NCBI GenBank assembly: GCA_019637975.1
Contig: JAHBUR010000015.1
Coordinates: 1 to 64,000, forward strand
Reading direction: 5' to 3'
Length of the DNA stretch: 64,000 bases
DNA from: Bacteroidota bacterium
GTDB taxonomy: Bacteria > Bacteroidota > Ignavibacteria > UBA10030 > UBA6906
The position numbers and the translations under genes are program-made. Shown one piece after another: positions 1 through 64,000 of this stretch (positions within the stretch are counted from its first letter, which is position 1; every line of letters begins with the position of its first letter). The notes below the pieces were generated by a model, which was not told where the DNA came from, ran no database searches, and saw only the letters and a program-made list of their open reading frames with translations.

Positions 1-260
1 GAAGGTTTGAATCGAACCAAAGTGGAATTGAAACGGTGCAAACCACGTCGGCGCGCCTGTGCCGCCTGAGGTATGGCGTTCTCAAGATCACGCTGGAAAA
101 TGGAGTGGTGTATAACAACACTCTTCCATGTGTCGATGGCATATCGGTATCGCATGCGCGCCGCCGAGTTCTTCCCCTGCTTGCTTCGTAGTCTTGCCTC
201 GACGAGAGCCTTCTTCGCCTTTTGGATTTCTCGAAGGAACGATGCATCGGGTTGTCGCAC
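1..260 (-). CDS. partial hypothetical protein at the left edge
   Basis: An open frame on the minus strand runs from a GTG at 260-258 to the window edge without a stop, about 86 codons. It reads VRQPDASFLREIQKAKKALV and continues as a lysine/arginine-rich helical stretch with several aromatic residues (RYRYAIDTWKSVV). An in-frame TGA lies just upstream of the GTG. I recognise no family and see only a weak purine-rich stretch as a ribosome site. The even, helical composition makes it somewhat more convincing than the overlapping frames, but it could be non-coding. Confidence 0.28.
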   Translation of the reverse strand, partial: MRQPDASFLREIQKAKKALVEARLRSKQGKNSAARMRYRYAIDTWKSVVIHHSIFQRDLENAIPQAAQARRRGLHRFNSTLVRFKP

Positions 261-911
261 TGCTATCTTTCCCCTTGCTCCCGGCCAGTTCCGTTCTCAG
301 CAAGGCTGCATTGGTCGGACGTGTCAGTTTCCCTTCCTCAAGCAAGTACTGGAGAATTGTAATGAATCTATGGCGAAATCTCAACAATGCCTAACCCACT
401 TCTGATCCAAACGGACGATGTTCTGACAACAAAAGTGATGGGGCGCAAACCCCCTTGCACATGCCTTATGGTAGTAAGCCCTGATCGCTCACAGAAAAGT
501 CGCCGTTATGAAGTTGGTGCCCCATAAGTCTGCGATGATGAAGCCCGGCCACGAATCTCGCCGAGTTTTTTGCTGAAGGCCCGAATCGAGCAAAATAATC
601 AGCCCAGCAAATCCAGAGACTGATCATTGCCAATCGGTCGCCATTCTTGGGCCACAAGCTCATTGCACGGAGGATATTCAGTTGCTTCTCACGTCCCTTC
701 TTGTTACTGTTATACAGAATTGACCCTTCCTCAATTCTGGGATTTACCATAAACATGGGCCGGTGATTTCCCCAATCTCTGGCGAATGTCTGCTTTCGAA
801 TGATTGTATCTGCTGAAGGTGATCGGATGTTAAACCACTTCGATACCTATAGTCCCGATGTATGTAACCTCCTTGTGGTAACCTCTTACTTCTCTGCCGT
901 GAGAGCATAAT
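261..911. other. no supported gene
   Basis: Several short overlapping frames exist on both strands, but none has a recognisable domain, a ribosome site or a believable composition. The frame on the minus strand at 466-756 begins MFMVNPRIEEG and looks like decayed coding sequence without a clear relative. The end of this stretch should hold the promoter of the defence operon starting at 912; I see no confident promoter. Confidence 0.5.
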
Positions 912-3155
912 ATGGAAGTTGCACTACTCATTATTTTCATCATCATTCTTGTCCTTGCGAAACTGGGATCATCGACAGGGTCTCGGAAGACAAGACACAC
1001 CAATACAACCTCGTTTTCACAGCCCTCTAAGCCTCTGCCACAGAAACAAGCCAGAACCCGGCAACCGGTAATTTCATGGATAAGGAAAGATGAAGAAGTC
1101 ATAGTCTCAGGCTACAGAATACGGGGCGGCCTTTTCTACACTGGCCATGCATACGAGAACAGTTCTTGGAGTGCATCCATTGAGCCTTCAATGATCGATT
1201 GGGATCTTCCGGTTCATCCACCCTCCGTTGATGTGCTGCCAAGAGACCTTGGCTACTGGCCTTCGTACAATCGTATTGCGCCTGAGGATAGAGCAATGTA
1301 TCTCGCATGGCTTGCCGGTGGTCGCTCAGATCCTTCGATAAGTATTGGCTATGTTTTTCTCTTTTTCTACGGGTTGGAGCGCCGGCTGCTTGTGGACGCT
1401 AAGACTTCGGAACAGGCCAAGGCCGAAGCACCTGCTATTATTGCTGAAGTGGAGAGGCTCACTGAATTGTACGGAGAGAATTCTTCTTTTCACAGCTATG
1501 CCTCAAAGTTTGCAGAGGTATGCCAGTATCTCTACATGCCCGAAAGCACTCAAATCCGGCCGCCGGAGAAGGCGTGGACTTCTGGATATCCATTATCGCT
1601 CAAGACAGCCCTCTCTGAATTTGCAATGGACAACAAACCCATTCCGCCGGAATGGGCGCTCTCCTGGCTTGAGAACTCTCTTGAGTTCTATCCTCGTACA
1701 CCTGCGCGCCGATGTCGCGCTGAGTTCATAAGACTTTTCCAGATACGCTATCGGTCGGAGTTTGGCGCTGGCTTGATCATCAAGCCCAACAAGACGCCAC
1801 TCAGATTTGAGTACCGACCTGCAAGCTCCGCATTTCAAGCACCGGTTGTGTTGGAGGCAAAGGACGCGCCAGACATTACGGCGCTCAAATGGCCGCTTAT
1901 CAAATTGAAAGAGATAGCTGAGAAGTGCACTGATGAACTCGATGCTTACAGCCGATATCTCGGAAAGAACGCGGAACCAACTTTGTCCGCCCTTGGACTT
2001 CTTCCTGCCGAGTTACTCGCCGGGTCGCAGGCCCCTCAACTCCTTCGGCTCAGAGCGTGGCTCGCCTCATCACTCGGAAATGAGACGCTCACGGTGGTCG
2101 AAGCAAAGACCCTCCTCGAAATTTTCTCGCTGCTCAATCAAGCAAAGTTTCAGAAATCAGATGCCTTAACGATTGCTCAACTGCTTGCTAAACTCGGCTA
2201 TGGCCTTGAGCCGGACCCACGGTTCACATCAGACCCAATCGAAACAGACGGGAAATGCGTTCTCTTCAAAGCGGAGGGTGTCCTTCCGTCAGCACCAACA
2301 GAGGCCTACAAAACGGCATCGTTGATCATGCGTCTTTGTGCCACCGTGGTTTCGGCAGACGGGACAGTTACCCCCGCTGAAGAGCAAATCCTGGAACGAC
2401 ATATTGAATCTGTCCTTGACCTGTCCACCCCCGAGCGTGAGAGGTTGAGTGCCTACTTGCAATGGCTGATGCGTGTATCTCCCGACCTTACCGGGCTGAA
2501 GAAGCGACTCTCAACGTGGTCCATTCCACAACGACAATCAGCAGTCCGGCTCATGCTGCTTGTTGCGAATGCGGACAACCGGATAGACCCGGCCGAGGTG
2601 AAGATTCTCACGAGAATATACAAGCTCCTTGAGCTTGATCCGGACACTCTCTTCTCGGACCTCCACGCTGCGCAAACACGACCGGACGAATTGCCCGCGA
2701 CAATTCTCCAGCCTGATACTGAATCGTCAGGTCGCTCGATTCCAAAACCGTCAGTTGTATCAAAGTCAGGCCGGCCATCCGGCGTTGCCCTCAGTGTTGA
2801 GGCAATCGAGCGGACGTTACGGGAAACTCACCAGGTTCAACAACTGCTTGCGTCTGTGTTCGTCGAAGAGGAAGTGGACCGTGTCAGTATGCCTGCTCCA
2901 GCGCGTACATCCGCAGAAAGAAAATCAGTGCTCGGACTGGACCCGACACATTCATCACTTCTTACCCGACTTCTCATGAAATCTGATTGGTCAAGAGATG
3001 ATCTCGAATCACTATGTTCAGAGTATCATGTGTTGCCGGATGGCGCAATCGAGACCATCAACACAGCTGCCATCGAGAAACATGGGGATTTGTTGTTTGA
3101 CTTGAGTGACTCGCTTCAACTCAACCAGGATATTGCAAAGGAGGTACATGCATGA
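912..3155 (+). CDS. TerB-N / TerB / TerB-C domain protein
   Basis: A 747-residue protein starting with one hydrophobic helix (residues 2-20), so probably membrane-anchored. Residues about 55-260 match the TerB-N domain (RGGLFYTGH, then the PPEKAW region). The middle, about 455-600, carries two TerB-like helical repeats, each with an acidic loop (VVSADGTVTPAEE near 478, NADNRIDPAEVK near 553) of the kind thought to bind metal. The last 120 residues fit TerB-C. Such proteins are known from predicted stress and phage-defence loci beside ATPases and helicases. That fits here: the next gene overlaps by four bases (ATGA). The biochemical role of the family is not settled; a sensor or scaffold is inferred. 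Confidence 0.85.
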   Translation: MEVALLIIFIIILVLAKLGSSTGSRKTRHTNTTSFSQPSKPLPQKQARTRQPVISWIRKDEEVIVSGYRIRGGLFYTGHAYENSSWSASIEPSMIDWDLPVHPPSVDVLPRDLGYWPSYNRIAPEDRAMYLAWLAGGRSDPSISIGYVFLFFYGLERRLLVDAKTSEQAKAEAPAIIAEVERLTELYGENSSFHSYASKFAEVCQYLYMPESTQIRPPEKAWTSGYPLSLKTALSEFAMDNKPIPPEWALSWLENSLEFYPRTPARRCRAEFIRLFQIRYRSEFGAGLIIKPNKTPLRFEYRPASSAFQAPVVLEAKDAPDITALKWPLIKLKEIAEKCTDELDAYSRYLGKNAEPTLSALGLLPAELLAGSQAPQLLRLRAWLASSLGNETLTVVEAKTLLEIFSLLNQAKFQKSDALTIAQLLAKLGYGLEPDPRFTSDPIETDGKCVLFKAEGVLPSAPTEAYKTASLIMRLCATVVSADGTVTPAEEQILERHIESVLDLSTPERERLSAYLQWLMRVSPDLTGLKKRLSTWSIPQRQSAVRLMLLVANADNRIDPAEVKILTRIYKLLELDPDTLFSDLHAAQTRPDELPATILQPDTESSGRSIPKPSVVSKSGRPSGVALSVEAIERTLRETHQVQQLLASVFVEEEVDRVSMPAPARTSAERKSVLGLDPTHSSLLTRLLMKSDWSRDDLESLCSEYHVLPDGAIETINTAAIEKHGDLLFDLSDSLQLNQDIAKEVHA

Positions 3156-4510
3156 GCGACCCGGTACGCGTTAGGCCCAAAGATCGGGACGCAATTCTCC
3201 AGTCCATTCGAGCAGGTGTCGTTCCTCGGACCGGCCTCCATCACATACAGGTCGGACGTGCGCAAGAAATCCAATCACTGATGAAAGACCTTGAATCAGT
3301 CAGTGACGGTGGCTCTTCTATTCGCTTTGTCATCGGAGACTATGGCGCCGGTAAAACCTTTTTTCTTCACCTTATTCGCACAGTTGCGTTTGAAAAGGGT
3401 TTCGTTACCGCACATGCCGACCTCACTCCGGACCGTCGTATCCATGCAACGGGAGGACAATCCCGGAATCTCTACGCTGAGCTGATGCGCAATCTTGCAA
3501 CTCGTACGAAACCCGAAGGTGGCGCTCTTGCAGCCGTGGTAGAGAGATTCGTGACATCTGCACTTACTGAAGCGAGAGAACAATCAAAGCCAGTGGAGTC
3601 GGTGATACAAGATCGCCTGCAACAACTCTCTGAAATGGTCGGCGGATACGACTTCGCTCAGGTGATCTCACTTTATTGGAAAGGCCACGATTCGGGAAAT
3701 GACCAACTGAAATCGGACGCCGTCCGGTGGCTTCGAGCAGAGTTCTCCACGAAAACGGACGCACGCAATGCTCTTGGTGTTCGCACGATCATCGATGACG
3801 CGAACATCTATGATCAGCTCAAGCTCATGGCTCGTTTTGTTCGCCTTTCCGGGTACGCAGGCTTTCTGGTCGGCCTCGACGAACTCGTAAACCTCTATAA
3901 AATGGCAAACACGCAGGCCCGCAATGCAAACTATGAGCAGATTCTCAGAATCCTCAACGACTGCCTGCAAGGTGTCGCAGTCGGACTCGGTATTGTTCTC
4001 TGTGGTACCCCCGATTTTCTGATGGATACGCGTAGAGGTCTCTTCAGTTATCAGGCACTCCAATCTCGTCTCGCCGAGAACACATTTGCTAATGCCGCAG
4101 GTGTTCAGGATTTTACCGGGCCTGTTATTCGTCTCGCAAGCTTGACGCAGGAGGATTTGTATGTCTTGCTGATGAAGCTCCGGCTTGTCTATGCAACAAG
4201 TGACCCCGCGAAATTCCTTGTTCCCGACGAAGCGCTCAAGGCCTTCATGGACCATTGTTCAAAGAAGATCGGTGACGCGTACTTTCGCACACCACGCAAC
4301 ACAATACGGGCATTCATTGATCTGCTCGCAGTCCTCGAACAGAACGGGCAGCTCTCATGGCAGAACCTGATCGAAAGCGTGAATGTCGATGCTGACACCG
4401 GAGCGGAGCAGTTGAGCGGGCTTGACGACGAAATCCCTGATGTTCTCCCGACTTTGGGTAGCGTACCGAAAGAATCCGGCAATGACGAGCTCAGCAAATT
4501 CCAACTCTGA
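3152..4510 (+). CDS. BrxD-like P-loop ATPase (DUF2791 family)
   Basis: A 452-residue ATP-binding protein. The Walker A motif GDYGAGKTFF lies near residues 63-72 and a Walker B-like LVGLDELVNLYK near 236-247. The layout and the N-terminal line RAGVVPRTGLHHIQVGR are those of the DUF2791 family, which includes BrxD of type 2 BREX. In BREX and related loci this ATPase is paired with an Lhr-like helicase (BrxHI), as it is here. It starts at the ATG that overlaps the TerB gene stop. No BREX methyltransferase or PglZ is visible, so this is a BREX-related module, not a BREX system. Confidence 0.82.
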   Translation: MSDPVRVRPKDRDAILQSIRAGVVPRTGLHHIQVGRAQEIQSLMKDLESVSDGGSSIRFVIGDYGAGKTFFLHLIRTVAFEKGFVTAHADLTPDRRIHATGGQSRNLYAELMRNLATRTKPEGGALAAVVERFVTSALTEAREQSKPVESVIQDRLQQLSEMVGGYDFAQVISLYWKGHDSGNDQLKSDAVRWLRAEFSTKTDARNALGVRTIIDDANIYDQLKLMARFVRLSGYAGFLVGLDELVNLYKMANTQARNANYEQILRILNDCLQGVAVGLGIVLCGTPDFLMDTRRGLFSYQALQSRLAENTFANAAGVQDFTGPVIRLASLTQEDLYVLLMKLRLVYATSDPAKFLVPDEALKAFMDHCSKKIGDAYFRTPRNTIRAFIDLLAVLEQNGQLSWQNLIESVNVDADTGAEQLSGLDDEIPDVLPTLGSVPKESGNDELSKFQL

Positions 4511-6743
4511 CAACATAGACCAGGCTACGGAGTCCAAGGCTTTTCTGTTGTTGCATGAAAAGGTGCAGCGATGGATCTGGCAGCAGGGGTGGGATGAATT
4601 GCGCGATGCCCAAGAGGAAGCTATTGAGCCCATCCTCGGCGGCCAAACCGATGTCATCATTTCCGCAGCAACGGCATCCGGCAAAACCGAGGCAGCGTTT
4701 CTCCCCATCTGTTCTTCTCTAATTGATTCTACTGACGAGAGTGTTCAGGCCATCTACATCAGTCCGCTAAAGGCCCTGATTAACGACCAACACGATCGAC
4801 TGTCCGGATTTTGTGAACACCTTGAGATACCTGTCTCTGCATGGCATGGCGACATTGCACAATCGCGCAAGGAGAAAGTGATCAACAATCCATCCGGCAT
4901 TCTCCTGATCACACCTGAATCCCTTGAAGCACTCTTTGTCAACAGGGGACCGACCATCCAGACTGTCTTCAAAGGACTCAAGTATGTCGTCGTGGATGAG
5001 CTTCATTCTTTCATCGGCATGGAGCGTGGCAGGCAGCTACAGTCCCTGCTTGCCCGGCTCGATCTGTGCACAAAGCGGCACATACCCCGAATTGCATTGA
5101 GTGCAACTCTCGGCGATATGAAACTCGCGGCAGACTTTCTCCGTTCGCCGGGTGATTTCCCGTGCAAACTCATCAGTTCGACGCGCAACCGGCAGGAGGT
5201 TCAACTCCAGGTGAGGGGTTACCGCGTCGAGCGGCCAGTCATTCCTGTCGTTCATGATGACGAGCTCACCGGGCACGAAGAGGACATACCTGAAGATGGC
5301 AGCACAATTGAAATTGCACACCACTTGTTTCGCACGCTGCGAGGACAAACAAACCTTGCGTTTGCTAACCGCCGTGCAGATGTCGAGGTCTACGCCGATC
5401 TCTTGCGCCGACTGTGCGAGGATTCAGCAGTCCCAAATGAGTTCTGGCCACATCATGGGAGTCTCTCGAAGGATCTACGCGAGGACGTAGAGCGCATGCT
5501 CAAAGAGCGAACACAACCAACAACCGCCGTATGCACAACGACATTGGAAATGGGAATCGATATCGGCTCTGTCAGCAGCATTGCCCAAATCGGTCCGCCA
5601 CCAACCGTCGCCAGCTTGCGTCAACGTCTGGGACGATCCGGGCGTCGCGGACAACCGGCAATCATGCGGGTCTATATTCAAGAGGATGCGATTGACCAGC
5701 ACACTCCACTGGAGGATCTACTGCGTACCAATCTTGTGCAGTCGATTGCAATGGTGAATCTTCTGATTCGCGGATGGTGCGAGCCTCCGATTACAGGGCG
5801 ACTGCATCTGTCGACGCTCGTTCAGCAAGTCTTGTCGTTGATTGCTCAGTACGGTGGCATCAATGCAAGCAATGCATGGAGGGTTCTGTGCGAGCGTGGC
5901 CCATTCAAAGACATCAATCGACAGATGTTTGCCGAGTTTCTAAGAAGTCTGGGCAAGAACGACCTCATCACCCAGGCAAGTGATGGCACGCTCATTCTTG
6001 GAATGGCGGGTGAGAGAATGGTGAACCACTATAGCTTCTACGCCGCGTTTTCGACAGCGGAAGAGTACACTATCGTTCACGGTAGCAAACGGCTCGGTTC
6101 ACTACCGGTCAACTATCCTCTCTTCGATGGAGCCTACCTGATCTTTGCGGGCAAACGTTGGAAGGTGATAAGCGTTGACGAGGAGCGACGACTCGTCGAG
6201 GTGAAGCCTTCACGTGGGGGGCGACCTCCAAAGTTCAGTGGGTCAATTGGTCTGATGCACGATGCCGTGGTGCAGGAGATGAAGGCTGTCTATCTCGGTG
6301 CCGGTATGCCCATCTTTCTTAACACCACCGGCCGTGAACTGCTGAGGGAAGGTCGCGACAGCTTCCGCCGATTCGAGTTGGACAAACGCTGGCTCCTTCC
6401 CTTAGGAAATGACATACTGATCTTCCTTTGGAAAGGAAGTCTCGTCATGAATACTGTGGCGGCGCTACTCCTTTCAGGTGGATTCAAGGTCTCGCAAGAA
6501 GGAGTCGCTCTTCATGTCTCTGATGCTTCGGAAGATGATATCCGGGCCTTCCTCGAATCGAAGGTTGCCGTTGAGCCTCCTTCTCCTGTTGAGCTTGCCG
6601 GCTATGTGGCCAACAAGATCACGGAGAAGCATGATCGGTTCTTAAGCGAGGAGCTGCTGAAAGCGGAATATGGGGCGAGGTATTTTGATGTTATATCGAC
6701 TTACCAAGTTGTTCGGACACTGGTAAATGGAGAAAATAAATGA
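4482..6743 (+). CDS. Lhr-like DEAD/DEAH superfamily 2 helicase (BrxHI-like)
   Basis: About 753 residues from the ATG at 4482; an earlier in-frame start at 4422 would lengthen the overlap with the ATPase gene. Helicase motifs appear in order: ATASGKTEA (about 62), VVVDELHSF with the DE-H box (about 168), ALSATLGD (about 205), TTLEMGIDIG (about 350) and QRLGRSGRRG (about 382). The long C-terminal part with a winged-helix-like region resembles Lhr and BrxHI. It is expected to unwind or translocate along nucleic acid in the cytoplasm together with the BrxD-like ATPase. The stop overlaps the next ATG by four bases (ATGA), coupling it to the CD-NTase gene. Confidence 0.88.
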   Translation: MTSSANSNSDNIDQATESKAFLLLHEKVQRWIWQQGWDELRDAQEEAIEPILGGQTDVIISAATASGKTEAAFLPICSSLIDSTDESVQAIYISPLKALINDQHDRLSGFCEHLEIPVSAWHGDIAQSRKEKVINNPSGILLITPESLEALFVNRGPTIQTVFKGLKYVVVDELHSFIGMERGRQLQSLLARLDLCTKRHIPRIALSATLGDMKLAADFLRSPGDFPCKLISSTRNRQEVQLQVRGYRVERPVIPVVHDDELTGHEEDIPEDGSTIEIAHHLFRTLRGQTNLAFANRRADVEVYADLLRRLCEDSAVPNEFWPHHGSLSKDLREDVERMLKERTQPTTAVCTTTLEMGIDIGSVSSIAQIGPPPTVASLRQRLGRSGRRGQPAIMRVYIQEDAIDQHTPLEDLLRTNLVQSIAMVNLLIRGWCEPPITGRLHLSTLVQQVLSLIAQYGGINASNAWRVLCERGPFKDINRQMFAEFLRSLGKNDLITQASDGTLILGMAGERMVNHYSFYAAFSTAEEYTIVHGSKRLGSLPVNYPLFDGAYLIFAGKRWKVISVDEERRLVEVKPSRGGRPPKFSGSIGLMHDAVVQEMKAVYLGAGMPIFLNTTGRELLREGRDSFRRFELDKRWLLPLGNDILIFLWKGSLVMNTVAALLLSGGFKVSQEGVALHVSDASEDDIRAFLESKVAVEPPSPVELAGYVANKITEKHDRFLSEELLKAEYGARYFDVISTYQVVRTLVNGENK

Positions 6744-7663
6744 CTGGCCTCTCTTTTCCGATTGCCACCCAATCAAGGATTGCTAATCTGTTTCAAAGGC
6801 TTATTGCAGGAATTCAGCCTACTTCTGGAGAGACATCCTCCGCAAGAGGTCACGCAGCAAGGATCAAAACAAGAATTGAATCCTCTTTCAATTTGAAGAA
6901 ATCTATGATTGCTGGAAGCTTTGCGCGGCAGACGTACATACGCGGTTACAGCGACATTGACATGTTTATGTTGTTGTCTCGTGATGAAGCCCGACGTGGC
7001 GGCAGCTACATGTCCTCAGATACAGTGCTATCAAACTTGAAGGCAGAACTTCAACAGCGGTTTCCTGCAACGAATATTTACCGTGACGTTCACGCAATCG
7101 TCGTGTTCTTTTCATCGAGTGGTATCAGTGTTGACGTAGTGCCTGTTATCTTTGAAGGGTGGATACCGATGAGACCTAGATATCTGATGCCAGACGGCTC
7201 CGGTTGGTGGATGAAGACCAGTCCACCAACTCACAATGCTTACCTCGTAAAAGCAAATGAGAAAAGCGCCGGCAAGCTTCGAAAGACGGCTCAACTGATC
7301 AAGTTTTGGAGGTTGTGCAGAACCCCGCAGGTTCCTCTCTCCTCGTTTCATATAGAGATGCTGCTGGCCGCGAACGCAGTGTGCGTTGGTGTAAAAAGCT
7401 ACGCTCAATGTATCACTGAGACGCTTCAGCTTCTGGCAGAAAGGCAATGCCAGGGTCTGCGTGATCCTCTCGGAATTTCAGGAAACATCGGTGCGACGAG
7501 GAGTGACAGCCAAAGAGAATCTGCCCTCAATTCTGTTATCTACTCACGCGATCAAGCAAAGGCGGCCTTGTCCGCGGCCAAAGAGGGGGACCTTGAAGAG
7601 GCAAAGCGACACTGGAACATCGTGTTCAACGATAAGTTCCCCCGTAGATACGGGATTGGGTGA
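6740..7663 (+). CDS. CBASS CD-NTase (cyclic oligonucleotide synthase)
   Basis: A 307-residue nucleotidyltransferase. The active-site signature GSFARQTYIRGYSDIDMF (about residues 59-76) supplies the GS motif and the DxD pair. The third acidic residue is in SVDVVP near 130. An OAS-like helical domain follows. This is the CD-NTase fold (SMODS family) that makes cyclic di- or trinucleotide signals when phage is sensed. The neighbour downstream is an S-4TM pore effector, the usual partner in a simple type I CBASS. Translation is coupled to the upstream helicase by an ATGA overlap, which is not usual for CBASS. The nucleotide product cannot be told from sequence alone. Confidence 0.85.
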   Translation: MTGLSFPIATQSRIANLFQRLIAGIQPTSGETSSARGHAARIKTRIESSFNLKKSMIAGSFARQTYIRGYSDIDMFMLLSRDEARRGGSYMSSDTVLSNLKAELQQRFPATNIYRDVHAIVVFFSSSGISVDVVPVIFEGWIPMRPRYLMPDGSGWWMKTSPPTHNAYLVKANEKSAGKLRKTAQLIKFWRLCRTPQVPLSSFHIEMLLAANAVCVGVKSYAQCITETLQLLAERQCQGLRDPLGISGNIGATRSDSQRESALNSVIYSRDQAKAALSAAKEGDLEEAKRHWNIVFNDKFPRRYGIG

Positions 7664-7668
7664 CTTCC

Positions 7669-8399
7669 ATGGAAGGTAATATCAACCAAGAGTCAGGCCT
7701 TGCAACTCGGCAAAACTTGCCTGAGCAAATATGTTTACTTGCGGCTTCAAGCAGTGTCTACAGCAAAGCAAAGAGAATTCTTGGCGTGCAGTTCACGCTC
7801 ACGATAATGGGTGCCGTTGTCTGGTCCATCCTTGTCGAGTCAAAACCTAACCTCAAGGTGTGGCTGGTTTTCTATGCCTTCGCTGTCGCATTACTGGATG
7901 CGCTCTATCTTGAAAAGCAGCAGACTCGTCTCAAGGTCAAAGGGCGAGTTGTTGGTGGGATTCGAGTCTTAGGAGAAGATTCAAGTCGTGGGTGTGGATC
8001 ACGCTCATTGGAGTGACCGTTTTCGTGCTTAGCATTGCCATTGCGAGCGGAATGACTGTGGAAGGATTTATCCTGACAGTTGTAGCTCCGTTGACACCGG
8101 CAATCCTATGGGGTGTCCGTGAAATCCAGAAGCAGAGTGAAGCGTCAAGAAACTTGGATCATCTGTTGAAGAATATTGAGGTCCTTTGGGAGAAGGCCCT
8201 GAATGGATCGATTTCAGATCAAGATGTTCGACTGCAATCTGTTGTGATTCAGGATAGAGTATTCGACTACCGGTCAAAGAACCCACTTGTATTCAATTGG
8301 GTGTACAATCTGTTTCGTGATAGACAACAGATGAGCATGAGGAGGAAAGCCGATGGACTTGTTGTCGAGGTCAAAGACAAAGCGAAGATAAAGTCGTGA
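7669..8399 (+). pseudogene. S-4TM pore-forming effector, broken by internal deletion and frameshift
   Basis: The N-terminal part, from ATG 7669, reads LPEQICLLAASSSVYSKAK and two membrane helices ending in YLEKQQTRLK. This matches the start of the S-4TM family (SMODS-associated 4TM effector). The C-terminal part continues in another frame from about 7932: GQRASCWWDSSLRRRFKSW, two further helices (ITLIGVTVFVLSIAIAS, ILTVVAPLTPAILWGV), then NPLVFNWVYNLFRD, again typical. The 60-75 residue cytoplasmic stretch normally between TRLK and CQR is missing and the frame changes at the junction. As written, only a truncated two-helix protein of about 116 residues and a detached second half could be made. 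The cause could be a real deletion or an assembly fault. Confidence 0.8.
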
Positions 8400-8429
8400 T
8401 TGCCTGTGAATCCAAAGCGTGTTAGCAGA

Positions 8430-9917
8430 ATGATATCCAATCAACAGCCCCTTTCTGCATCGTCTATCTATTCGTTGTTCCGCCCCAGCAAGTGCGATCG
8501 GCGGGTTTACCTTGATGCACACGGAGTGGTGGGGCGAGAGAAGAGTGAATTCGAAAAACTCATCGAAGAGCTGGGCCAGCGGCATGAACGCAATCATCTT
8601 GCCACATTTCCGAACCATTTGGATCTTTCCGATGGCAGTCTCGAAGAACGGATTCTCAAAACACATGAAGCTGTGTCCAAAGGTGTTCAGATAATTTACC
8701 AGGGTGTGCTTCGCTCTCATCTCGCCCCGGGTGGAGTAGAAGTAATTGGCATTCCCGACTTTCTCATAGCTGATGGCGAGACCTATAAGATCCGTGAATG
8801 CAAACTATCTCGCCACGCGGATGAGGATAGTCACCCGGAGATTCTTCGACAAGTTGAGTTGTATGGGTGGCTCTTCGAAGAGACTTTTCACAGGAAGCCT
8901 TCATGTCTTGAGGTTTATCTTGGCGATGAAACACTGAAGAAACTTGAGTATACAGTAGGGAGCAAGGCACTCGAGACACTTTCCCACATTCAACGCCTCT
9001 CTTCTCAATCGGAGGAACCGTATTCTCCAGTGGGGTGGTCCAAGTGCAGTCAGTGTCAATACAAGGATCGATGCTGGGACATTGCGAAGGCTTCTCAGGA
9101 TGTGGCTACCGTATATGAACTTGACCAAAGCACTGCTCTTGCACTCCGGCAATCAGGGGTGCTGAGTATAGGTGACCTGTTGAATCGCTTTGATGAACAC
9201 TCTCTCAGCGAACTGAAGAAGCCACGCGGCGACAAAATGGTACGTGTAGGAGGATCAGCCGCGAGAATCCTCCTCCAGGCAGGAGCACTGAGAAGCACAA
9301 TCAGGAAAAGCTCATTGCTCCCCTTGCATTGCCCCCAAAGCTGCCAACATGGTGATGTTGAGGCCTTGAGGTCTACCTCACAATTCAGCGAGCTAGACAA
9401 AGTGTATTTGTGGGGAACTCAGGTTTTTGGACGGAAGCCTGGAGAGTTCAAACCTGCTCTGGCAACGTTTGGTGTCGACGGCGACAAGGAAGGTTGGTGC
9501 ACGTTTTTGGAAAACTCGGAGTCCATCTTCAAGGCATACGGAGACATCCCGTTCCTTCACTATACCCACTACGAAACCACTAAACTCCACACTTACATCA
9601 ACCGCCACGGTGATCCGAACAAGATCGCAGTCAGAGTGCTGAAGAACTGTGTTGACCTCTTCAAGATCATAAAGGAGGCACTCGTTCTGCCGGAGCATAG
9701 CTACAGCCTGAAAGCTCTTGAGAAGAGAGCCGGATTCGAGCGGACGATGGATGAATTCGGAGGAAACTGGTCCATCGTTCAATATGTGCGAGCTGTAGAG
9801 ACACGAGACGAGAACCAGCGAAAACAAATCATGAATGATATTCTAAGATATAACCAGGAAGATTTGCAGGCTACCTGGACGGTTCTGGAATGGCTCAGAA
9901 AGACATACCGCCTATGA
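8430..9917 (+). CDS. TM0106-type RecB-like nuclease with RNase H-like exonuclease domain
   Basis: About 495 residues from ATG 8430; TTG 8400 or GTG 8406 are possible earlier starts. The N-terminal half is a PD-(D/E)xK nuclease: IPDFLIADGETYKIRECKL (about 107-125) holds the D and the E-x-K. Four cysteines match the Fe-S pattern of Cas4/AddB-like nucleases: SKCDRR near 21 and CSQCQYKDRC near 206-215. The C-terminal half is a DEDD exonuclease-like domain (GDVEAL near 310, FLHYTHYET, final YNQEDLQATW). The family (COG2251) is seen in repair and defence loci. It probably degrades DNA with the nearby helicase or the Mre11/Rad50-like pair; that pairing is inferred. Confidence 0.8.
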   Translation: MISNQQPLSASSIYSLFRPSKCDRRVYLDAHGVVGREKSEFEKLIEELGQRHERNHLATFPNHLDLSDGSLEERILKTHEAVSKGVQIIYQGVLRSHLAPGGVEVIGIPDFLIADGETYKIRECKLSRHADEDSHPEILRQVELYGWLFEETFHRKPSCLEVYLGDETLKKLEYTVGSKALETLSHIQRLSSQSEEPYSPVGWSKCSQCQYKDRCWDIAKASQDVATVYELDQSTALALRQSGVLSIGDLLNRFDEHSLSELKKPRGDKMVRVGGSAARILLQAGALRSTIRKSSLLPLHCPQSCQHGDVEALRSTSQFSELDKVYLWGTQVFGRKPGEFKPALATFGVDGDKEGWCTFLENSESIFKAYGDIPFLHYTHYETTKLHTYINRHGDPNKIAVRVLKNCVDLFKIIKEALVLPEHSYSLKALEKRAGFERTMDEFGGNWSIVQYVRAVETRDENQRKQIMNDILRYNQEDLQATWTVLEWLRKTYRL

Positions 9918-9971
9918 TTTTCCGACCCTCGACCTTGATGGCTGAATTCAATTTGAACCTTGGAGGAACAA

Positions 9972-11177
9972 ATGGCAGAAGTGAATAAGTTTGATGTGAA
10001 ACGGGAGGTCGACGAATTGAGAAACCAACTAGCCCTCTCGCGGAGGATTGGTTTTTTCTTGGGTGCCGGGGCTTCGATGTCACTCGGCATCCCTGGAATT
10101 GCATCGCTAACAACGATGATTCAGGGTGCAATGGATGCTGAACGCAAGAAGGTGTTGGAGAAGATCATTGGCACTCTGAAGACAGCAGACGGAAAAGCTG
10201 AGCCGAACGTTGAGGATATCCTCAATCAGGTGCGGCTGATCAGGCAACTCACAAAAGACTCAAAAGACCGGAAATACGAGGAGATTTGTGGGCAAGAGGC
10301 TAAGGACATTGATAGTGCAATTTGCGGCAAGATCTACGAGATCATTCTGGCAAAAGAAAAAGGAGCCGACCTTCAATTCACGGAAAAGCTAATGGTATGG
10401 CTCAACTGGTTGAACAAAAACCATACGAAAGAGATTTTCACAACGAACTACGATCTGATCTTTGAGAGATCACTTGAGAATCTTCAAATCCCATATTTCG
10501 ACGGGTTCGTTGGCGGAAATGAACCGTTCTTCATGGCAGAAACCGTTGAACCTGAAAACAAACTTGTATTTCCTCCGATAGCCTGGTTGAGGTTGTGGAA
10601 GTTGCATGGATCCTTAGGATGGTTCTGGAAGGTAGGGAAGGATGGTTATTCCAACCGCGTGGTGAGAATGGGTATGATGACGAGGCCTAGTGAGGGTTTT
10701 GGAGAACTGGTGATCTATCCATCCAAAGACAAGTACGAGTCGTCAAGAAAGCAACCCTTCATTGCCTACTTTGACAGAATGAAGACCTACTTACTAGAAG
10801 AGGAGTGTCAGTTCATAGTTAGTGGATATTCTTTCTCGGATGACCATGTGAATGCTATCTTATTCAATGGCTTGAAGGAAAACAATCGGCTTCACATCAG
10901 TGCTTTTGTATACAACGACGATCGCGTGGACCATCTACTGAAACTTGTAGGGCCGTTCCCCAACCTTTCCGTGTATGGGCCAACAAAAGCACTCATCGGT
11001 GCTGAGAGTGGCGAATGGCATACTCCGTCAGCCGACTCAGACCTCAAGGACTATTGGGACGAAGCTGGTAAGAAGATGACAATCTGTGGATTCAAAGAAC
11101 TAGTTCAATTTCTGGTTACTAGCTCTGGAAGAACCGAAAAAGTGGAAAAAGAGATTAGGACGCGACATGCAGATTGA
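9972..11177 (+). CDS. SIR2-family defence effector of a SIR2-HerA pair
   Basis: 401 residues from ATG 9972, which has a good ribosome site (GGAGGA, 6 bases upstream). SIR2 Rossmann motifs are GFFLGAGASMSLGIP (about 26-39), FTTNYDLIFE (about 157) and KLHGSLGWFW (about 210), with SGYSFSDDHVN near 283. In defence SIR2 proteins this domain hydrolyses NAD+ (some members also act as nucleases when complexed with HerA). The gene overlaps the HerA gene by 11 bases, the arrangement of the known SIR2-HerA (Nezha) systems. By eye its base composition is more AT-rich than the flanking helicase and Mre11-like genes. Confidence 0.88.
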   Translation: MAEVNKFDVKREVDELRNQLALSRRIGFFLGAGASMSLGIPGIASLTTMIQGAMDAERKKVLEKIIGTLKTADGKAEPNVEDILNQVRLIRQLTKDSKDRKYEEICGQEAKDIDSAICGKIYEIILAKEKGADLQFTEKLMVWLNWLNKNHTKEIFTTNYDLIFERSLENLQIPYFDGFVGGNEPFFMAETVEPENKLVFPPIAWLRLWKLHGSLGWFWKVGKDGYSNRVVRMGMMTRPSEGFGELVIYPSKDKYESSRKQPFIAYFDRMKTYLLEEECQFIVSGYSFSDDHVNAILFNGLKENNRLHISAFVYNDDRVDHLLKLVGPFPNLSVYGPTKALIGAESGEWHTPSADSDLKDYWDEAGKKMTICGFKELVQFLVTSSGRTEKVEKEIRTRHAD

Positions 11178-12951
11178 TCCCACATATCTTGGAACAGTCA
11201 TTAACGTCAGCAGCAACGCTGTTGAGGTTGAGATCTCCACTGAGATTCCATCTACGGCTCCGATCATCTCAGGACGAGTCCATCGAATAGGACAACTTGG
11301 GACTCTAGTTAAACTCCCTATTGGCCATTTGACATTGTATGGGATAGTCAGCTCGGTCAGCAACTCACCAGTCTCGGCCGGACCCGTTATCGTTGGCCCG
11401 GACACAGGTCGACGATTCATTCAAGTTCAACTCCTTGGAGAACAACTTGGGGGAGAGAAGTTCATCAAGGGTGTGGGAACGTATCCTACGATAAACGACG
11501 AAGTACACTTAGTCACTGAAAACGATCTCAAGCTGGTGTACGGCGGCTGGGAAGACGGTTATGTTGAGATCGGCAAACACTCTTCTTCTTCCCATCTACC
11601 CGTTTTTGTCGACTTGAAGAATCTCGTTCTTCGGCACACAGCAGTGCTTGGTTCGACTGGCAGTGGGAAATCTAACGCTACCGCTGGCCTTGTGAAATCA
11701 ATCCTCAGAGACTATAGAGGATCCAGAATAATTCTCGTTGACCCCCACGGCGAATATGCCACAGCCTTCAGCGATAGTGCAAACGTTTTTCGTATTGATG
11801 ATGAAGAGAATCCACTATACATTCCCTTTTGGGCAATGACTTTCGATGAGCTCGCGTTCTTTTTAGTTGGGCGTAAGCCCGGTGAAGAAAAACCGGAGGA
11901 CAAGAGACTACGCGAACAAATTCTTGACCTTAAAAAGGCCAACGCGTCGAAGCTAACGGCAGGGGTTGTTGACCAAAACCTAATCACATCTGATTCTCCT
12001 GTCCCGTTTGACATCAGGCAAATGTGGTACACGTTTGACCGTGAAGTAAACGCCACATACAACAATGCCAGTCAACAAGATCAGACAACAGAAGCACTGA
12101 GAGAAGAAGGGAATGCATTAGAGTTAAAGCGAGCGACGTTTGAGCCATATTCCATTGGTGCAGCGGCTCCATTCAAGTCCAAGAATCAGACTATGTATCC
12201 GTACATAGGCAAGATCTACTCTCGACTTCGAGATTCACGGTTTGATTTTATGTTTCACCCTGGCGATTATTATGATGGCACGAAACAGGACATTGATTCT
12301 CTACTAAAGGGATGGATCGACAGTGAAAGACGACTGACGATTCTCGACTTGAGTGGTGTGCCTTTTGAACTCATCGACATCTCAGTTGGACTGATAACAA
12401 GGATGGTCTTTGATAGTATGTACTGGGGAAGATATGAAGCATATACTGGTAAAGGAAGGCCCCTGCTCATGGTGTTCGAGGAGGCTCATTCCTATTTGCC
12501 AAAGACAGAATCTGCTTCTCATGTCTCCGGCTTTGCAAGAAAAGCTGTGGAGAAGGTCTTCAAAGAGGGACGGAAGTTCGGTGTCGGAGCTATGATCGTT
12601 AGCCAACGACCGTCTGAAGTGTCTGATACTATTCTATCACAAGTTGGAACATTTGTCGCTCTTAGGCTCACTAACAGTACAGACAAAGCTCAGGTTCAGG
12701 CCGCTTCTCCGAACAACTTAACAAGTTTGATGGAGCTCTTGCCCTCCTTGAGGATTGGTGAAGCAATTGTAGTGGGAGAAGGAATTCAAATACCTACTCG
12801 AGTGAGAATCGCCTTGGTTACTCCGAGGCCGGATAGCAACGATCCGGATGTCGTTGGCAGTTGGAAGAAAAACTTTGAGCAGAAGGAAGACCATTACAAG
12901 CGGATAGTTACCGACTGGAGAGAGCAGAAAAAACCAACAAGGAACAAATGA
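11167..12951 (+). CDS. herA: HerA-type hexameric ATPase
   Basis: 594 residues. The N-terminal 130 residues form the HAS-barrel. The Walker A motif GSTGSGKSNATAGL is near 161-174, and the Walker B LLMVFEEAHSYLP is near 433-445. The later line MIVSQRPSEVSDTILSQVG is typical of HerA/VirB4-like DNA translocases. In the SIR2-HerA system HerA forms a hexamer that docks with the SIR2 partner to control NAD+ loss. In archaea HerA instead works with NurA and Mre11-Rad50. Both a SIR2 gene and a Mre11/Rad50-like pair flank it here, so its true partner set is open. It ends one base before the KTSC gene. Confidence 0.9.
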   Translation: MQIDPTYLGTVINVSSNAVEVEISTEIPSTAPIISGRVHRIGQLGTLVKLPIGHLTLYGIVSSVSNSPVSAGPVIVGPDTGRRFIQVQLLGEQLGGEKFIKGVGTYPTINDEVHLVTENDLKLVYGGWEDGYVEIGKHSSSSHLPVFVDLKNLVLRHTAVLGSTGSGKSNATAGLVKSILRDYRGSRIILVDPHGEYATAFSDSANVFRIDDEENPLYIPFWAMTFDELAFFLVGRKPGEEKPEDKRLREQILDLKKANASKLTAGVVDQNLITSDSPVPFDIRQMWYTFDREVNATYNNASQQDQTTEALREEGNALELKRATFEPYSIGAAAPFKSKNQTMYPYIGKIYSRLRDSRFDFMFHPGDYYDGTKQDIDSLLKGWIDSERRLTILDLSGVPFELIDISVGLITRMVFDSMYWGRYEAYTGKGRPLLMVFEEAHSYLPKTESASHVSGFARKAVEKVFKEGRKFGVGAMIVSQRPSEVSDTILSQVGTFVALRLTNSTDKAQVQAASPNNLTSLMELLPSLRIGEAIVVGEGIQIPTRVRIALVTPRPDSNDPDVVGSWKKNFEQKEDHYKRIVTDWREQKKPTRNK

Positions 12952-12952
12952 A

Positions 12953-13165
12953 ATGGAACGCATTGGCGTTGATTCATCACATATTTCGGCCGTTGGATAT
13001 GACTCGGACAATGGAACTCTCGAGATACAGTTCAAGAATGGCACAGTCTATCAATATTTCGACGTTCCCTCTTACGAGTACGATGGTCTCATGGCGGCTG
13101 AATCCAAGGGTGAGTACGCAAATCAGAACATATACAAACGATACCGATTCAACCGCATCGCCTGA
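12953..13165 (+). CDS. KTSC domain small protein
   Basis: A 70-residue protein. The whole length fits the KTSC domain: VDSSHISAVGYDSDNGTLEI, then FKNGTVYQYFDVP and AAESKGEYANQNI. KTSC domains are found alone or fused to lysyl-tRNA synthetase and enzymes of phage and defence loci; their biochemical role is unknown. It sits one base after herA and 20 bases before the Mre11-like gene, so it belongs to the same transcript. It could be a small accessory or nucleic-acid-binding subunit; nothing in the sequence proves this. Confidence 0.75.
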   Translation: MERIGVDSSHISAVGYDSDNGTLEIQFKNGTVYQYFDVPSYEYDGLMAAESKGEYANQNIYKRYRFNRIA

Positions 13166-13184
13166 AAGGTTGCCAGGGAACTAA

Positions 13185-14312
13185 ATGATATTCCTCCACA
13201 CCGCCGATCTCCAAATCGGCATGACCGCTTCGAGTGTAGGCAAGCTCGCCAAACAACTCCAGGAAGCCCGGGTTGAATCACTCCGGACAATTCTGCGTCT
13301 TGGCTTGGAGAAACAAGTCAACTTCGTGGTGATCGCCGGTGATATGTTTGAGACCAACCAGGTCTCAAAGAAGTACATCCATCGAGTTGCCCGTGTTCTC
13401 GAAGAGGCAAGGCCGTTGCGGGTTTTCATCTTGCCTGGCAATCACGATTACTTTGGTCCGAACTCTGTGTATCAAACTGAGGAGTTCTCAAAGCTAAGTC
13501 AGCACATCACCATTTTCAGGGAACGCAAACCCTCCGTTGTTCCAGACCTTGACCTCACGTTGTATCCAAGTCCATGCTTCGAAACACGCTCCAACGAATC
13601 GCCGGCAAAATGGGTCAGCAAACAACCGGGTACAAAGTATCATGTCGCTATCCTGCATGGCTCGATTCCATCAGTCATCGGTCGCACCTCTGAAGAAGAC
13701 GAGTACTTCCCGATGTCGGCCGATGAGTTGAAGAATCTCGGGATGGACTACATCGCCCTCGGCCATTGGCATTCGCTTTATCCTGATCCCACAACAACCC
13801 CTGATTCTCCATTCTACTATTCGGGAACGCCTGAGCCAACTGGGTTTGGCGAGCGGATGAGTGGGCATGCTATCCTCGTGGAGTTGTCGGAAAAAGGGAG
13901 ACAGGTCACGGCCTTTCCAACGGCACAACACGGGTATGTCGATGTTGACATCGAAGTGAAAACCGTTCAAGACATCGAAGCTGTCAGAACAAAGTTGGCC
14001 GGGCTGCGAAAGCCAGAGATGATACTTTTGAGGTTGCAACCTAAAGGAGTTGTCTCGATTGCAGTCCGGGAAGCCCTCGATACATTGGTTGCCGATTTTC
14101 AATCCAGAGTGGCGTACATTCGCTGCGAGGACAAAGGCCTGATGCTTGAACCCGACGAGACAGACCTGAATCAATTCACCAGGAGTGGTATTGCGGCAAC
14201 CTCCTTCTCTCTTTTGAAGAAGGAGCGAGACCAGGCATCGCCTTCTGATCGACCAAAGTACGAGCGTGCAATTGCCCTTGCCTACAAGGCCTTCAAAGGA
14301 ACTCTTGACTGA
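13185..14312 (+). CDS. Mre11/SbcD-like DNA repair metallophosphoesterase
   Basis: 375 residues with the calcineurin-like phosphoesterase motifs in order: LHTADLQIG (4-12), VIAGDMFE (about 53), LPGNHDYFG (about 84), ILHGSIP (about 162) and ALGHWHSLY (about 191). The usual DxH of the first motif is D-L-Q here, so one metal ligand is glutamine rather than histidine. The partner gene for a Rad50-like ATPase starts at the last base of this one, so the two are co-translated. Mre11-type enzymes cut DNA ends, hairpins and single strands with Mn2+. The pair resembles the YhaO/YhaN branch as well as SbcCD. Confidence 0.85.
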   Translation: MIFLHTADLQIGMTASSVGKLAKQLQEARVESLRTILRLGLEKQVNFVVIAGDMFETNQVSKKYIHRVARVLEEARPLRVFILPGNHDYFGPNSVYQTEEFSKLSQHITIFRERKPSVVPDLDLTLYPSPCFETRSNESPAKWVSKQPGTKYHVAILHGSIPSVIGRTSEEDEYFPMSADELKNLGMDYIALGHWHSLYPDPTTTPDSPFYYSGTPEPTGFGERMSGHAILVELSEKGRQVTAFPTAQHGYVDVDIEVKTVQDIEAVRTKLAGLRKPEMILLRLQPKGVVSIAVREALDTLVADFQSRVAYIRCEDKGLMLEPDETDLNQFTRSGIAATSFSLLKKERDQASPSDRPKYERAIALAYKAFKGTLD

Positions 14313-16726
14313 TGTATCTGAAGAGCGTCTCCATAAGGAACTTCAAGACTATCCTGAACCTGGACATTGACTTCAGTGAAGGGCTGAATGTGATCTTTGG
14401 GTTAAATGAAGCGGGCAAGTCAACGTTTCTCGAAGCGCTGACTGCTGTCTTCTTTATAAATGCGGACTCTGCCAGCCGTGATGTTGGCAAATTCCGGCCA
14501 TGGGGAACAGAGGCTGACCCTTATGTCGAAGTCAAGTTTCTTGCAGGTGGAAACGAATACAAACTTGAGAAGGAATTCCTGGGTTCACGTCGTGCCCGAC
14601 TATCCTGTTCTGCAATCCGTCTCGACTCGACCAACAAAGATAAGATCAATGAAGAACTGGCGAAGCTTCTTCCTCTTGGAGTAGGGAGCGAGGATGCACA
14701 CAAGCGGACATTCTGGATTGCCCAACGAGAACTGGAAGACACGATAGAGTTGCTTCATGCAGAAGCTGATATCCGTACGGCCCTGCAAAGTACGATCATG
14801 AAAGCCGATGGGGATATCGAAGCGATCAAAACTTCCATTGAAGTAAGAAGGAAAGCAATTGGAGTTGGATGGGGACGTCCTGCGACATATCCTGGTCCTC
14901 TTGAGCTTTCCCGAAGGGAGGCTGAGCGACTTGAAGCAGAGGCAAAAGAACTGAGAACCAGACTCACCTCGCTCGATACTGACATCCAGCGGCACAAGCA
15001 TCTCACGGTGCAAGCGTCCACATTGGAAAACGAAATCAAAGAGGATGGGGATGTTCTCGCTGCAATCGAGAAGTACAACGCCGCAAGAAAACTGAAGGAA
15101 TCCACTGATGCAGCTCTTGATACGATTCAGGAAGAGATCGATTCCCACCAACACGACGAAGCCAGACTATTGGCCCTGCGGAAGACGATTGCCGACCTGG
15201 TAGAGCGACAAGGAATACTCGATAGGCTGCTGACAAAAGCTCAATCGGCTGAAGAAGTGAATCGTCTGAGATCTCAATTGCAGGAAGACGATGCGCTTCT
15301 TGAAACCATCACCAACCTGGAAACAAAGATTGGTTTGTTGCAGCAAAAACAAGCAGCCGAGCAGCTGGTCCCGAAGGCTGATGTTGATAATGCCCGTGCC
15401 CTTGAAAAGTCGATCGCAACCAAGCAAGCGGAACTCAGAGCGGCACAGCTTTCTGTGGAGGCAAAGGGCCTTCGGGACGTGCAGCTCAACATCGCTGAGG
15501 ACACGGCGCCCGAGCATACAGAGGCACTCAAAAAGGATGAGACCAAAGAATTCCGGGCAAATGAGAGAATAAGTCTAACCCTTCCGGATGCAATACAATT
15601 GATGATCACCTCCGGCGTGACAAGTGCTGTAACCCTTCATAAAGAATTGCAGGAATCAGAAAGCTCATTGAACGATCTCCTCACCCGACATACAGCAGTG
15701 TCCGCAACGCAGCTTGCTGAAAAACATGAGGCGCAACGAAAGCTTCAATCCGACGTGAATGCCCTTCAGACTGAAAAGCGTGGAGCTCTTCGAGGCAGAA
15801 CAAAGGAGGACGTCCAGAACTCAGTGACCTCTCTGAGAAAGGAAGTTCAAGAGAAAGGTGCACAGGATCGAGGCTCTACATCCCGTGAGCCCGTTGATGA
15901 TCTTCGTCGTCAAAGGGACCAGGTTGTTGTGGATGTTGCAGCGGCGCGTGCGGAGGTCGTTCAGCTTGACTCAAATGCAAAGAGATTCATCGAACGGCAT
16001 GGCTCTGTGGAAGCCGCCCACCAAAAGAGAAAAGAGATTGCCCGTGAAGCAAGCAAGGCAGAGGCTGCTTTTGAGGAGACGCCGAAAATGGAGTTATCCG
16101 ACGACCAAGTATTCTTGAAAAAACAGCGACTCGAAAAGAACAAAGCATCTCTTGATAAAGCGAGAGCAGACTTGCTCAGACTCTCCGGGGCTTTGCAGGC
16201 GACCTCAGTCTCGTCAGACGCAGTGCGTCTTAAGGAAGCAGAACTGCAAGAGACGAGAGCCGCGTACCAAACCAACCTGCTTGAATATGAAGCATATCAA
16301 ATTCTCGAGAAGACTCTTGAGAAAGCGGAGATCGAGGTTTCCCGGCACCTGAGCGAGCCCATAAAAAACATTCTGTCAGTGACGCTCCCACGTCTAACGT
16401 CGGGTCGATATTCACAGGTGAACTTGGATGACACGCTTGAGGTCCAATCCATCAGGTACAACGCCCTCGACGTTGATCCGGCTGATCTTAGCACAGGAGC
16501 AAAAGGCCAGCTCGCGCTCGCGCTAAGACTCGCATTGGTTGATCATCTCTCAGGCAAAGAACGACAAATGATCGTGCTCGACGATGCGTTGGTGAACTTC
16601 GATGGTGATCGTCTTGCGGAGGCAAAGCGGCTGTTTGTGGAGGTCGCGGCCCGTCATCAGATCCTTTATCTTACCTGTCATTCTGAGACTGCAGATATAC
16701 CCGGGTCAGTTCTCCACCATCTCTGA
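14312..16726 (+). CDS. Rad50/SbcC-like SMC-type ATPase
   Basis: 804 residues. The N-terminal line IRNFKTILNLDIDF leads into Walker A FGLNEAGKSTF (about 28-38). A long coiled coil fills about 180-670. The ABC signature LSTGAKGQLALALRLAL (about 726) and Walker B MIVLDDALVNFD (about 753) close the head. Only one cysteine is seen in the whole protein and no CxxC, so the zinc hook of true Rad50 is missing, as in the YhaN group. It should form the ATP-driven clamp of the upstream Mre11-like nuclease. It is the last gene of the 15.8 kb + strand run. Confidence 0.86.
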   Translation: MYLKSVSIRNFKTILNLDIDFSEGLNVIFGLNEAGKSTFLEALTAVFFINADSASRDVGKFRPWGTEADPYVEVKFLAGGNEYKLEKEFLGSRRARLSCSAIRLDSTNKDKINEELAKLLPLGVGSEDAHKRTFWIAQRELEDTIELLHAEADIRTALQSTIMKADGDIEAIKTSIEVRRKAIGVGWGRPATYPGPLELSRREAERLEAEAKELRTRLTSLDTDIQRHKHLTVQASTLENEIKEDGDVLAAIEKYNAARKLKESTDAALDTIQEEIDSHQHDEARLLALRKTIADLVERQGILDRLLTKAQSAEEVNRLRSQLQEDDALLETITNLETKIGLLQQKQAAEQLVPKADVDNARALEKSIATKQAELRAAQLSVEAKGLRDVQLNIAEDTAPEHTEALKKDETKEFRANERISLTLPDAIQLMITSGVTSAVTLHKELQESESSLNDLLTRHTAVSATQLAEKHEAQRKLQSDVNALQTEKRGALRGRTKEDVQNSVTSLRKEVQEKGAQDRGSTSREPVDDLRRQRDQVVVDVAAARAEVVQLDSNAKRFIERHGSVEAAHQKRKEIAREASKAEAAFEETPKMELSDDQVFLKKQRLEKNKASLDKARADLLRLSGALQATSVSSDAVRLKEAELQETRAAYQTNLLEYEAYQILEKTLEKAEIEVSRHLSEPIKNILSVTLPRLTSGRYSQVNLDDTLEVQSIRYNALDVDPADLSTGAKGQLALALRLALVDHLSGKERQMIVLDDALVNFDGDRLAEAKRLFVEVAARHQILYLTCHSETADIPGSVLHHL

Positions 16727-16863
16727 TATTTTCGATGGTTATTGGGGTGGTGTCATGCCTGTGTGCACCGTCCGGTTCTGTGCTTGCTTCTTCCTAGTTG
16801 GCCTTCCTCTGGTGAAATCAAGGTTCCTTTTCTGCTTGTTTTGGTCTCAGAATAGAGTATATT

Positions 16864-16910
16864 GGTTCTAATACAAGGCATATAATAATCATTTGCCTTG
16901 AAATCGAACC
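16864..16910 (+). promoter_or_regulatory. operator dyad and promoter of the abiE operon
   Basis: A two-tier inverted repeat is centred on the promoter: CAAGGCA (16874-16880) pairs with TGCCTTG (16894-16900), and GGTTC (16864-16868) with GAACC (16906-16910). A perfect -10 box TATAAT (16881-16886) lies in the loop. AbiEi antitoxins are known to bind inverted repeats that overlap their own promoter, so this is very likely the autoregulatory site. The ATG follows 13 bases after the dyad. Confidence 0.7.
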
Positions 16911-16923
16911 ATTTCGGACAGCC

Positions 16924-17517
16924 ATGGACAAGCTAGTTAAGTTCTTTGAGAGCCATCAGGGCTATGCCCGAATGGCGGATATGAAAGCAGCAGGGATCCA
17001 TACCCGTGAGATTGCACGCGCGCTCTCGGATGGGGCCATCGACAAAGTAAAGCCCGGCCTGTATAAGCTGACACAGTACAAGTGGGACTCACGGAGTACA
17101 CTTGTTGATGTCTGCCACGCAAACAAAGCGGCTGTCATCTGTCTCTCATCCGCCCTGGAATTTCACACCCTCACGACGCTGAACCCATCCGAAATAACAG
17201 TGGCCGTACCTCACAACACAGATCGTTTCATGCTTCGCTATCCACCTATTCGTGTGTTCTATTTTCCGGACACTTTCTATACACCCGGAATAGAGAAGAT
17301 CAATGCAAAAGCCGGCACAATCAGAATCTACAATCGCGAAAAAACCATCTGCGATATGTTCCGCTACAGAAACAAACTTGGCCTTGATCTTGCGCTTGAA
17401 GCACTGCGGGCATATCTCAAGCTCAAGGAAGCCAACATCAAAAAACTGGGAGAGTATGCGGCGATCTGTCATGTGAAGACGGTGATGATCCCCTATATGA
17501 AAGCAATTGCCGGGTGA
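16924..17517 (+). CDS. abiEi: AbiEi-type antitoxin (type IV toxin-antitoxin)
   Basis: 197 residues. The N-terminal 60 residues form a winged helix (GYARMADMKAAGIHTREIAR, then GLYKL), as in AbiEi. The rest matches the AbiEi antitoxin domain (CHANKAAVICLSSALEFH, then YNREKTICDMFRYRNKLGLD). AbiEi represses its own operon and neutralises the AbiEii nucleotidyltransferase without a stable complex. The start is the ATG right after the operator dyad. The toxin gene overlaps by four bases (GTGA), so the pair is translationally coupled. AbiE systems act as abortive infection against phage. Confidence 0.88.
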   Translation: MDKLVKFFESHQGYARMADMKAAGIHTREIARALSDGAIDKVKPGLYKLTQYKWDSRSTLVDVCHANKAAVICLSSALEFHTLTTLNPSEITVAVPHNTDRFMLRYPPIRVFYFPDTFYTPGIEKINAKAGTIRIYNREKTICDMFRYRNKLGLDLALEALRAYLKLKEANIKKLGEYAAICHVKTVMIPYMKAIAG

Positions 17518-18467
17518 AGAAGACCGAAGAGGGAGCGAGGGGCAAAGAGATCAAGAATCTTGGAGCTTCAGTCAAAGCCCGGCTCCTGAACATTGCTAAA
17601 CAGACAAACCGTGATTTCAATGCTGTGCTGCTGCAGTACTTTCAGGAACGGTTCCTCTACCGACTGTCCATCTCTCCGTACAGATCTACGTTCATACTCA
17701 AAGGTGCACTGTTGCTGCTCGCGCATCAAATGTCACGTCTCCGCCCCACCAGGGATATTGACTTCCTCGGGCAGGGAATGTCGAATGATCCCGAGAGTGT
17801 TCAGAAGATTGTCCGGGAGATAGCACGTATTGAATCAAACGATGCTGTGGGATTTAACGCAGATACCGTGAGCGTCGAGCGAATAACCGACGATGCAGAG
17901 TACAATGGTGTGCGGGTAAAACTTGAAGCAACACTGGATGGTGCGCGAAACGTCATCCAACTTGATGTTGGTTTCGGAGACAAGATCGTTGCAGGTCCAA
18001 TCCAGATGGATTTTCCGGTGTTACTGGACATGCCAACGCCAACCCTTCAGGTGTATTCGATTGAATCCTCCATAGCCGAGAAATTTCAGGCGCTCGTAAA
18101 GCTGAACATCATTTCCAGTCGCATGAAAGACATCTATGATATTCTCTTTCATGCGTGGGTGGGGTCGTTCAGACTCAATGTTCTGACGGAAGCCCTGAGA
18201 ACGACATTTTCGCAAAGAGAAACCGTTATAGAAGACAGGTCGGCAGTCTTTAGCGAAGAATTCAAGAATGACAAGGAAAAGCAAAGACAATGGAGTGCCT
18301 TTCTCCTCAGAAACCGCCTTGATTCATTTGAACACTTTCCTGAAGCCGTCAATCGGCTCGAGGGATTCCTTGAGCCTGCTTGTGATCTTCAAGTAAAGCT
18401 TGGCGAGGCCATTTGGGACAGCAAATTGTGGAAGTGGAAAAAGTCTGATGACATCAACCTGAGATGA
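17514..18467 (+). CDS. abiEii: AbiEii-type nucleotidyltransferase toxin
   Basis: 317 residues from a GTG at 17514. The nucleotidyltransferase signature is FILKGALLLLAHQ followed by RPTRDIDFLG (about 76-85) with the DxD pair. Later conserved lines are SIAEKFQALVKL and SRMKDIYDI, both typical of AbiEii/AbiGii toxins. The family uses GTP or other NTPs to modify a target such as tRNA and stops growth on phage infection. Catalytic residues look intact, so this copy should be active. It is coupled to abiEi by a four-base overlap. Confidence 0.88.
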   Translation: MKKTEEGARGKEIKNLGASVKARLLNIAKQTNRDFNAVLLQYFQERFLYRLSISPYRSTFILKGALLLLAHQMSRLRPTRDIDFLGQGMSNDPESVQKIVREIARIESNDAVGFNADTVSVERITDDAEYNGVRVKLEATLDGARNVIQLDVGFGDKIVAGPIQMDFPVLLDMPTPTLQVYSIESSIAEKFQALVKLNIISSRMKDIYDILFHAWVGSFRLNVLTEALRTTFSQRETVIEDRSAVFSEEFKNDKEKQRQWSAFLLRNRLDSFEHFPEAVNRLEGFLEPACDLQVKLGEAIWDSKLWKWKKSDDINLR

Positions 18468-18471
18468 GAAC

Positions 18472-19187
18472 ATGCCAAACCGCGGAGGATCCGGCACAAT
18501 CGCCGGAATAGAATTTCAGCTTTGGTTCACCGCAACGAAGCTGGCGGATGCGTTCTTCGACGAGAGTTTGAGCGTCCATCCCGAAGCGGATGTTATTGAC
18601 ATCCCCGAAGGACTCGCCAAGGAGAAGATTATCCTTAAAGAACAGTTGGTGTACGTAAACGATCTCGTGACTACAAAGGACTACAAGGTCACCCACTACA
18701 ATCTCAAATATGTAGGGCCTGATGTTGCCACTTGGACGGTGAATGCACTCCTTCGCGAAAAGGTTCTACACGATTTTCTTGTTCAGCACAAGCGCACTCC
18801 CGATGCTCGGCTTATTTTCGTGAGTCAATCCCCGTGTCCGCTGTTCCAGCAGGTGTTTCACAGAGCAGCGAATGCTAGGTCTGTAACTGAAATCAAACAA
18901 AAACTGGGCAGCGAAAAGAACCGGAATGCTTTGGCTTCGGTCAAATTGAAAAGTACCGGCCGAAAACGTTGCCTTTGTCACCAGCTTGGATATTCGAGAA
19001 ATGTCTGAAGCCCTTCTACCCGTCGGCCAACCGGCAAAGAGACAAACAGGACTTCCTGATTGGTGCTTCAGAGGTCTGGCTTCTTGGCAGCACCAGCGGA
19101 CGTGTCAAGGACACGGACGCCCTTGAGGAGGTATTCGAAAAGCTCGCGGAGCGGCTCGTAGCTATGAATGCGCAAAGCGATTCCTGA
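18472..19187 (+). pseudogene. frameshifted DUF4297/Cap4-like nuclease-domain gene
   Basis: The first frame (from ATG 18472) begins GGSGTIAGIEFQLWFTATKL, resembling the start of dsDNA nuclease domains of Cap4/DUF4297 type, and has a possible catalytic lysine in HYNLKYVGP. It runs into a foreign-looking tail at about 18925 and stops at 19008. The reading continues in a second frame: FGQIEKYRPKTLPLSPAWIF, then KQDFLIGASEVWLLG, ending at 19187. Joined, this makes about 238 residues with one frameshift. The family call is tentative. It directly follows the abiE pair, in the same defence island. Confidence 0.45.
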
Positions 19188-19280
19188 CACACCCGGTCCC
19201 CTCCGGTCTTTCACCATTTTGGAATTTGTTTTTTGGAGTTTGGAATTTCCACTCCAGTCTTCCGTCCCCAGTCTTCCGTC

Positions 19281-19326
19281 TCAACCTTAACCTCAATCTT
19301 ATCCTCAATCTTAACCTCATCCTGAC
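19281..19326 (+). repeat. degenerate hexamer tract T1 (YTYAACC-like)
   Basis: Imperfect six-base periodicity (TCAACCTTAACCTCAATC and so on). The same motif, always on the + strand, recurs at 26927, 29753, 30367, 30655 and inside a gene at 30947. Confidence 0.75.
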
Positions 19327-19399
19327 CCCGTCACCCCCCTCACCCCTCACCCCTCCTCGCTCATGCGCCCGCGCATAGGCAAAGCCGTATGTGCTGTTG

Positions 19400-19430
19400 T
19401 ATCTTTGTCGCTCCTCAATGCTCCTGAGGA
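19400..19430 (+). promoter_or_regulatory. possible -7 box and operator of the XRE gene
   Basis: TATCTTTG at 19400-19407 fits the Bacteroidota -7 consensus TAnnTTTG, though no clear -33 TTG is seen. A six-base inverted repeat TCCTCA/TGAGGA (19412-19417, 19425-19430) lies just after it, a plausible binding site for the XRE regulator encoded downstream. Confidence 0.35.
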
Positions 19431-19573
19431 ACAAAGAATTTTCACAAGAGGGTATGGCGATTGGTCGCAAGAAGTCGCTTCTTGCAACCGGAGGACGTAT
19501 GAAAGCTTGACGCACAAAACCACTGGACTTCTCCTTTCTGCAGAAACTTGGTGCACGCATTCGCCACGTCCGG

Positions 19574-19927
19574 ATGTTTCACCGCAACATCACGCAGGAG
19601 GACCTCGCCGCGCGGGCACATACCTACCCGTCGCAGATTTCCCGCATTGAGTGCGGCTCGTATCATGGATTGACCATCCTCTCCCTCAAAGCCGTTGCCG
19701 ATGCACTCGGAACGCACATTGCCGACCTCACGAATCCGCAAACCGGACACTCAGTCGATGACCTTGAACTCCAACGACTCTTTACCCGTGTACAAATGCT
19801 GAACGACGAAGAAAAGCAACTCATCGCCGGGACACTTCGTGCAGTACTGGACAATATGCCCGGTCATCAGAAGCCTGTCACGTCAAAAGATCAGTTGCTC
19901 TTATTCGCCAAATCACAACCGAACTGA
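19574..19927 (+). CDS. XRE-family transcriptional regulator with damaged 5' end
   Basis: The coding frame holds a helix-turn-helix of the XRE type: ITQEDLAARAHTYPSQISRI, then the ECGS and LKAVADALG lines. The natural start should be the ATG at 19499, which has a strong ribosome site (GGAGG, 19491-19495). In the same frame that ATG is followed by only two codons and then TGA (19508-19510), after which the frame is open: FLQKLGARIRHVR includes helix 1 of the domain. ATG 19574 would cut helix 1, so translation from it may give an impaired protein. A CTG at 19523 or 19538 is another possibility. It is either a recent nonsense mutant, or an unusual start or leader. Confidence 0.6.
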   Translation: MFHRNITQEDLAARAHTYPSQISRIECGSYHGLTILSLKAVADALGTHIADLTNPQTGHSVDDLELQRLFTRVQMLNDEEKQLIAGTLRAVLDNMPGHQKPVTSKDQLLLFAKSQPN

Positions 19928-20029
19928 TTCACATCTATACCTGCGCACACGCTGCCTGTGCGTATCAACTGTTCATCAACAATAACGCATTCAGGGGAGT
20001 AAGCATGGGGGAACTGACACTCATTCTCC

Positions 20030-20953
20030 ATGCCCGAACCCCTCATCGGAGAGCACCCGTCTCTTCGACATGTCAGAAAGCGGATACCACACCTCGCAGC
20101 TTCAGGCGAGCCTCTGGTCATTGTCGGCGAGCATGGCACCGGCAAATCCCTCGTCGCTGAACATATTCATGCGCAGAGTCCTTTCGCACGCGACAAACTC
20201 GTCACCGTTGATTGCACCCTTCTGGATGATCGTGACCAACTCAACCTGCTGTTTGGCGATCCGTCTTCTGAAAGACGTAGTCCGCTACATCGTCGAAGAA
20301 TGGTTGTCATCAAGAATCCTCTCAAAGGGTGCGATGGGTTCAAAGACTTGCTCCTCAATGCCCTCAATACAGGAATGGCTTGGAACTTCCGGTCCCGCAG
20401 CTATGTGCCAATCGCTGCACGCGTCATCCTGATTCTTGATTCTCACCCGGTCTCACTCCAATTGACAACAACGCTCGATCATCGACTCGCAAAAGCATTG
20501 ATACAATGTCGTAGTATTACACTTCCTCCTCTGTCAAAACGCAAGGGGGATATTCTGCTGCTTACCAGGCACTTCATCGCAGCGCTTTCTGGCGAAGAGA
20601 AAGGGAGAGTATTTCGCGGTGTTGGTTCGTACGGGAACCCGACGAAGGAACTGAGATCACTGTTACTCCATCACCATTGGGAACGCAATATTCTTGAGTT
20701 GAAAGCGTTCATTCGACGATTAATCATTGAAAAGCCGGAAGATCTCTTAGACGAGTCAAAACAACAAGCAATGACGGAAGCGCAAATCATGATCGAAGGG
20801 GGAAGAGGATTCGATGTGAAGGCGATGGTTGCTCGAATTGAGTCATTACTTGTTGCAGACGCAGTACGACAAAACAAAGGCAAGAAACTCACCACCTCCT
20901 ATCTGCTTGGTATATCGAGAAGATCGATTCATCGCTATACCAGCAGGAAATAG
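20030..20953 (+). CDS. degenerate sigma-54-activator-like AAA+ protein
   Basis: 307 residues. The AAA+ core resembles NtrC-type activators: LIGEHPSLRHVRKRI, Walker A GEHGTGKS (about 34-41), DCTLLDD, and PPLSKRKGDILLLTRHF (about 168). A Fis-like helix-turn-helix ends the protein (ADAVRQNKGKKLTTSYLLGI, then SRRSIHR). The GAFTGA loop that touches sigma-54 is absent. The Walker B position reads MVVIKNPLKG, with no acidic pair, so ATP hydrolysis and sigma-54 activation are doubtful. It may act as a DNA-binding regulator of the element. No Shine-Dalgarno site is seen before ATG 20030. Confidence 0.7.
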   Translation: MPEPLIGEHPSLRHVRKRIPHLAASGEPLVIVGEHGTGKSLVAEHIHAQSPFARDKLVTVDCTLLDDRDQLNLLFGDPSSERRSPLHRRRMVVIKNPLKGCDGFKDLLLNALNTGMAWNFRSRSYVPIAARVILILDSHPVSLQLTTTLDHRLAKALIQCRSITLPPLSKRKGDILLLTRHFIAALSGEEKGRVFRGVGSYGNPTKELRSLLLHHHWERNILELKAFIRRLIIEKPEDLLDESKQQAMTEAQIMIEGGRGFDVKAMVARIESLLVADAVRQNKGKKLTTSYLLGISRRSIHRYTSRK

Positions 20954-21466
20954 AATTCTTCTAGGTACCACTGCACGAAAGTATCAAGCATAAGTGCAGG
21001 AGGAACGACATACTTGCAGACTCCGTTATCCACAACCTTCGTCAGATGTTTCCATGGGTGACAAGTAAGACTTCTGACTTAAAAAACAAGTGGGCAAATC
21101 TGCCCACTTGTTTGCCCCATCAAGTGCCCTAAATTGTCCCCCGTAACACTGGTCAAAATAAATTTTCTCATCAAAGGATTCTTGCGTGATCATCCAGGTA
21201 ACGGACAATCCAAATTTCACTGAGCACATATTCCCTCTGCTGTCTTGGGCTCCCTTGGTGAGGTCAACCATTCTATACCACGGTTCTCCGAAATCCGTGG
21301 CTTGGTGGGATGGCGGCGATGGTAGCCTGCCCCGACTTGTCGGGATGTGTTTACTATTCACTTGTGAAACCGATGGGCGACGACTCTCCATGGACCGGCC
21401 TACGACCTCGCAGAGCTGGTCGAGCGGTGAACAAAGAGAAACGACCGCACCTCACTCCTTGCCCTT
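20954..21466. other. intergenic stretch before the first structured repeat
   Basis: No gene is supported. A frame beginning MIIQVTDNPNFTEHIFPLLS (from 21186) looks like decayed coding sequence of unknown type and runs out of phase into the repeat. The stretch also contains the strong hairpin at 21084-21113. Confidence 0.5.
21084..21113 (-). terminator. intrinsic terminator hairpin, best on the minus strand
   Basis: A perfect 13-base inverted repeat, AAACAAGTGGGCA (21084-21096) and TGCCCACTTGTTT (21101-21113), has a 4-base loop. Six A residues at 21081-21086 become a U-run on the minus strand. On the + strand only three T follow. It may end + transcripts from the AAA+ gene less efficiently. 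Confidence 0.55.
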
Positions 21467-21662
21467 CGAAATCGACGGCGGGGTGCGGCGGGAAGATTCA
21501 ATCGAAGGGTTTCAATTTCGGTGCAGATGCAGTCAGTCAGAATTTCGGACACTCTTTTGCGCACCGAAATTGGCGGCGAAAGCACTGGCGATTGAATCGT
21601 GCCTTTCGATTTCGGCGTCGTTTCTTTCCCGCCGCTTTCTTTGGACGAGCAAAGAAAGCGGC
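21467..21662 (+). repeat. structured nested-stem repeat, copy 1
   Basis: Outer stem CGAAATCGA (21467) with TCGATTTCG (21606). Middle stem GATTCAATCG (21495) with CGATTGAATC (21589). Inner stem CAATTTCGGTGC (21513) with GCACCGAAATTG (21561). Separate downstream hairpin GCCGCTTTCTTT (21631) with AAAGAAAGCGGC (21651). This is the first of seven copies with the same architecture. Confidence 0.85.
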
Positions 21663-21671
21663 GCACAGCTT

Positions 21672-21791
21672 GTTATCAATAACCCCATTTGTCACAATCC
21701 GGTTATCAGCAAATGATACCCATTTCCGCCCCCTATAAGGAAATATTTTTCGAGAGCTGCGTGAAAACCATTTTGCATAATCCAGTTATCA
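21672..21791 (+). promoter_or_regulatory. GTTATCA motifs around the recombinase-like gene start
   Basis: GTTATCAATAAC (21672-21683) is nearly palindromic. AATCCGGTTATCA (21696-21708) and AATCCAGTTATCA (21779-21791) are direct repeats differing at one base; the second lies inside the coding frame if ATG 21713 is used. They could be binding sites for the recombinase-like protein or a repressor. Confidence 0.35.
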
Positions 21792-22729
21792 AATCCGAAG
21801 ACGTACACGACAGTGCAGCCACCGCACATGTCCTCCCGCTCGAAGGATCCATTTCGGGAAGCGAAGCGCCCGTCTGCCAAGATGCAACCCATGAGGCGGG
21901 CGGGAGGGACGCGGTTATCTGCGACGATCAGCTCCTTGTGATGTTCCTCGAATCCCTTCAGGCAAATACGGCATCCGCCAATACCGTCCGTGCTTATGGT
22001 GCAGACATCCGGCGGTTCATGGACTTCACCGCTCTGCGTGGACGCAGAGAGCTTGTCGATCTTCAGTCTTCGGATATCAACCTTTTTCTCAGGCAACTTA
22101 CACTCGAAGACGCTTCAGCTTCAACCGTTCGGCGGACAAGGGCCGCGCTGAAGAAGTTCTTCCGCTTTCACCTGGAGAACGGAACAATCGCCTCGAATCC
22201 CTTTGAAGGGGCACTGCTGGAAGAGGCATTGAGCGACCGGCTCACACTCTCCTCGATTATCAGCATGGCCCTGTATCTTCAACGTCGATCGGCGTCGGAG
22301 GGCAATGGGGGAGCCCTCCGGTACCGGCGGGACGAACTCATCCTGTTGCTGATGCTCATCTATGGCATCCGGCAGTATCATGTGCCCGGACTGAAACTCT
22401 CGGCAATGAAAAAGGAGGGCCGTTCGGTCCTGCTTGCCGTCTCGGAAGAATGTTCTCTGAGACTCGAAGGCATAGTCCTGACGAAGTTCTATCACTACCT
22501 CAGACACCGTGACTCAAAATCCGATATCATCTTCGTTGAGCCCGACACTGGCAAACCGGTCGCAGCACGAACCCTGCATTCATTGATGATCGAGTTGTCA
22601 TATGCCGTCCGTGTGCAGGTCAACCCGAGAACGCTGCACCACACGTTCCTGCACCTCCATCGCGACCCGGGCGACGCCTCCCAACTCCTCCACAACCTCG
22701 CCCAACTCGAGGAGGAGAATTATCAATGA
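21713..22729 (+). CDS. tyrosine-recombinase-like protein with altered catalytic site
   Basis: About 338 residues from ATG 21713; the first 75 are poorly conserved and the real start may be later. The SAM-like core-binding domain is clear: LESLQANTASANTVRAYGAD, then STVRRTRAALKKFFRFHLEN. In the catalytic domain the box I arginine is kept (LIYGIRQYHVPGLKL). The box II motif HxLRH reads RTLHHTF, so both H and R are replaced. The GKG.K line is absent, LGH reads LHN, and the last residues NYQ may hold the tyrosine. It probably cannot recombine DNA in the usual way. The start codon of the next gene overlaps the stop (ATGA). Confidence 0.7.
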   Translation: MIPISAPYKEIFFESCVKTILHNPVIKSEDVHDSAATAHVLPLEGSISGSEAPVCQDATHEAGGRDAVICDDQLLVMFLESLQANTASANTVRAYGADIRRFMDFTALRGRRELVDLQSSDINLFLRQLTLEDASASTVRRTRAALKKFFRFHLENGTIASNPFEGALLEEALSDRLTLSSIISMALYLQRRSASEGNGGALRYRRDELILLLMLIYGIRQYHVPGLKLSAMKKEGRSVLLAVSEECSLRLEGIVLTKFYHYLRHRDSKSDIIFVEPDTGKPVAARTLHSLMIELSYAVRVQVNPRTLHHTFLHLHRDPGDASQLLHNLAQLEEENYQ

Positions 22730-23337
22730 ATCCGCGATGTGCGAAATCGTCGGCAGTGTGGAACGGAAAGATTCAATCGAAGGGGTTCAATTTCGGTGCA
22801 TTTCAAAAATCCTGTCGAATATTATCTACTGCTTCCGCACCGAAATTGATGGCCAAGGCGTTGGCGATTGAATCGTGCGCTACGATTTCGCAGGTTCTCT
22901 TTGGTACTTTCTCTTTGAAGAGAAAGTACGAACAAGAACCGAGCCCCGCCTTTGCAGCAATCCGGGCTCAGGGTTCTTTGTTCGCGATTGCAGTTCTTCT
23001 CAGTTCGTGTTCCCTTCCTTCACAAACAGACCTCCTCGTCAGCAGCCTGCGCTGTGCGCCCAGTGCCTTCGACTCCTTCCGTACGAACACGGAGATCCGC
23101 TACACCCTGGCGAAGCCCGCAACCGTCAGCATCTACATTGCCAGGCGTGATGCAACCGGACAACTGGTTCTCGTCAACACGTTAGCGCGGAACATCTATG
23201 AAACTAAAGGTTCGCACGGACACACCTGGCTTGGCGACACTGCCGCCGGCGTCTTCGCGGAAAGTGGCCTCTACATCGCAATCTTGGAAATCGAAAACTC
23301 ACGCTATGAAACTACCGTCCGCATCTTCCATTTCTAG
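22726..23337 (+). CDS. FlgD-Ig-like lipoprotein, possible N-terminal repeat readthrough
   Basis: The frame is open from ATG 22726 (overlapping the recombinase-like stop) through structured repeat copy 2 to 23337, 203 codons. The recognisable protein starts later: SLFAIAVLLSSCSLPSQ is a lipoprotein signal with lipobox LSSC. The domain that follows (TEIRYTLAKPATVSIYI, then HTWLGDTAAGVFAESGLYIA) matches the FlgD-type Ig fold seen in Bacteroidota surface proteins. TTG 22978 or ATC 22960 are alternative starts that exclude the repeat. Which start is used decides whether the first 68 residues are repeat-encoded. It is probably a small outer-membrane or periplasmic lipoprotein. Confidence 0.55.
   Translation: MNPRCAKSSAVWNGKIQSKGFNFGAFQKSCRILSTASAPKLMAKALAIESCATISQVLFGTFSLKRKYEQEPSPAFAAIRAQGSLFAIAVLLSSCSLPSQTDLLVSSLRCAPSAFDSFRTNTEIRYTLAKPATVSIYIARRDATGQLVLVNTLARNIYETKGSHGHTWLGDTAAGVFAESGLYIAILEIENSRYETTVRIFHF
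22741..22929 (+). repeat. structured nested-stem repeat, copy 2
   Basis: Begins 12 bases after the recombinase-like stop. Outer GCGAAATCGT (22741) with ACGATTTCGC (22882). Middle GATTCAATCG (22770) with CGATTGAATC (22865). Inner CAATTTCGGTGC (22788) with GCACCGAAATTG (22837). Hairpin GTACTTTCTCTT (22904) with AAGAGAAAGTAC (22918). The frame of the lipoprotein gene passes through it without a stop. Confidence 0.88.
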
Positions 23338-23375
23338 AACCGTCGACTCACTGCCCGTCGAGAGCAGTCCAGATT

Positions 23376-23570
23376 TTCGAAATCGGCCGCCATCGCGCAG
23401 GAAAGATTCACTCGAAGCGTTTCAATTTCGGTGCAAATACTCTTCGTCGGAACGTTCCACAAAACCGCACGCACCGAAATTGGCGGCCTCTGGGCTGGCG
23501 AGTGAATCGTGCGTTCCGATTTCGAAGGGAGTTTCTTTGGTTCTTTCTTTGCTCCCGTCAAAGAAAGAAC
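23376..23570 (+). repeat. structured nested-stem repeat, copy 3
   Basis: Begins 38 bases after the lipoprotein stop. Outer TTCGAAATCGG (23376) with CCGATTTCGAA (23516). Middle GATTCACTCG (23405) with CGAGTGAATC (23499), a paired A-to-C and T-to-G change relative to copies 1 and 2. Inner CAATTTCGGTGC (23423) with GCACCGAAATTG (23471). Hairpin GTTCTTTCTTTG (23540) with CAAAGAAAGAAC (23559). Confidence 0.88.
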
Positions 23571-23669
23571 ACACCACTAAGTTGACCGCAGATGTTCTCT
23601 TTCTCGCTAAACGTAGTAGTTGCTTTCATAATTCACTCAACGATCCACAATCCAAACAGGAGGTACACC

Positions 23670-24500
23670 ATGCACACCCCACAACCCTTGCGGCCCCTTC
23701 TTTCCTTCGTCAGGAAGAGCCCGCTCATACCGGTTTTCACGCTGGCTGTTGCTGCCGTAATCTACGGCTGCTTCAAATCGCAGCCCGTGGAGCCGACCAC
23801 CGCGCTGAATCCCGGTTCATTTGAATCGACCGGCGAGGATTTTCTCATCAATGCACTTGATGAGATTCATTCCATTGCCGAATGGGCGCAGGCAGTCCCG
23901 CCGCGGAGTCCGAAGTTGCCACCGCGTGAACGCAAAGTGTTGTTGTCAAAGGCTTCAGGCGACAGCGTCTATGTGTACGGACAAATCACCGCGGACGGGT
24001 TTGGCGCAGTCGTCACCGAACGTCACGCGTACCCCAAAGGACTCCTGCTGATTACCGTGCGGAAGTCGCACGGCGGAAACGGCGGCCGGATCGTCACGGA
24101 AACCAAGCGCTTCATCACGTTCGAGAATTTCCAGAACGACATCCCGTCGCAATCCAATCTCACCGAGGTCTACACGATTGCTGACACGATTGTTACACGT
24201 GTTCTCCGCAATGGACTTCTGGAAACCTACACCTTCCGGCTCCCGGTTGTGACTCGGACCGTGAATGCCGTAACGGGTGCCGTGACAGTCACGCGTCGGT
24301 TTGGCGCCGACGGCTCCATTGTCTCCGAACGAAGGGATGGCACCGGCGCACTCATTCAAACCGCACGCAGTAGCGGACTCGTCGATGGCAGCCTTCTGAC
24401 ACGCACGGAATACCCGGACAGTACCTGGCGTAGCGTTCGCACACTTGGTCAGGCCGATGGCTCGATTCTCCGTGAGATTACCTCAGGGCGTGGACTATGA
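23670..24500 (+). CDS. secreted lipoprotein of unknown function
   Basis: 276 residues from ATG 23670, chosen for its ribosome site (AGGAGG, 23658-23663). An N-terminal signal ending VAAVIYGCFKSQ gives a lipobox, so it is a predicted lipoprotein. The C-terminal half contains short turn-rich units (TGAVTVTRRFGADGSIVSER, GTGALIQTARSSGLVDGSLL) that suggest a beta-rich, repeat-like fold. No family is recognised. The next gene overlaps by four bases (ATGA), so it is co-translated with a TolC-like protein. Together they suggest an envelope role for this part of the element. Confidence 0.7.
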   Translation: MHTPQPLRPLLSFVRKSPLIPVFTLAVAAVIYGCFKSQPVEPTTALNPGSFESTGEDFLINALDEIHSIAEWAQAVPPRSPKLPPRERKVLLSKASGDSVYVYGQITADGFGAVVTERHAYPKGLLLITVRKSHGGNGGRIVTETKRFITFENFQNDIPSQSNLTEVYTIADTIVTRVLRNGLLETYTFRLPVVTRTVNAVTGAVTVTRRFGADGSIVSERRDGTGALIQTARSSGLVDGSLLTRTEYPDSTWRSVRTLGQADGSILREITSGRGL

Positions 24501-25621
24501 CATACGCTCAGGGGTTCAACGTGCTCGCCGGATGTTGCAGGAGCAAGGCGGGCAGGTGGGTTGCCATTGTTCTGGTATTCGTCCTCCCGGACCAATGCGC
24601 CGTTGGACAAACCGTCCCCGACTTCCAGGATGAGTTGGGGGCGGACCCTGAGCAACTGATCGTCGATCGTCATAGTTATCCACAGATCAAAGCAACAACA
24701 TTCCATAGTCCCGAAATCGTCGGCCAACAAGGCTATCTCTCCCCGGATGAGCGGAGGGATTCCAGACGTGATTTGAAATTTCGGTCGCTTCAACCCGGCA
24801 TCACTATAGAAAGCCGAAATTTCCCTTCTTCATCCGTCGGCGTATTACCAGGGAAAGCATTACGATTTCGGGACACGTTTTCCGGTATCTATCAAGAATT
24901 CTGTCGTACGGGATCCCGCTCCGCGGGACTTTCGTCCATTTCTTTCGTAAAGAAATGGACAACTGGCAATACGTCTGTGCAACAATCGTCACGAACTGAA
25001 TCAGGCAATGTGCAATTGGATGCGAAACCGATCACAGATTCACTCAGCAGGGTGGAGCAGGGGAAAGACATTGTCTTTTCAGTTTCGCGCACAGACTCTC
25101 TCACCCTTCAACTACTTGACATTGAAATCGCACAAGCGGAACTCGAGGCAGCCGCGACCGACTTCTGGCACAGACTCATCCCCGATATTCGGGTCTCTGC
25201 GAACTTCGGTGTCCAGCAACTTGCCTTCGTCGATCCGACAACCTTTACGCCCTACAAGCTGCCAAAGGATTCGTACCGGCTCACCCTTTCACTCTCGTTG
25301 AGTGATATCTGGAATTCGAAACAACACGAGCAAGCACTCCTTGTCCTCGACAGGCTCCGGATCAAGAAGAGGGAGTTGGAGCAGAAACTCGATACAGACA
25401 AACACCGGCTGCTTCGCCATCGTGCAGCGTTGCAGAAAGAACTGGATTTCAGGCTTGAGGAGTTGAGCCTTTTGCAGCAAAGCCTCAAGTACACACAATT
25501 ACTCTTCGAAGAGGGCAAAGCGGACTTCAATGCCCTTGTCAGAGCAAAACGACAGGTTTTAAACGTTGAGAAATCCATCTCAATGACCAGGACACGGCAA
25601 GCAGGTGCAGAGACTGAATAG
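24497..25621 (+). CDS. TolC-like outer membrane protein carrying an in-frame structured repeat
   Basis: 374 codons. An N-terminal signal (VAIVLVFVLPDQCAVGQ) is followed by a short linker, then residues about 71-155 are encoded by structured repeat copy 4, read in frame without a stop. After it comes one OEP/TolC-type repeat: helix SLTLQLLDIEIAQAELEAAA, strands (IPDIRVSANFGV, YRLTLSLSLSDIW) and a long helix pair (KKRELEQKLDTDKHRLLRHR, LLFEEGKADFNALVRAKRQV). Typical TolC proteins have two such repeats and about 420-480 residues, so this is a half-size or damaged member. It overlaps the upstream lipoprotein gene (ATGA). Whether the repeat-encoded insert is tolerated is unknown. Confidence 0.6.
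   Translation: MTYAQGFNVLAGCCRSKAGRWVAIVLVFVLPDQCAVGQTVPDFQDELGADPEQLIVDRHSYPQIKATTFHSPEIVGQQGYLSPDERRDSRRDLKFRSLQPGITIESRNFPSSSVGVLPGKALRFRDTFSGIYQEFCRTGSRSAGLSSISFVKKWTTGNTSVQQSSRTESGNVQLDAKPITDSLSRVEQGKDIVFSVSRTDSLTLQLLDIEIAQAELEAAATDFWHRLIPDIRVSANFGVQQLAFVDPTTFTPYKLPKDSYRLTLSLSLSDIWNSKQHEQALLVLDRLRIKKRELEQKLDTDKHRLLRHRAALQKELDFRLEELSLLQQSLKYTQLLFEEGKADFNALVRAKRQVLNVEKSISMTRTRQAGAETE
24709..24960 (+). repeat. structured nested-stem repeat, copy 4 (inside the TolC-like gene)
   Basis: Outer TCCCGAAATCGT (24709) with ACGATTTCGGGA (24862), 12 perfect pairs. Middle CGGATGA (24744) with TCATCCG (24830). Inner GAAATTTCGG (24775) with CCGAAATTTC (24814). An extra small hairpin CCCGC/GCGGG sits at 24915-24927. 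Final hairpin GTCCATTTCTTT (24934) with AAAGAAATGGAC (24949). It is the longest copy and is read through in frame. Confidence 0.85.
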
Positions 25622-25648
25622 CACAGGTCTGACCAAAAACCACGCATT

Positions 25649-25817
25649 GCGAAATCGGCGGCTGTGTGCGGTGGAAGCGATGGTGAGGGTTTATGATTTC
25701 GGAGTACGAGATTTCCGACTTGCACCGAAATCATGCGGCAAGCGGTTGGGTGCCATCGCCGCGTTTCAATTCCGGAAGGATTTCTTTACCTCCTTTCTTT
25801 CTCGGAAAGAAAGGAGG
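25649..25817 (+). repeat. structured nested-stem repeat, copy 5
   Basis: Begins 28 bases after the TolC-like stop. Middle GCGATGG (25677) with CCATCGC (25753). Inner ATGATTTCGG (25693) with CCGAAATCAT (25725). The outer stem is decayed (GCGAAATCGGCGGC at 25649 against GCCGCGTTTC at 25758). Hairpin CCTCCTTTCTTTC (25789) with GAAAGAAAGGAGG (25805), 13 pairs. Confidence 0.8.
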
Positions 25818-25894
25818 AGGAGGCACTGTCCATCAAAGTATCACGATGTCTCGCGAGACCGGCTGGAAGCCAAGCTGCGATGTTAATCAGTGTC

Positions 25895-26072
25895 CCGGAA
25901 ATCGTTGGCGGGTGGGTCGGCAATCCAAACGAGCTTTGGAATTTCGGTCGCTTTACGGGGAGTCTCACGCGCAAGCCGAAATTCCGTACTTGATCAGCTT
26001 GTTCGATCCCGGCTGCAGCGTTACGATTTCCGGAAGTTCTTTTTGGTTCTTTTTCTTCCAAAGAAAAAGAAC
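25895..26072 (+). repeat. structured nested-stem repeat, copy 6
   Basis: Only 77 bases after copy 5, with no gene between. Outer CCGGAAATCGT (25895) with ACGATTTCCGG (26023). Middle AACGAGCT (25928) with AGCTTGTT (25996), including one G-T pair. Inner GGAATTTCGG (25938) with CCGAAATTCC (25976). Hairpin GTTCTTTTTCTT (26046) with AAGAAAAAGAAC (26061). Confidence 0.85.
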
Positions 26073-26111
26073 ATAACTAATCGCCGTCTATGACTCTCGA
26101 CTAATCATCAC

Positions 26112-27533
26112 GTGATCAATGGCGCTACGCAAATCATCGGTAACATCCCCGGACAATATCTCAATCCCTTGCTTGTTGCGGAATCGCAATCGGCGGAGCA
26201 TTCCGGGTTCATTGTTGTCACGTACAATCGCGATCCTAAACACTACGACCTGTTGTTTCTCAATGGTCGTGCAATCACCCATTGTGCGCGCATGAACAAA
26301 GACCTTCGCTTTTTCATCGACCAGCAGGTTGTCACGTCAACATTTCGTGACCATCACAAGGAGAGTTGTGTCTCGCTCTTTACGTGCGACAGTGAGACCG
26401 TCAGACGGTTTATTGCCACGTTCCATTCCGAGCCCTGTCTGAAGGTTCATGTGGATACACTCTCGAAGCCGCAGATTCTCGCCTTGGTCAAATCCACGGG
26501 GTGCACGCAGGGCATTATCGAGCGGAATGATTTCTCTGACATGCTGCCCGCCATCGAGCTGTATGACATCCATGCGCCCGGGAGATTGCCGGCGTTCAAA
26601 GCGGGCATGTCACACGGACGACTCCTTGTCTACGATCTCCTCAAGAACGAGGAAATCCAATCACACAAATTCAGCGGCCGGTCCCTTATTGTGGCTCCGG
26701 CAAGTAAGCAAAAGAGGAGAAGGAGGTCTCAGAAGAATCCGCACACCGAACATGAATTCTCAGGCGGCCACATGGCACAAACTACAGGTGCACTACAGGA
26801 AAATCCTGCCGAAGCTGTTGAGGCCCTCATCCACGAAATCCTCGGCACGTCAGACCAGCCACCACCATCAATCAGCGATCAACAGGTTCCAGTCTCCGGT
26901 CTCCCGTCCCCCGTCGTCACCGAACACTCAACCTCAACCTCATCCTCATCCTCATCCTCATCCTCATCCTCATCCTCATCCTCATCCTCATCCTCATCCT
27001 CATCCTTATCCTTAACCTCTCAGGCCAACACCGATGAACCAATCAACTCACAAGAATCAACGGACAACGATGATCCATCCCAATCGCAGTCACGCGAAAC
27101 TCATGCAAACGAACAGTCGCCAAAACAAGAGGTTCTGTCTCCCGAGGAGATCAAAGAAACCAAACAGACTTTGCAGACTGATTCCACAGATTTCACCCGT
27201 GTTCTCGAGCGCCTTCTCCGCTCATTCCGGCAACAGGTCGTTGACCTTGCGCCCCAGCGTGCCGAATCCATCTTCGCGCAGGCGGAAAAGAAGATCAGGG
27301 TCTTAAATCCCGAGCTTGATATCCGTTCGCTCGATGATACCAACGCCATCACAGTTCTCGATCTCATCGAAGAGATGGTTAAACAAGCGCCTCTGCTCAA
27401 ACGGTCAAAGCTCCGGGAAACAGCATCAGACCTTGTTTCCAATCTCTACAACAAACACTACGAACTTCTCGAGCACAACGGGGCCGTCGATGCTGTCGAG
27501 CAATGTTACTACCGACTTAAAGGTTCAAAGTGA
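26112..27533 (+). CDS. hypothetical protein with poly-serine linker
   Basis: 473 codons from GTG 26112; the exact start is uncertain. The N-terminal 200 residues form one folded-looking domain (FIVVTYNRDPKHYDLLFLNG, then SGRSLIV) without a family I recognise. A basic patch KQKRRRRSQK follows. A run of about 24 serines is encoded by the hexamer tract at 26927-27019. The C-terminal 110 residues are helical (FTRVLERLLRSFRQQVVDLA to the end). Two domains joined by a low-complexity linker would suit a nucleic-acid-binding or scaffold role in the element, but this is only a guess. It is preceded by structured repeat copy 6 and followed by copy 7. Confidence 0.6.
   Translation: MINGATQIIGNIPGQYLNPLLVAESQSAEHSGFIVVTYNRDPKHYDLLFLNGRAITHCARMNKDLRFFIDQQVVTSTFRDHHKESCVSLFTCDSETVRRFIATFHSEPCLKVHVDTLSKPQILALVKSTGCTQGIIERNDFSDMLPAIELYDIHAPGRLPAFKAGMSHGRLLVYDLLKNEEIQSHKFSGRSLIVAPASKQKRRRRSQKNPHTEHEFSGGHMAQTTGALQENPAEAVEALIHEILGTSDQPPPSISDQQVPVSGLPSPVVTEHSTSTSSSSSSSSSSSSSSSSSSSSSSLSLTSQANTDEPINSQESTDNDDPSQSQSRETHANEQSPKQEVLSPEEIKETKQTLQTDSTDFTRVLERLLRSFRQQVVDLAPQRAESIFAQAEKKIRVLNPELDIRSLDDTNAITVLDLIEEMVKQAPLLKRSKLRETASDLVSNLYNKHYELLEHNGAVDAVEQCYYRLKGSK
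26927..27019 (+). repeat. hexamer tract T2, (TCATCC)n microsatellite
   Basis: About fifteen six-base units, mostly TCATCC, with TCAACC at the left end and TTATCC/TTAACC at the right end. It encodes the poly-serine linker of the 26112-27533 gene, so unit changes keep the frame. Immediately left lies the pyrimidine-rich unit CAGTCTCCGGTCTCCCGTC. Confidence 0.9.
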
Positions 27534-27615
27534 TGATGTACTATTCCATTGTCGGTCTGTTGCGGAATTTGGGGTGCCTGGACTCAGCAGTACTCATACC
27601 GCTGTTGCATTGTTT

Positions 27616-27777
27616 TGTGAAATCGGTGGCTGCGTGCGAAAGGGGCGATTGTGTGGGTTTACGATTTCAGTTGCTTTGCTTTTTAACTGAAATCGTAGGG
27701 TATGTGCGGGGGAAACAATCGCTGCGTTCCGATTTCACATGTTCTTTTTGGTACTTTTTCTTCCAAAGAAAAAGTAC
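27616..27777 (+). repeat. structured nested-stem repeat, copy 7
   Basis: Outer TGTGAAATCGG (27616) with CCGATTTCACA (27729). Middle GCGATTGT (27645) with ACAATCGC (27715). Inner TACGATTTCAGTT (27660) with AACTGAAATCGTA (27685), 13 perfect pairs with a 12-base loop. Hairpin GTACTTTTTCTT (27751) with AAGAAAAAGTAC (27766). The cleanest copy of the family. Confidence 0.9.
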
Positions 27778-27819
27778 GAAGCAAACTTCGTGTTCTGAAT
27801 ATGCAGAGGTAACCATAAC

Positions 27820-28968
27820 ATGAAATGGTTCCACCACGAATGCGCTGCCAAGCACGACCCCAAACTCCAAACCCTCGGTGACGAGTTCGGCGCCGAAGGG
27901 TTGGGCATCTACTGGGGATTGTTGGAAGAAATCGGCCAGCACTCGGACACATTTCATCTGAAAGTTACCGGCATCTCGCGCGAAACCGACACCAACTTCG
28001 ACGCATTAACGCAGACTTCGGGAACATTAACGCAAAGTTCTGAAAGATTAATGATAAACTGTTTTTCATCTGAACTCGACCTGAAGAGAATCCCTCAACT
28101 CTCGGTTCGACTCCTCGCAAAGAATCTCTTCACTTCTCCGCACAAACTCATCAAAGTCCTCGACGTTCTGGCAAAGATCGGCCTCTTCGATTCTGCCAAG
28201 TGGTTGAAATACAACGTCCTTTACAGTCCCTCGTTCGAACAACGTGCAGATGACTATACTCGCCGTCTGCAACGCCGGTCCGTGAGTCCCGACAAAGTCG
28301 GGAAAGGTACGGACAACGTTCGGACAAACCCTGCCCTGAGCGGAGTCGAAGAGTCCAAACACAGTACGAACACTGTTCGGACAGACTCCGGACAAACTTC
28401 GGACATTGTTCTATCAAAAACGGATTTTGTTCGCCCAGATACAGAACAGACAATGAACAGAAGAGAAGAAGATCAGAATAGCATACATGCATGCATGCCA
28501 GATGGATATGTGGATAACTCGTGTTATCAGAACTCCGCTGTCGAAGACTCCGATTTCCTGATCGTCCCGACCTCGGAGCAGTTTGAGTTCTACCGGCAAA
28601 AACTCCTCTCCGAACTTGTGGCGTGGAACGACGGCCGCAGGAACAAATTCATCTGGCATCCAACGCCTGAGGAACTGAGGAAAATTTTCTTCTCGGGAAG
28701 CGAGCAGCACAAGCTCACGTTGTGCTATCAGGCGTACAACCTGAATCATGAGACCATCAACTACCCGGAACTGGTGTTGCGGGCCGTTCGGCTTATGCTC
28801 CGTTCGAGCGAACGGAAACGCATCCAGAATCCAATCGGTTGGCTTTGGTCCTGCCTGCACGGCACCGGCGACGGGACAACACCTTGGGTTCAGCTTCTCA
28901 GTGCCGATGAGGAAGATTCGGTGAGTCACTACGTACGCGACCTCTCCCGCTCCCGTCATCCACCGTGA
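27820..28968 (+). CDS. Lin1244/Lin1753-type phage replisome organiser (DUF4373)
   Basis: 382 residues. The N-terminal 120 residues match the Lin1244/Lin1753 domain of phage and plasmid replication initiators: MKWFHHECAAKHDPKLQTLG, then FGAEGLGIYWGLLEEIGQHS, and LSVRLLAKNLF. A variable linker (about 150-220) holds imperfect repeats of GTTCGGACA and a CCCTGAGCGGAGTCGAAGA insert of the kind widely scattered in bacterial genomes. The C-terminal part (PTPEELRKIF, WLWSCLHGT) is typical of such organisers. It likely loads the host replisome at the element's origin. It starts 42 bases after structured repeat copy 7. Confidence 0.78.
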   Translation: MKWFHHECAAKHDPKLQTLGDEFGAEGLGIYWGLLEEIGQHSDTFHLKVTGISRETDTNFDALTQTSGTLTQSSERLMINCFSSELDLKRIPQLSVRLLAKNLFTSPHKLIKVLDVLAKIGLFDSAKWLKYNVLYSPSFEQRADDYTRRLQRRSVSPDKVGKGTDNVRTNPALSGVEESKHSTNTVRTDSGQTSDIVLSKTDFVRPDTEQTMNRREEDQNSIHACMPDGYVDNSCYQNSAVEDSDFLIVPTSEQFEFYRQKLLSELVAWNDGRRNKFIWHPTPEELRKIFFSGSEQHKLTLCYQAYNLNHETINYPELVLRAVRLMLRSSERKRIQNPIGWLWSCLHGTGDGTTPWVQLLSADEEDSVSHYVRDLSRSRHPP

Positions 28969-29066
28969 GCTAAGCTCTTTGCTGCGCGCTTGCGAAATCA
29001 ACAGAAGGCGGGTTGGGAACGACGGTTGCGCTTGTAATGGCAGACTTCATTGTCCTTGAAGAGCCC

Positions 29067-29456
29067 TTACAGTCGTTCGGACTGCTCCTTGAGCCACTTG
29101 GCAAGTTGTGCTTTGGTGAGAGTACCGTCGGCAAGAGACATCATCATGGAATACGTCTCTTCTTCGGTGGCGCCGATCTCCCGGCCGTTCATCTGGAGAA
29201 AGACATCCATCACCACGAGAGCCACGCGCTTGTTGCCGTCAATGAACGGGTGGTTCTTGCAGAGATGAAATCCATATCCGGCAGCTTTGTCGAAGAGTGT
29301 CTTGTGGAGGAACCTCCTGCCCGACGTCATCTTCGGTTGGGCAAGGGCAGAAGCGAGAAGTGCCGGATCCCGGAGACCCGGACGTCCGCCGTACCGCCGG
29401 ATCAGGTCGGCATGCAGCGCAGTCACCAACTCGTCGGGAATGAACTTCGTTGCCAT
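29067..29456 (-). CDS. doc: Doc-type Fic toxin (death on curing)
   Basis: 129 residues. The Fic motif HPFIDGNKRVAL (about 68-79) is intact, with the N-terminal FIPDELVTALHADLIRRYGG typical of Doc. Doc phosphorylates elongation factor Tu and stops translation. The ATG overlaps the stop of the upstream antitoxin gene by one base (TAATG), a standard toxin-antitoxin layout. The pair runs opposite to the surrounding genes, so it has its own promoter at 29709-29737. It may stabilise the element. Confidence 0.88.
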   Translation of the reverse strand: MATKFIPDELVTALHADLIRRYGGRPGLRDPALLASALAQPKMTSGRRFLHKTLFDKAAGYGFHLCKNHPFIDGNKRVALVVMDVFLQMNGREIGATEEETYSMMMSLADGTLTKAQLAKWLKEQSERL

Positions 29457-29680
29457 TATTTGGCGAGCGCCCTGAGGGTATTCCGGAACTTCTTGTTCGT
29501 GCGCTCATATGCCTCGGCCCATGCACGAAACTTGGGATTGTACGGTGTGAGCATGACTCCCTCATCGGTCTCGATGAGATGCAGCTCGTCGCCTTCGCTC
29601 AGATGGTAGTTGTCCACGACTGTCCGGGGCAGCGTGATTCCCAGGCTGTTCCCGACTCGTCGTACAGATGTGCGTAACAT
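29456..29680 (-). CDS. AbrB/MazE-type antitoxin of Doc
   Basis: 74 residues from the ATG at 29680, chosen because it has the ribosome site AGGAG and the domain starts right there: MLRTSVRRVGNSLGITLPRT, then DELHLIETDEGVMLTP. The N-terminal swapped-hairpin fold binds operator DNA, and the C-terminal helix (FRAWAEAYERTNKKFRNTL) should cover the toxin. It stands in for Phd in this Doc pair, as is common. A longer frame upstream to 29869 exists but runs through the promoter and is rejected. Confidence 0.82.
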   Translation of the reverse strand: MLRTSVRRVGNSLGITLPRTVVDNYHLSEGDELHLIETDEGVMLTPYNPKFRAWAEAYERTNKKFRNTLRALAK

Positions 29681-29708
29681 GGCATGCTCCTGATCTTTTT
29701 GCACCGGC

Positions 29709-29737
29709 ATTATAACATATGTATTACACAAAATCAA
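29709..29737 (-). promoter_or_regulatory. sigma-70-type promoter of the antitoxin-toxin pair
   Basis: On the minus strand TTGATT (29737-29732) and TATAAT (29714-29709) are separated by exactly 17 bases. The spacer contains CATATG within a partly symmetric AT-rich stretch, a likely antitoxin operator. This differs from the -33/-7 promoter at 34517-34551. Confidence 0.65.
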
Positions 29738-29752
29738 CTGAAAGCTCCTGAA

Positions 29753-29798
29753 TCTCAACCTTAACCTTAACCTTAACCTTAACCCGATCCTCAACCTT
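29753..29798 (+). repeat. hexamer tract T3 abutting a start codon
   Basis: TCAACCTTAACC-type units, four near-perfect, run directly into the ATG at 29799 with no Shine-Dalgarno site between. Confidence 0.8.
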
Positions 29799-30338
29799 AT
29801 GTACTCATACCACAACGCCTCCCGCGTCGCCCACGACTTCCTGAGCCGGATCAAGGATGTCTGCCACAAATACGAAATCGTCGGCTCGTTGCGGCGTCAA
29901 CGCGATTCCGTGAACGACATCGACATTCTGGTGGTACCACAACTGCATGAGACAACCGACATGTCACTTTTCGCAGAACCTGTGACAATCAACCTTCTTG
30001 ACCAGCGGTTGGAGAAGCTTGCTGCCGACGGTATGATCAAATGTGAGGTCAATGGCCCACGAATCAAGCGCTTCTATGTTCCTGCACGTCCCAAACAGAT
30101 CCCCATTGATCTCTACATTGCTACGCCCGAATCATGGCCAACATTGCTCCTTGTGCGCACCGGCAGCCGGAATCACAACATTCGTCTGGCAAAGCGCGCC
30201 AGGGAGCTGCATATGATCTTCAAGGCCGATGGCACCGGACTCCTCTCCCCGGGAGGATCACCGCTGAGCGTACGGGACGAAATCGACATCTTCCTCCAAC
30301 TCAAAGTCCCATTCCGCTTGCCCCAGGAACGCGAATGA
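29799..30338 (+). CDS. DNA polymerase beta-like nucleotidyltransferase domain protein
   Basis: 179 residues. The active-site line YEIVGSLRRQRDSVNDIDIL (about 26-45) has the GS and DxD motifs of family X polymerases. A third acidic residue lies in IPIDLYIATPE near 107. RTGSRNHNIRLAKRA resembles the fingers-palm end of such proteins. The helix-hairpin-helix domains of a full polymerase X are missing, so this is a stand-alone catalytic domain, known from phages and mobile elements. It may fill gaps or add nucleotides. The gene starts exactly at the end of hexamer tract T3. Confidence 0.72.
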   Translation: MYSYHNASRVAHDFLSRIKDVCHKYEIVGSLRRQRDSVNDIDILVVPQLHETTDMSLFAEPVTINLLDQRLEKLAADGMIKCEVNGPRIKRFYVPARPKQIPIDLYIATPESWPTLLLVRTGSRNHNIRLAKRARELHMIFKADGTGLLSPGGSPLSVRDEIDIFLQLKVPFRLPQERE

Positions 30339-30366
30339 CATTCGAACCATCGACAATCAACAATCA

Positions 30367-30395
30367 CCCTTATTCTTAACCTTATTCTCAACCTT
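30367..30395 (+). repeat. hexamer tract T4 abutting a start codon
   Basis: CTTATTCTTAACCTTATTCT-type units end one base before the ATG at 30397. The bases just left (ACAATCAACAATCACC) form another short-period tract. Confidence 0.7.
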
Positions 30396-30396
30396 C

Positions 30397-30684
30397 ATGA
30401 TCAACATTGAACATCCCCCCATCGTCCAGTCCACGCTGGATCGCTGGCATCTCAACTTGCCAGCCGTTGCACTGCAGGATGAATCCCGGGTGACGAAAGA
30501 GCATCTACGCTTGCTCATTGGAATGCTCATCGACGCAATCGAAACACTCGGCATAATCAACGATCAACAGTCAACGATCAACCATCACCGGAGCCCGTCT
30601 CCTGTCCCCGGCCTGCCCGCCGTAGTCAAAACAGAGGCGGGTCCTCGGTCACCTTCTCAACCTGAACCTCAACCTCATCCTTAA
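30397..30684 (+). CDS. small hypothetical protein
   Basis: 95 codons. The first 52 residues look like a real small domain (INIEHPPIVQSTLDRWHLNL, then HLRLLIGMLIDAIETLGI). The last 40 (INDQQSTINHHRSPSPVPGL to PEPQPHP) are encoded by low-complexity tracts, so the functional protein may end near residue 53. No family is recognised. It lies between the nucleotidyltransferase and the YdjM-like gene, on the same strand. Confidence 0.45.
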   Translation: MINIEHPPIVQSTLDRWHLNLPAVALQDESRVTKEHLRLLIGMLIDAIETLGIINDQQSTINHHRSPSPVPGLPAVVKTEAGPRSPSQPEPQPHP

Positions 30685-30686
30685 CC
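30655..30686 (+). repeat. hexamer tract T5 abutting a start codon
   Basis: TCAACCTGAACCTCAACC-type units end in ACCC directly before the ATG at 30688, and at the same time encode the C-terminal PEPQPHP of the upstream small protein. A related run at 30947-30987 encodes LNLDLNLDLYL inside the next gene. Confidence 0.72.
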
Positions 30687-30687
30687 C

Positions 30688-32355
30688 ATGATTGCCCCCA
30701 CCCACATCACCTTTGCCGAGTTCCTCTACCTGTTGATCCTTACAACAACCGGGGTAGCCCTTTCTCCCATAAACGCTATCGTTGTCGGTATTGCATCGCT
30801 ATTGCCGGATGTTGATACACAAGCGAGCACCGTCGGCAAACTGATCCCCTTCATTTCCAAACGGATCGAACGCCGCTTCGGTCACCGGACTCTGACACAC
30901 TCCGTCATGTTCATTGTATCTCTGGCAATCGTTTTCTCACCCCTTCTCATCCTGAACCTGGACCTGAACCTCGACCTTTACCTTTGTTTCCTCATTGGCT
31001 ACGCATCCCATCCCTTTCTCGATACCATGACCGTCAACGGTGTAAAACTCTTCTACCCCTTTTCAAACGTCAAGTGCGTTTTCCCGTTCGAAGTAAACCA
31101 GCCACATCGCTACCGCGTGCAAACAGGATCGAAGGTGGACAAGACTCTGGCCTTCTTCTTCCTCATCGGCTGCATCCCGACGTTCCTGATTGCCCATCAG
31201 GGCTACGAGCGTTTCGTGCGCTTCACACAACGCAGTATCGGATCGGCAGTACGGGATTACAACGAGTTGTCAAAAACCCATGCCGTTGTTGCCGATATCA
31301 CTGCGCATGATCTGCTGACGAAGCAGAAGTTGACGGGCAGATTCGAAATTGTTGGGGCGCTGAACGACCATACGCTTTTGTTCAAGACAAACGATAACAA
31401 GTTGCACACTGTCGGAAAAGAGTATCAAGCAGAATACGTCGCGGAGAATATCCTTTGTTACAAAGGGAGTCCCGTGACAACGGCAATCCGTAGCGTGGAT
31501 ATGGCTAACCACACACTTGGATTGCTCGCGAACTACTTCAACCCCGACGATGAGGTTCTCTTCTTTGGAACGCTTCGCACCCGAGACAAGGTTGCGCTTC
31601 CTCCCGATCCTGATGGGGGCGACCGAGAATTCTCTCCAGTGAAGGGAAGCAGCTCTCACCTTGCATTCAACTATGCCTCGATGAACGACATTACACGACT
31701 CGGACTTGAGAACGTCCTCATTGAGCAGGGAACACTGATTGCCCGATCGGTAGTCCGTGTAACCAATGCCGATGTGATGTGGCTGCACCTCCATTCCCCC
31801 TACGCGGAGGTATCATTCGTTGCAACGCCAGACCAGAATATTACGCTCCAGGCACGTGTTGGCGACACAGTGGATGTCAACGATGTGATAGCCACGCTCG
31901 CCCTCACAACACCAATTGAAGCGCAGATTCAGCTCCATCGGAATCAAATCAACGCGTTGAAAGCAGAACTCAGTCACAAACTCGATGAATTGCAGGCAAA
32001 GATCGAAAAGAAGAGGTCTGAGTTTCGCAGAGACTCGATGGGTACACTTCGGCAACGGGAACTTCAAAAGAGAGGCTTTTCCGCGCAAGGAGGGAACATG
32101 CAATCGCATCGCTCGTCAACGGATCTTCGCGTACTCGTCAATTCTCAAACAATTCTTCGCGAGAAGTACGATCTGAAAATCCAGAAACACAACACCGACA
32201 TTCTTCGACTGCAGGCAAAACAGAAAACATCATTGCAGGGCGATGCGCTTCTCCGCTCCACAGCTTCGGGCATCATCACCGAGATCCGCCAAACGAGCGA
32301 AGGAACAAAGCGCCGCACAACATTCATCATCCGCCGATTGGGGAAAGTACAATGA
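30688..32355 (+). CDS. YdjM-type membrane metal-dependent hydrolase fused to a HlyD-like region
   Basis: 555 residues. The N-terminal 200 match the YdjM/LexA-binding membrane hydrolase family: ASLLPDVDTQASTVGKLIPF, then RRFGHRTLTHSVMF and IGYASHPFLDTMT, with histidines and aspartates in the expected places. At least four membrane helices are seen. The C-terminal part is different: ARVGDTVDVNDVIATL (about 392) and RSTASGIITEIRQT (about 530) resemble the two halves of a lipoyl/HlyD barrel-sandwich, separated by a coiled-coil hairpin (ALKAELSHKLDELQAKIEKK and following). Such a fusion is unusual. It starts at the end of hexamer tract T5. Confidence 0.68.
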   Translation: MIAPTHITFAEFLYLLILTTTGVALSPINAIVVGIASLLPDVDTQASTVGKLIPFISKRIERRFGHRTLTHSVMFIVSLAIVFSPLLILNLDLNLDLYLCFLIGYASHPFLDTMTVNGVKLFYPFSNVKCVFPFEVNQPHRYRVQTGSKVDKTLAFFFLIGCIPTFLIAHQGYERFVRFTQRSIGSAVRDYNELSKTHAVVADITAHDLLTKQKLTGRFEIVGALNDHTLLFKTNDNKLHTVGKEYQAEYVAENILCYKGSPVTTAIRSVDMANHTLGLLANYFNPDDEVLFFGTLRTRDKVALPPDPDGGDREFSPVKGSSSHLAFNYASMNDITRLGLENVLIEQGTLIARSVVRVTNADVMWLHLHSPYAEVSFVATPDQNITLQARVGDTVDVNDVIATLALTTPIEAQIQLHRNQINALKAELSHKLDELQAKIEKKRSEFRRDSMGTLRQRELQKRGFSAQGGNMQSHRSSTDLRVLVNSQTILREKYDLKIQKHNTDILRLQAKQKTSLQGDALLRSTASGIITEIRQTSEGTKRRTTFIIRRLGKVQ

Positions 32356-32379
32356 GCATAGTTCTTCTGACAAGGATAC

Positions 32380-32416
32380 GTTCTTTTTGGTTCTATTTCT
32401 TCCGGAAAAGAAGAAC
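32380..32416 (+). repeat. relic of the structured repeat (terminal hairpin only)
   Basis: GTTCTTTTTGGTTCTATTTC then TTCC/GGAA and AAGAAGAAC resembles the terminal hairpin and duplicated arm of copies 6 and 7, 24 bases after the preceding stop. The three nested stems are missing, and the hairpin has mismatches. Confidence 0.65.
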
Positions 32417-32476
32417 AGCAGGAATGCTTCACTTGGCTATTGATCGCTCGATGCTGACTAAGCAGGACTTCTCAGG

Positions 32477-33247
32477 ATGAAATATCTCTGTAACAAATGT
32501 AACAAACCTCAGCGACGCTATCACGTCAGCTGTCCCGAGTGTGGTGCATGGGGGTCGCTTTCAGGCGGAGGACTCCTCTTCGATGAGAGTCGCTCAAAAC
32601 CCCTTCCGCTTCCGGCAATTCATGCCTACGAGTTGAAACGAATGCCCTGTGGCAATGCACAAGTTGACCTGTTGCTCGGCGGTGGCTCCGTACCCGGAAG
32701 CTCAATACTTCTTGTCGGCCCGCCGGGCGCCGGCAAGTCAACTCTGCTTCTGCAAGTCTTGAATGCAATGAATCGCAAAGCCCTCTACGTTTCCGGCGAA
32801 GAGTCCGTCGAGCTATTGAAAATCAGGGCAGAGAGGTTGCAGATCAACTCTGAGAACATCCTCCTTCTCTTCGAACCTGAAGCGGAGAAAGTTATTGGCC
32901 AGGCGGTTGAGTTGAAAACTGAGGCGGTTGTGATCGACTCAATTCAGACAATCTATACATCGCTCTCGGATGCACTTCCCGGAAGTACTACGCAGATCAG
33001 AAAATGTACGTATCTCCTGCGTCGAGCGGCCCAGGAGTACAGCTTTGTTCTCGTCATCATCGGACAAGTGACCAAGGACAGCAAAGCCGCGGGGCCGAAA
33101 CTGCTCGAACACGCCGTGGATGTCGTTCTTCATCTCACGATTGATATGAATGACGCGAGGACACTCTTTGCCTCGAAGAACCGCTACGGCTCCATTGAAC
33201 CCAAATGCACACTCATGATGAAAGCCACCGGACTCGAATTCGTATAG
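32477..33247 (+). CDS. RadA-like ATPase lacking the Lon-type domain
   Basis: 256 residues. A C4 zinc finger (CNKCNKPQRRYHVSCPECG, 5-23) leads into the RecA-like core: Walker A GPPGAGKSTLLL (about 76-87), AVVIDSIQTIYT (about 150) and the RadA-specific ASKNRYGSIEP (about 233; KNRFG in most RadA). Full RadA has about 450 residues with a C-terminal Lon-like domain, absent here. RadA drives branch migration in recombination. A short form in a mobile element may act in element recombination or be a separate ATPase family. It is followed by a membrane AAA ATPase two bases later. Confidence 0.8.
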   Translation: MKYLCNKCNKPQRRYHVSCPECGAWGSLSGGGLLFDESRSKPLPLPAIHAYELKRMPCGNAQVDLLLGGGSVPGSSILLVGPPGAGKSTLLLQVLNAMNRKALYVSGEESVELLKIRAERLQINSENILLLFEPEAEKVIGQAVELKTEAVVIDSIQTIYTSLSDALPGSTTQIRKCTYLLRRAAQEYSFVLVIIGQVTKDSKAAGPKLLEHAVDVVLHLTIDMNDARTLFASKNRYGSIEPKCTLMMKATGLEFV

Positions 33248-33249
33248 CC

Positions 33250-34332
33250 ATGACCTCTGATCTCCGACCTCTTGAGGCGGGTTCCACCCCGCTGAAATCC
33301 TGCACAAGCGGGATGACTTCTCACCAGCCCGACCTTCGTCACGACCTCATCTTCCTGGGTCGGCGTGAAGAACTCCTCCAACTGACGAGAAACCTCATGC
33401 AGGGAAGGCACACATTGCTTGTTGGCGACAAGGGCATCGGCAAGACACGACTCATGCAGGAAGCCCGATGGATACTGTCGGGGAGAGTTTCACGGATCGA
33501 AGTCGCTCCCCCCGTGATTGCAAGAATGAAGGGAAAACTATATCGCTCAACCGCGCCGGATCAGTACAAGATTATCTACCTCGAACATCCGAGCCCGCTT
33601 GGCGAATGTCTCAAAGAACTCGCCGAGCAGCTCTACTACAATAACGACCTGCACATCGAAGTAGCAGAAACACGGCAAGACTGGGCAATCGTCAAGAAGC
33701 GTCTCACAGGACTCGGCAGTAGCAAGCTGCAATCTGTTATCTTCGAAGGGTTGAGCCGGTCAGATAAGACCTATCTCATCTTCTTCGACAATCTTGACCG
33801 CGTATCACCGGGCCAGCATGCCTTCCTTGAGACCATTCTCAGCATTGCCCTTGTTTGCACGGCTGTGGTCGAAATCAAAGAGCACTTCGTGTACAAACGG
33901 ATTTGGTCATCGTTCGTACGCATCGACCTCGAACCACTTCCTGACTCAATCTGTCGGAAACTCATCGACTACTTTTACCAGAACTATCCGATACGCGTGA
34001 TCGACAAGGAACTCTTCCGTATGGAAATCATGAAAGCTGCCAACGGCAATCCGTTCTTCATCAAGACAATGCTCTGGCATGGATCACGGGAGAACTATGT
34101 GAACATGGACGAGATTCGCAAGCTCCGCAGGGTGCAGCAAGGACATTATTTCAACATGGGCCCCGTGTACATCTTCAGCGCAAGCATCTTCACCATCTTC
34201 AAAATCTTCTCCCTCGGCACCGACAACAAAGAGTTCTATATCTATTTCTCTGCCCTCGGCGTGCTCGTGTACATCACCTTCCGGGTGTTCCGGGCGTTCT
34301 TTCTTTTCAGACCGCAGAAATACGACCGTTGA
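33250..34332 (+). CDS. membrane-anchored AAA ATPase
   Basis: 360 residues from ATG 33250; an upstream frame inside radA is rejected. After FLGRREELLQLTRNL comes Walker A LLVGDKGIGKTRL (about 57-69). Walker B-like YLIFFDNLDRV is near 176-186, and ALVCTAVVEIK holds a possible sensor position. Two hydrophobic helices close the protein (YIFSASIFTIFKIFSLG, then FYIYFSALGVLVYITF). It resembles DnaA/Orc-like AAA proteins of the STAND-related group, but no precise family is certain. Being coupled to the RadA-like gene, it may place that activity at the membrane. Confidence 0.65.
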   Translation: MTSDLRPLEAGSTPLKSCTSGMTSHQPDLRHDLIFLGRREELLQLTRNLMQGRHTLLVGDKGIGKTRLMQEARWILSGRVSRIEVAPPVIARMKGKLYRSTAPDQYKIIYLEHPSPLGECLKELAEQLYYNNDLHIEVAETRQDWAIVKKRLTGLGSSKLQSVIFEGLSRSDKTYLIFFDNLDRVSPGQHAFLETILSIALVCTAVVEIKEHFVYKRIWSSFVRIDLEPLPDSICRKLIDYFYQNYPIRVIDKELFRMEIMKAANGNPFFIKTMLWHGSRENYVNMDEIRKLRRVQQGHYFNMGPVYIFSASIFTIFKIFSLGTDNKEFYIYFSALGVLVYITFRVFRAFFLFRPQKYDR

Positions 34333-34345
34333 TCAGAGGTGGGCA

Positions 34346-34513
34346 TTGAAGCGGAGAGATAAAGACGTAAAACCTGATGTTGAGTTGGAGCTTCGAGAGG
34401 AGAATGAATTCACAGAACTGGAAGTCTCTCAACTCATCGAGGACTTGGCCGCGCTTCTTATTTCGGCGCGGGTTAGAAGCGAGAAGTCCACAGATGATCC
34501 ACCTTCCGATTGA
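34346..34513 (+). CDS. small acidic protein upstream of the recombinase
   Basis: 55 codons from a TTG at 34346 with AGAGGTGG just before it. It reads MKRRDKDVKPDVELELREEN, then ELEVSQLIEDLAALLISARV and ends KSTDDPPSD. The composition and the single amphipathic helix look like real coding sequence. Small proteins of this size often precede serine integrase genes in phage-like elements, where they may act as directionality factors or regulators; that role is only a suggestion here. Confidence 0.45.
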   Translation: MKRRDKDVKPDVELELREENEFTELEVSQLIEDLAALLISARVRSEKSTDDPPSD

Positions 34514-34516
34514 GTA

Positions 34517-34551
34517 TTGACTTGACTTCTAATTCATTCTCTTTATCTTTG
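34517..34551 (+). promoter_or_regulatory. Bacteroidota-type promoter of the serine recombinase
   Basis: TTG (34522-34524, within TTGACTTGAC) is followed after exactly 19 bases by TATCTTTG (34544-34551), matching the -33 TTG / -7 TAnnTTTG consensus of Bacteroidota. The gene follows with a ribosome site GGAGG (34569-34573). Confidence 0.7.
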
Positions 34552-34577
34552 AGCATCATTCTAATCCGGAGGTCACT

Positions 34578-36281
34578 ATGAATATTGCTGTTGGTTACGT
34601 CAGATGCTCGACTGATATGCAGGAGGATTCAGTTGAACAGCAGAAGCGTGAAATTCAGAAGTGGGCCGATGCGAACCAGCACCACATAATCGAATGGTAC
34701 GAGGATGAGGGCAAGAGTGGCATGTCCTTCGAAGGCAGGCCCGCAATCCAGAGACTGCTTCGAACCGTTGAGACGAACCCTCAGTTCAATACCATCCTTG
34801 TCTACGATGAATCACGTTGGGGAAGGCCAGACAATCCGCGGGAAAACACGTATTGGAAGTTTCATACTGAGCGGTTTGGCGTCAAAGTTCGTGTCATAAA
34901 CAGCAGCTCGCGACATGAGAACGACATCGCCAGCTTCGTCACGGAGGTTGTTGAAAGCGCCGAGGCGTCTGAGTATTCCAAGAAACTCGCTCGTGCGACA
35001 TTGCGAGGTGCTCTTGCCAATGCGTCGAAAGGCTTTTCCTCAGGTGGAACTGCACCGTACGGATATGTCCGCGTTGCTGTCAGGAAAGATACAGGCAAAG
35101 TTCTTCGTGAACTGCCTACCGGCGAATGGCTCCGCAGCAACATGGAAAAGGTCTCGTGGGCATTAGGCGACCCCCTTGAAGTGGCAACCGTGAAACGCAT
35201 TTTTGAAATGAAAGCGTCAGGTCTCGGTTATGTCTCGATCGCTCATCAGCTGAATCAAGAAGGGGTACCCTGCCCCAAAAGAGGACGTTGGAGGACCAAA
35301 GATCAGAAGTGGTCCCAGGGAACTATTCGTACGATCATAGTGAACCGGGGATATTCTGGCGTGCGCATCTACAATGTCCACCCAAAAGCCCGATTGAAAA
35401 AGGGAGCAGCTCGAAAGCCATGGACAAATGATCCGAAAGAGTGGGTGACAGTAGAGCAAGCGCATCCTGCAATAATCTCCAAGGATTTGTTTGAGCGGGC
35501 AAATGTGACGAACCGCGAGAACTTTGGCAAAGGCAACCCGCACCAAGTCAAGAGTCCTTATCTTCTCTCCGGTCTGATTCGGTGCGACCATTGCGGTTTC
35601 AACTTCTCTGGACACACATATTCAGCCCGCAAGCGACACTACTACCAGGATAGCGGCTTCATCAACAAAGGTCGATCCGTTTGCACATCATTCCTGATTC
35701 CTAAGGAGAGAATCGAGAACTTTGTCATCAGCAGTATCAAGGAGAACCTCTTGAGTTCCGGTGTTGAGGCACAACTGCGTACCGTGATCGAGCGTCAACT
35801 ACAGAAACGTCATAGTGGTGAGGATTTCAGCCTTCGGAGAATCGAAGCGGCAATTGTGAACAACGAAGTTCAGACACGCAACTTGGTCGACGCCATCGCT
35901 CAAGGGATTCGAGTTGATACTGTCTTGTCACGCGTGAAGGAACTGGAGACCGAGCGGAAGCGGCTGCTAAAAGAAAAGACAAGATTGGAAAGTGTGGAAG
36001 TCAAGTCAAAGGACATCAGGGATCTTGCACAAAGCATCGCGGAAGAAACAAAGCGATTCGATGAAGTCCTAAGAACTTCACCTATTCATGTGCAGAAGCA
36101 GTGGATACGTCGGTTTGTCTTGGGAATAGTAGTGGAGAGAGACAAAAACAGAGCAGTCTGCCACATCACGAGGATTCCCATGACCTCACATCCAATCATG
36201 AAAACCCTCATTTCACCAAACTTATCTATCGTGAGTGTGCCCGGAACAGGACTTGAACCTGCACGACCTTGCGGCCACTAG
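34578..36281 (+). CDS. large serine recombinase (integrase)
   Basis: 567 residues. The resolvase domain starts VGYVRCSTDMQEDSVEQQKR with the catalytic serine near 11, and continues with VYDESRWGR (arginines near 76-79). The recombinase domain (APYGYVRVAV, KRIFEMKASGLGYVSIAHQL) and a zinc-ribbon (CDHCGFNFSGHTYSARKRHY, then CTSF) follow, with a coiled coil near 440-490. All key parts are present. The last 15 codons (from VPGTGLEPARPCGH back) are antisense sequence of the tRNA-Leu gene, so the coding end was created at the insertion point. This is the probable integrase of the element. Confidence 0.9.
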   Translation: MNIAVGYVRCSTDMQEDSVEQQKREIQKWADANQHHIIEWYEDEGKSGMSFEGRPAIQRLLRTVETNPQFNTILVYDESRWGRPDNPRENTYWKFHTERFGVKVRVINSSSRHENDIASFVTEVVESAEASEYSKKLARATLRGALANASKGFSSGGTAPYGYVRVAVRKDTGKVLRELPTGEWLRSNMEKVSWALGDPLEVATVKRIFEMKASGLGYVSIAHQLNQEGVPCPKRGRWRTKDQKWSQGTIRTIIVNRGYSGVRIYNVHPKARLKKGAARKPWTNDPKEWVTVEQAHPAIISKDLFERANVTNRENFGKGNPHQVKSPYLLSGLIRCDHCGFNFSGHTYSARKRHYYQDSGFINKGRSVCTSFLIPKERIENFVISSIKENLLSSGVEAQLRTVIERQLQKRHSGEDFSLRRIEAAIVNNEVQTRNLVDAIAQGIRVDTVLSRVKELETERKRLLKEKTRLESVEVKSKDIRDLAQSIAEETKRFDEVLRTSPIHVQKQWIRRFVLGIVVERDKNRAVCHITRIPMTSHPIMKTLISPNLSIVSVPGTGLEPARPCGH

Positions 36282-36321
36282 CTCCTGAAGCTAGCGCGTC
36301 TGCCAGTTTCGCCATCCGGGC
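36238..36321 (-). tRNA. tRNA-Leu (anticodon CAG), likely attachment site
   Basis: Acceptor stem GCCCGGA (36321-36315) pairs with TCCGGGC (36245-36239). The anticodon stem CTAGC/GCTAG encloses the loop TTCAGGA, giving CAG. A long variable arm and the T-loop GGTTCAAGTCC are present, and CCA is not encoded. The 3' end faces the mobile region and overlaps the last 44 bases of the serine recombinase gene, so the element is integrated at the tRNA 3' half. Confidence 0.92.
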
Positions 36322-36476
36322 ATGAAAAAAGCTTCACCAGCCACCAGATTCGGCGGCAATGCGGTACAAGAATGTTATGAAAAAGGCGGGTCATGTACAA
36401 GGTGATTTGTTGCTACGCTGCACAGCTCACGTAGTGGCAATGATCATGAGCATTCGGGATGCCGGATTGATGCTTG

Positions 36477-36511
36477 AAAAAGAAAAAGGGTCGGGGGATT
36501 CTCCCGACCCT
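36477..36511 (-). terminator. intrinsic terminator of the type IX secreted protein gene
   Basis: AGGGTCGGG (36487-36495) pairs with CCCGACCCT (36503-36511). The A-rich run AAAAAGAAAAA to the left becomes a U-run on the minus strand. It lies 23 bases after the stop at 36534. Confidence 0.75.
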
Positions 36512-36533
36512 CATTTCCCGCACTATCCGGAGA

Positions 36534-38591
36534 TCATCTCACAAGCACAAACCTCTTCGAATCGACAAAACTCCCGGCACTGAGTCTGTACACATACACA
36601 CCGCTTGCCAGCGAACCGGCATCAACGGTGACCTCGTGGTATCCTGCCCCGCGGCTTCCGTTCACTAACGAAGCTACCTGCTGCCCGAGAGCGTTAAACA
36701 CTTCAAGACGAACATGAGTCTGCTCAGGAAGGCCGTACCGTATTACTGTTGCAGGATTGAACGGATTGGGATAGTTCTGCTGAAGTACAAATTCCGCCGG
36801 AGTGAATCCTCCGCTAACATGTGTCACGATTGACACAAACACAGCCTCGAAATAATGGATTGTTCCATCCAAATCAATTTGCTTCAGTCGATAAAAGGGA
36901 TGGCGATGACTCGGACTTGTATCGATCCACCTGTAATGCCGCGGTTCCAGCGTCGTGCCGTGGCCCGGCACGAAACTGCCGGCGATCGTCTCGAAGGGCC
37001 CGCCGTGTTGTTCTCCGCGCTGAATCTCAAAACCGTAGTTGTTGATTTCACTTAATGTCATCCATTCCAGTTGCACGGTGCCGGAGGCTGTCAATGTTCC
37101 TGTGAAATTCGCAAGCTGAACGGGAACAGGGCTTGGCGCAACGTTGCCCCACCACGTACTCCAGTTGTGTGATGCCGTGGTCTTGGCCCATTCGTGTGTC
37201 ATCCAAAACGTATTGTCTACCGGGTCTGCCGTGACCGACGCATAATCTCCCCATCTGTCACTGTTGGAATATCCCGGACTTGCTTTCAACTCTTGCGGTG
37301 CATCAAACGTGGTAGCCGAGTTCAAGCGGGTCGTGAACATAATGGAGGGAAAAGTTGACGAAGAGGACTGCGTATAGACAATTGCAACATCGCCGTTTGC
37401 ATTCCCGCCAATGGATCCTTGATAGGTCCAAACGCCGGTTCCTCCGTTGATGAAACCGGATTCCGTAAGCGTCGGAGTTCCGACGGGAAAGTCGTTCGTT
37501 GCTATTCTGTAATAGTACACGCTCGACTTGCCCGAACCGCCCCCGGCCGTGTGGCAAAACCAAAGAGAACCGTTGTGCCAAAACGCGTTTCCTTGAGTCC
37601 GGGGGGTGAGCGTTGCAATTGTTGTCGCTGTGCCGGACTGCGGAGCGCTGAAGACTCCGGTGCTTCCTCCATGATTGGGCACCGTCACTGTCGAGAACGA
37701 CAGTGAAGGATTGCCGAGCGGATCGCTGACTTCCCAGACTCTAACCGAGGTTGTGTTGGCGAACGAAATATCTCCGAAATACACCTTGTTTCCCGGCGTG
37801 GTCGGGCTCAGAACCGTTGCGGGCTGCAAGGTGAACGCATTGGAAGAACCGTCTGGTGTGTACAGTAGCGAGTACGTGCCCGTTCCCGCAATAATATCCG
37901 ACTTCTTCAGAATGATGATCTGGCAATTCTTGAACACTCCTGATGAAAAAGGAAGACTATACATGTTGAACGTGACATAAACCGCCTGGCTGTCGATTCC
38001 CATTCCGGGATAGTCGGCGCCGTAGTTCGTTGCACCGACAGTCTGCGTGATATTCAATCTGTAGAAATGCCAGTCGCCGGTTCCGCTGGTTGCCGGGTTG
38101 GAGTTTTTCGAGACGGCTAGATTAAGAAACGCCTGATTGAGAGTTGTGTTCTCCTGCATGATAACAAAGAACCGGCCTGTTGCAGGATCGTACAGCGCCC
38201 GCGGATCGGAATTGCCGCTGCCCGTGTTGCCGACTCCGTCCCAAAAACCTCCAGCTCCGGAAAGGCTCAAAGGTCCCCACACAATCGACCCGGTTTTTGT
38301 ATGATAAGTGATTCTCAGGTTTACGGTTGCAAGTACGCCGCTCGGTCCCGCTGCTCCGTGCGGGTCAGGCGGGCGGATTGTGCCGACCTGCGCCATACCC
38401 TCCCACGACTGAATAATGTCTGCAGTGGGGGAGAAGGGTGAAAACAGGGCTTGCGCAGTTTGATCGGCGGGCTCGATGCTTCTCGGGTGGGGAGGTTCCG
38501 GAGGCCGGACGATTTCTTGTGCCAATGTATTCGATCCTGCAAACAGAATCAAAACGAGAATAAGAATCTGTGCCAATACTCCACTTTTCAC
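36534..38591 (-). CDS. secreted protein with type IX sorting domain
   Basis: 685 residues from a GTG at 38591. A signal peptide (LAQILILVLILFAGSNTLAQ) is followed by a long beta-propeller-like region (VGTIRPPDPHGAAGPSGVLA, GDISFANTTSVRVWEV, WGDYASVTADPVDNTFWMTH) of a kind common in this group. A fibronectin-like segment follows (SGTVQLEWMTLSEINNYGFE). The C-terminal line FVLQQNYPNPFNPATVIRYG begins the type IX sorting domain. The protein is expected on the cell surface or outside; the substrate is unknown. The stop is followed by a clear terminator. Confidence 0.82.
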   Translation of the reverse strand: MKSGVLAQILILVLILFAGSNTLAQEIVRPPEPPHPRSIEPADQTAQALFSPFSPTADIIQSWEGMAQVGTIRPPDPHGAAGPSGVLATVNLRITYHTKTGSIVWGPLSLSGAGGFWDGVGNTGSGNSDPRALYDPATGRFFVIMQENTTLNQAFLNLAVSKNSNPATSGTGDWHFYRLNITQTVGATNYGADYPGMGIDSQAVYVTFNMYSLPFSSGVFKNCQIIILKKSDIIAGTGTYSLLYTPDGSSNAFTLQPATVLSPTTPGNKVYFGDISFANTTSVRVWEVSDPLGNPSLSFSTVTVPNHGGSTGVFSAPQSGTATTIATLTPRTQGNAFWHNGSLWFCHTAGGGSGKSSVYYYRIATNDFPVGTPTLTESGFINGGTGVWTYQGSIGGNANGDVAIVYTQSSSSTFPSIMFTTRLNSATTFDAPQELKASPGYSNSDRWGDYASVTADPVDNTFWMTHEWAKTTASHNWSTWWGNVAPSPVPVQLANFTGTLTASGTVQLEWMTLSEINNYGFEIQRGEQHGGPFETIAGSFVPGHGTTLEPRHYRWIDTSPSHRHPFYRLKQIDLDGTIHYFEAVFVSIVTHVSGGFTPAEFVLQQNYPNPFNPATVIRYGLPEQTHVRLEVFNALGQQVASLVNGSRGAGYHEVTVDAGSLASGVYVYRLSAGSFVDSKRFVLVR

Positions 38592-38933
38592 GGCTTTACC
38601 CCTTTGAAATGAATGATGTGTAGTTTGTTGTTTGTCTTATGTGCGGACTGGAACCTGAAGTACGAAGAGGATTGTCCATCAAGCCGGTCGGTTTCAGATG
38701 GAATGTGAGGGGATGGGTGTTTTCTCGCTTGTACCACACGCGGAATATGTTCGTAGTAGAAGAAGGCACTTCCTTTCAGGGGGACGGTCGGTGTGGCGGA
38801 ATGTCCGGCGGAAGGCTGATCTGAGTACGCGGCCACCTTGCACTCCAAGCCCCGCTCTCCAAGCACTCCGCGCAGGAGCGGGATTCTGAGAAGCGGAACA
38901 AGAGTTCCACACTCTCTCACGATCCATCCTTTG
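38592..38933. other. intergenic stretch, no gene seen
   Basis: Lies upstream of the secreted protein gene and downstream of tRNA-Pro on the minus strand. It should hold the promoter of the secreted protein; none is clear. Long frames here only run through the tRNA and are rejected. Confidence 0.6.
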
Positions 38934-39007
38934 TCGGAGCGGCGGGATTTGAACCCACGACCCCTTGCACCCCAAGCAAGTGCGCTACCGGGCTGCGCCA
39001 CGCTCCG
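38934..39007 (-). tRNA. tRNA-Pro (anticodon GGG)
   Basis: Acceptor stem CGGAGCG (39007-39001) pairs with CGCTCCG (38941-38935). The anticodon stem CTTGC/GCAAG holds the loop TTGGGGT, giving GGG. The T-loop region GGGTTCAAATCCC is standard. CCA is not encoded. Confidence 0.93.
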
Positions 39008-39163
39008 AATTTTGTTTCTTGAAACGTAAGCCGTCTTCTTCGTGATTGGAGAGATAACTCGTTCCAGTGCCCTCGCCTCACGTGTTGGATACAGCTTAAT
39101 GGTCAAGACAACCAAACAAAAATAGTGAACTTCCATCGTGAAAACAAGGAGAATCCCGAAAAC

Positions 39164-40501
39164 CTATTTTATCAATGCCATCGCTTTTGTGTGAACAGAA
39201 ACCGGCGTGACAATCCGGTAAAAATAGACTCCGCTCGCCGCTTCCGCGCCCGATTGCGTTTTGCCATCCCATTGAAATGAGTGAACGCCCGCCTTTAGTC
39301 GCTCGCCGGAAATGAGTGTCCTCACGGACTGTCCCAGAGGATTCACAATTTGAAGTCTGAGAGGTGACTCTTCATTCAATCGGAATCTGATGGTTGTAGA
39401 CGCGTTGAACGGATTGGGATAGTTCTGCATAAGAATCGGATCGGGAGGCCTGTTATACGATTGTTCACGGACGCCGGTGGATGAAGGCACATATCTCAGA
39501 ATCGTTCCCGAATCTCCTACTGCGTACCCTGTTGTCGAGTCAACAAAAACCAGATCATGAATAACCTTTCCGGACGGAGAAGGGATCTCAAGCCACGTTG
39601 CTCCCGTGTTCGATGTGAAGAGAAGTTTGGGGTCGATTTCGGTTGCGACCCAGCCTTCGTTTGTTGTGCGAAACTTGAGAGTTGATGGTCTGCCGAAAAT
39701 TCCAAGCCACTCGTATTCCCAGTGCACACCGGCGTTGCTCGAACGGACAACGCCGACTCCGTACTCGAAATCTCCCGAAACGCCGATGATGTTCAGCGAA
39801 TCGATGCGGTGAAGATCATACACCGGTTCAGGACTTACGCCGTATTCAACCCAGCGAAGTCCGCCATTCGTGGTTCTTCGAACAATTCCCGCGATATCGA
39901 AGAAGCCGCCTGTTGCAAACGCCGTGCTTTCGGAAAAGAACAGGACGTTGACGATGGACACTTGCCCGAACTCAACGGAATCCACGGTGGCAGGATTCCA
40001 TGTTATGCCGCCATCAGTTGTGTAGAGAAGATCTCCGAATTCGCCGCCTATCCAACCGTTCAGCGTATCCAGAAACATGATGGTGTGAAAATATCTTCCC
40101 TCAGGGATGAACGGCTCGTGCGTCCATGCGACCCCGCCGTCCCGCGTTTGCAGAATTGTTGCACCCCACCACGTTACGGTATCGACCCAATTCGTAAAGC
40201 TGAGTGCCCAACCGCGTTGTTCATTGAGCATGAAGATGTCGATGATGTCGGTTAGTACGCCCGACGGCTGTTGATTCCAGGAGGTTCCGGCGTTTGTTGT
40301 CTTGAGGATCACCCCTTCCCTCCCGACAATCCAGCCTGTGGTGTTGTTCAGAAAGAAGCATTTGTTCAGATCAACAATTGTGGGATTCGGAAGTTGCTGC
40401 CACCGGGTATGGGGTTGCGCGAAGGATTGCGTCGAAACCAGAAATGCAATCACGAGGAACCAGGCGGAACCGTATCGTGCAAATACCAGAACCGGCATCA
40501 C
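39164..40501 (-). CDS. secreted Ycf48/BNR-type beta-propeller with sorting domain
   Basis: 445 residues. A signal peptide (FLVIAFLVSTQSFAQ) precedes repeated beta-propeller blades of the Ycf48-like type: TTGWIVGREGVILKTTNAGT, then LNGWIGGEFGDLLYTTDGGI, and TTGYAVGDSGTILRY. The C-terminus QNYPNPFNASTTIRFRLNEE begins a type IX sorting domain, ending AASGVYFYRIV. It is an extracellular or surface protein of unknown target. It lies alone between tRNA-Pro and the MerR gene on the same strand. Confidence 0.83.
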   Translation of the reverse strand: MMPVLVFARYGSAWFLVIAFLVSTQSFAQPHTRWQQLPNPTIVDLNKCFFLNNTTGWIVGREGVILKTTNAGTSWNQQPSGVLTDIIDIFMLNEQRGWALSFTNWVDTVTWWGATILQTRDGGVAWTHEPFIPEGRYFHTIMFLDTLNGWIGGEFGDLLYTTDGGITWNPATVDSVEFGQVSIVNVLFFSESTAFATGGFFDIAGIVRRTTNGGLRWVEYGVSPEPVYDLHRIDSLNIIGVSGDFEYGVGVVRSSNAGVHWEYEWLGIFGRPSTLKFRTTNEGWVATEIDPKLLFTSNTGATWLEIPSPSGKVIHDLVFVDSTTGYAVGDSGTILRYVPSSTGVREQSYNRPPDPILMQNYPNPFNASTTIRFRLNEESPLRLQIVNPLGQSVRTLISGERLKAGVHSFQWDGKTQSGAEAASGVYFYRIVTPVSVHTKAMALIK

Positions 40502-40611
40502 TTCATTTCAACCGATATCACATACACTCATGGTGGATTGTTCCTCAGCTCAACAACAACCTCGGCAAGAATTCCGTCGTATAGGGGAAGAGGGGAGCAG
40601 CCGGATTTGTG

Positions 40612-40995
40612 TCAGTTCAGCTTCTGAAGCAGCGCTTCCAGAAACTTCTTCACTTCAATAACATCGCTGCGCAATTGTTCGTCCTTGATTTTTGTTCTTG
40701 GCTTTGGCGCATCGATCAGTTCAAGTTGTTCTCCCGTATCGATATCGGGCGTGTACGATTTCAGAACTTGCTTTGCTCCCTCAATCGTGTAGCGTTCGTC
40801 GCGGAGAAGCTTCTTGATGTAGAGGATGAGCTTGATGTCGCGGTTTGTGTAGATCCGGTTGCCGGCCCGGTTCTTCTGCGGCTTCAACTCGTCGAATTCC
40901 GACTCCCAGTACCGAAGAACGTACTGCTCAAGGTCGGTGATTTTGCTGACTTCGCTGATTGAGTAGTAGAGTTTCTTGATGCCGGTCGCTTTCAT
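40612..40995 (-). CDS. MerR-family transcriptional regulator
   Basis: 127 residues. The winged helix begins LYYSISEVSKITDLEQYVLR then YWESEFDEL, followed by KNRAGNRIYTNRDIKLILYI, which is the MerR pattern. The C-terminal part is a short coiled helix (LRSDVIEVKKFLEALLQKL) for dimer formation, and no metal-binding cysteines are seen. Proteins of this length and sequence are common single-copy regulators in Bacteroidota/Chlorobiota. The gene is 82 bases after the lipoprotein gene of the acpS operon. Confidence 0.85.
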   Translation of the reverse strand: MKATGIKKLYYSISEVSKITDLEQYVLRYWESEFDELKPQKNRAGNRIYTNRDIKLILYIKKLLRDERYTIEGAKQVLKSYTPDIDTGEQLELIDAPKPRTKIKDEQLRSDVIEVKKFLEALLQKLN

Positions 40996-41077
40996 ATCTC
41001 AAAACCTTGTTCTTCAGACAGAGTTCTTGGTCGAATACTAACGATTTGTGTTCAGAATTGCAAAGGAATTGATCCGC

Positions 41078-41647
41078 CTACTTGCCGCTCTTTCGTCTGC
41101 TGATTCTGACATCGACCTCGCGCAATTTTTGCAATTCGACTGTTGACTGCTTCAATTCGGCTTCCAACTCTTGAATTCGCTTGTTTCGTGCGGCGAGATC
41201 GCCGGACTGTTTCCGGCTTGTGGTTTGCAAGCTGTCGAGAGTCTGGGCTTTACGGTTCAATTCTTTGCGCAGCGCAGTCAAACGGGCGAGCATTGTTACA
41301 TAAATCTCCGCCTTCATGCGTTCTTCCCGGGGAATGGAAAGAGTCAGGTACTTTTGAAACCACGTCAGAGAAAGGCTGTCATCAAGAACCGGGTTGGCGG
41401 GATTGCTGTAGAGAAGTGCCGTGTTGCGCACAGCATTGGGAAAATGACTTGTGTTCGGGTAGAGTTCGGCGACGAGTTTGTATTCAAACGCCGCATCGCC
41501 CAGCAAACTGGCAGCCTCAAGGCTGTCGGCACGCTGCATGTGATATCCTGCCAGAGTCTCGGAATCATAGTCGGAGGCAGATTTGTACGAGCATCCGGCA
41601 ACCAGGAACATTGACGAAAGCACCAGTAATATCCCCCAACGCATCAT
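41078..41647 (-). CDS. lipoprotein with TPR-like helices and coiled coil
   Basis: 189 residues. The signal [16 protein letters not shown] ends in a lipobox (VAGC). Residues 30-100 look like tetratricopeptide-type helices ([20 protein letters not shown], then [20 protein letters not shown]). The C-terminal 80 form a coiled coil ([20 protein letters not shown] and on). A structural or accessory envelope role is likely. It overlaps the stop of the upstream histidine kinase gene by four bases (ATGA). Confidence 0.72.
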
Positions 41648-43128
41648 GCTGTTTCCTCTTTGATTCGTGATGGCGCGGTGTGTGATTTTGCCGCGGAAGT
41701 CATAGCCGGCAAGTCAACTGTAAATGTTGTGCCCTTGCCGAGTTCACTCTCAACCGAAATCTTCCCCTTGTGTGCTTCAACGAGATGTTTCACAAGAGCC
41801 AGTCCGATTCCCGTTCCCTTCTTCGCATTCTTTGCTTGATAGAATTTCGTGAAGATGCGGGGTACATCTTCGCGGGAGATTCCGGCGCCGGAGTCCGACA
41901 CTGTTGTGCGAATTCCCTTCTTGTGTTTTGCGACGTGAACGCGAATCGTTCCACCCGGTTCGGTATACTTGATGGCATTACTCAACAAGTTGCTGAAGAC
42001 TTGCGGAATCTTTTCCGCATCTCCTTTGATATCGGGGAGATCGGCTTCGTGGGTGAACGAAACAGAGATCTCTTTTTCGGCCCCGACTAACGTAGCGTCA
42101 TCCACCGTCGGCGTTATTGTTTCCAGCAAATTCATCCGGTCGAATGCGTACTCCATGGCGCCGTGCTCGATCTTCTGAATGTCCAGAAACTGGTTGCTGA
42201 AAACCGTCAGTTTTCTGATTCCCTCTTTGATAGAGGAAACAAGGCGTTTCTGCTCTTCGTTTAATGGGCCGCGTTTCTGCTCGGCAAGAAGATACTGGGC
42301 CGAGAGCATGGTTTGCAACGGAGTACGCAACTCGTGCGAGATATGGTGGAGCATCTCGGTTTTCAGGTCGTTAATTTGCTTCAAGCGGGAACTCATTTCG
42401 TTGACAGCCCTCGCAAGCCAAGCCATTTCGTCCCGCGATTTCACTTCGATGGGGTCGAAAATGCCTCTGGCGATATTCTCCGTTCCCCTGATCAACGTAC
42501 GGATGGGTTGTACAAGAGTTCTGGTGATTACTAACGCGACGGTCAGCGCCACGAGCAAGGCGCCCACGGTAATGAGCCACGCAACGTTTGAAGAACGTAC
42601 CATTGCCTCGCTGATACCCGAAACGGAATTACTCACTTCAAGTTCGTTCAGCCGGATGATTTTGTCCACCAATTCATGCATAACGCCAAGGCTGTCCAGA
42701 TGCTCGTGGCTGAGGCTGACAATCCCCCTTCCTCCCCGTGCATGTTTCGTGATTTCGCTTTCCAGGTTCTCAACGAACCACCTGTGTCCTGTGCGCAATC
42801 GAAACAGCAAATCGATCTCGGTTGCACTGGGCATTGCATCGTACATCGAATCGGCGAGTTGGTTGAATAATCCGGCTTGCTGGGAGAAAAGAGGGAGATA
42901 CGAACTATCACGCCGGATCAAGTATTTCTCGGCGTACTGCTCCTCGTCGTCCAACACAACCTGGAGTTGTTTTGCGAGATTGATTGAGCGGACATCGTTC
43001 CGGAATGTGAGGCTGGTTGTTGTGGTGACTTCGTGCAGTTGCCACAACACATACACATTCGCGGCGACCATCAAAACGATGATCAACACGAAGCTCGACA
43101 ACAGTTTTCGATAGATGGAAAATTTCAC
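41644..43128 (-). CDS. HAMP-domain sensor histidine kinase
   Basis: 494 residues from GTG 43128, which overlaps the acpS stop (GTGA); longer starts would run far into acpS. The N-terminal helix ([20 protein letters not shown]) and a second near 185 frame a periplasmic helical sensor. HAMP ([20 protein letters not shown]) follows. The phosphoacceptor histidine is in [16 protein letters not shown], with N box [16 protein letters not shown] and G boxes DSGAGI and GTGIGLALV. The partner response regulator is not adjacent, so it is an orphan kinase here. Confidence 0.86.
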
Positions 43129-43502
43129 CGTACTCGTTCCTCGATAACAACCATCGCGACCACATGCGATGCCGAATGGGAAAGCGATACCAACACCGAG
43201 CAATGCTCAAGCGATTGCTTCAGCGAACCGTGCAGTTCGATACGCGGCTGCCCCGATGTTTCATTTATTACCTCGACATCCTTCCACCGGAACTCGCCCG
43301 CCCAGCCCGTGGAAAGTGCTTTGCTCAGCGCTTCTTTTGCCGCAAAGCGAGCCGCGTAATGTTGGGCGGCTGTCGTTTTTGCCGAACAGTACGCGATTTC
43401 GCCGGAAGTGAATACCTTGTGCAGGAAGGAGTCTCCCAGTTCGGCCATACTCTTTGTTATGCGATCGATCTCTATGATATCGACGCCGATTCCTTTGACC
43501 AT
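43125..43502 (-). CDS. acpS: holo-[acyl-carrier-protein] synthase
   Basis: 125 residues, the usual length. The signature GIGVDIIEIDRI (4-15) holds the metal-binding aspartate. ARFAAKEALSKALSTG (about 51-66) carries the catalytic glutamate and lysine region. SLSHSASHVVAMVV closes the fold. It transfers phosphopantetheine from CoA to ACP for fatty-acid synthesis. It overlaps the HAD gene by one base (TGATG) and the kinase gene by four, so all three are co-translated. Confidence 0.92.
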   Translation of the reverse strand: MVKGIGVDIIEIDRITKSMAELGDSFLHKVFTSGEIAYCSAKTTAAQHYAARFAAKEALSKALSTGWAGEFRWKDVEVINETSGQPRIELHGSLKQSLEHCSVLVSLSHSASHVVAMVVIEERVR

Positions 43503-44188
43503 CAGGCCCGAGAATTTTCCTGTTCAATGACGTCCAGCAACTCTGATACGTCGTTAATATCATACCGGGCGTTGGATTCAACTGTTCCGAACGTGTCGCC
43601 GTATCGCGCAAACACTGTTGTTATGCCGACTTGTGCGGCTCCCACCATATCGCGTTCGGCCCAATCGCCCACCATAATTGCTTCGTGAGGTTGAACCTGC
43701 AACAGTTCCAGTGCTTTCAGAAACGGTACCGGACTTGGCTTGCGTTCCCCGGTATCGTCGAATGTAATCACATGATCAAACATGTGATGAAGATTCAAAT
43801 AACAGAGACGCAGCCACGCTTCCCTGCTCGGGGCATCGGAAATGACTGCGAGTTTCAAGCCGCGCTTGACTAGCGAAACAAGCGTTAAGTTGACATGCGG
43901 ATACGGGACAAGGGCAGCTTCCCGTGCCCGCCGATAGGCAATAATTCCCGCTGAAAGAATCTTGTAATCAACCTTCTGAAAAATATCATACAGCAATTGG
44001 TCGAACACATTCTGAAACTCAATACCCCGTTCCTTGTAAATGGCGTCGATCCGTGCCTGCACTTCTTCGCGGGAGAGTTTCAGGCCCGCATCGATCATCG
44101 AATCGATTGCCGCGGTGATGGCTTGTCTCTTCATCGCCATGAAATCGACGAGTGTATTGTCAAGATCGAAAATAACCGCTTTGATCAT
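43502..44188 (-). CDS. HAD-family hydrolase
   Basis: 228 residues. HAD motif I is VIFDLDNTLVDF (5-16), motif II VISDAPSREAW (about 113), motif III lysine in TGERKPSPVPF and motif IV MVGDWAERDMVGA (about 172). A helical cap follows motif I. It fits subfamily IA phosphatases, close to archaeal-type TIGR02253 members. The substrate cannot be read from the sequence. It is coupled to acpS. Confidence 0.85.
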   Translation of the reverse strand: MIKAVIFDLDNTLVDFMAMKRQAITAAIDSMIDAGLKLSREEVQARIDAIYKERGIEFQNVFDQLLYDIFQKVDYKILSAGIIAYRRAREAALVPYPHVNLTLVSLVKRGLKLAVISDAPSREAWLRLCYLNLHHMFDHVITFDDTGERKPSPVPFLKALELLQVQPHEAIMVGDWAERDMVGAAQVGITTVFARYGDTFGTVESNARYDINDVSELLDVIEQENSRA

Positions 44189-44224
44189 CGGGGTTGTTCA
44201 GGAAGAAAATTGTTTTCCGGATGC

Positions 44225-44518
44225 TTAGCGTGCAGACACCTGCCCCTGCTTCATGGCTCTCGAAGCGCGTGCCACTTCGTCTTCAATGTACTCGCGTAAT
44301 GCGGGTTTCATGAAAACGTTCTCCAATCCAATTTCCTGCATTGCGACAGCGAGAACTGCTGCTTTCCTGTTGGGTACCAGCTTCTTGTTGATGAGAAGAA
44401 TTTTGTTGTCCTTTAGAATACAAAATCCCCCTTCAAAATCCCCTTTTTCGTAGCGGATTGTTACGCCGAGTTGCCGTGCAACGTCTTCAAGTTCGGTGAT
44501 GATATTTTCATGCTTCAT
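44225..44518 (-). CDS. conserved hypothetical protein
   Basis: 97 residues without a recognised domain. It reads ITELEDVARQLGVTIRYEKG, then GGFCILKDNKILLINKKLVP and AVLAVAMQEIGLENVFMKPA. Proteins like this are widespread in Bacteroidota/Chlorobiota as single-domain unknowns. It overlaps the upstream membrane protein gene by four bases and is 36 bases ahead of the HAD gene. Confidence 0.75.
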   Translation of the reverse strand: MKHENIITELEDVARQLGVTIRYEKGDFEGGFCILKDNKILLINKKLVPNRKAAVLAVAMQEIGLENVFMKPALREYIEDEVARASRAMKQGQVSAR

Positions 44519-45102
44519 GCGGGCTGTTCCTGTTCCCCCGAGGCGAGGTCCGGCCTGTTCTTCATCGGCTGGAACACCGCGAGGCCGATTACTGTGTAGT
44601 AGCTCAGCATCGCGATCAATGGTATTCCCTGCAATGCACGAATCCGCGCCATGAATATTTCGCGAAACATTTCATTGTCGGCAGTTGTGAAGAATTCCAG
44701 ATAGATCATCTTCCAATCAAGAAACAGTGTGTACATTTCCACAGGGACGAATAAGTAGAACAATATTGCACTCATCAACAACCAGCCGTGCTCCTTGACG
44801 CGAAAGGGCGAGGATACCATAAAGACGATACTGCTCGTCAATGCTATCGCATAACCGCCTATAACCGCAACTGACATCATGGAGAGGAGTCTGTACACCT
44901 CACGTTCCGCATCCGGGTTGACATATTCCAGAAATTCCGCCGTGCCCGTTTTGAGAATATCGTTCCCGATGAGCATGCGTGCATTCACGGCTCCCAGCCA
45001 AATGACTGACGCAACAACGAACGCAAACAGAGCATAGCGCCACAACAATGAGTTCTTGCCAGAAGAACCGGAAAAGGAAGCGGACTGGTGTCGTGCGGGC
45101 AT
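44515..45102 (-). CDS. four-helix integral membrane protein
   Basis: 195 residues with four membrane helices: LFAFVVASVIWLGAVNARML (about 26-45), MSVAVIGGYAIALTSSIVFM (about 77), LLMSAILFYLFVPVEMYTLF (about 107) and IPLIAMLSYYTVIGLAVF (about 158). No family is recognised. It is the first gene of the operon that contains acpS and the histidine kinase. Confidence 0.72.
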   Translation of the reverse strand: MPARHQSASFSGSSGKNSLLWRYALFAFVVASVIWLGAVNARMLIGNDILKTGTAEFLEYVNPDAEREVYRLLSMMSVAVIGGYAIALTSSIVFMVSSPFRVKEHGWLLMSAILFYLFVPVEMYTLFLDWKMIYLEFFTTADNEMFREIFMARIRALQGIPLIAMLSYYTVIGLAVFQPMKNRPDLASGEQEQPA

Positions 45103-45144
45103 GTTTCAATGTACAGTTTTTATCATGGGTTTTCAATACGACTT

Positions 45145-45573
45145 TTAGCCGCTTTTTCCCTCACGGGAGTCGATGAGATAGTTTTTGTACCAACTGAGGT
45201 CTGCCAGAAGAGGCAGAAGTTGCGCAAACGAAGCTGGAGAAGCGACGAGATACTTCTCCGTGAGACGTTTCCTTTCGTGTTCGGGGGCGAAATCGAGGAT
45301 CCGGGCGATCAGTTGCTGTGACTGTATGATGCTCTTGCCGAATTCCGTCGACATTTTGTCATAACCGTCGGCATCCTTCCCGATGCGCTTCATGATGCCA
45401 AATGCCTTGCAGGCGAACTTGGCGATGAAACTCAGTTCATCCAGAAGGTGAATACACGCGTTCCGCCCGGCAATTTCCAGGAGCGTGCCAACATCATTCC
45501 TATTGTCCAGATTCTTGTTTGCCAGTTGCTCAACCCGTCGGAGCAGGATCTCCGTCTGTTCACTGAATTGCAT
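45145..45573 (-). CDS. hypothetical helical protein
   Basis: 142 residues, all-helical by composition: EILLRRVEQLANKNLDNRND, then ELSFIAKFACKAFGIMKRIG and RILDFAPEHERKRLTEKYLV. No family is recognised and no signal or membrane segment is seen. It is divergent from the heme-type histidine kinase and 42 bases ahead of the membrane protein gene, so it may lead that operon. Confidence 0.65.
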   Translation of the reverse strand: MQFSEQTEILLRRVEQLANKNLDNRNDVGTLLEIAGRNACIHLLDELSFIAKFACKAFGIMKRIGKDADGYDKMSTEFGKSIIQSQQLIARILDFAPEHERKRLTEKYLVASPASFAQLLPLLADLSWYKNYLIDSREGKSG

Positions 45574-45743
45574 GCAGACTCCTTTGCCTTTCCATCAATA
45601 TATATGTGAGGAAGGGGAGAAACAATTGCAATGGAACTTTCGTCGCCCGTTACCTCTTTACCGGTATGGATGGAGGCGGATTGGGAACATTCGTTGATTC
45701 TCAAGGTTCTATTCGGTACAATAGTTTCATCCCGAAACATCAT

Positions 45744-47327
45744 ATGAAGAACATGTTTGCATTCCGGCACTGGTCCGTGTCAAGAAAGATTCTTCTTGGC
45801 ATACTGCCTCTGTTTCTCGCATTCATCGCGTTAAGCGTTGCCGCAAACAACTACTATCAAGAGCGGCAGGTGATGGAACAGGCACAGATAGCAGCGCATA
45901 CCTACGCCGAAATTATTCGTGAATCACTTGTCAGCATGATGGTGAACAACCTGGAAGTGGACAAGGATTTTCTCGCACGCGCCACGCTCCTTCAGCCGTT
46001 CGACACGCTGCACATAACAGTCAACAACCTGAAACTTCGCCCTGAAGTGCTGGCCGAAAAGGGAATCTCTCATAGCGAGAGCCGGTATCGGACGTTGATA
46101 CCGCATGATGATGTTGAGATGAACGTATTGAAAACCGGCGAGCCGGTGTTTGTTCGCATGGGAGATCAATTCAGAGGTGTTGTGCCGTTCAACGCCACCG
46201 ATGTATGTCAGAAATGTCACGCTGTTCCGGTTGGGTACACTTTGGGGGCTGTGGATCTGCACATTTCGTTTTCACAAATTTCCAGTGCGGCAAGAGATAA
46301 TTGGAGCCGTTCATTTCTTATTTTTGTCGGGTTTACGATAGTGGCAACCGTGCTTGCAAGTTTAATGTTCCGGCGATTCGTGTCACAACCCGTTGACAAA
46401 CTTGTCAAGGCGACTGCGGAAATCAGCAGCGGCAATCTCGACTACGCGATTGAACACAACAAGACACATTCTGCCGGATCGCGTGATGAGCTTGAATATC
46501 TCTCGTCGCAATTTGACGCGATGCGCGAGTCCCTGAAAGAGAAAATCGGTCAGCTTGATGAGGTCAACAAGGATCTTGCCGAGCGTAATGAGCAACTCGA
46601 ACAGGCGCTCGCTCGTTTAAAAGAGGCGCAGAAGGAACTCCTTAGAAGTGAACGACTTGCAGCAACAGGAAAGATGACAGCGCAATTGTCGCATGAAATC
46701 AACAATCCGATTCACAACATCCAGAGCCTGTTGCAATCATCTCTCCGCAAAATTGAAGGACCTGCCCAAGAGCTGGTTGCATTGGCCCTCGAAGAAGTGA
46801 CCCGGATGTCGAAGTTGACACGGCAAATGCTGGACTTTTATCGCGGTTCAATGCTCGACTTCGAGAAAACCCCTGTCGATCTTCCGGATCTTCTCGACCA
46901 CCTTCTCAAGGAGAATCGGGAGACTCTGTCGGAATACGGTATTAACACATCGGTTGAGGTTGCCGCGGGGCTCCCGTCTGTTCTCGGATCACGCGACAAG
47001 CTGAAGCAGGTATTTCTGAATTTGATTCTGAATGCCCGCGATGCAATGCGGGATGGAGGAACATTGACAATGCGATTGACCGATCACGACAACATCATAA
47101 CAGTGAGTGTGTCTGATACAGGAAGCGGAATTTTGCCGGAAAACCTCGGACGAATTTTTGATGCTTTCTTCACCACCAAGAAAGAAGTAAGCGGCGTCGG
47201 GCTTGGTCTTTCCGTCACCTACGGAATTATCCGGCAGCACGGAGGCACAATTCGTGTCGCCAGTGCGCCCGGCAAAGGCGCAACCTTTACCATAGAACTT
47301 CCTGCTGCGAGAACATGTCATGACTAA
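45744..47327 (+). CDS. histidine kinase with periplasmic c-type heme sensor
   Basis: About 527 residues from ATG 45744; ATG 45753 is equally possible. A first membrane helix (LLGILPLFLAFIALSVAANN) and a second near 195 enclose a periplasmic domain of the DUF3365/Tll0287-like type with the heme-binding CxxCH motif (DVCQKCHAVP, about 153). HAMP and coiled coil follow. The histidine is in TAQLSHEINNPIHNIQSLLQ, with N box VFLNLILNARDAMRDGG and G boxes DTGSGI and GVGLGLSVT. It likely senses redox state or a gas through heme and signals to the NtrC-type regulator that overlaps it by eight bases. Confidence 0.85.
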   Translation: MKNMFAFRHWSVSRKILLGILPLFLAFIALSVAANNYYQERQVMEQAQIAAHTYAEIIRESLVSMMVNNLEVDKDFLARATLLQPFDTLHITVNNLKLRPEVLAEKGISHSESRYRTLIPHDDVEMNVLKTGEPVFVRMGDQFRGVVPFNATDVCQKCHAVPVGYTLGAVDLHISFSQISSAARDNWSRSFLIFVGFTIVATVLASLMFRRFVSQPVDKLVKATAEISSGNLDYAIEHNKTHSAGSRDELEYLSSQFDAMRESLKEKIGQLDEVNKDLAERNEQLEQALARLKEAQKELLRSERLAATGKMTAQLSHEINNPIHNIQSLLQSSLRKIEGPAQELVALALEEVTRMSKLTRQMLDFYRGSMLDFEKTPVDLPDLLDHLLKENRETLSEYGINTSVEVAAGLPSVLGSRDKLKQVFLNLILNARDAMRDGGTLTMRLTDHDNIITVSVSDTGSGILPENLGRIFDAFFTTKKEVSGVGLGLSVTYGIIRQHGGTIRVASAPGKGATFTIELPAARTCHD

Positions 47328-48747
47328 AGAGCCATCACCGGCGGTACAACGTGAGCGAGTGCTGGTTGTAGATGACGACAAGGCATTTCGCATTGCAACA
47401 AAAACCCTGTTGGAAGATGAAGGGTACGGTGTTGTGCTTGCAACAAGCGGAGAAGAGGCGCTCTCCGCGTTACGGGCAAATGAAGTGGACATTATGCTGT
47501 CCGATCTCGTGATGACGAAGATGACGGGAATTCAGTTGCTTGAAAAAGTGAAAGCCATCCACCCTCATCTCATGGTCATCATGGTGACCGGGTTCGGCTC
47601 CATTTCCACAGCAGTCGAGGCCATGCATCTCGGCGCAACCGACTATCTGACGAAGCCCTGCAACAATACGGAGCTTCTGCTGAAGATCCGCAGGGCTCTT
47701 GATGTACAACAGAAGGACCGTGAGTTGCGGCTGCTCCGCGAGCAGCTTCATGCCACGTACAGTTTTGGCAATATGCTGTCGCGCAGCGAGAAAATGAAGA
47801 ATGTCATGCACAGCATCCGGCAGGTTGCCGACACCGACGTGACCATCCTGATTCAGGGGGAAAGCGGAACAGGAAAAGAACTTGTCGCGCGCGCATTGCA
47901 TTACAACAGCAACCGGAGCGAGAAGCAGTTCGTGGCGGTCAACTGTTCGGCAATACCCGAGAATCTTCTCGAAAGCGAGCTTTTCGGACATGAAAAGGGG
48001 GCGTTCACAGGGGCCCTCAAGCAGAAAGCGGGCAAGTTCGAAGAAGGAAATGGAGGCACACTGTTTCTTGATGAGATCGGCGATCTTGCCCCCTCTGTAC
48101 AAACGAAGCTACTGCGTGTACTTCAGGAGAAGACCTTCGAGCGAGTCGGCGGAAACACTCCGGTCAAAGTGGATACACGCATCGTTGCTGCGACAAACAG
48201 AAATCTGGAAATGATGACGCGTGACGGCGATTTCCGGGAAGATCTGTTTTTCAGGCTGAATGTGTTTCCGATTCATCTCCCGCCGTTGCGCGAACGGCTG
48301 GAAGATATTCCGTTGCTCGCGGAACATTTCCTCTCGCGTCATGCCGAGCTTTCGGGTGGGCGAGTGAAATCCATTTCGCCCTTGGTGATTACCGACATGA
48401 TGAATTATAATTGGCGCGGCAATATTCGTGAACTGGAGAACTTGATGAAACGGGCTATCATTAAAACAACGGGAGAGACGATCATGACAATCGAGCTGCC
48501 GACGAATGAACACGCGCCATCCTCCGCGAAAGAACCTGTCGCCGAGGTCGACCTCAACACTCCCTACAAGGACTATATCAGCGCGATTGTAAGGGATGCA
48601 GAGGAAAAATACCTGACGCGAATGCTCCGGTTATACAAGGGCAACATCAACCAGATAGCAAAGTTGATGGAGATCGACCGGAAAACCGTCTACCGGAAAA
48701 TGGCGGAATACTCAATCGATCCGGCCGCGTTCCGCGAAGCGAACTGA
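47320..48747 (+). CDS. sigma-54-dependent response regulator (NtrC type)
   Basis: 475 residues. The receiver domain has VLVVDDDKAF (10-19) and the phosphoacceptor aspartate in MLSDLVMTKM (about 58). The AAA+ domain has GESGTGKELVARAL (about 181), GAFTGALKQKAGKFE (about 228) with the sigma-54 contact loop intact, and LFLDEIGDLAP (about 248). The C-terminal Fis-like HTH is NINQIAKLMEIDRKTVYRKM. It activates sigma-54 promoters when phosphorylated by the heme-type kinase just upstream. Confidence 0.92.
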   Translation: MTKEPSPAVQRERVLVVDDDKAFRIATKTLLEDEGYGVVLATSGEEALSALRANEVDIMLSDLVMTKMTGIQLLEKVKAIHPHLMVIMVTGFGSISTAVEAMHLGATDYLTKPCNNTELLLKIRRALDVQQKDRELRLLREQLHATYSFGNMLSRSEKMKNVMHSIRQVADTDVTILIQGESGTGKELVARALHYNSNRSEKQFVAVNCSAIPENLLESELFGHEKGAFTGALKQKAGKFEEGNGGTLFLDEIGDLAPSVQTKLLRVLQEKTFERVGGNTPVKVDTRIVAATNRNLEMMTRDGDFREDLFFRLNVFPIHLPPLRERLEDIPLLAEHFLSRHAELSGGRVKSISPLVITDMMNYNWRGNIRELENLMKRAIIKTTGETIMTIELPTNEHAPSSAKEPVAEVDLNTPYKDYISAIVRDAEEKYLTRMLRLYKGNINQIAKLMEIDRKTVYRKMAEYSIDPAAFREAN

Positions 48748-48758
48748 GAGCCTCGAGT

Positions 48759-48989
48759 CTATTGAGCCTTTAATTCTCCAGAAAACCGAATTTCTACCTC
48801 GATTCCGTCAATTGATCGGGGGATTTGTCCCCTCATCTTTCCCGGATCGTCCATTACCGAAACAATCAACCCCGCTTTTCCCGAGGAGGTTGTTCCGATG
48901 CCTACCGCCGTTACAGATTCCAATGCAAGCCACAGCTTCTCGTGCGCCTGCTTGATTCTTCGTATGCGTTCCAGTTCGTCCGCGCTCAC
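48759..48989 (-). CDS. small protein resembling the protease N-terminal domain
   Basis: 76 residues: IKQAHEKLWLALESVTAVGI then GTTSSGKAGLIVSVMDDPGK and IDGIEVEIRFSGELK. The VGIG line and strand order resemble the N-terminal domain of the protease encoded just upstream (NVVAIGVGYKTVAGK). The two genes overlap by four bases. It could be a stand-alone inhibitor or chaperone-like partner of the protease; that is inference. Confidence 0.6.
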   Translation of the reverse strand: MSADELERIRRIKQAHEKLWLALESVTAVGIGTTSSGKAGLIVSVMDDPGKMRGQIPRSIDGIEVEIRFSGELKAQ

Positions 48990-49993
48990 GGCAGCGTCAC
49001 CTGCAAGAGTTGAAATACGTTTTGAATTCTGTTGATGATGGTCGACGTGTTGCTTCCTGCAAACAACAACCCGACAATCTGGTTCTGATTGTTCAACACG
49101 GCAGAGCCGCTGTCGCCGCCCTGACTCATTGCCCCTGCCATCAATTGATCGACAAACGTCGCGACCTTGTTGGATCCGTAGCTTACATTTGCTGTTACAT
49201 CAATCTGCGTTACGGCCCCGATCGTTAATCCCGTCGTGCGTCCGCTTTTCTTGAGGGCCATTCCGAGTGTTCCATCCGCCACTCCTGCAATCTGCCCGAT
49301 ACCGAGGATAGTGTTGACAACGTCGGCCGGATTGAGCGGCTGGGCAATGGCACAGTCTACGAGATTATCTGCCGCCGGTGCCGTCGGCGCCGCGGCCTGC
49401 AGTCGGGTCTTGCTTCCGATTGCTGCTGCGACGCCGTTCAGTGTCGAAGCAACGGCATTGCCGATGGGGCACGGGATTGTTGCTGTTGTGAATTCGATGG
49501 GGATGAATTCCGTCAGCGTGGCGATCGTATCCGAAGCTTGCTGGCCGCCGTCATACGGACCCGGTTGCAGAATTGCATCGCCCGGAGACGCATCGTTGCT
49601 GTTTGCCAGAACGTGATTGTTTGAGAGAATGTAGTTTGTGTTGTTCTTCCGTACGAGACATCCGAGTGTTCCGGCTGTAATGAGATAGTGCCCGATACTG
49701 ACGCCGCCTGGTGCGGGCCTGTGTCTTCCGGTGGGACTTTGTTGCGCGTACAAAATTCCCGACGCGTACACATCCGTCGGAATGCCCTGAATGCTTTCGG
49801 GGATGATTTCAGCGGGGGAGAGGCTTCCTTTCGATTTCTTTACTTCTACCGAGCAGATCAGTGAGAGGTGCTCCGTCTTTTTTCCCGCTACTGTCTTGTA
49901 GCCGACTCCTATTGCCACAACATTGGGCTTGCGAAACAATTCACGACGAACGTCGCGCAAAACTCGTCTGCATTCTTCCAATTGTGCTGCCAT
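48986..49993 (-). CDS. trypsin-like serine protease domain protein
   Basis: 335 residues. An N-terminal 70-residue domain (FRKPNVVAIGVGYKTVAGKK) precedes the protease fold: NYILSNNHVLANSNDAS holds the catalytic histidine, NLVDCAIAQPL the aspartate, and QGGDSGSAVLN (about 293) the nucleophile serine. No signal peptide is visible, so it may be cytoplasmic or exported otherwise. This type is widespread in bacteria with unknown substrates. Confidence 0.78.
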   Translation of the reverse strand: MAAQLEECRRVLRDVRRELFRKPNVVAIGVGYKTVAGKKTEHLSLICSVEVKKSKGSLSPAEIIPESIQGIPTDVYASGILYAQQSPTGRHRPAPGGVSIGHYLITAGTLGCLVRKNNTNYILSNNHVLANSNDASPGDAILQPGPYDGGQQASDTIATLTEFIPIEFTTATIPCPIGNAVASTLNGVAAAIGSKTRLQAAAPTAPAADNLVDCAIAQPLNPADVVNTILGIGQIAGVADGTLGMALKKSGRTTGLTIGAVTQIDVTANVSYGSNKVATFVDQLMAGAMSQGGDSGSAVLNNQNQIVGLLFAGSNTSTIINRIQNVFQLLQVTLP

Positions 49994-50047
49994 ACCTGCC
50001 TCCTTGCAAAGTGTGGATGGTTGAATTGTTGAGAGTAAAGAACAGTG

Positions 50048-50434
50048 TTACTGCACGACAACTGATCTTTCGAAAAAAGAGTCTTCTCCTCTATTGAACC
50101 TGAACGTGTATGTTCCCCGCTCGCCGACAACAACAGATGTATCCGCTTTGAATGAGCCAAGCACTTGAACGCACGGCCGTCCGTCGTACCGGGCAAAGAC
50201 TGTAGTATTGATCTGTTTGTCGTGTTGTATGAACTCGAATCGCTCGAATTCCCAGCAAGGCGTGGGCGTGCCGCATGATGCCTCCAACGTTATTGGAGAG
50301 CCAAGCCTGACGGTATCGGGAATAAGCACGGAAAGAATACTGGCTGGGGAAACAGAAACAGAGTCAGGTGGCTTGTCGCTGCAGCGGCCGAAAAGGATGA
50401 ACGTCGGAATGATCAGTGCGTGAAGGGATTTCAT
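50048..50434 (-). CDS. putative lipoprotein
   Basis: 128 residues from the ATG at 50434. The signal SLHALIIPTFILFGRCSDKP has a cysteine after a hydrophobic run, a poor lipobox (FGRC). The rest looks like one Ig-like beta domain (LIPDTVRLGSPITLEASCGT, then RGTYTFRFN). No family is recognised. It stands alone between the protease and the TPR gene, same strand. Confidence 0.6.
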   Translation of the reverse strand: MKSLHALIIPTFILFGRCSDKPPDSVSVSPASILSVLIPDTVRLGSPITLEASCGTPTPCWEFERFEFIQHDKQINTTVFARYDGRPCVQVLGSFKADTSVVVGERGTYTFRFNRGEDSFFERSVVVQ

Positions 50435-50528
50435 GGCACTCTCACGCGCACAGGATTTGTAAAGAATACAATAGCATAACACTCTCCTCTTCTTCCCCCA
50501 ACATCAACGGACCGTAGCCCGGTTCACA

Positions 50529-51155
50529 TCAGCGTTGAACGTTCATCACGCGTTGCAGATTTTCCAAGAGATCGTCGGCTTTGTTGCCTTCCTCTTTCGA
50601 CGCCAACGATTTGTACTTGCCCAGCGAGTTGAGAGCGGAAACAACATCGTTGTTCATCGCATGAACCAGCCCGAGATTGAAATATGTGCCTGCATGATCC
50701 GGCACGACTTCGGCGGCCAGTTCATAGTGCATTCTTGCAAGGCGTAAATCGCCCGCTTCGAAGTACAGATTTCCCAGATTGTAATGGGATTCGAAATGCC
50801 GCGGGTCGAGTTCAAGCGACTTCGTGAAGCAATCAAATGCTTGTGCTGTCATGCCCCGTTTTGACATGATAATGCCGACATTGCAATACGCATCGGCAAC
50901 ATCATCGCCCTCCTCGATGGCGCGCAGATAGGCCTCCTCGGCGCGTGCATCGTCGCGTTCATCCAGGAGCAACGCTTCCTCGAAAGGCCCGATGTTTGTC
51001 GGCAGCTTCAGGAGTTGGGCTGCCGCGGGCGAAAACAGATTCAATTGTCCCTTGTTCGGAAATCGGGTCTTCTTACGCTTTCGGACACGCTCGAAACCGA
51101 ATTTGTCGGGTTGCTTCGGTATGAAGTCGAGAATTTTTCCCACTATTCTACCCAA
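50529..51155 (-). CDS. tetratricopeptide repeat protein
   Basis: 208 codons; the start is a TTG at 51155 or a GTG at 51143. The repeats are clear: AEEAYLRAIEEGDDVADAYC, then AFDCFTKSLELDPRHFESHY and ARMHYELAAEVVPDHAGTYF. TPR modules bind partner proteins. No enzyme domain or signal is present, so it is probably a cytoplasmic adaptor. Confidence 0.75.
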   Translation of the reverse strand: MGRIVGKILDFIPKQPDKFGFERVRKRKKTRFPNKGQLNLFSPAAAQLLKLPTNIGPFEEALLLDERDDARAEEAYLRAIEEGDDVADAYCNVGIIMSKRGMTAQAFDCFTKSLELDPRHFESHYNLGNLYFEAGDLRLARMHYELAAEVVPDHAGTYFNLGLVHAMNNDVVSALNSLGKYKSLASKEEGNKADDLLENLQRVMNVQR

Positions 51156-51208
51156 TCAACGTCCTTACGTTGGTTCACATGCATTCGAGCCCGCAGCACG
51201 GACATCCA

Positions 51209-52081
51209 TCATGCGGCTTTCACTTTCTTTGCCTTTGCGTGTTTTCCGTTTGCGGAGGCCTTTGCCGCGACTTTCTTCTTCTCGCCCTTTGCTTTTTCCA
51301 TCGGCTTGCGCTGCGTTTTTGCCTGCTCGATACTTTGCTTCAACGCCGTCATGATGTCAACAATCGGCTTCTCTTCCTCCTCGACGGTCACAATCTGCTT
51401 GCCCTCGATTTTGGCTTCGATCATCTCACGCAATGCGTCGTTGTACTTGTCGGTCAGATCGAGCTTGTTAAGCGATGTCTTCATGGATTCAACAAGATTT
51501 TTTGCAAGCTCCAACTGTTTTTTATCAACACCTTTGCTGTCGAGTTGTGGCACCTCGCCGATCTTGCGGACTTCCTTCGGTGAGCGGAGCTTGTAGAGGC
51601 ATATGCCGTTTTCCTGCGGCGCAATCATCACAACATCTTCACGGTCACGCAACACCACTTTGCCGATTCCCATCTTGCCCGTTTCTTTCAACGTTGCCGC
51701 AAGAAGGGCATACGCCTTTACGGCAACCGGGCTGTCAGGGCCGGCATAGTACGGTGCTTCGTAGAGTGTCGGGTGAACCTCCTTCGCGTCAATAAAACCT
51801 TCGATCTCGATAATCTTTGTACTTTTCAGCTTCAGCTTGTCGAGATCATCCTTTTCAACAATCACAAACCTGTCGGGTTCATACGGGTATCCTTTCACGA
51901 TATCCTCGGAGGTGACGACTTTGCTGCATTTCTTGCATTTCTTGTCGTACCCGATCGGTCCGTGGTCTTCCTTATGAAGTTGATTGAAGCGGATTGTCTG
52001 ATCCGTATCCACTGCATTGTAAATGCGAACGGGAATTGTGACAAGCGAGAAGCGAATATGGCCCTTCCAGATTGCTCTCAT
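51209..52081 (-). CDS. ku: Ku protein of non-homologous end joining
   Basis: 290 residues from ATG 52081, with the ribosome site GGAGG seven bases upstream; longer frames upstream are rejected. It begins MRAIWKGHIRFSLVTIPVRI and has the Ku core: LHKEDHGPIGYDKKCKKCSK, then YYAGPDSPVAVKAYALLAAT. The lysine-rich C-terminal tail is typical of bacterial Ku and helps DNA binding and LigD recruitment. No ligD is in the window. Confidence 0.92.
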   Translation of the reverse strand: MRAIWKGHIRFSLVTIPVRIYNAVDTDQTIRFNQLHKEDHGPIGYDKKCKKCSKVVTSEDIVKGYPYEPDRFVIVEKDDLDKLKLKSTKIIEIEGFIDAKEVHPTLYEAPYYAGPDSPVAVKAYALLAATLKETGKMGIGKVVLRDREDVVMIAPQENGICLYKLRSPKEVRKIGEVPQLDSKGVDKKQLELAKNLVESMKTSLNKLDLTDKYNDALREMIEAKIEGKQIVTVEEEEKPIVDIMTALKQSIEQAKTQRKPMEKAKGEKKKVAAKASANGKHAKAKKVKAA

Positions 52082-52318
52082 GTATACCTCCGAAACTTGT
52101 GAAAGAACAGCAAACGTGCCGAAATCAAAAAGTGCCCGAAATATGTACAGCAAAATATACGGCAGCCGGATGCCAAGTGCAAACATCGAAAGGCCGCCTG
52201 AGGGGTTCGTGTCGGCCTCCGCCTGCTCCTCCTACATCAAAATGTAGGGGCCGGATGTCCGCTTCTTTCGTAACACGCTGAAAACAAATCTTTCCAACAT
52301 CAATTCACCGGAGGTTCT

Positions 52319-53251
52319 ATGCAGTGCAGGTCGTTGTTGTTTGCAGCTCTTTTTGCTGTTCCTGCCTTTGCCTACAGTCAAACAATGGTCAAGGTCAATC
52401 TCCTTGACCTCTACGGTCAGGTTCCATCGCCCCCTAAATCCGTTCAAGAGGCCTACTCCCGCGCCAAATGTACAGTGAACGGCGATAACTATTTTTGTGA
52501 TACCAAAGAGTTCTACAGGCGGATCAATGAAAAGATCAACAAGATCGGAGAACAAGTCGAAAGAACGAATGTTGCCCTGACTGTTCCCGGAACACCCGCG
52601 ATGGCAAGCGTCGATCCGCAAGTGATGGAACGGAAGATGGCATCCATGAGTCAGGCCGAGAAAGTGCAATATGCAATGGCCGTGATGCAGCAGATGAACC
52701 TCGGACCGAAGGCTCTCGCTCCTGAATCCGATGAAGTACAGAAAGCTGTAGAGGAATACAGCCGCCTTGCAGGCGACACGCAGGGCTTTGCAGAACGAGT
52801 TGCGAGGAAAGGTCAGATTGATGTTGACCGCGACCGCAAACACCGTGAAGTCAATGCCTGGGCTGAAGCCGAAATAGGGAAATTGCCGTACGTCGATTTC
52901 TCCGAAGCCGGCCGATTCAAGGATCAGAGGAAAGTCCATGCCATTCACGTGAAGGCAATGGAAAAGCACATTGCCGTCGAGAACGAGTATCTGGATGTGT
53001 TTCGAAAGTATTGGAATGATGTTCTGCTTGCTTACACAGCACGCTATACAACACTGCAACAAAACCTCGCGGCAATCAATTACGGAGAGGATGCAAAGAA
53101 CATTGAAACGAAACGTCATCTGATCGGGGCAATGCAGTTAATGATGGGGCCGGCGTCGGAATTGCTCGTTCTTTCCGGGGATGCAACAAATACGGCCCTG
53201 AATTGGTGGACACAGAAACTGAAGCTTGACTACCAGAGTCGATCCTATTAG
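52319..53251 (+). CDS. secreted hypothetical protein
   Basis: 310 residues from ATG 52319, with GGAGG six bases upstream. A signal peptide LLFAALFAVPAFAYSQ leads into a helix-rich protein (KEFYRRINEKINKIGEQVER, then EYSRLAGDTQGFAERVARKG and KHIAVENEYLDVFRKYWND). No family is recognised. It diverges from ku and is followed by a good terminator. Confidence 0.72.
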   Translation: MQCRSLLFAALFAVPAFAYSQTMVKVNLLDLYGQVPSPPKSVQEAYSRAKCTVNGDNYFCDTKEFYRRINEKINKIGEQVERTNVALTVPGTPAMASVDPQVMERKMASMSQAEKVQYAMAVMQQMNLGPKALAPESDEVQKAVEEYSRLAGDTQGFAERVARKGQIDVDRDRKHREVNAWAEAEIGKLPYVDFSEAGRFKDQRKVHAIHVKAMEKHIAVENEYLDVFRKYWNDVLLAYTARYTTLQQNLAAINYGEDAKNIETKRHLIGAMQLMMGPASELLVLSGDATNTALNWWTQKLKLDYQSRSY

Positions 53252-53278
53252 TAATTGGTTGGAAGGATATCAACTATC

Positions 53279-53313
53279 AGGAAGCCCCGGGCAAGAAACT
53301 CGGGGCTTCCTTC
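53279..53313 (+). terminator. intrinsic terminator
   Basis: AGGAAGCCCCG (53279-53289) pairs with CGGGGCTTCCT (53301-53311), then TTCT. It lies 28 bases after the secreted protein stop. Confidence 0.78.
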
Positions 53314-53322
53314 TATAGTGGC

Positions 53323-53354
53323 TTGACAAAGCACTGAATCTCTTCTTATATTTT
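53323..53354 (+). promoter_or_regulatory. possible promoter of the TPR lipoprotein gene
   Basis: TTGAC at 53323-53327 and TATATTTT at 53347-53354 resemble the -33/-7 pattern of Bacteroidota with 21 bases between. Confidence 0.35.
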
Positions 53355-53433
53355 TTCATATCCTTCTTCAATCTCTCTATTCGTTGCAAAAGCAGCAGAA
53401 ATTCTTTCCTCACACCGTACATCAGGAGGTTGC

Positions 53434-55071
53434 ATGCCCAAGTCAACTGCCGCCATTGTGTTTCTTTCTTTCACGCTCGCAGCATGCGGGCCGCCCGAAC
53501 CCCGCCTCATTCCGTTGTTTGAGAATCTCTCACACTATAACCGCAACGTGACGACAAAAAACGAGGAAGCGCAGAAATACTTCGATCAGGGTTTCACGCT
53601 GTATTACGGCTTCAATCATGAGGCGGCGATCCTTTCGTTCCGGCAGGCATCGATATTGGACTCGCTGTGCGCAATGACGTGGTGGGGTCAAGCAATCTCG
53701 GCAGGCCCGAATATTAACAATCCGGCAATGGACAGTAGCGCTGCGCTTGCTGCGTGGGAGGCCTTGCAGAAAGCAAAGGGCGTTGCGGTGTATGCCTCGC
53801 CGGTTGAGCAGGATCTGATCTTCGCTCTCGCGGCACGCTACACATGGCCCCCTCCGGATGATCGGAGACCACTCGATATTGAGTATGCGAATGCAATGCG
53901 TCGTGTGTGGGAGAACTATCCGGACGACCCGGATGTCGGCGCGTTGTTCGCCGACGCCATGATGAATCTTCGTCCGTGGGATTTATGGACTCCGGCGGGT
54001 ACGCCACAACCCGGCACGCCTGAAATTGTTGCTACGCTTGAGCGTGTGCTTGAACTGCAGCCGAATCATCCCGGTGCATGCCATTTCTACATTCACACAA
54101 TGGAGGCTTCACCGACTCCCGGGAAAGCCCTTCCGGCGGCAGACTCGCTCCGGCATCGCGTGCCGGGAGCGGGGCATCTTGTTCATATGCCGTCGCATAT
54201 TGATATCCGTGTCGGTCACTACGATGAGGCGGTGAAGGCGAACCAGCGCGCAATCATTGCGGATACCGCGTGGATTCAACGCGGCGGATTTTACACATTC
54301 TACCGGGCGCATAATTTTCATTTTCTTGCCTATGCGGCGATGTTCGAGGGAAGAAAAGAACTGGCCATGAAGGCTGCGCGTGATATGGTCGAGCAAATCC
54401 CTCTTGAAGTGGTGCGCGAATATGCCGACTACCTCGACGGATTTATAGCGGTTCCGACTCATGTGATGGTACGCTTCGGAATGTGGGAGGAAATTCTGAG
54501 CGAACCGAAACCGCCGGACGATCTTATCGCGACAACGGCCTTCTGGCACTATGGCCGCACGGTGGCTTTCGCCGCCTCGGGTCGCGTTCCGGAAGCCACG
54601 GCCGAGTTGGATGCGTTTAAGAAAGTCGCAGCCGCAGTACCGGAAAGTCGGTTGAACGGCAACAATCCTGTCAGAACAATCCTGCAAGTCGGACTTCGGA
54701 TGGCGGAAGGCGAACTCGAGTATCGCCGGAAGAACTATCCCAAGGCATTTACCCTGTTACGGCAAGCCGTACAGTTCGATGATTCACTCCGGTATGATGA
54801 ACCCTGGGGGTGGATGATGCCCGTGCGCCATTCGCTGGGCGCTTTGTTGCTTGAGCAGGGTCGCATCAAAGAGGCGGAGGAAGTCTATCGCAGGGATTTG
54901 GAACGGCATCCGAACAATGGCTGGGCATTGAAGGGGCTTGCATCATGTCTGCACCGAAGCGGCAAACATGAAGAGGCGGCCGCGATCGATGAGAAGTTCA
55001 AAGCCGCCTGGGCACGGTCGGATATTCCGTTGAAGACGTCGTGCTTCTGCAGTCCGGGAGATGCCCTTTGA
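53434..55071 (+). CDS. TPR-repeat lipoprotein
   Basis: 545 residues from ATG 53434 with AGGAGG six bases upstream. The signal IVFLSFTLAACGPPEPR has a lipobox (LAAC). TPR-like helices fill the rest: QKYFDQGFTLYYGFNHEAAI then LSFRQASILDS, PNHPGACHFYIHTMEASPTP, and RIKEAEEVYRRDLERHPNNG. This is a widespread periplasmic type without a known enzyme role. Cysteines near the end (TSCFCSPG) are conserved in relatives. Confidence 0.8.
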   Translation: MPKSTAAIVFLSFTLAACGPPEPRLIPLFENLSHYNRNVTTKNEEAQKYFDQGFTLYYGFNHEAAILSFRQASILDSLCAMTWWGQAISAGPNINNPAMDSSAALAAWEALQKAKGVAVYASPVEQDLIFALAARYTWPPPDDRRPLDIEYANAMRRVWENYPDDPDVGALFADAMMNLRPWDLWTPAGTPQPGTPEIVATLERVLELQPNHPGACHFYIHTMEASPTPGKALPAADSLRHRVPGAGHLVHMPSHIDIRVGHYDEAVKANQRAIIADTAWIQRGGFYTFYRAHNFHFLAYAAMFEGRKELAMKAARDMVEQIPLEVVREYADYLDGFIAVPTHVMVRFGMWEEILSEPKPPDDLIATTAFWHYGRTVAFAASGRVPEATAELDAFKKVAAAVPESRLNGNNPVRTILQVGLRMAEGELEYRRKNYPKAFTLLRQAVQFDDSLRYDEPWGWMMPVRHSLGALLLEQGRIKEAEEVYRRDLERHPNNGWALKGLASCLHRSGKHEEAAAIDEKFKAAWARSDIPLKTSCFCSPGDAL

Positions 55072-55078
55072 TTACCTA

Positions 55079-55104
55079 CCCGAAGCCCCGCTTCGGGTTT
55101 TTTT
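55079..55104 (+). terminator. intrinsic terminator
   Basis: CCCGAAGC (55079-55086) pairs with GCTTCGGG (55090-55097) around a CCC loop, followed by seven T. It starts eight bases after the TPR gene stop. Confidence 0.9.
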
Positions 55105-55192
55105 GATTTTTCTTGAACGGTAGACCTTGAGCTTCATGCGATTGAGCGCTACATTGAATACGAAGACACGTTCAAATCGCAAGAGGTCAATA

Positions 55193-56656
55193 ATGATTTG
55201 TAAGATACAGACATACACATTTCTATTCTTTCTCATTCCCTGTGTCGCGAATGCCTGGCAATTGAGTTTCCCGCAGGATACGATTGCCTACAACGACAAG
55301 TTCAACAACAGGCAAGGTATTGCATTTGATTCGGAAGGCACTATCCATGTTGTGTATTCCGGACAAATCGGAACGAACTCCGCAACCCGTGAAATCTACT
55401 ACGTTACCGACAGCGCCAATACTCTTGTTACGAAGCATGTTACAGCGAACCTTGTCGACGATAACTATCCAACGATTACGCTTGACAAGTACGATAACGT
55501 ACATGTCGGGTATCTCGGGCGGGATGCGGGGACCCTGTTTCAGGTGCAATACAGCCGATTGGATGGAGATACATTCACAACTCCGGTGTTCATCACATCT
55601 GCCGGCTTGAACAAAGCCACGCCGATGTGTGCAATCGGACCCGACAGCGTTCTGCATTTCGTGTATCACACTTTTCCCCAGTCGGGGACTCAGCACGCCT
55701 ATTACCGGCGGTATGATTTGCGCGATCTCTCCCTTTCTCCGGAACAGTTGCTTTTTGAAGCGAGTATTACGGGCGACTTTGATTCCGGAATTGCAGTGGA
55801 TACCGCAGGCTTCGTGCACATCGTGACAAAAACAGGCTCTGCCTTCGGCGGGCCTTTGAAGTACTATACGAACAGAACCGGTACGTTGGTCGAAACCCCG
55901 ACCGGCGTTGCAGTCGATGTTGACTATCCCCGGATCCTTGTCAGCAAGGACAACGTTGTTCACATTCTCTACAGAAATTCACCGACAGAAGTTCTGCAGG
56001 TTGTCAATAATGCCTCGGGAAGTTTCGGATCGCCCGTTCCGGTCTCGGCTCCCGGCCAGCGTCCTGCCGGATACCACAATTTTGCTTCGGATGATGAAGG
56101 GAGGATTTTCGTGGTGTATCAATCGAGTGTAGCAGCATCCGGGCGCGGGTGGTATCTCGTTCATGGGAAGAACGGAGCCTTTTCAGATACGCTTCAGGTG
56201 GCCGACTTGCCGCCGGGGTACGTTACACGAAACACTTCGGCAATTGCCGCACGGGGAAACGGTGAGATTGCGGTTACGTATTCTCCCGGTGCAGTCCGGA
56301 ATTCCGTGGTAGTCTGTGACATTTTCATGAAGCGGGGAACAATTCAAACGACAATTGTCCGGGAAGAAGGCGGGCAACCCGTCTCATTTGCCCTTCATCA
56401 GAACTATCCCAACCCGTTTAATCCGACTACAACCATCAAATTCTCACTTCCCTCATCTGGAAGCATGTTGCACGGAACGTCCCTGCGGGTGTACGATGTA
56501 CTCGGTCGCGAGGTCACGACGCTGGTGAACGAGAATCTGCAGGCAGGAAATTACGAGGTTACGTTCGATGCGGCGGGGTTGGCAAGCGGCGTGTACATCT
56601 ATCGCTTGCAGGCCGGTGAATTTTCGACTTCCGCAAGAATGATCCTGATGCGCTGA
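55193..56656 (+). CDS. secreted protein with type IX sorting domain
   Basis: 487 residues from ATG 55193 (AGAGGT ribosome site); the earlier frame from 55127 covers the leader. A signal peptide (FLFFLIPCVANA) precedes propeller-like repeats (RQGIAFDSEGTIHVVYSGQI, then YPTITLDKYDNVHVGYLGRD and YPRILVSKDNVVHILYRNSP). The C-terminus FALHQNYPNPFNPTTTIKFS begins the type IX sorting domain. It is an extracellular or surface-bound protein, substrate unknown. Confidence 0.84.
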   Translation: MICKIQTYTFLFFLIPCVANAWQLSFPQDTIAYNDKFNNRQGIAFDSEGTIHVVYSGQIGTNSATREIYYVTDSANTLVTKHVTANLVDDNYPTITLDKYDNVHVGYLGRDAGTLFQVQYSRLDGDTFTTPVFITSAGLNKATPMCAIGPDSVLHFVYHTFPQSGTQHAYYRRYDLRDLSLSPEQLLFEASITGDFDSGIAVDTAGFVHIVTKTGSAFGGPLKYYTNRTGTLVETPTGVAVDVDYPRILVSKDNVVHILYRNSPTEVLQVVNNASGSFGSPVPVSAPGQRPAGYHNFASDDEGRIFVVYQSSVAASGRGWYLVHGKNGAFSDTLQVADLPPGYVTRNTSAIAARGNGEIAVTYSPGAVRNSVVVCDIFMKRGTIQTTIVREEGGQPVSFALHQNYPNPFNPTTTIKFSLPSSGSMLHGTSLRVYDVLGREVTTLVNENLQAGNYEVTFDAAGLASGVYIYRLQAGEFSTSARMILMR

Positions 56657-56682
56657 CATTTTTCGATGTGACAGAATGCAGA

Positions 56683-56709
56683 AAGTCCCGACTGGAAAGG
56701 CCGGGACTT
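56683..56709. terminator. bidirectional terminator between convergent genes
   Basis: AAGTCCCG (56683-56690) pairs with CGGGACTT (56702-56709), then TCTCTTCT on the + strand and TTCTGC on the minus strand. It separates the sorting-domain protein from the AbgT gene. Confidence 0.65.
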
Positions 56710-56732
56710 CTCTTCTGCAATCTCCATTTACG

Positions 56733-58253
56733 CTACCTATTCAAATACAGGCGAGCATCCGGTCCGAGGGGGAGGTCAAGCAGAATCCATCCGATGAACA
56801 GGATCGACCAGATAATCAGGAACACCACGGAATAGGGCAACATTGTTGAGATGACAGTGCCGATGCCCGAGTTCTTCTCATACTTTTCGACAAATGCAAC
56901 GATCAGCGCAAAGTATGACATCATGGGGGAGATGATGTTGGTGACGCTATCGCCAACCCTGTAAGCGCCCTGCACTAATTCGGGCGAATAGCCGAGCAGC
57001 ATGAGCATCGGTATGAACACAGGCGCCATCACTGCCCACTTTGCCGAAGCGCTTCCGATGAACAGGTTGATTGTTGCTGAGAGCAGAATAAAAGCAAGCA
57101 GCAAGGGGATGTCTCCCAAACCCGAGTTCTTCAGAAACGCGGCTCCTTCGATAGCGACGATGAGTCCGAGATTTGTTTCCCGGAAGAACGCAACAAACTG
57201 TGAAGCGAAGAACACCAGCACAATGTACACGCCCATCGCCTCCATCGCCTTTCCCATTCCCTTCATAACATCGGAATCGCTTTTATATGTGCGGGCGCCG
57301 ATGCCGTAGGCAATGCCTCCGATGGCGGCGCCGAGGAAGATGAACGCAACAATCCCATCCATAAAAGGCGAATGCAGTATTTCCCACGTCTTCGGATTGC
57401 GCAGATATCCCGTTTCAGGGATGACGCCGCCGAGGAGGAATGCCGCGAACAGTGATGCTCCGACGATTGCATATCGTAGCCCGCGTTTTTCCTCTTTGGT
57501 CAGAGAAGTTAATGCCTGCGGCTTGGCGTCGCCTTTGTATTCGCCGAGCCGCGGGATAACGATGCGTTCGGTCACCCACGTTCCGGCGGTTGCAATGAAG
57601 AAGGTCGAGACGAACATGAAGTAGTAGTTTGCGGCCGCATTGACCTTGTATCCCGGCATGATGATGCTTGCTGCTTCCTGCGAAAGGCCGGCAAGCAACG
57701 GATCAATTGTTCCGAGCAGCAGGTTCGCGCTGTATCCGCCTGAAACTCCGGCAAACGCCGCTGCCATTCCTGCAATCGGATGTCTGCCTACGGCGAGAAA
57801 AATGATCGCCCCCAGAGGAACGAGCAACACGTATCCGACTTCACTTGCGGTGTTGGAGAGAACCCCGGAAAACACCAGCACAAACGTCAGCAGTTTTCGC
57901 GGAGCGGAGATGACGAGCAACCGAAGCACGGTGCCGATGAGTCCGCTGCTTTCGGCAATGCCGATACCCAACATCGCCACCAACACCGTCCCCAACGGGG
58001 CAAAGCCTGTGAAGTTCGTCACCATTTTCGTCACTATGCGATGCAGTCCGTCGGCAGAAAGCAGGTTGACGGGATGGACTGTTTCGCCCGTTCCCGGATG
58101 CACGACAGCGAGATCAAACATCGAAGCAATTCCGGAAACGACCACTACCAGTCCCGCGAAAATTGCAAACAGCGTTGCGGGATGAGGCAACGCGTTTCCC
58201 ACCCGTTCAATCAGTCCGAGAACCCGGTTCAGGATGTTCTTCTTCTCTGCCAT
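56733..58253 (-). CDS. AbgT-family transporter
   Basis: 506 residues, the normal family length, with about 11 membrane helices. Family lines include [76 protein letters not shown] and [20 protein letters not shown]. AbgT proteins move p-aminobenzoyl-glutamate or export sulfonamide-type drugs using the proton gradient. It lies 131 bases downstream of the RND pump gene and may share a theme of drug efflux. Confidence 0.9.
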
Positions 58254-58384
58254 ACGTGTATGTTTCCTTTCAGGGATAAAGAAAAGGATGGTATACCGAA
58301 ACAGCCCTAATCAATGCAATCCCTGCAAAACATCCAAGAGGAATTTTGCCGGGAGATAGGTTGAATGCTTGAGTGAAATGAGCG

Positions 58385-61300
58385 CTACGGAACGTCTCCC
58401 TTTACAGCCATTTCGATATCTTCGGAACCGTTGCCGCCGGCAAACACCGGTGCAGTTTCAGGAACCGCCTGCACCGACTCTTTCGAGAAGTAGGAGTAGA
58501 TGGCCGGTATTACGAACAGTGTCAGTCCTCCCGAAAAGATAAGCCCGCCAATAACTGCTATACCCATTGACACACGGCTCTCAGCGCCCGCGCCAAGGCC
58601 TAATGCAATCGGGAGGATGCCGAGAATAGTTGAAAGACTCGTCATCAAAATCGGTCGGAAGCGGGCCGTGGCTGCGCTGATGACCGCATTGCGAACCGAC
58701 ATGCCGGTTGCCTTCCGTTGATTGGCAAACTCGACGATGAGAATGCCGTTCTTCGTCACAAGCCCGATCAACATGATCTGCCCGATCTGGCTGAAGATGT
58801 TGAAGGTTTGATTGAAATACCAGAGTGACAGCATAGCGCCCGCCACGGCGAGCGGAACGGTGAACATGATGATGAACGGATCGCGGAAGCTTTCAAACTG
58901 CGCAGCCAGAACAAGGTAAGTGAGAACAAGGGCAAGGATAAACACGAACAGCAGGCTCTGCGAACTGTCGGCAAAGTCGCGTGCTGCTCCCGAAAGGGCG
59001 GTACTGAATGATTCATCCAGAACCCTGTCGGCAATCTGATCCATTGCAGTGATGCCGTCACCCAGGGTGTAACCCGGATTGAGTCCGGCAGAAATTGTTG
59101 CCGCGATTTGCCTGTCGAAGCGGTACAGCTCCGGGGGTGTTGCCTGTTCGCTGAGCGTGACGAGATTGTCGAGTTGTATCAGCTCACCGTTCCTGCTCCG
59201 CACAAAAATAGAGGCGAGGCTCTGCGGCGCATCGCGGTTTGCCCGTGTGAGCTGACCGATAACCTGGTACTGTTTTCCGTCTCTGATAAAATATCCGTAC
59301 CGTTGATCGCTGAGTGTAAGTTGCAGGGTCTGGGCAATCTCGCTCACCGAAACACCTAACGAACGGGCACGCTCGCGGTTGATTTCAATAACCAGTTCCG
59401 GTTTGTTGAACTTCAGGTCAACATCCGCAACGCTGAACACGGGGTTGCTGTTGACTTCGTCAAGAAAGCGTGGCAGCACTTCCTTCAGCTTCTCGAATCT
59501 GAGTGCCTTGATAACATACCGGACAGGCAAGCCGAAGCGCGCACCGCCCCCGCCGATAGCGATGGTTTGTTCCTGCACAACAATGGTCCGGGCGTCATCC
59601 AACCTACGCACCGAACGGGAAAGGGCTTCCGCAATCTGTTGCTGTGTGCGGTTCCGTTCCTCCGGTGGAATGAGAGTCACTGTCGTTCTACCCGCGTTGG
59701 ACGCCCCCGCAAAGCCGGAGGTGTTCGCAATAACGGCATCCACCTCAGGCACGTCACGGCGTATCAAGTCGATGAGGCTGTCCATGTACGCATCCATCCG
59801 GTCGAATGACGTTCCTTCGGGTGCCGTTGAGTTGATGCGGAGCCGGCTGCGATCTTCCATCGGCGCCAGTTCCTGCGGCAGCACGGAGAAGAATATCCAC
59901 ATCATCCCCGCAGACACGAGAATCGCCGCAAACGCATATTGGCGGCGCCGCATGAAAGCAGTGAGGGTCCGTTCGTACCAGCCGATGAGCAGGGCAAAGT
60001 ACGGCTCGGTTCTGTTGTAGAATTTGTTATGCCCCATGTGAGGCTTGATAAGCCGGGTGCACACCATCGGGGTGAGTGTCAACGCTACGAAGGAGGAGAG
60101 AAATACCGCTCCGCCGATCACAACGCCGAATTCCCTGAACAACCTCCCCGTCAATCCCTCCAAAAACATGATGGGCATAAATACGGCAATCAGCGCGACC
60201 GTTGTGGAGATGATGGCGAAGAAGACTTCTTTCGAGCCCTTCAATCCGGCCTCGATCGGGTTCATTCCCTGTTCGATTTTGGAGTAGATGTTCTCTAACA
60301 CGACAATGGCATCATCCACCACCAGCCCGATGGCAAGGACAAACCCGAGGAGAGTCAGAACGTTGATGGAGAAGCCCGCAAGGTACATAATGAAGAACGA
60401 CCCGATCAGCGAAATGGGTATGGCAAAGACGGGAATCAGCGTCGTCCGCCAGTCGCGAAGGAACAGGAAGATGACAAACACAACCAGGGCGAAAGCAAGA
60501 AAGATCGTCTCCCGTACTTCGGCAATCGACGCTCTGATGTATTTTGTCGTATCGAAGCCGATGCTCAACTCGACGTCGTCGGCAAGATCTTTCTTGATCT
60601 CTTCGATTCTTTTATAGAATTCATCGGCAATCGCAATATGATTCGAGCCGGGCTGGGGGAAAATGGCGACGGCAACTCGTGGTCCGGCAAGGCCTTTCGA
60701 AATCGACCGTTCGTCTTCCGGTGCAAGTTCCGCGTACCCGACGTCTTTGAAGCGGACAATCCTGCCTTCCTGTTCACGGATGATGAGATTGTTGAATTCC
60801 TCCGCCGTTTCGAGTCTGCTCAACGTTCGTACTGTCAGTTCCACGTGATGTCCTTCGATCCGGCCAGCGGGGAGTTCGATGTTCTCGGCATTCAAGGCGG
60901 TACGGACATCAAGCGGCGTAACTTGATACGCTGCTAATTGGCGCGGATCCATCCGGAGCTTCATCGAGTAGCGCTTCTCGCCGAAGATCCGGACGTTGCT
61001 CACGCCGGGAATTGTTTGCAGTCGCTCACGAAACACCCTGTCGGCGAGGTCGGACAGTTGCAGAAGTCCGCGCGTGCTGCTGCTGACGTTCATGATAACA
61101 ATCGGACTTGCGTCGGCATCGGCTTTTGAAACCACGGGCGGATCGACATCGGGGGGGAGGCTCCGTACGGCTCCTGCAACCTTGTCGCGAACATCGTTCG
61201 CGGCGGTTTCCAGATCAACCTCGAGATCAAATTCAATGGTAATGTTGCTGCGCCCTTCGCGGCTGGTGGAATTGAGTGTGCGGATGCCCGGCACACTGCT

Positions 61301-61513
61301 GATTGCTTCTTCAAGCCGTTCCGTGATCTGCGATTCAATCACTGTGGCGTTGGCGCCCGGGTACGATGTGCTGACGGAAATGATTGCAGGATCAACATTG
61401 GGGAGCTCACGCACGCCGAGATACGTGAACCCGATGAAGCCGAATAACATAATCACAATCGCCATGACGATTGTGAGAACGGGGCGTTGTATGCTTACTG
61501 CTGATAGACTCAT
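58385..61513 (-). CDS. RND-family efflux pump permease (HAE1/MdtC type)
   Basis: 1042 residues, full length. The N-terminal membrane helix AVSIQRPVLTIVMAIVIML and FTYLGVRELPNVDPAIISV are typical. FALVVFVIFLFLRDWRTTLI and GLVVDDAIVVLENIYSKIEQ (about 398, with the proton-relay aspartates) follow, and the second half repeats the pattern (LVTKNGILIVEFANQRK). It exports drugs or other hydrophobic compounds across the inner membrane. The start overlaps the stop of the adaptor gene by four bases. Confidence 0.93.
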   Translation of the reverse strand: MSLSAVSIQRPVLTIVMAIVIMLFGFIGFTYLGVRELPNVDPAIISVSTSYPGANATVIESQITERLEEAISSVPGIRTLNSTSREGRSNITIEFDLEVDLETAANDVRDKVAGAVRSLPPDVDPPVVSKADADASPIVIMNVSSSTRGLLQLSDLADRVFRERLQTIPGVSNVRIFGEKRYSMKLRMDPRQLAAYQVTPLDVRTALNAENIELPAGRIEGHHVELTVRTLSRLETAEEFNNLIIREQEGRIVRFKDVGYAELAPEDERSISKGLAGPRVAVAIFPQPGSNHIAIADEFYKRIEEIKKDLADDVELSIGFDTTKYIRASIAEVRETIFLAFALVVFVIFLFLRDWRTTLIPVFAIPISLIGSFFIMYLAGFSINVLTLLGFVLAIGLVVDDAIVVLENIYSKIEQGMNPIEAGLKGSKEVFFAIISTTVALIAVFMPIMFLEGLTGRLFREFGVVIGGAVFLSSFVALTLTPMVCTRLIKPHMGHNKFYNRTEPYFALLIGWYERTLTAFMRRRQYAFAAILVSAGMMWIFFSVLPQELAPMEDRSRLRINSTAPEGTSFDRMDAYMDSLIDLIRRDVPEVDAVIANTSGFAGASNAGRTTVTLIPPEERNRTQQQIAEALSRSVRRLDDARTIVVQEQTIAIGGGGARFGLPVRYVIKALRFEKLKEVLPRFLDEVNSNPVFSVADVDLKFNKPELVIEINRERARSLGVSVSEIAQTLQLTLSDQRYGYFIRDGKQYQVIGQLTRANRDAPQSLASIFVRSRNGELIQLDNLVTLSEQATPPELYRFDRQIAATISAGLNPGYTLGDGITAMDQIADRVLDESFSTALSGAARDFADSSQSLLFVFILALVLTYLVLAAQFESFRDPFIIMFTVPLAVAGAMLSLWYFNQTFNIFSQIGQIMLIGLVTKNGILIVEFANQRKATGMSVRNAVISAATARFRPILMTSLSTILGILPIALGLGAGAESRVSMGIAVIGGLIFSGGLTLFVIPAIYSYFSKESVQAVPETAPVFAGGNGSEDIEMAVKGDVP

Positions 61514-62592
61514 TGGAGTTCCGCTTGTGTGTTTCCGATGGGCCGTACGGTCATTCCCGGTCTCATCTGAAGTATAGCCGAAGTGATCAGCGTATCTCCT
61601 GCCTGCAGGCCGCCCACGATCTCGACCAAATCTTCTGTTCGGGTGCCGATTTCTACAGGTTGGGACTCTGCTTTTCCATTCTTGTACACGTACACTCGAT
61701 GGCCTCTGAGTTCGGGAATCAGCGCATACGCCGGAATGCTGAGAGCTTCCCGCTCGCTCAGCAGCAACGTGATTGTTGCGAATGAGCCGGGGAGGAGAAG
61801 CTCCTGCGGGTTCGCGGCGAGTGCACGCAGGCGCAATGTCCGGGTTGTTTGATCAATGCGGGAGTCTTTCGAGTAGACTTTCCCCTCGAACTGCATCGGG
61901 CGGTTTTGCACGCGGAATGTGATTGGATCGCCGGCCTTGATTTCGCCTGCATATTTTTCGGGGATAGTAAAGTCGATCTTCATGCGGCTGTTATCTTGCA
62001 GCGTTGTAATCACCGTAGCGGGAGAAATGTAACTGCCTTCGCTGACAAACCGGAGGCCGATTGTACCGTCGAACGGCGCCCGGATTTCCGTCTTTGCTAT
62101 CTGTGCCTCAATCAGTTGTGCCTCGGCCTTGACGATATTCAATTCGTTTGTGGCATTCTTGTACTCTTCTTCACTTACGAAATTCTTCTCAAACAATTGC
62201 CGTTGCCGTTCGGCTTGTTGTTCGCCGATTGCAAGCCGTGATGTTGCCCGGAGCAATTGTGCCTGCAACTCATCATCGTTGATCTTCACTAACACGGCTC
62301 CCTTGCGTACTTTGGCCCCTTCCGTGAACAGAATCCGCTCGATCTGTCCCGAGACTTGAGAGCGTATCTCGACAGATTCGTTCGAGAGGACGGTTCCCAC
62401 GGCTGTGACTTGACTGCCGATTTTCTGCAATTGTACCATCATGGTCTGTACCTGCATTTGCTGGTCACGACCTGCTGGGGTACGGTTTCGCGAGCCGGTA
62501 CCATCGGAGGAGATAATTTTGGGAAGAATGAAAACGATAAGTATAAGAGCAATGCCCGAAATGAGTGCAATTCGTTTCGCTTTTGGGGTCAT
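61510..62592 (-). CDS. RND efflux periplasmic adaptor (MFP)
   Basis: 360 residues. An N-terminal helix (ALISGIALILIVFILPKII) anchors it. The lipoyl half (VEIRSQVSGQIERILFTEGA, then VKINDDELQAQLLRA), the alpha-hairpin, and the second lipoyl half (EIRAPFDGTIGLRFVSEGSY) follow. The beta-barrel (LRALAANPQELLLPGSFATI) and membrane-proximal domain close it. It links the RND permease to an outer membrane channel, which is not encoded beside it. It overlaps the permease gene (ATGA). Confidence 0.92.
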   Translation of the reverse strand: MTPKAKRIALISGIALILIVFILPKIISSDGTGSRNRTPAGRDQQMQVQTMMVQLQKIGSQVTAVGTVLSNESVEIRSQVSGQIERILFTEGAKVRKGAVLVKINDDELQAQLLRATSRLAIGEQQAERQRQLFEKNFVSEEEYKNATNELNIVKAEAQLIEAQIAKTEIRAPFDGTIGLRFVSEGSYISPATVITTLQDNSRMKIDFTIPEKYAGEIKAGDPITFRVQNRPMQFEGKVYSKDSRIDQTTRTLRLRALAANPQELLLPGSFATITLLLSEREALSIPAYALIPELRGHRVYVYKNGKAESQPVEIGTRTEDLVEIVGGLQAGDTLITSAILQMRPGMTVRPIGNTQAELQ

Positions 62593-63009
62593 GAGGATTT
62601 TTTAGAATAGCGGTGTATCATTCCATTTATTAACGACCCAGGGTCTGAGTCGGTTCCTTGAATTCGTATTTAACAATGAACGGAGAAAGCACCGTAACCG
62701 CAATATGCGCAAAGGGTTGCTTCAGGATGTTCCTGTCGGACATGAACAAACGCATATCAGACGCCGTTGATTATTGGATGAATCCGCATAAGCCGGGTTT
62801 AGTTGATTAAGGCGAATTCATGTGTAGCGTACATAGCGAGGGGGCGGGAATTGTTGTAACCAATGTGTGCACTTGCATTTTGCTTTCCGCCCTCATATAT
62901 TCGCGCAGTCCCCTGAACCGCCGTCCGTTCTTCATACATACAGTGAAGGTTGGTTCCGAGGTGTAACAATCACGATTGTTTCACTTCAACCTGCGAGAGG
63001 AGAGTTCCC
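62593..63009. other. intergenic region with divergent promoters
   Basis: No gene is supported. It carries the upstream regions of the RND adaptor (minus) and the metallopeptidase-like gene (+). The only clear sites are the promoter at 62873-62903 and a ribosome site GAGAGGAGAG at 62994-63003. Confidence 0.6.
62873..62903 (+). promoter_or_regulatory. possible promoter of the metallopeptidase-like gene
   Basis: TTG (62873-62875) and TATATTCG (62896-62903) are 20 bases apart, close to the Bacteroidota -33/-7 pattern. Confidence 0.4.
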
Positions 63010-64000
63010 ATGCGCGCCCGCCATCGTTTTCTGTTAACCTGCATCCTGTTTGTCGCCGTCCATTCCGGACCAGCCCAGGTTCCCTACAAAGTTACACCAA
63101 TCTATACGCCGCCGCTTGACCGAAGCAAACTTGAGCTTGATGTTCGAGCGTTGGCGTACCAGGGCACCGGCACGTTGCCGATGTTTGATGGAGACTATTT
63201 CAGTATCACGCTGTCCTCCGGCGAAGCGCAAACGGGAGGAAAACAGGAAGGGGTCCGTTCGGTTGTTGATGCCGTACTTGCCAGCATGAATTGGAAGCGT
63301 CCTGCGGAGGAATTGCGCTACTTCAAAATTGTTCCTCCGCGCCCGCCCGATAGCGGGATGATGGAACAGGAAATCAAGATGATGGAGGATACAACACGGC
63401 GGCGCATCAAAGGCCGGTTCGGTCAAATCAACAAAGCAACGGAAGAGGCGATCGGCGAGTTTTCAAATGACCTCCGCAAGCAAATGAACCGACCGTCGGA
63501 GACGTTCGTGTTCGATCAGCTCTTTCGGGGAACGAAGATCGAGCATGCAGGGATTGTGGCTACCGTCCGCTCGGGGATGGTCACATCCCTTTCCGGTCGT
63601 GTCTTCAATACCGTAAACATCACAAACAGGGAACGGCTCGATGCTGCACGGGCACAACAAGCCGCAGAGCAGCATATCAACACGACATCGCAAACAACCG
63701 GTGTTTCCGTGCCCCCGAAGAAGGTGATTTTGCCGTACGGCTCCGGCCTGCAGTACGCGTGGAAGATGGAGATCTCCGCGGAAGACGGCCCGTATGAAGT
63801 ATGGGTGGATGCCGATGACGGCAAGGTGTTACAGCTTGAACCGTTGTTTTCGTTCGACGCTGCTCGAGGTCTCGTGTTCAATCCGAGTCCGAATGCGGGC
63901 ACGCGGGAGTTGACGTTCGAAGTGGATGCCCCGTCCGGCAATCAATACCGGCTGCGGTTGAATAATGTTCTCGATGTCAATAACAACGGAGCCGACGGAA
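63010..64000 (+). CDS. secreted M36/fungalysin-like metallopeptidase, N-terminal part only
   Basis: 330 codons from ATG 63010 without a stop before the window end. A signal peptide (RFLLTCILFVAVHSGPAQ) is followed by a propeptide-like region (KATEEAIGEFSNDLRKQM, then LFRGTKIEHAGIVATV) and a PepSY/FTP-like segment (LQYAWKMEISAEDGPYEVWV, then DADDGKVLQLEPLFS). This is the layout of the M36 propeptide; the zinc motif HExxH would lie beyond the window. The call is therefore provisional, and a type IX sorting domain may be expected at the missing end. Confidence 0.6.
   Translation, partial: MRARHRFLLTCILFVAVHSGPAQVPYKVTPIYTPPLDRSKLELDVRALAYQGTGTLPMFDGDYFSITLSSGEAQTGGKQEGVRSVVDAVLASMNWKRPAEELRYFKIVPPRPPDSGMMEQEIKMMEDTTRRRIKGRFGQINKATEEAIGEFSNDLRKQMNRPSETFVFDQLFRGTKIEHAGIVATVRSGMVTSLSGRVFNTVNITNRERLDAARAQQAAEQHINTTSQTTGVSVPPKKVILPYGSGLQYAWKMEISAEDGPYEVWVDADDGKVLQLEPLFSFDAARGLVFNPSPNAGTRELTFEVDAPSGNQYRLRLNNVLDVNNNGADG

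Follow-up and report, generated by a model that had tools for sequence, protein, structure and literature searches.

What keeps the fold of a repeat intact when its sequence changes from copy to copy, and is such a fold maintained as RNA or as DNA? This question is raised by seven repeats, here named W1–W7, in the window, that is, the whole 64,000-nt stretch of DNA that was analysed (contig JAHBUR010000015.1 of assembly GCA_019637975.1, positions 1–64,000). The initial annotation described them as three nested stems (P1–P3) followed by a 3′ hairpin, and all seven are present at the reported positions with the quoted stem sequences (Table 1). The genome that contains the window is denoted G000 and its other contigs C2, C4, C18 and C28; the relatives compared with it are G002, G029 and G365. 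The family consists of real, structured and mobile repeats and is wider than first reported.

Table 1. Copies of the repeat family and associated features in the window.
Feature	Position	Strand	Description
W1	21467..21663	+	P1 21467-21474/21607-21614; P2 21495-21504/21589-21598; P3 21513-21524/21561-21572
W1 3′ module	21616-21663	+	S1 CGTC 21616-21619 with loop GACG 21644-21647; tract TTTCTTT 21621-21627; hairpin 21630-21643/21650-21663
W2	22742..22930	+	Nested P1-P3; asymmetric tract TTCTCTTT, mirror match to purine arm AAGAGAAA; hairpin 22904-22915/22918-22929
W3	23377..23570	+	Nested stems; S1 GGGAG with loop CTCCC; hairpin 23540-23551/23559-23570
W4	24711..24960	+	Worn; in frame within ORF 24497-25621; long GC-hairpin linker, then hairpin 24934-24945/24949-24960
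W5	25649..25817	+	Nested stems, P1 broken; hairpin 25789-25801/25805-25817
W6	25896..26072	+	P3 strong, P2 weak; S1 GGAAG/CTTCC; tract TTCTTTTT; hairpin 26046-26057/26061-26072
W7	27617..27777	+	P1-P3; tract TTCTTTTT; hairpin 27751-27762/27766-27777; orthologue at G002:C49:4359-4480
Outer membrane efflux (OEP) gene	24497..25621	+	W4 in N-terminal linker, ~83 codons read through
Solitary decayed T-rich hairpin and tract	32380..32418	+	Without nested stems; just 3′ of gene 30688-32355; identified by eye

The surroundings of the copies contain several other features. The region 912–16726 is dense in defence-like genes (TerB, BrxC/D ATPase, DEAD helicase, SMODS nucleotidyltransferase, Cas4-like/RNase H nuclease, SIR2 and HerA, and metallophosphatase with SMC-like ATPase). 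At 34578–36321, the end of a serine recombinase gene overlaps a tRNA gene on the opposite strand (36238–36321), possibly the attachment end of an integrated island. The ORF between W1 and W2 (21689–22729) is tyrosine recombinase-like; the match covers just its N-terminal SAM-like domain, and no catalytic domain was recognised. A CTCATC hexanucleotide array (26927–27015) lies within the ORF 26112–27533 and is missing from the G002 orthologue; CTTAACC runs near 29750 resemble this array. Within the efflux gene, one reading frame across W4 is free of stops.

The nested-stem design is beyond chance. All seven copies fold to lower energies than dinucleotide-shuffled sequences, with z-scores of −4.2, −5.8, −4.6, −4.4, −2.9, −4.3 and −4.4 for W1–W7, respectively. 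The description of the stems as perfect or nearly so in each copy was somewhat generous: W4, W5 and W6 are worn, with a broken outer stem in W5 and a weak middle stem in W4 and W6, and the minimum-energy fold of W2 and W5 differs from the nested one. The covariance model R1, for which seven copies served as the seed, matches 104 copies in the fetched relatives. Both sides have changed in 25 of the 30 pairs in a 45-copy alignment (218 two-sided cells, compared with 58 ± 6 in shuffles) and in 29 of the 30 in the 104-copy alignment (586 cells vs 149 ± 9), whereas slid structures collapse in both, to at most 78 cells in the latter; these counts are inflated by the fitting of the alignment to the structure and come from copies that are related to one another. 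For each of the stems GATTCAATCG, GATTCACTCG, GAATCACTCG and GCGATTGT, its own complement can be read directly. P1 (GAAATCG/CGATTTC) is almost invariant and P2 and P3 covary, the changes leading from one Watson–Crick pair to another with few intermediates; the linkers are conserved as well, for example, AAGGGTTT from P2 to P3 and GTGCGTTA from P2′ to P1′. Other palindromes (e.g. TCCGTTCCGACGAAGTCGGAACGAGATCTCGTTCCCAAAGGGAACGGA, or those with GGGATCCC cores) are repeatedly inserted, one palindrome nested within another, just 5′ of P1′ or in the hairpin loop, as seen at the loci L009 (4050–4098), L011 (2707–2755), L193, L195, L197 and L198. As anticipated in the initial annotation, there is no catalogued match: a search of the 64 kb window against Rfam 15 detected no family at the gathering threshold, with two tRNAs as the sole matches.

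The copies had been thought to be confined to the mobile region and to share one orientation; the former turned out to be wrong, and the latter applies inside the window but not elsewhere in the genome. Depending on the threshold and filters, R1 finds 11–13 copies in G000, and those outside the window are located on C18, on C4 and on C28, where four copies form a cluster with members on both strands; a degenerate copy lies on C2. Across the order, 22 of the 98 genomes are positive, with a patchy distribution and no more than 20 copies each; a strict pattern scan of named genomes, with a pattern that was too strict, yielded CHB1 as the sole match. An integron attC origin, considered for the array-like layout, was dropped, given that the copies cluster without genes and on both strands; for the attC, retron and omega-RNA layouts considered, neither an integrase cassette arrangement nor a link to an RT or to TnpB was seen.

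The 3′ part of the element (hereafter, the T-module) holds more than the 12–13 bp hairpin initially described, which is present but is accompanied by a conserved preceding tract and a loop pairing that had been missed. A pyrimidine tract, TTTCTTT in most copies, usually lies 5′ of the hairpin. In asymmetric hairpin cores, this tract mirrors the pyrimidine arm and is parallel-complementary to the purine arm, that is, Hoogsteen-compatible (for example, TTCTCTTT for AAGAGAAA in W2, TTCTTTTT for AAGAAAAA in W7, TTTCTT for AAAGAA at locus L208 and TTTTCTTT for AAAAGAAA at locus L222). Among the asymmetric cores with a full tract (a looser mirror matching had been ambiguous for the symmetric TTTCTTT), 13 are mirror-only, 3 are compatible with both arrangements and none is direct-only; slipped Watson–Crick pairing would require the direct arrangement. 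Where the loop has at least 6 nt, the 3–6 nt located 5′ of the tract (S1) pair with it in most copies (GGGAG/CTCCC in W3, CGTC/GACG in W1, AAGGG/CCCTT in G002, CGTGC/GCACG at L208 and CTTGAT/ATCAAG in Ilyobacter). The summed complementarity between S1 and the loop is 138, compared with 83.7 ± 6.7 when the loops are exchanged, and none of the 5000 shuffles reaches this value. These parts are ordered as in a triple-helix H-type pseudoknot. On this comparative evidence, the T-module appears to be a covarying intrastrand triplex, often an H-type pseudoknot. The module is not universal: S1 is missing from the short-loop copies, and a GC-hairpin linker replaces both the tract and S1 in W4, C18, most of the C28 copies and the + strand copies of G029. 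The module does not have the makeup of an intrinsic terminator: the arms are T/A-rich rather than GC-rich and no T run follows the 3′ arm.

It is only the T-module that crosses phyla; a plasmid search with a whole copy as the query gave no match. The module with TTTCTTTGGTTACTTTCTTTG is represented by 18 exact copies on one Caballeronia replicon, 7 in Ilyobacter polytropus, a single, slightly different one in Paraburkholderia, and also in five viral contigs; the matches to phage records are weak. On the Caballeronia plasmid pNK81, seven head-to-head T-module pairs are found, ~465 bp apart, and a conserved TGCCGCCCCGCACAGGGGCAACGCCAATA stretch follows the T-modules at the Caballeronia loci L114, L116 and L124. 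In several cases, including Ilyobacter and, by inspection, the viral contig L121, the T-module stands behind nested stems of unrelated sequence. The T-modules of distant phyla could be either homologous or convergent. A tentative extension, which we hold to be somewhat less likely than its opposite, is that the arrangement of three nested stems with a covarying triple-helix pseudoknot on their 3′ side represents an uncatalogued, cross-phylum class of single-stranded nucleic acid elements with a common function and many different mobile-DNA carriers, a class that would take in Chlorobi/Ignavibacteria-type Bacteroidota, Betaproteobacteria, Fusobacteriota and viral contigs. No description of the element, by sequence strings of the T-module or by concept, was found in open papers, an absence that is weak evidence given that most subscription journals lie outside this scope.

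The initial annotation left RNA and single-stranded DNA as a pair of options, which stands, and the mismatches within the stems bear on the choice. RNA helices normally show a clear excess of G–U pairs, and scoring by the model would, if anything, favour them. In P1–P3 of the 104 copies, with ragged stem ends left out, there are 2495 Watson–Crick, 36 GT and 54 AC cells; given that both mismatches are rare, the nested stems carry no G–U signature of RNA and look to be maintained as DNA. The T-hairpin points the opposite way, with 16 GT vs 3 AC cells, mostly at GTTAC/GTGAC and largely at one position, which fits RNA. A structured RNA transcribed from the neighbouring genes, in which the nested stems and the triplex pseudoknot serve as a signal for the 3′ end, for stability, for attenuation or for antitermination and which spreads by hitchhiking on mobile DNA, would account for this excess as well as for the in-place compensation at W7 described below; pseudoknots with a triple helix are known among RNAs (telomerase RNA, SAM-II), and the window copies are all sense to the neighbouring genes, mostly located directly behind one. 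In crude gene calls, 33 of 48 downstream genes share the strand of the element, and the upstream genes are split evenly, with 24 on its strand and 24 on the opposite one, the latter balance being unexpected of such an RNA, as are the lack of a T run after the hairpin, the folding of head-to-head pairs on opposite strands and the lack of an Rfam match. Overall, we consider an RNA origin of the fold unlikely, although deserving of more weight than the other alternatives below, and lean towards DNA.

Movement as DNA is evident in the relatives. In G002, six near-identical copies are embedded in a larger common unit (445, 447 and 529 bp) with the TIR TGTCCAAAATAATC and its complement, and one unit is flanked on both sides by AGCAATCATCA, a target duplication. 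In G029, a 506 bp unit with the TIR GTAGTGTCTCA and its complement and the target duplication AGAATGCCG carries two distinct folds arranged head to head. Thus, the combination of TIR and target duplication (of 9 or 11 bp) by which MITEs are recognised is found in these two relatives, and since the fold sits in such units, it moves as DNA. In G365, the copies usually form head-to-head pairs separated by ~30 nt, and such pairs occur also in G029; the vehicles differ between the relatives, and the fold is common to all. Around the window copies, no TIR or target duplication was recognised in a search that was not exhaustive, and the G002 TIR is missing from G000. Scans for TIRs in the fragmented assemblies yielded short units and solitary ends only, with no full-length parent element recognised, and no transposase was identified.

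The orthologous island of G002, which is ~70% identical to that of the window, provides a view of individual sites. W4 is missing from the orthologous efflux gene, and at the W3 site only the terminal T-rich hairpin is retained. W7 is found at the same place, with compensating changes in P2 (GCGATTGT/ACAATCGC vs GCGATGC/GCATCGC), in P3 and in the hairpin, where the arms GTACTTTTTCTT and CCACTTTCTCTT each have their own complement. Because the linkers are recognisably the same, this pair looks like change within one site rather than replacement by another copy. Such a change, where something keeps the fold without movement, counts against the mobile-DNA reading.

Paired changes had been taken to point to selection on the folded form; the covarying structure stands but the conclusion is not secure, since a single template-switching event is able to repair the two arms of a DNA palindrome together (PMC8794818) and the mismatches of the nested stems show no G–U excess. 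For the nested stems, this is a serious partial explanation. Taken to the limit, mutation only, whereby the correction of quasi-palindromes by template switching keeps the arms identical and the fold has no function, would agree with the predominance of direct Watson–Crick to Watson–Crick changes and with the insertion of other palindromes inside the stems, in addition to resting on a documented mechanism. The mirror tract, however, covaries without complementarity, which is not readily explained in this manner, and the linkers and the order of P1, P2, P3 and the T-module are kept across genera, as is the T-module across phyla. Arm correction by itself would not easily yield the in-place paired changes at W7 or the covariation of the mirror tract, and we regard mutation without function as improbable.

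A REP/BIME-like nature of the repeats, with mobilisation by a Y1 transposase (TnpA-REP/RAYT), is less probable still. The palindromes, inverted pairs, multiple copies and intergenic spread do resemble REP/BIME and REPINs with TnpA-REP (PMC8266576, PMC2817692), and the genome that contains the window encodes five Y1_Tnp genes. None of these genes is flanked by the element, however, and no Y1_Tnp match was found on the T-module-rich replicons, the ones covered in Caballeronia and Ilyobacter; additionally, unlike REP, the family comprises multi-stem units of 150–250 nt, and the larger units of the relatives are marked by TIRs with target duplications. On C28 (locus L028), a RAYT-type Y1 transposase gene has its own nearby palindrome, AGAACGATTCAATGAATCGTTCT, which is unrelated to the element family.

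The explanation we favour, and consider probable though by no means assured, is that of a dispersed, non-autonomous mobile DNA family with nested palindromic stems and a T-module triplex, the fold of which acts as single-stranded or cruciform DNA. In its favour are the covariation, the rarity of both mismatches in P1–P3, the units with TIRs and target duplications, the mirror tract and the loop pairing, as well as the patchy distribution, the head-to-head pairs, the lack of W4 in the orthologous gene and the lack of an orientation bias of upstream genes. Counted against it, in addition to the W7 pair, are that no TIR or target duplication was recognised around the window copies and no transposase was identified, the GT excess in the T-hairpin and the strand bias of the downstream genes. 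The fold moves as DNA, presumably by means of transposases that other elements provide. With respect to its function, which we infer, it would be active when exposed in single-stranded or cruciform form during replication or transposition. The perfection of the stems may be kept by selection together with arm-to-arm template switching, and the triplex module might be the part that is recognised or the part that stalls the polymerase. The window copies would be older single units that ride in the island and are partly inherited vertically with it.

H-type pseudoknots with a major-groove triple helix are known from telomerase RNA and the SAM-II riboswitch. The order of the parts is the same in the T-module (S1-5′, pyrimidine loop, S2-5′, S1-3′, S2-3′), and its pyrimidine loop likewise suits Hoogsteen pairing with the purine strand of S2; unlike those RNAs, the elements described here are dispersed mobile repeats, with an S2 of 12–13 bp. 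Similarly to MITEs, they are short and non-coding, contain internal palindromes, occasionally insert into ORFs and, in G002 and G029, have TIRs and target duplications, but one fold is shared by units with unrelated TIRs, the internal fold is conserved by covariation, and no TIR was recognised around the window copies. The nearest existing description of the module is a survey of potential intrastrand triplex motifs in bacteria, in which the G/C-rich purine motif TM-ECO was characterised (Holder et al. 2015, PMC4666352). Those elements, treated there and in older studies cited therein, likewise combine two like tracts and one complementary tract per strand, are present in many dispersed copies in many bacteria and are linked to genome instability; compared with TM-ECO, the module here is A/T-rich and pyrimidine, its three tracts covary, and it has a loop-pairing pseudoknot and nested stems upstream. 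On C18, near copies of the family, a ccccctctcc..ggagagggggttgggggtgagg repeat (L009, 8838–8880) resembles TM-ECO.

A description as DNA repeats that carry a covarying triplex module suits the family better than the label of an RNA family. It also serves as a warning that, in palindromes present in many copies, covariation alone does not prove an RNA. Bacterial triplex repeats have so far been mostly lists of patterns; here, the comparative evidence from three tracts and the loop is that of a triple-helix fold that is kept. Natural variants in which all tracts change together, from several phyla, amount to a ready set of mutants, with which the function of such repeats becomes testable.
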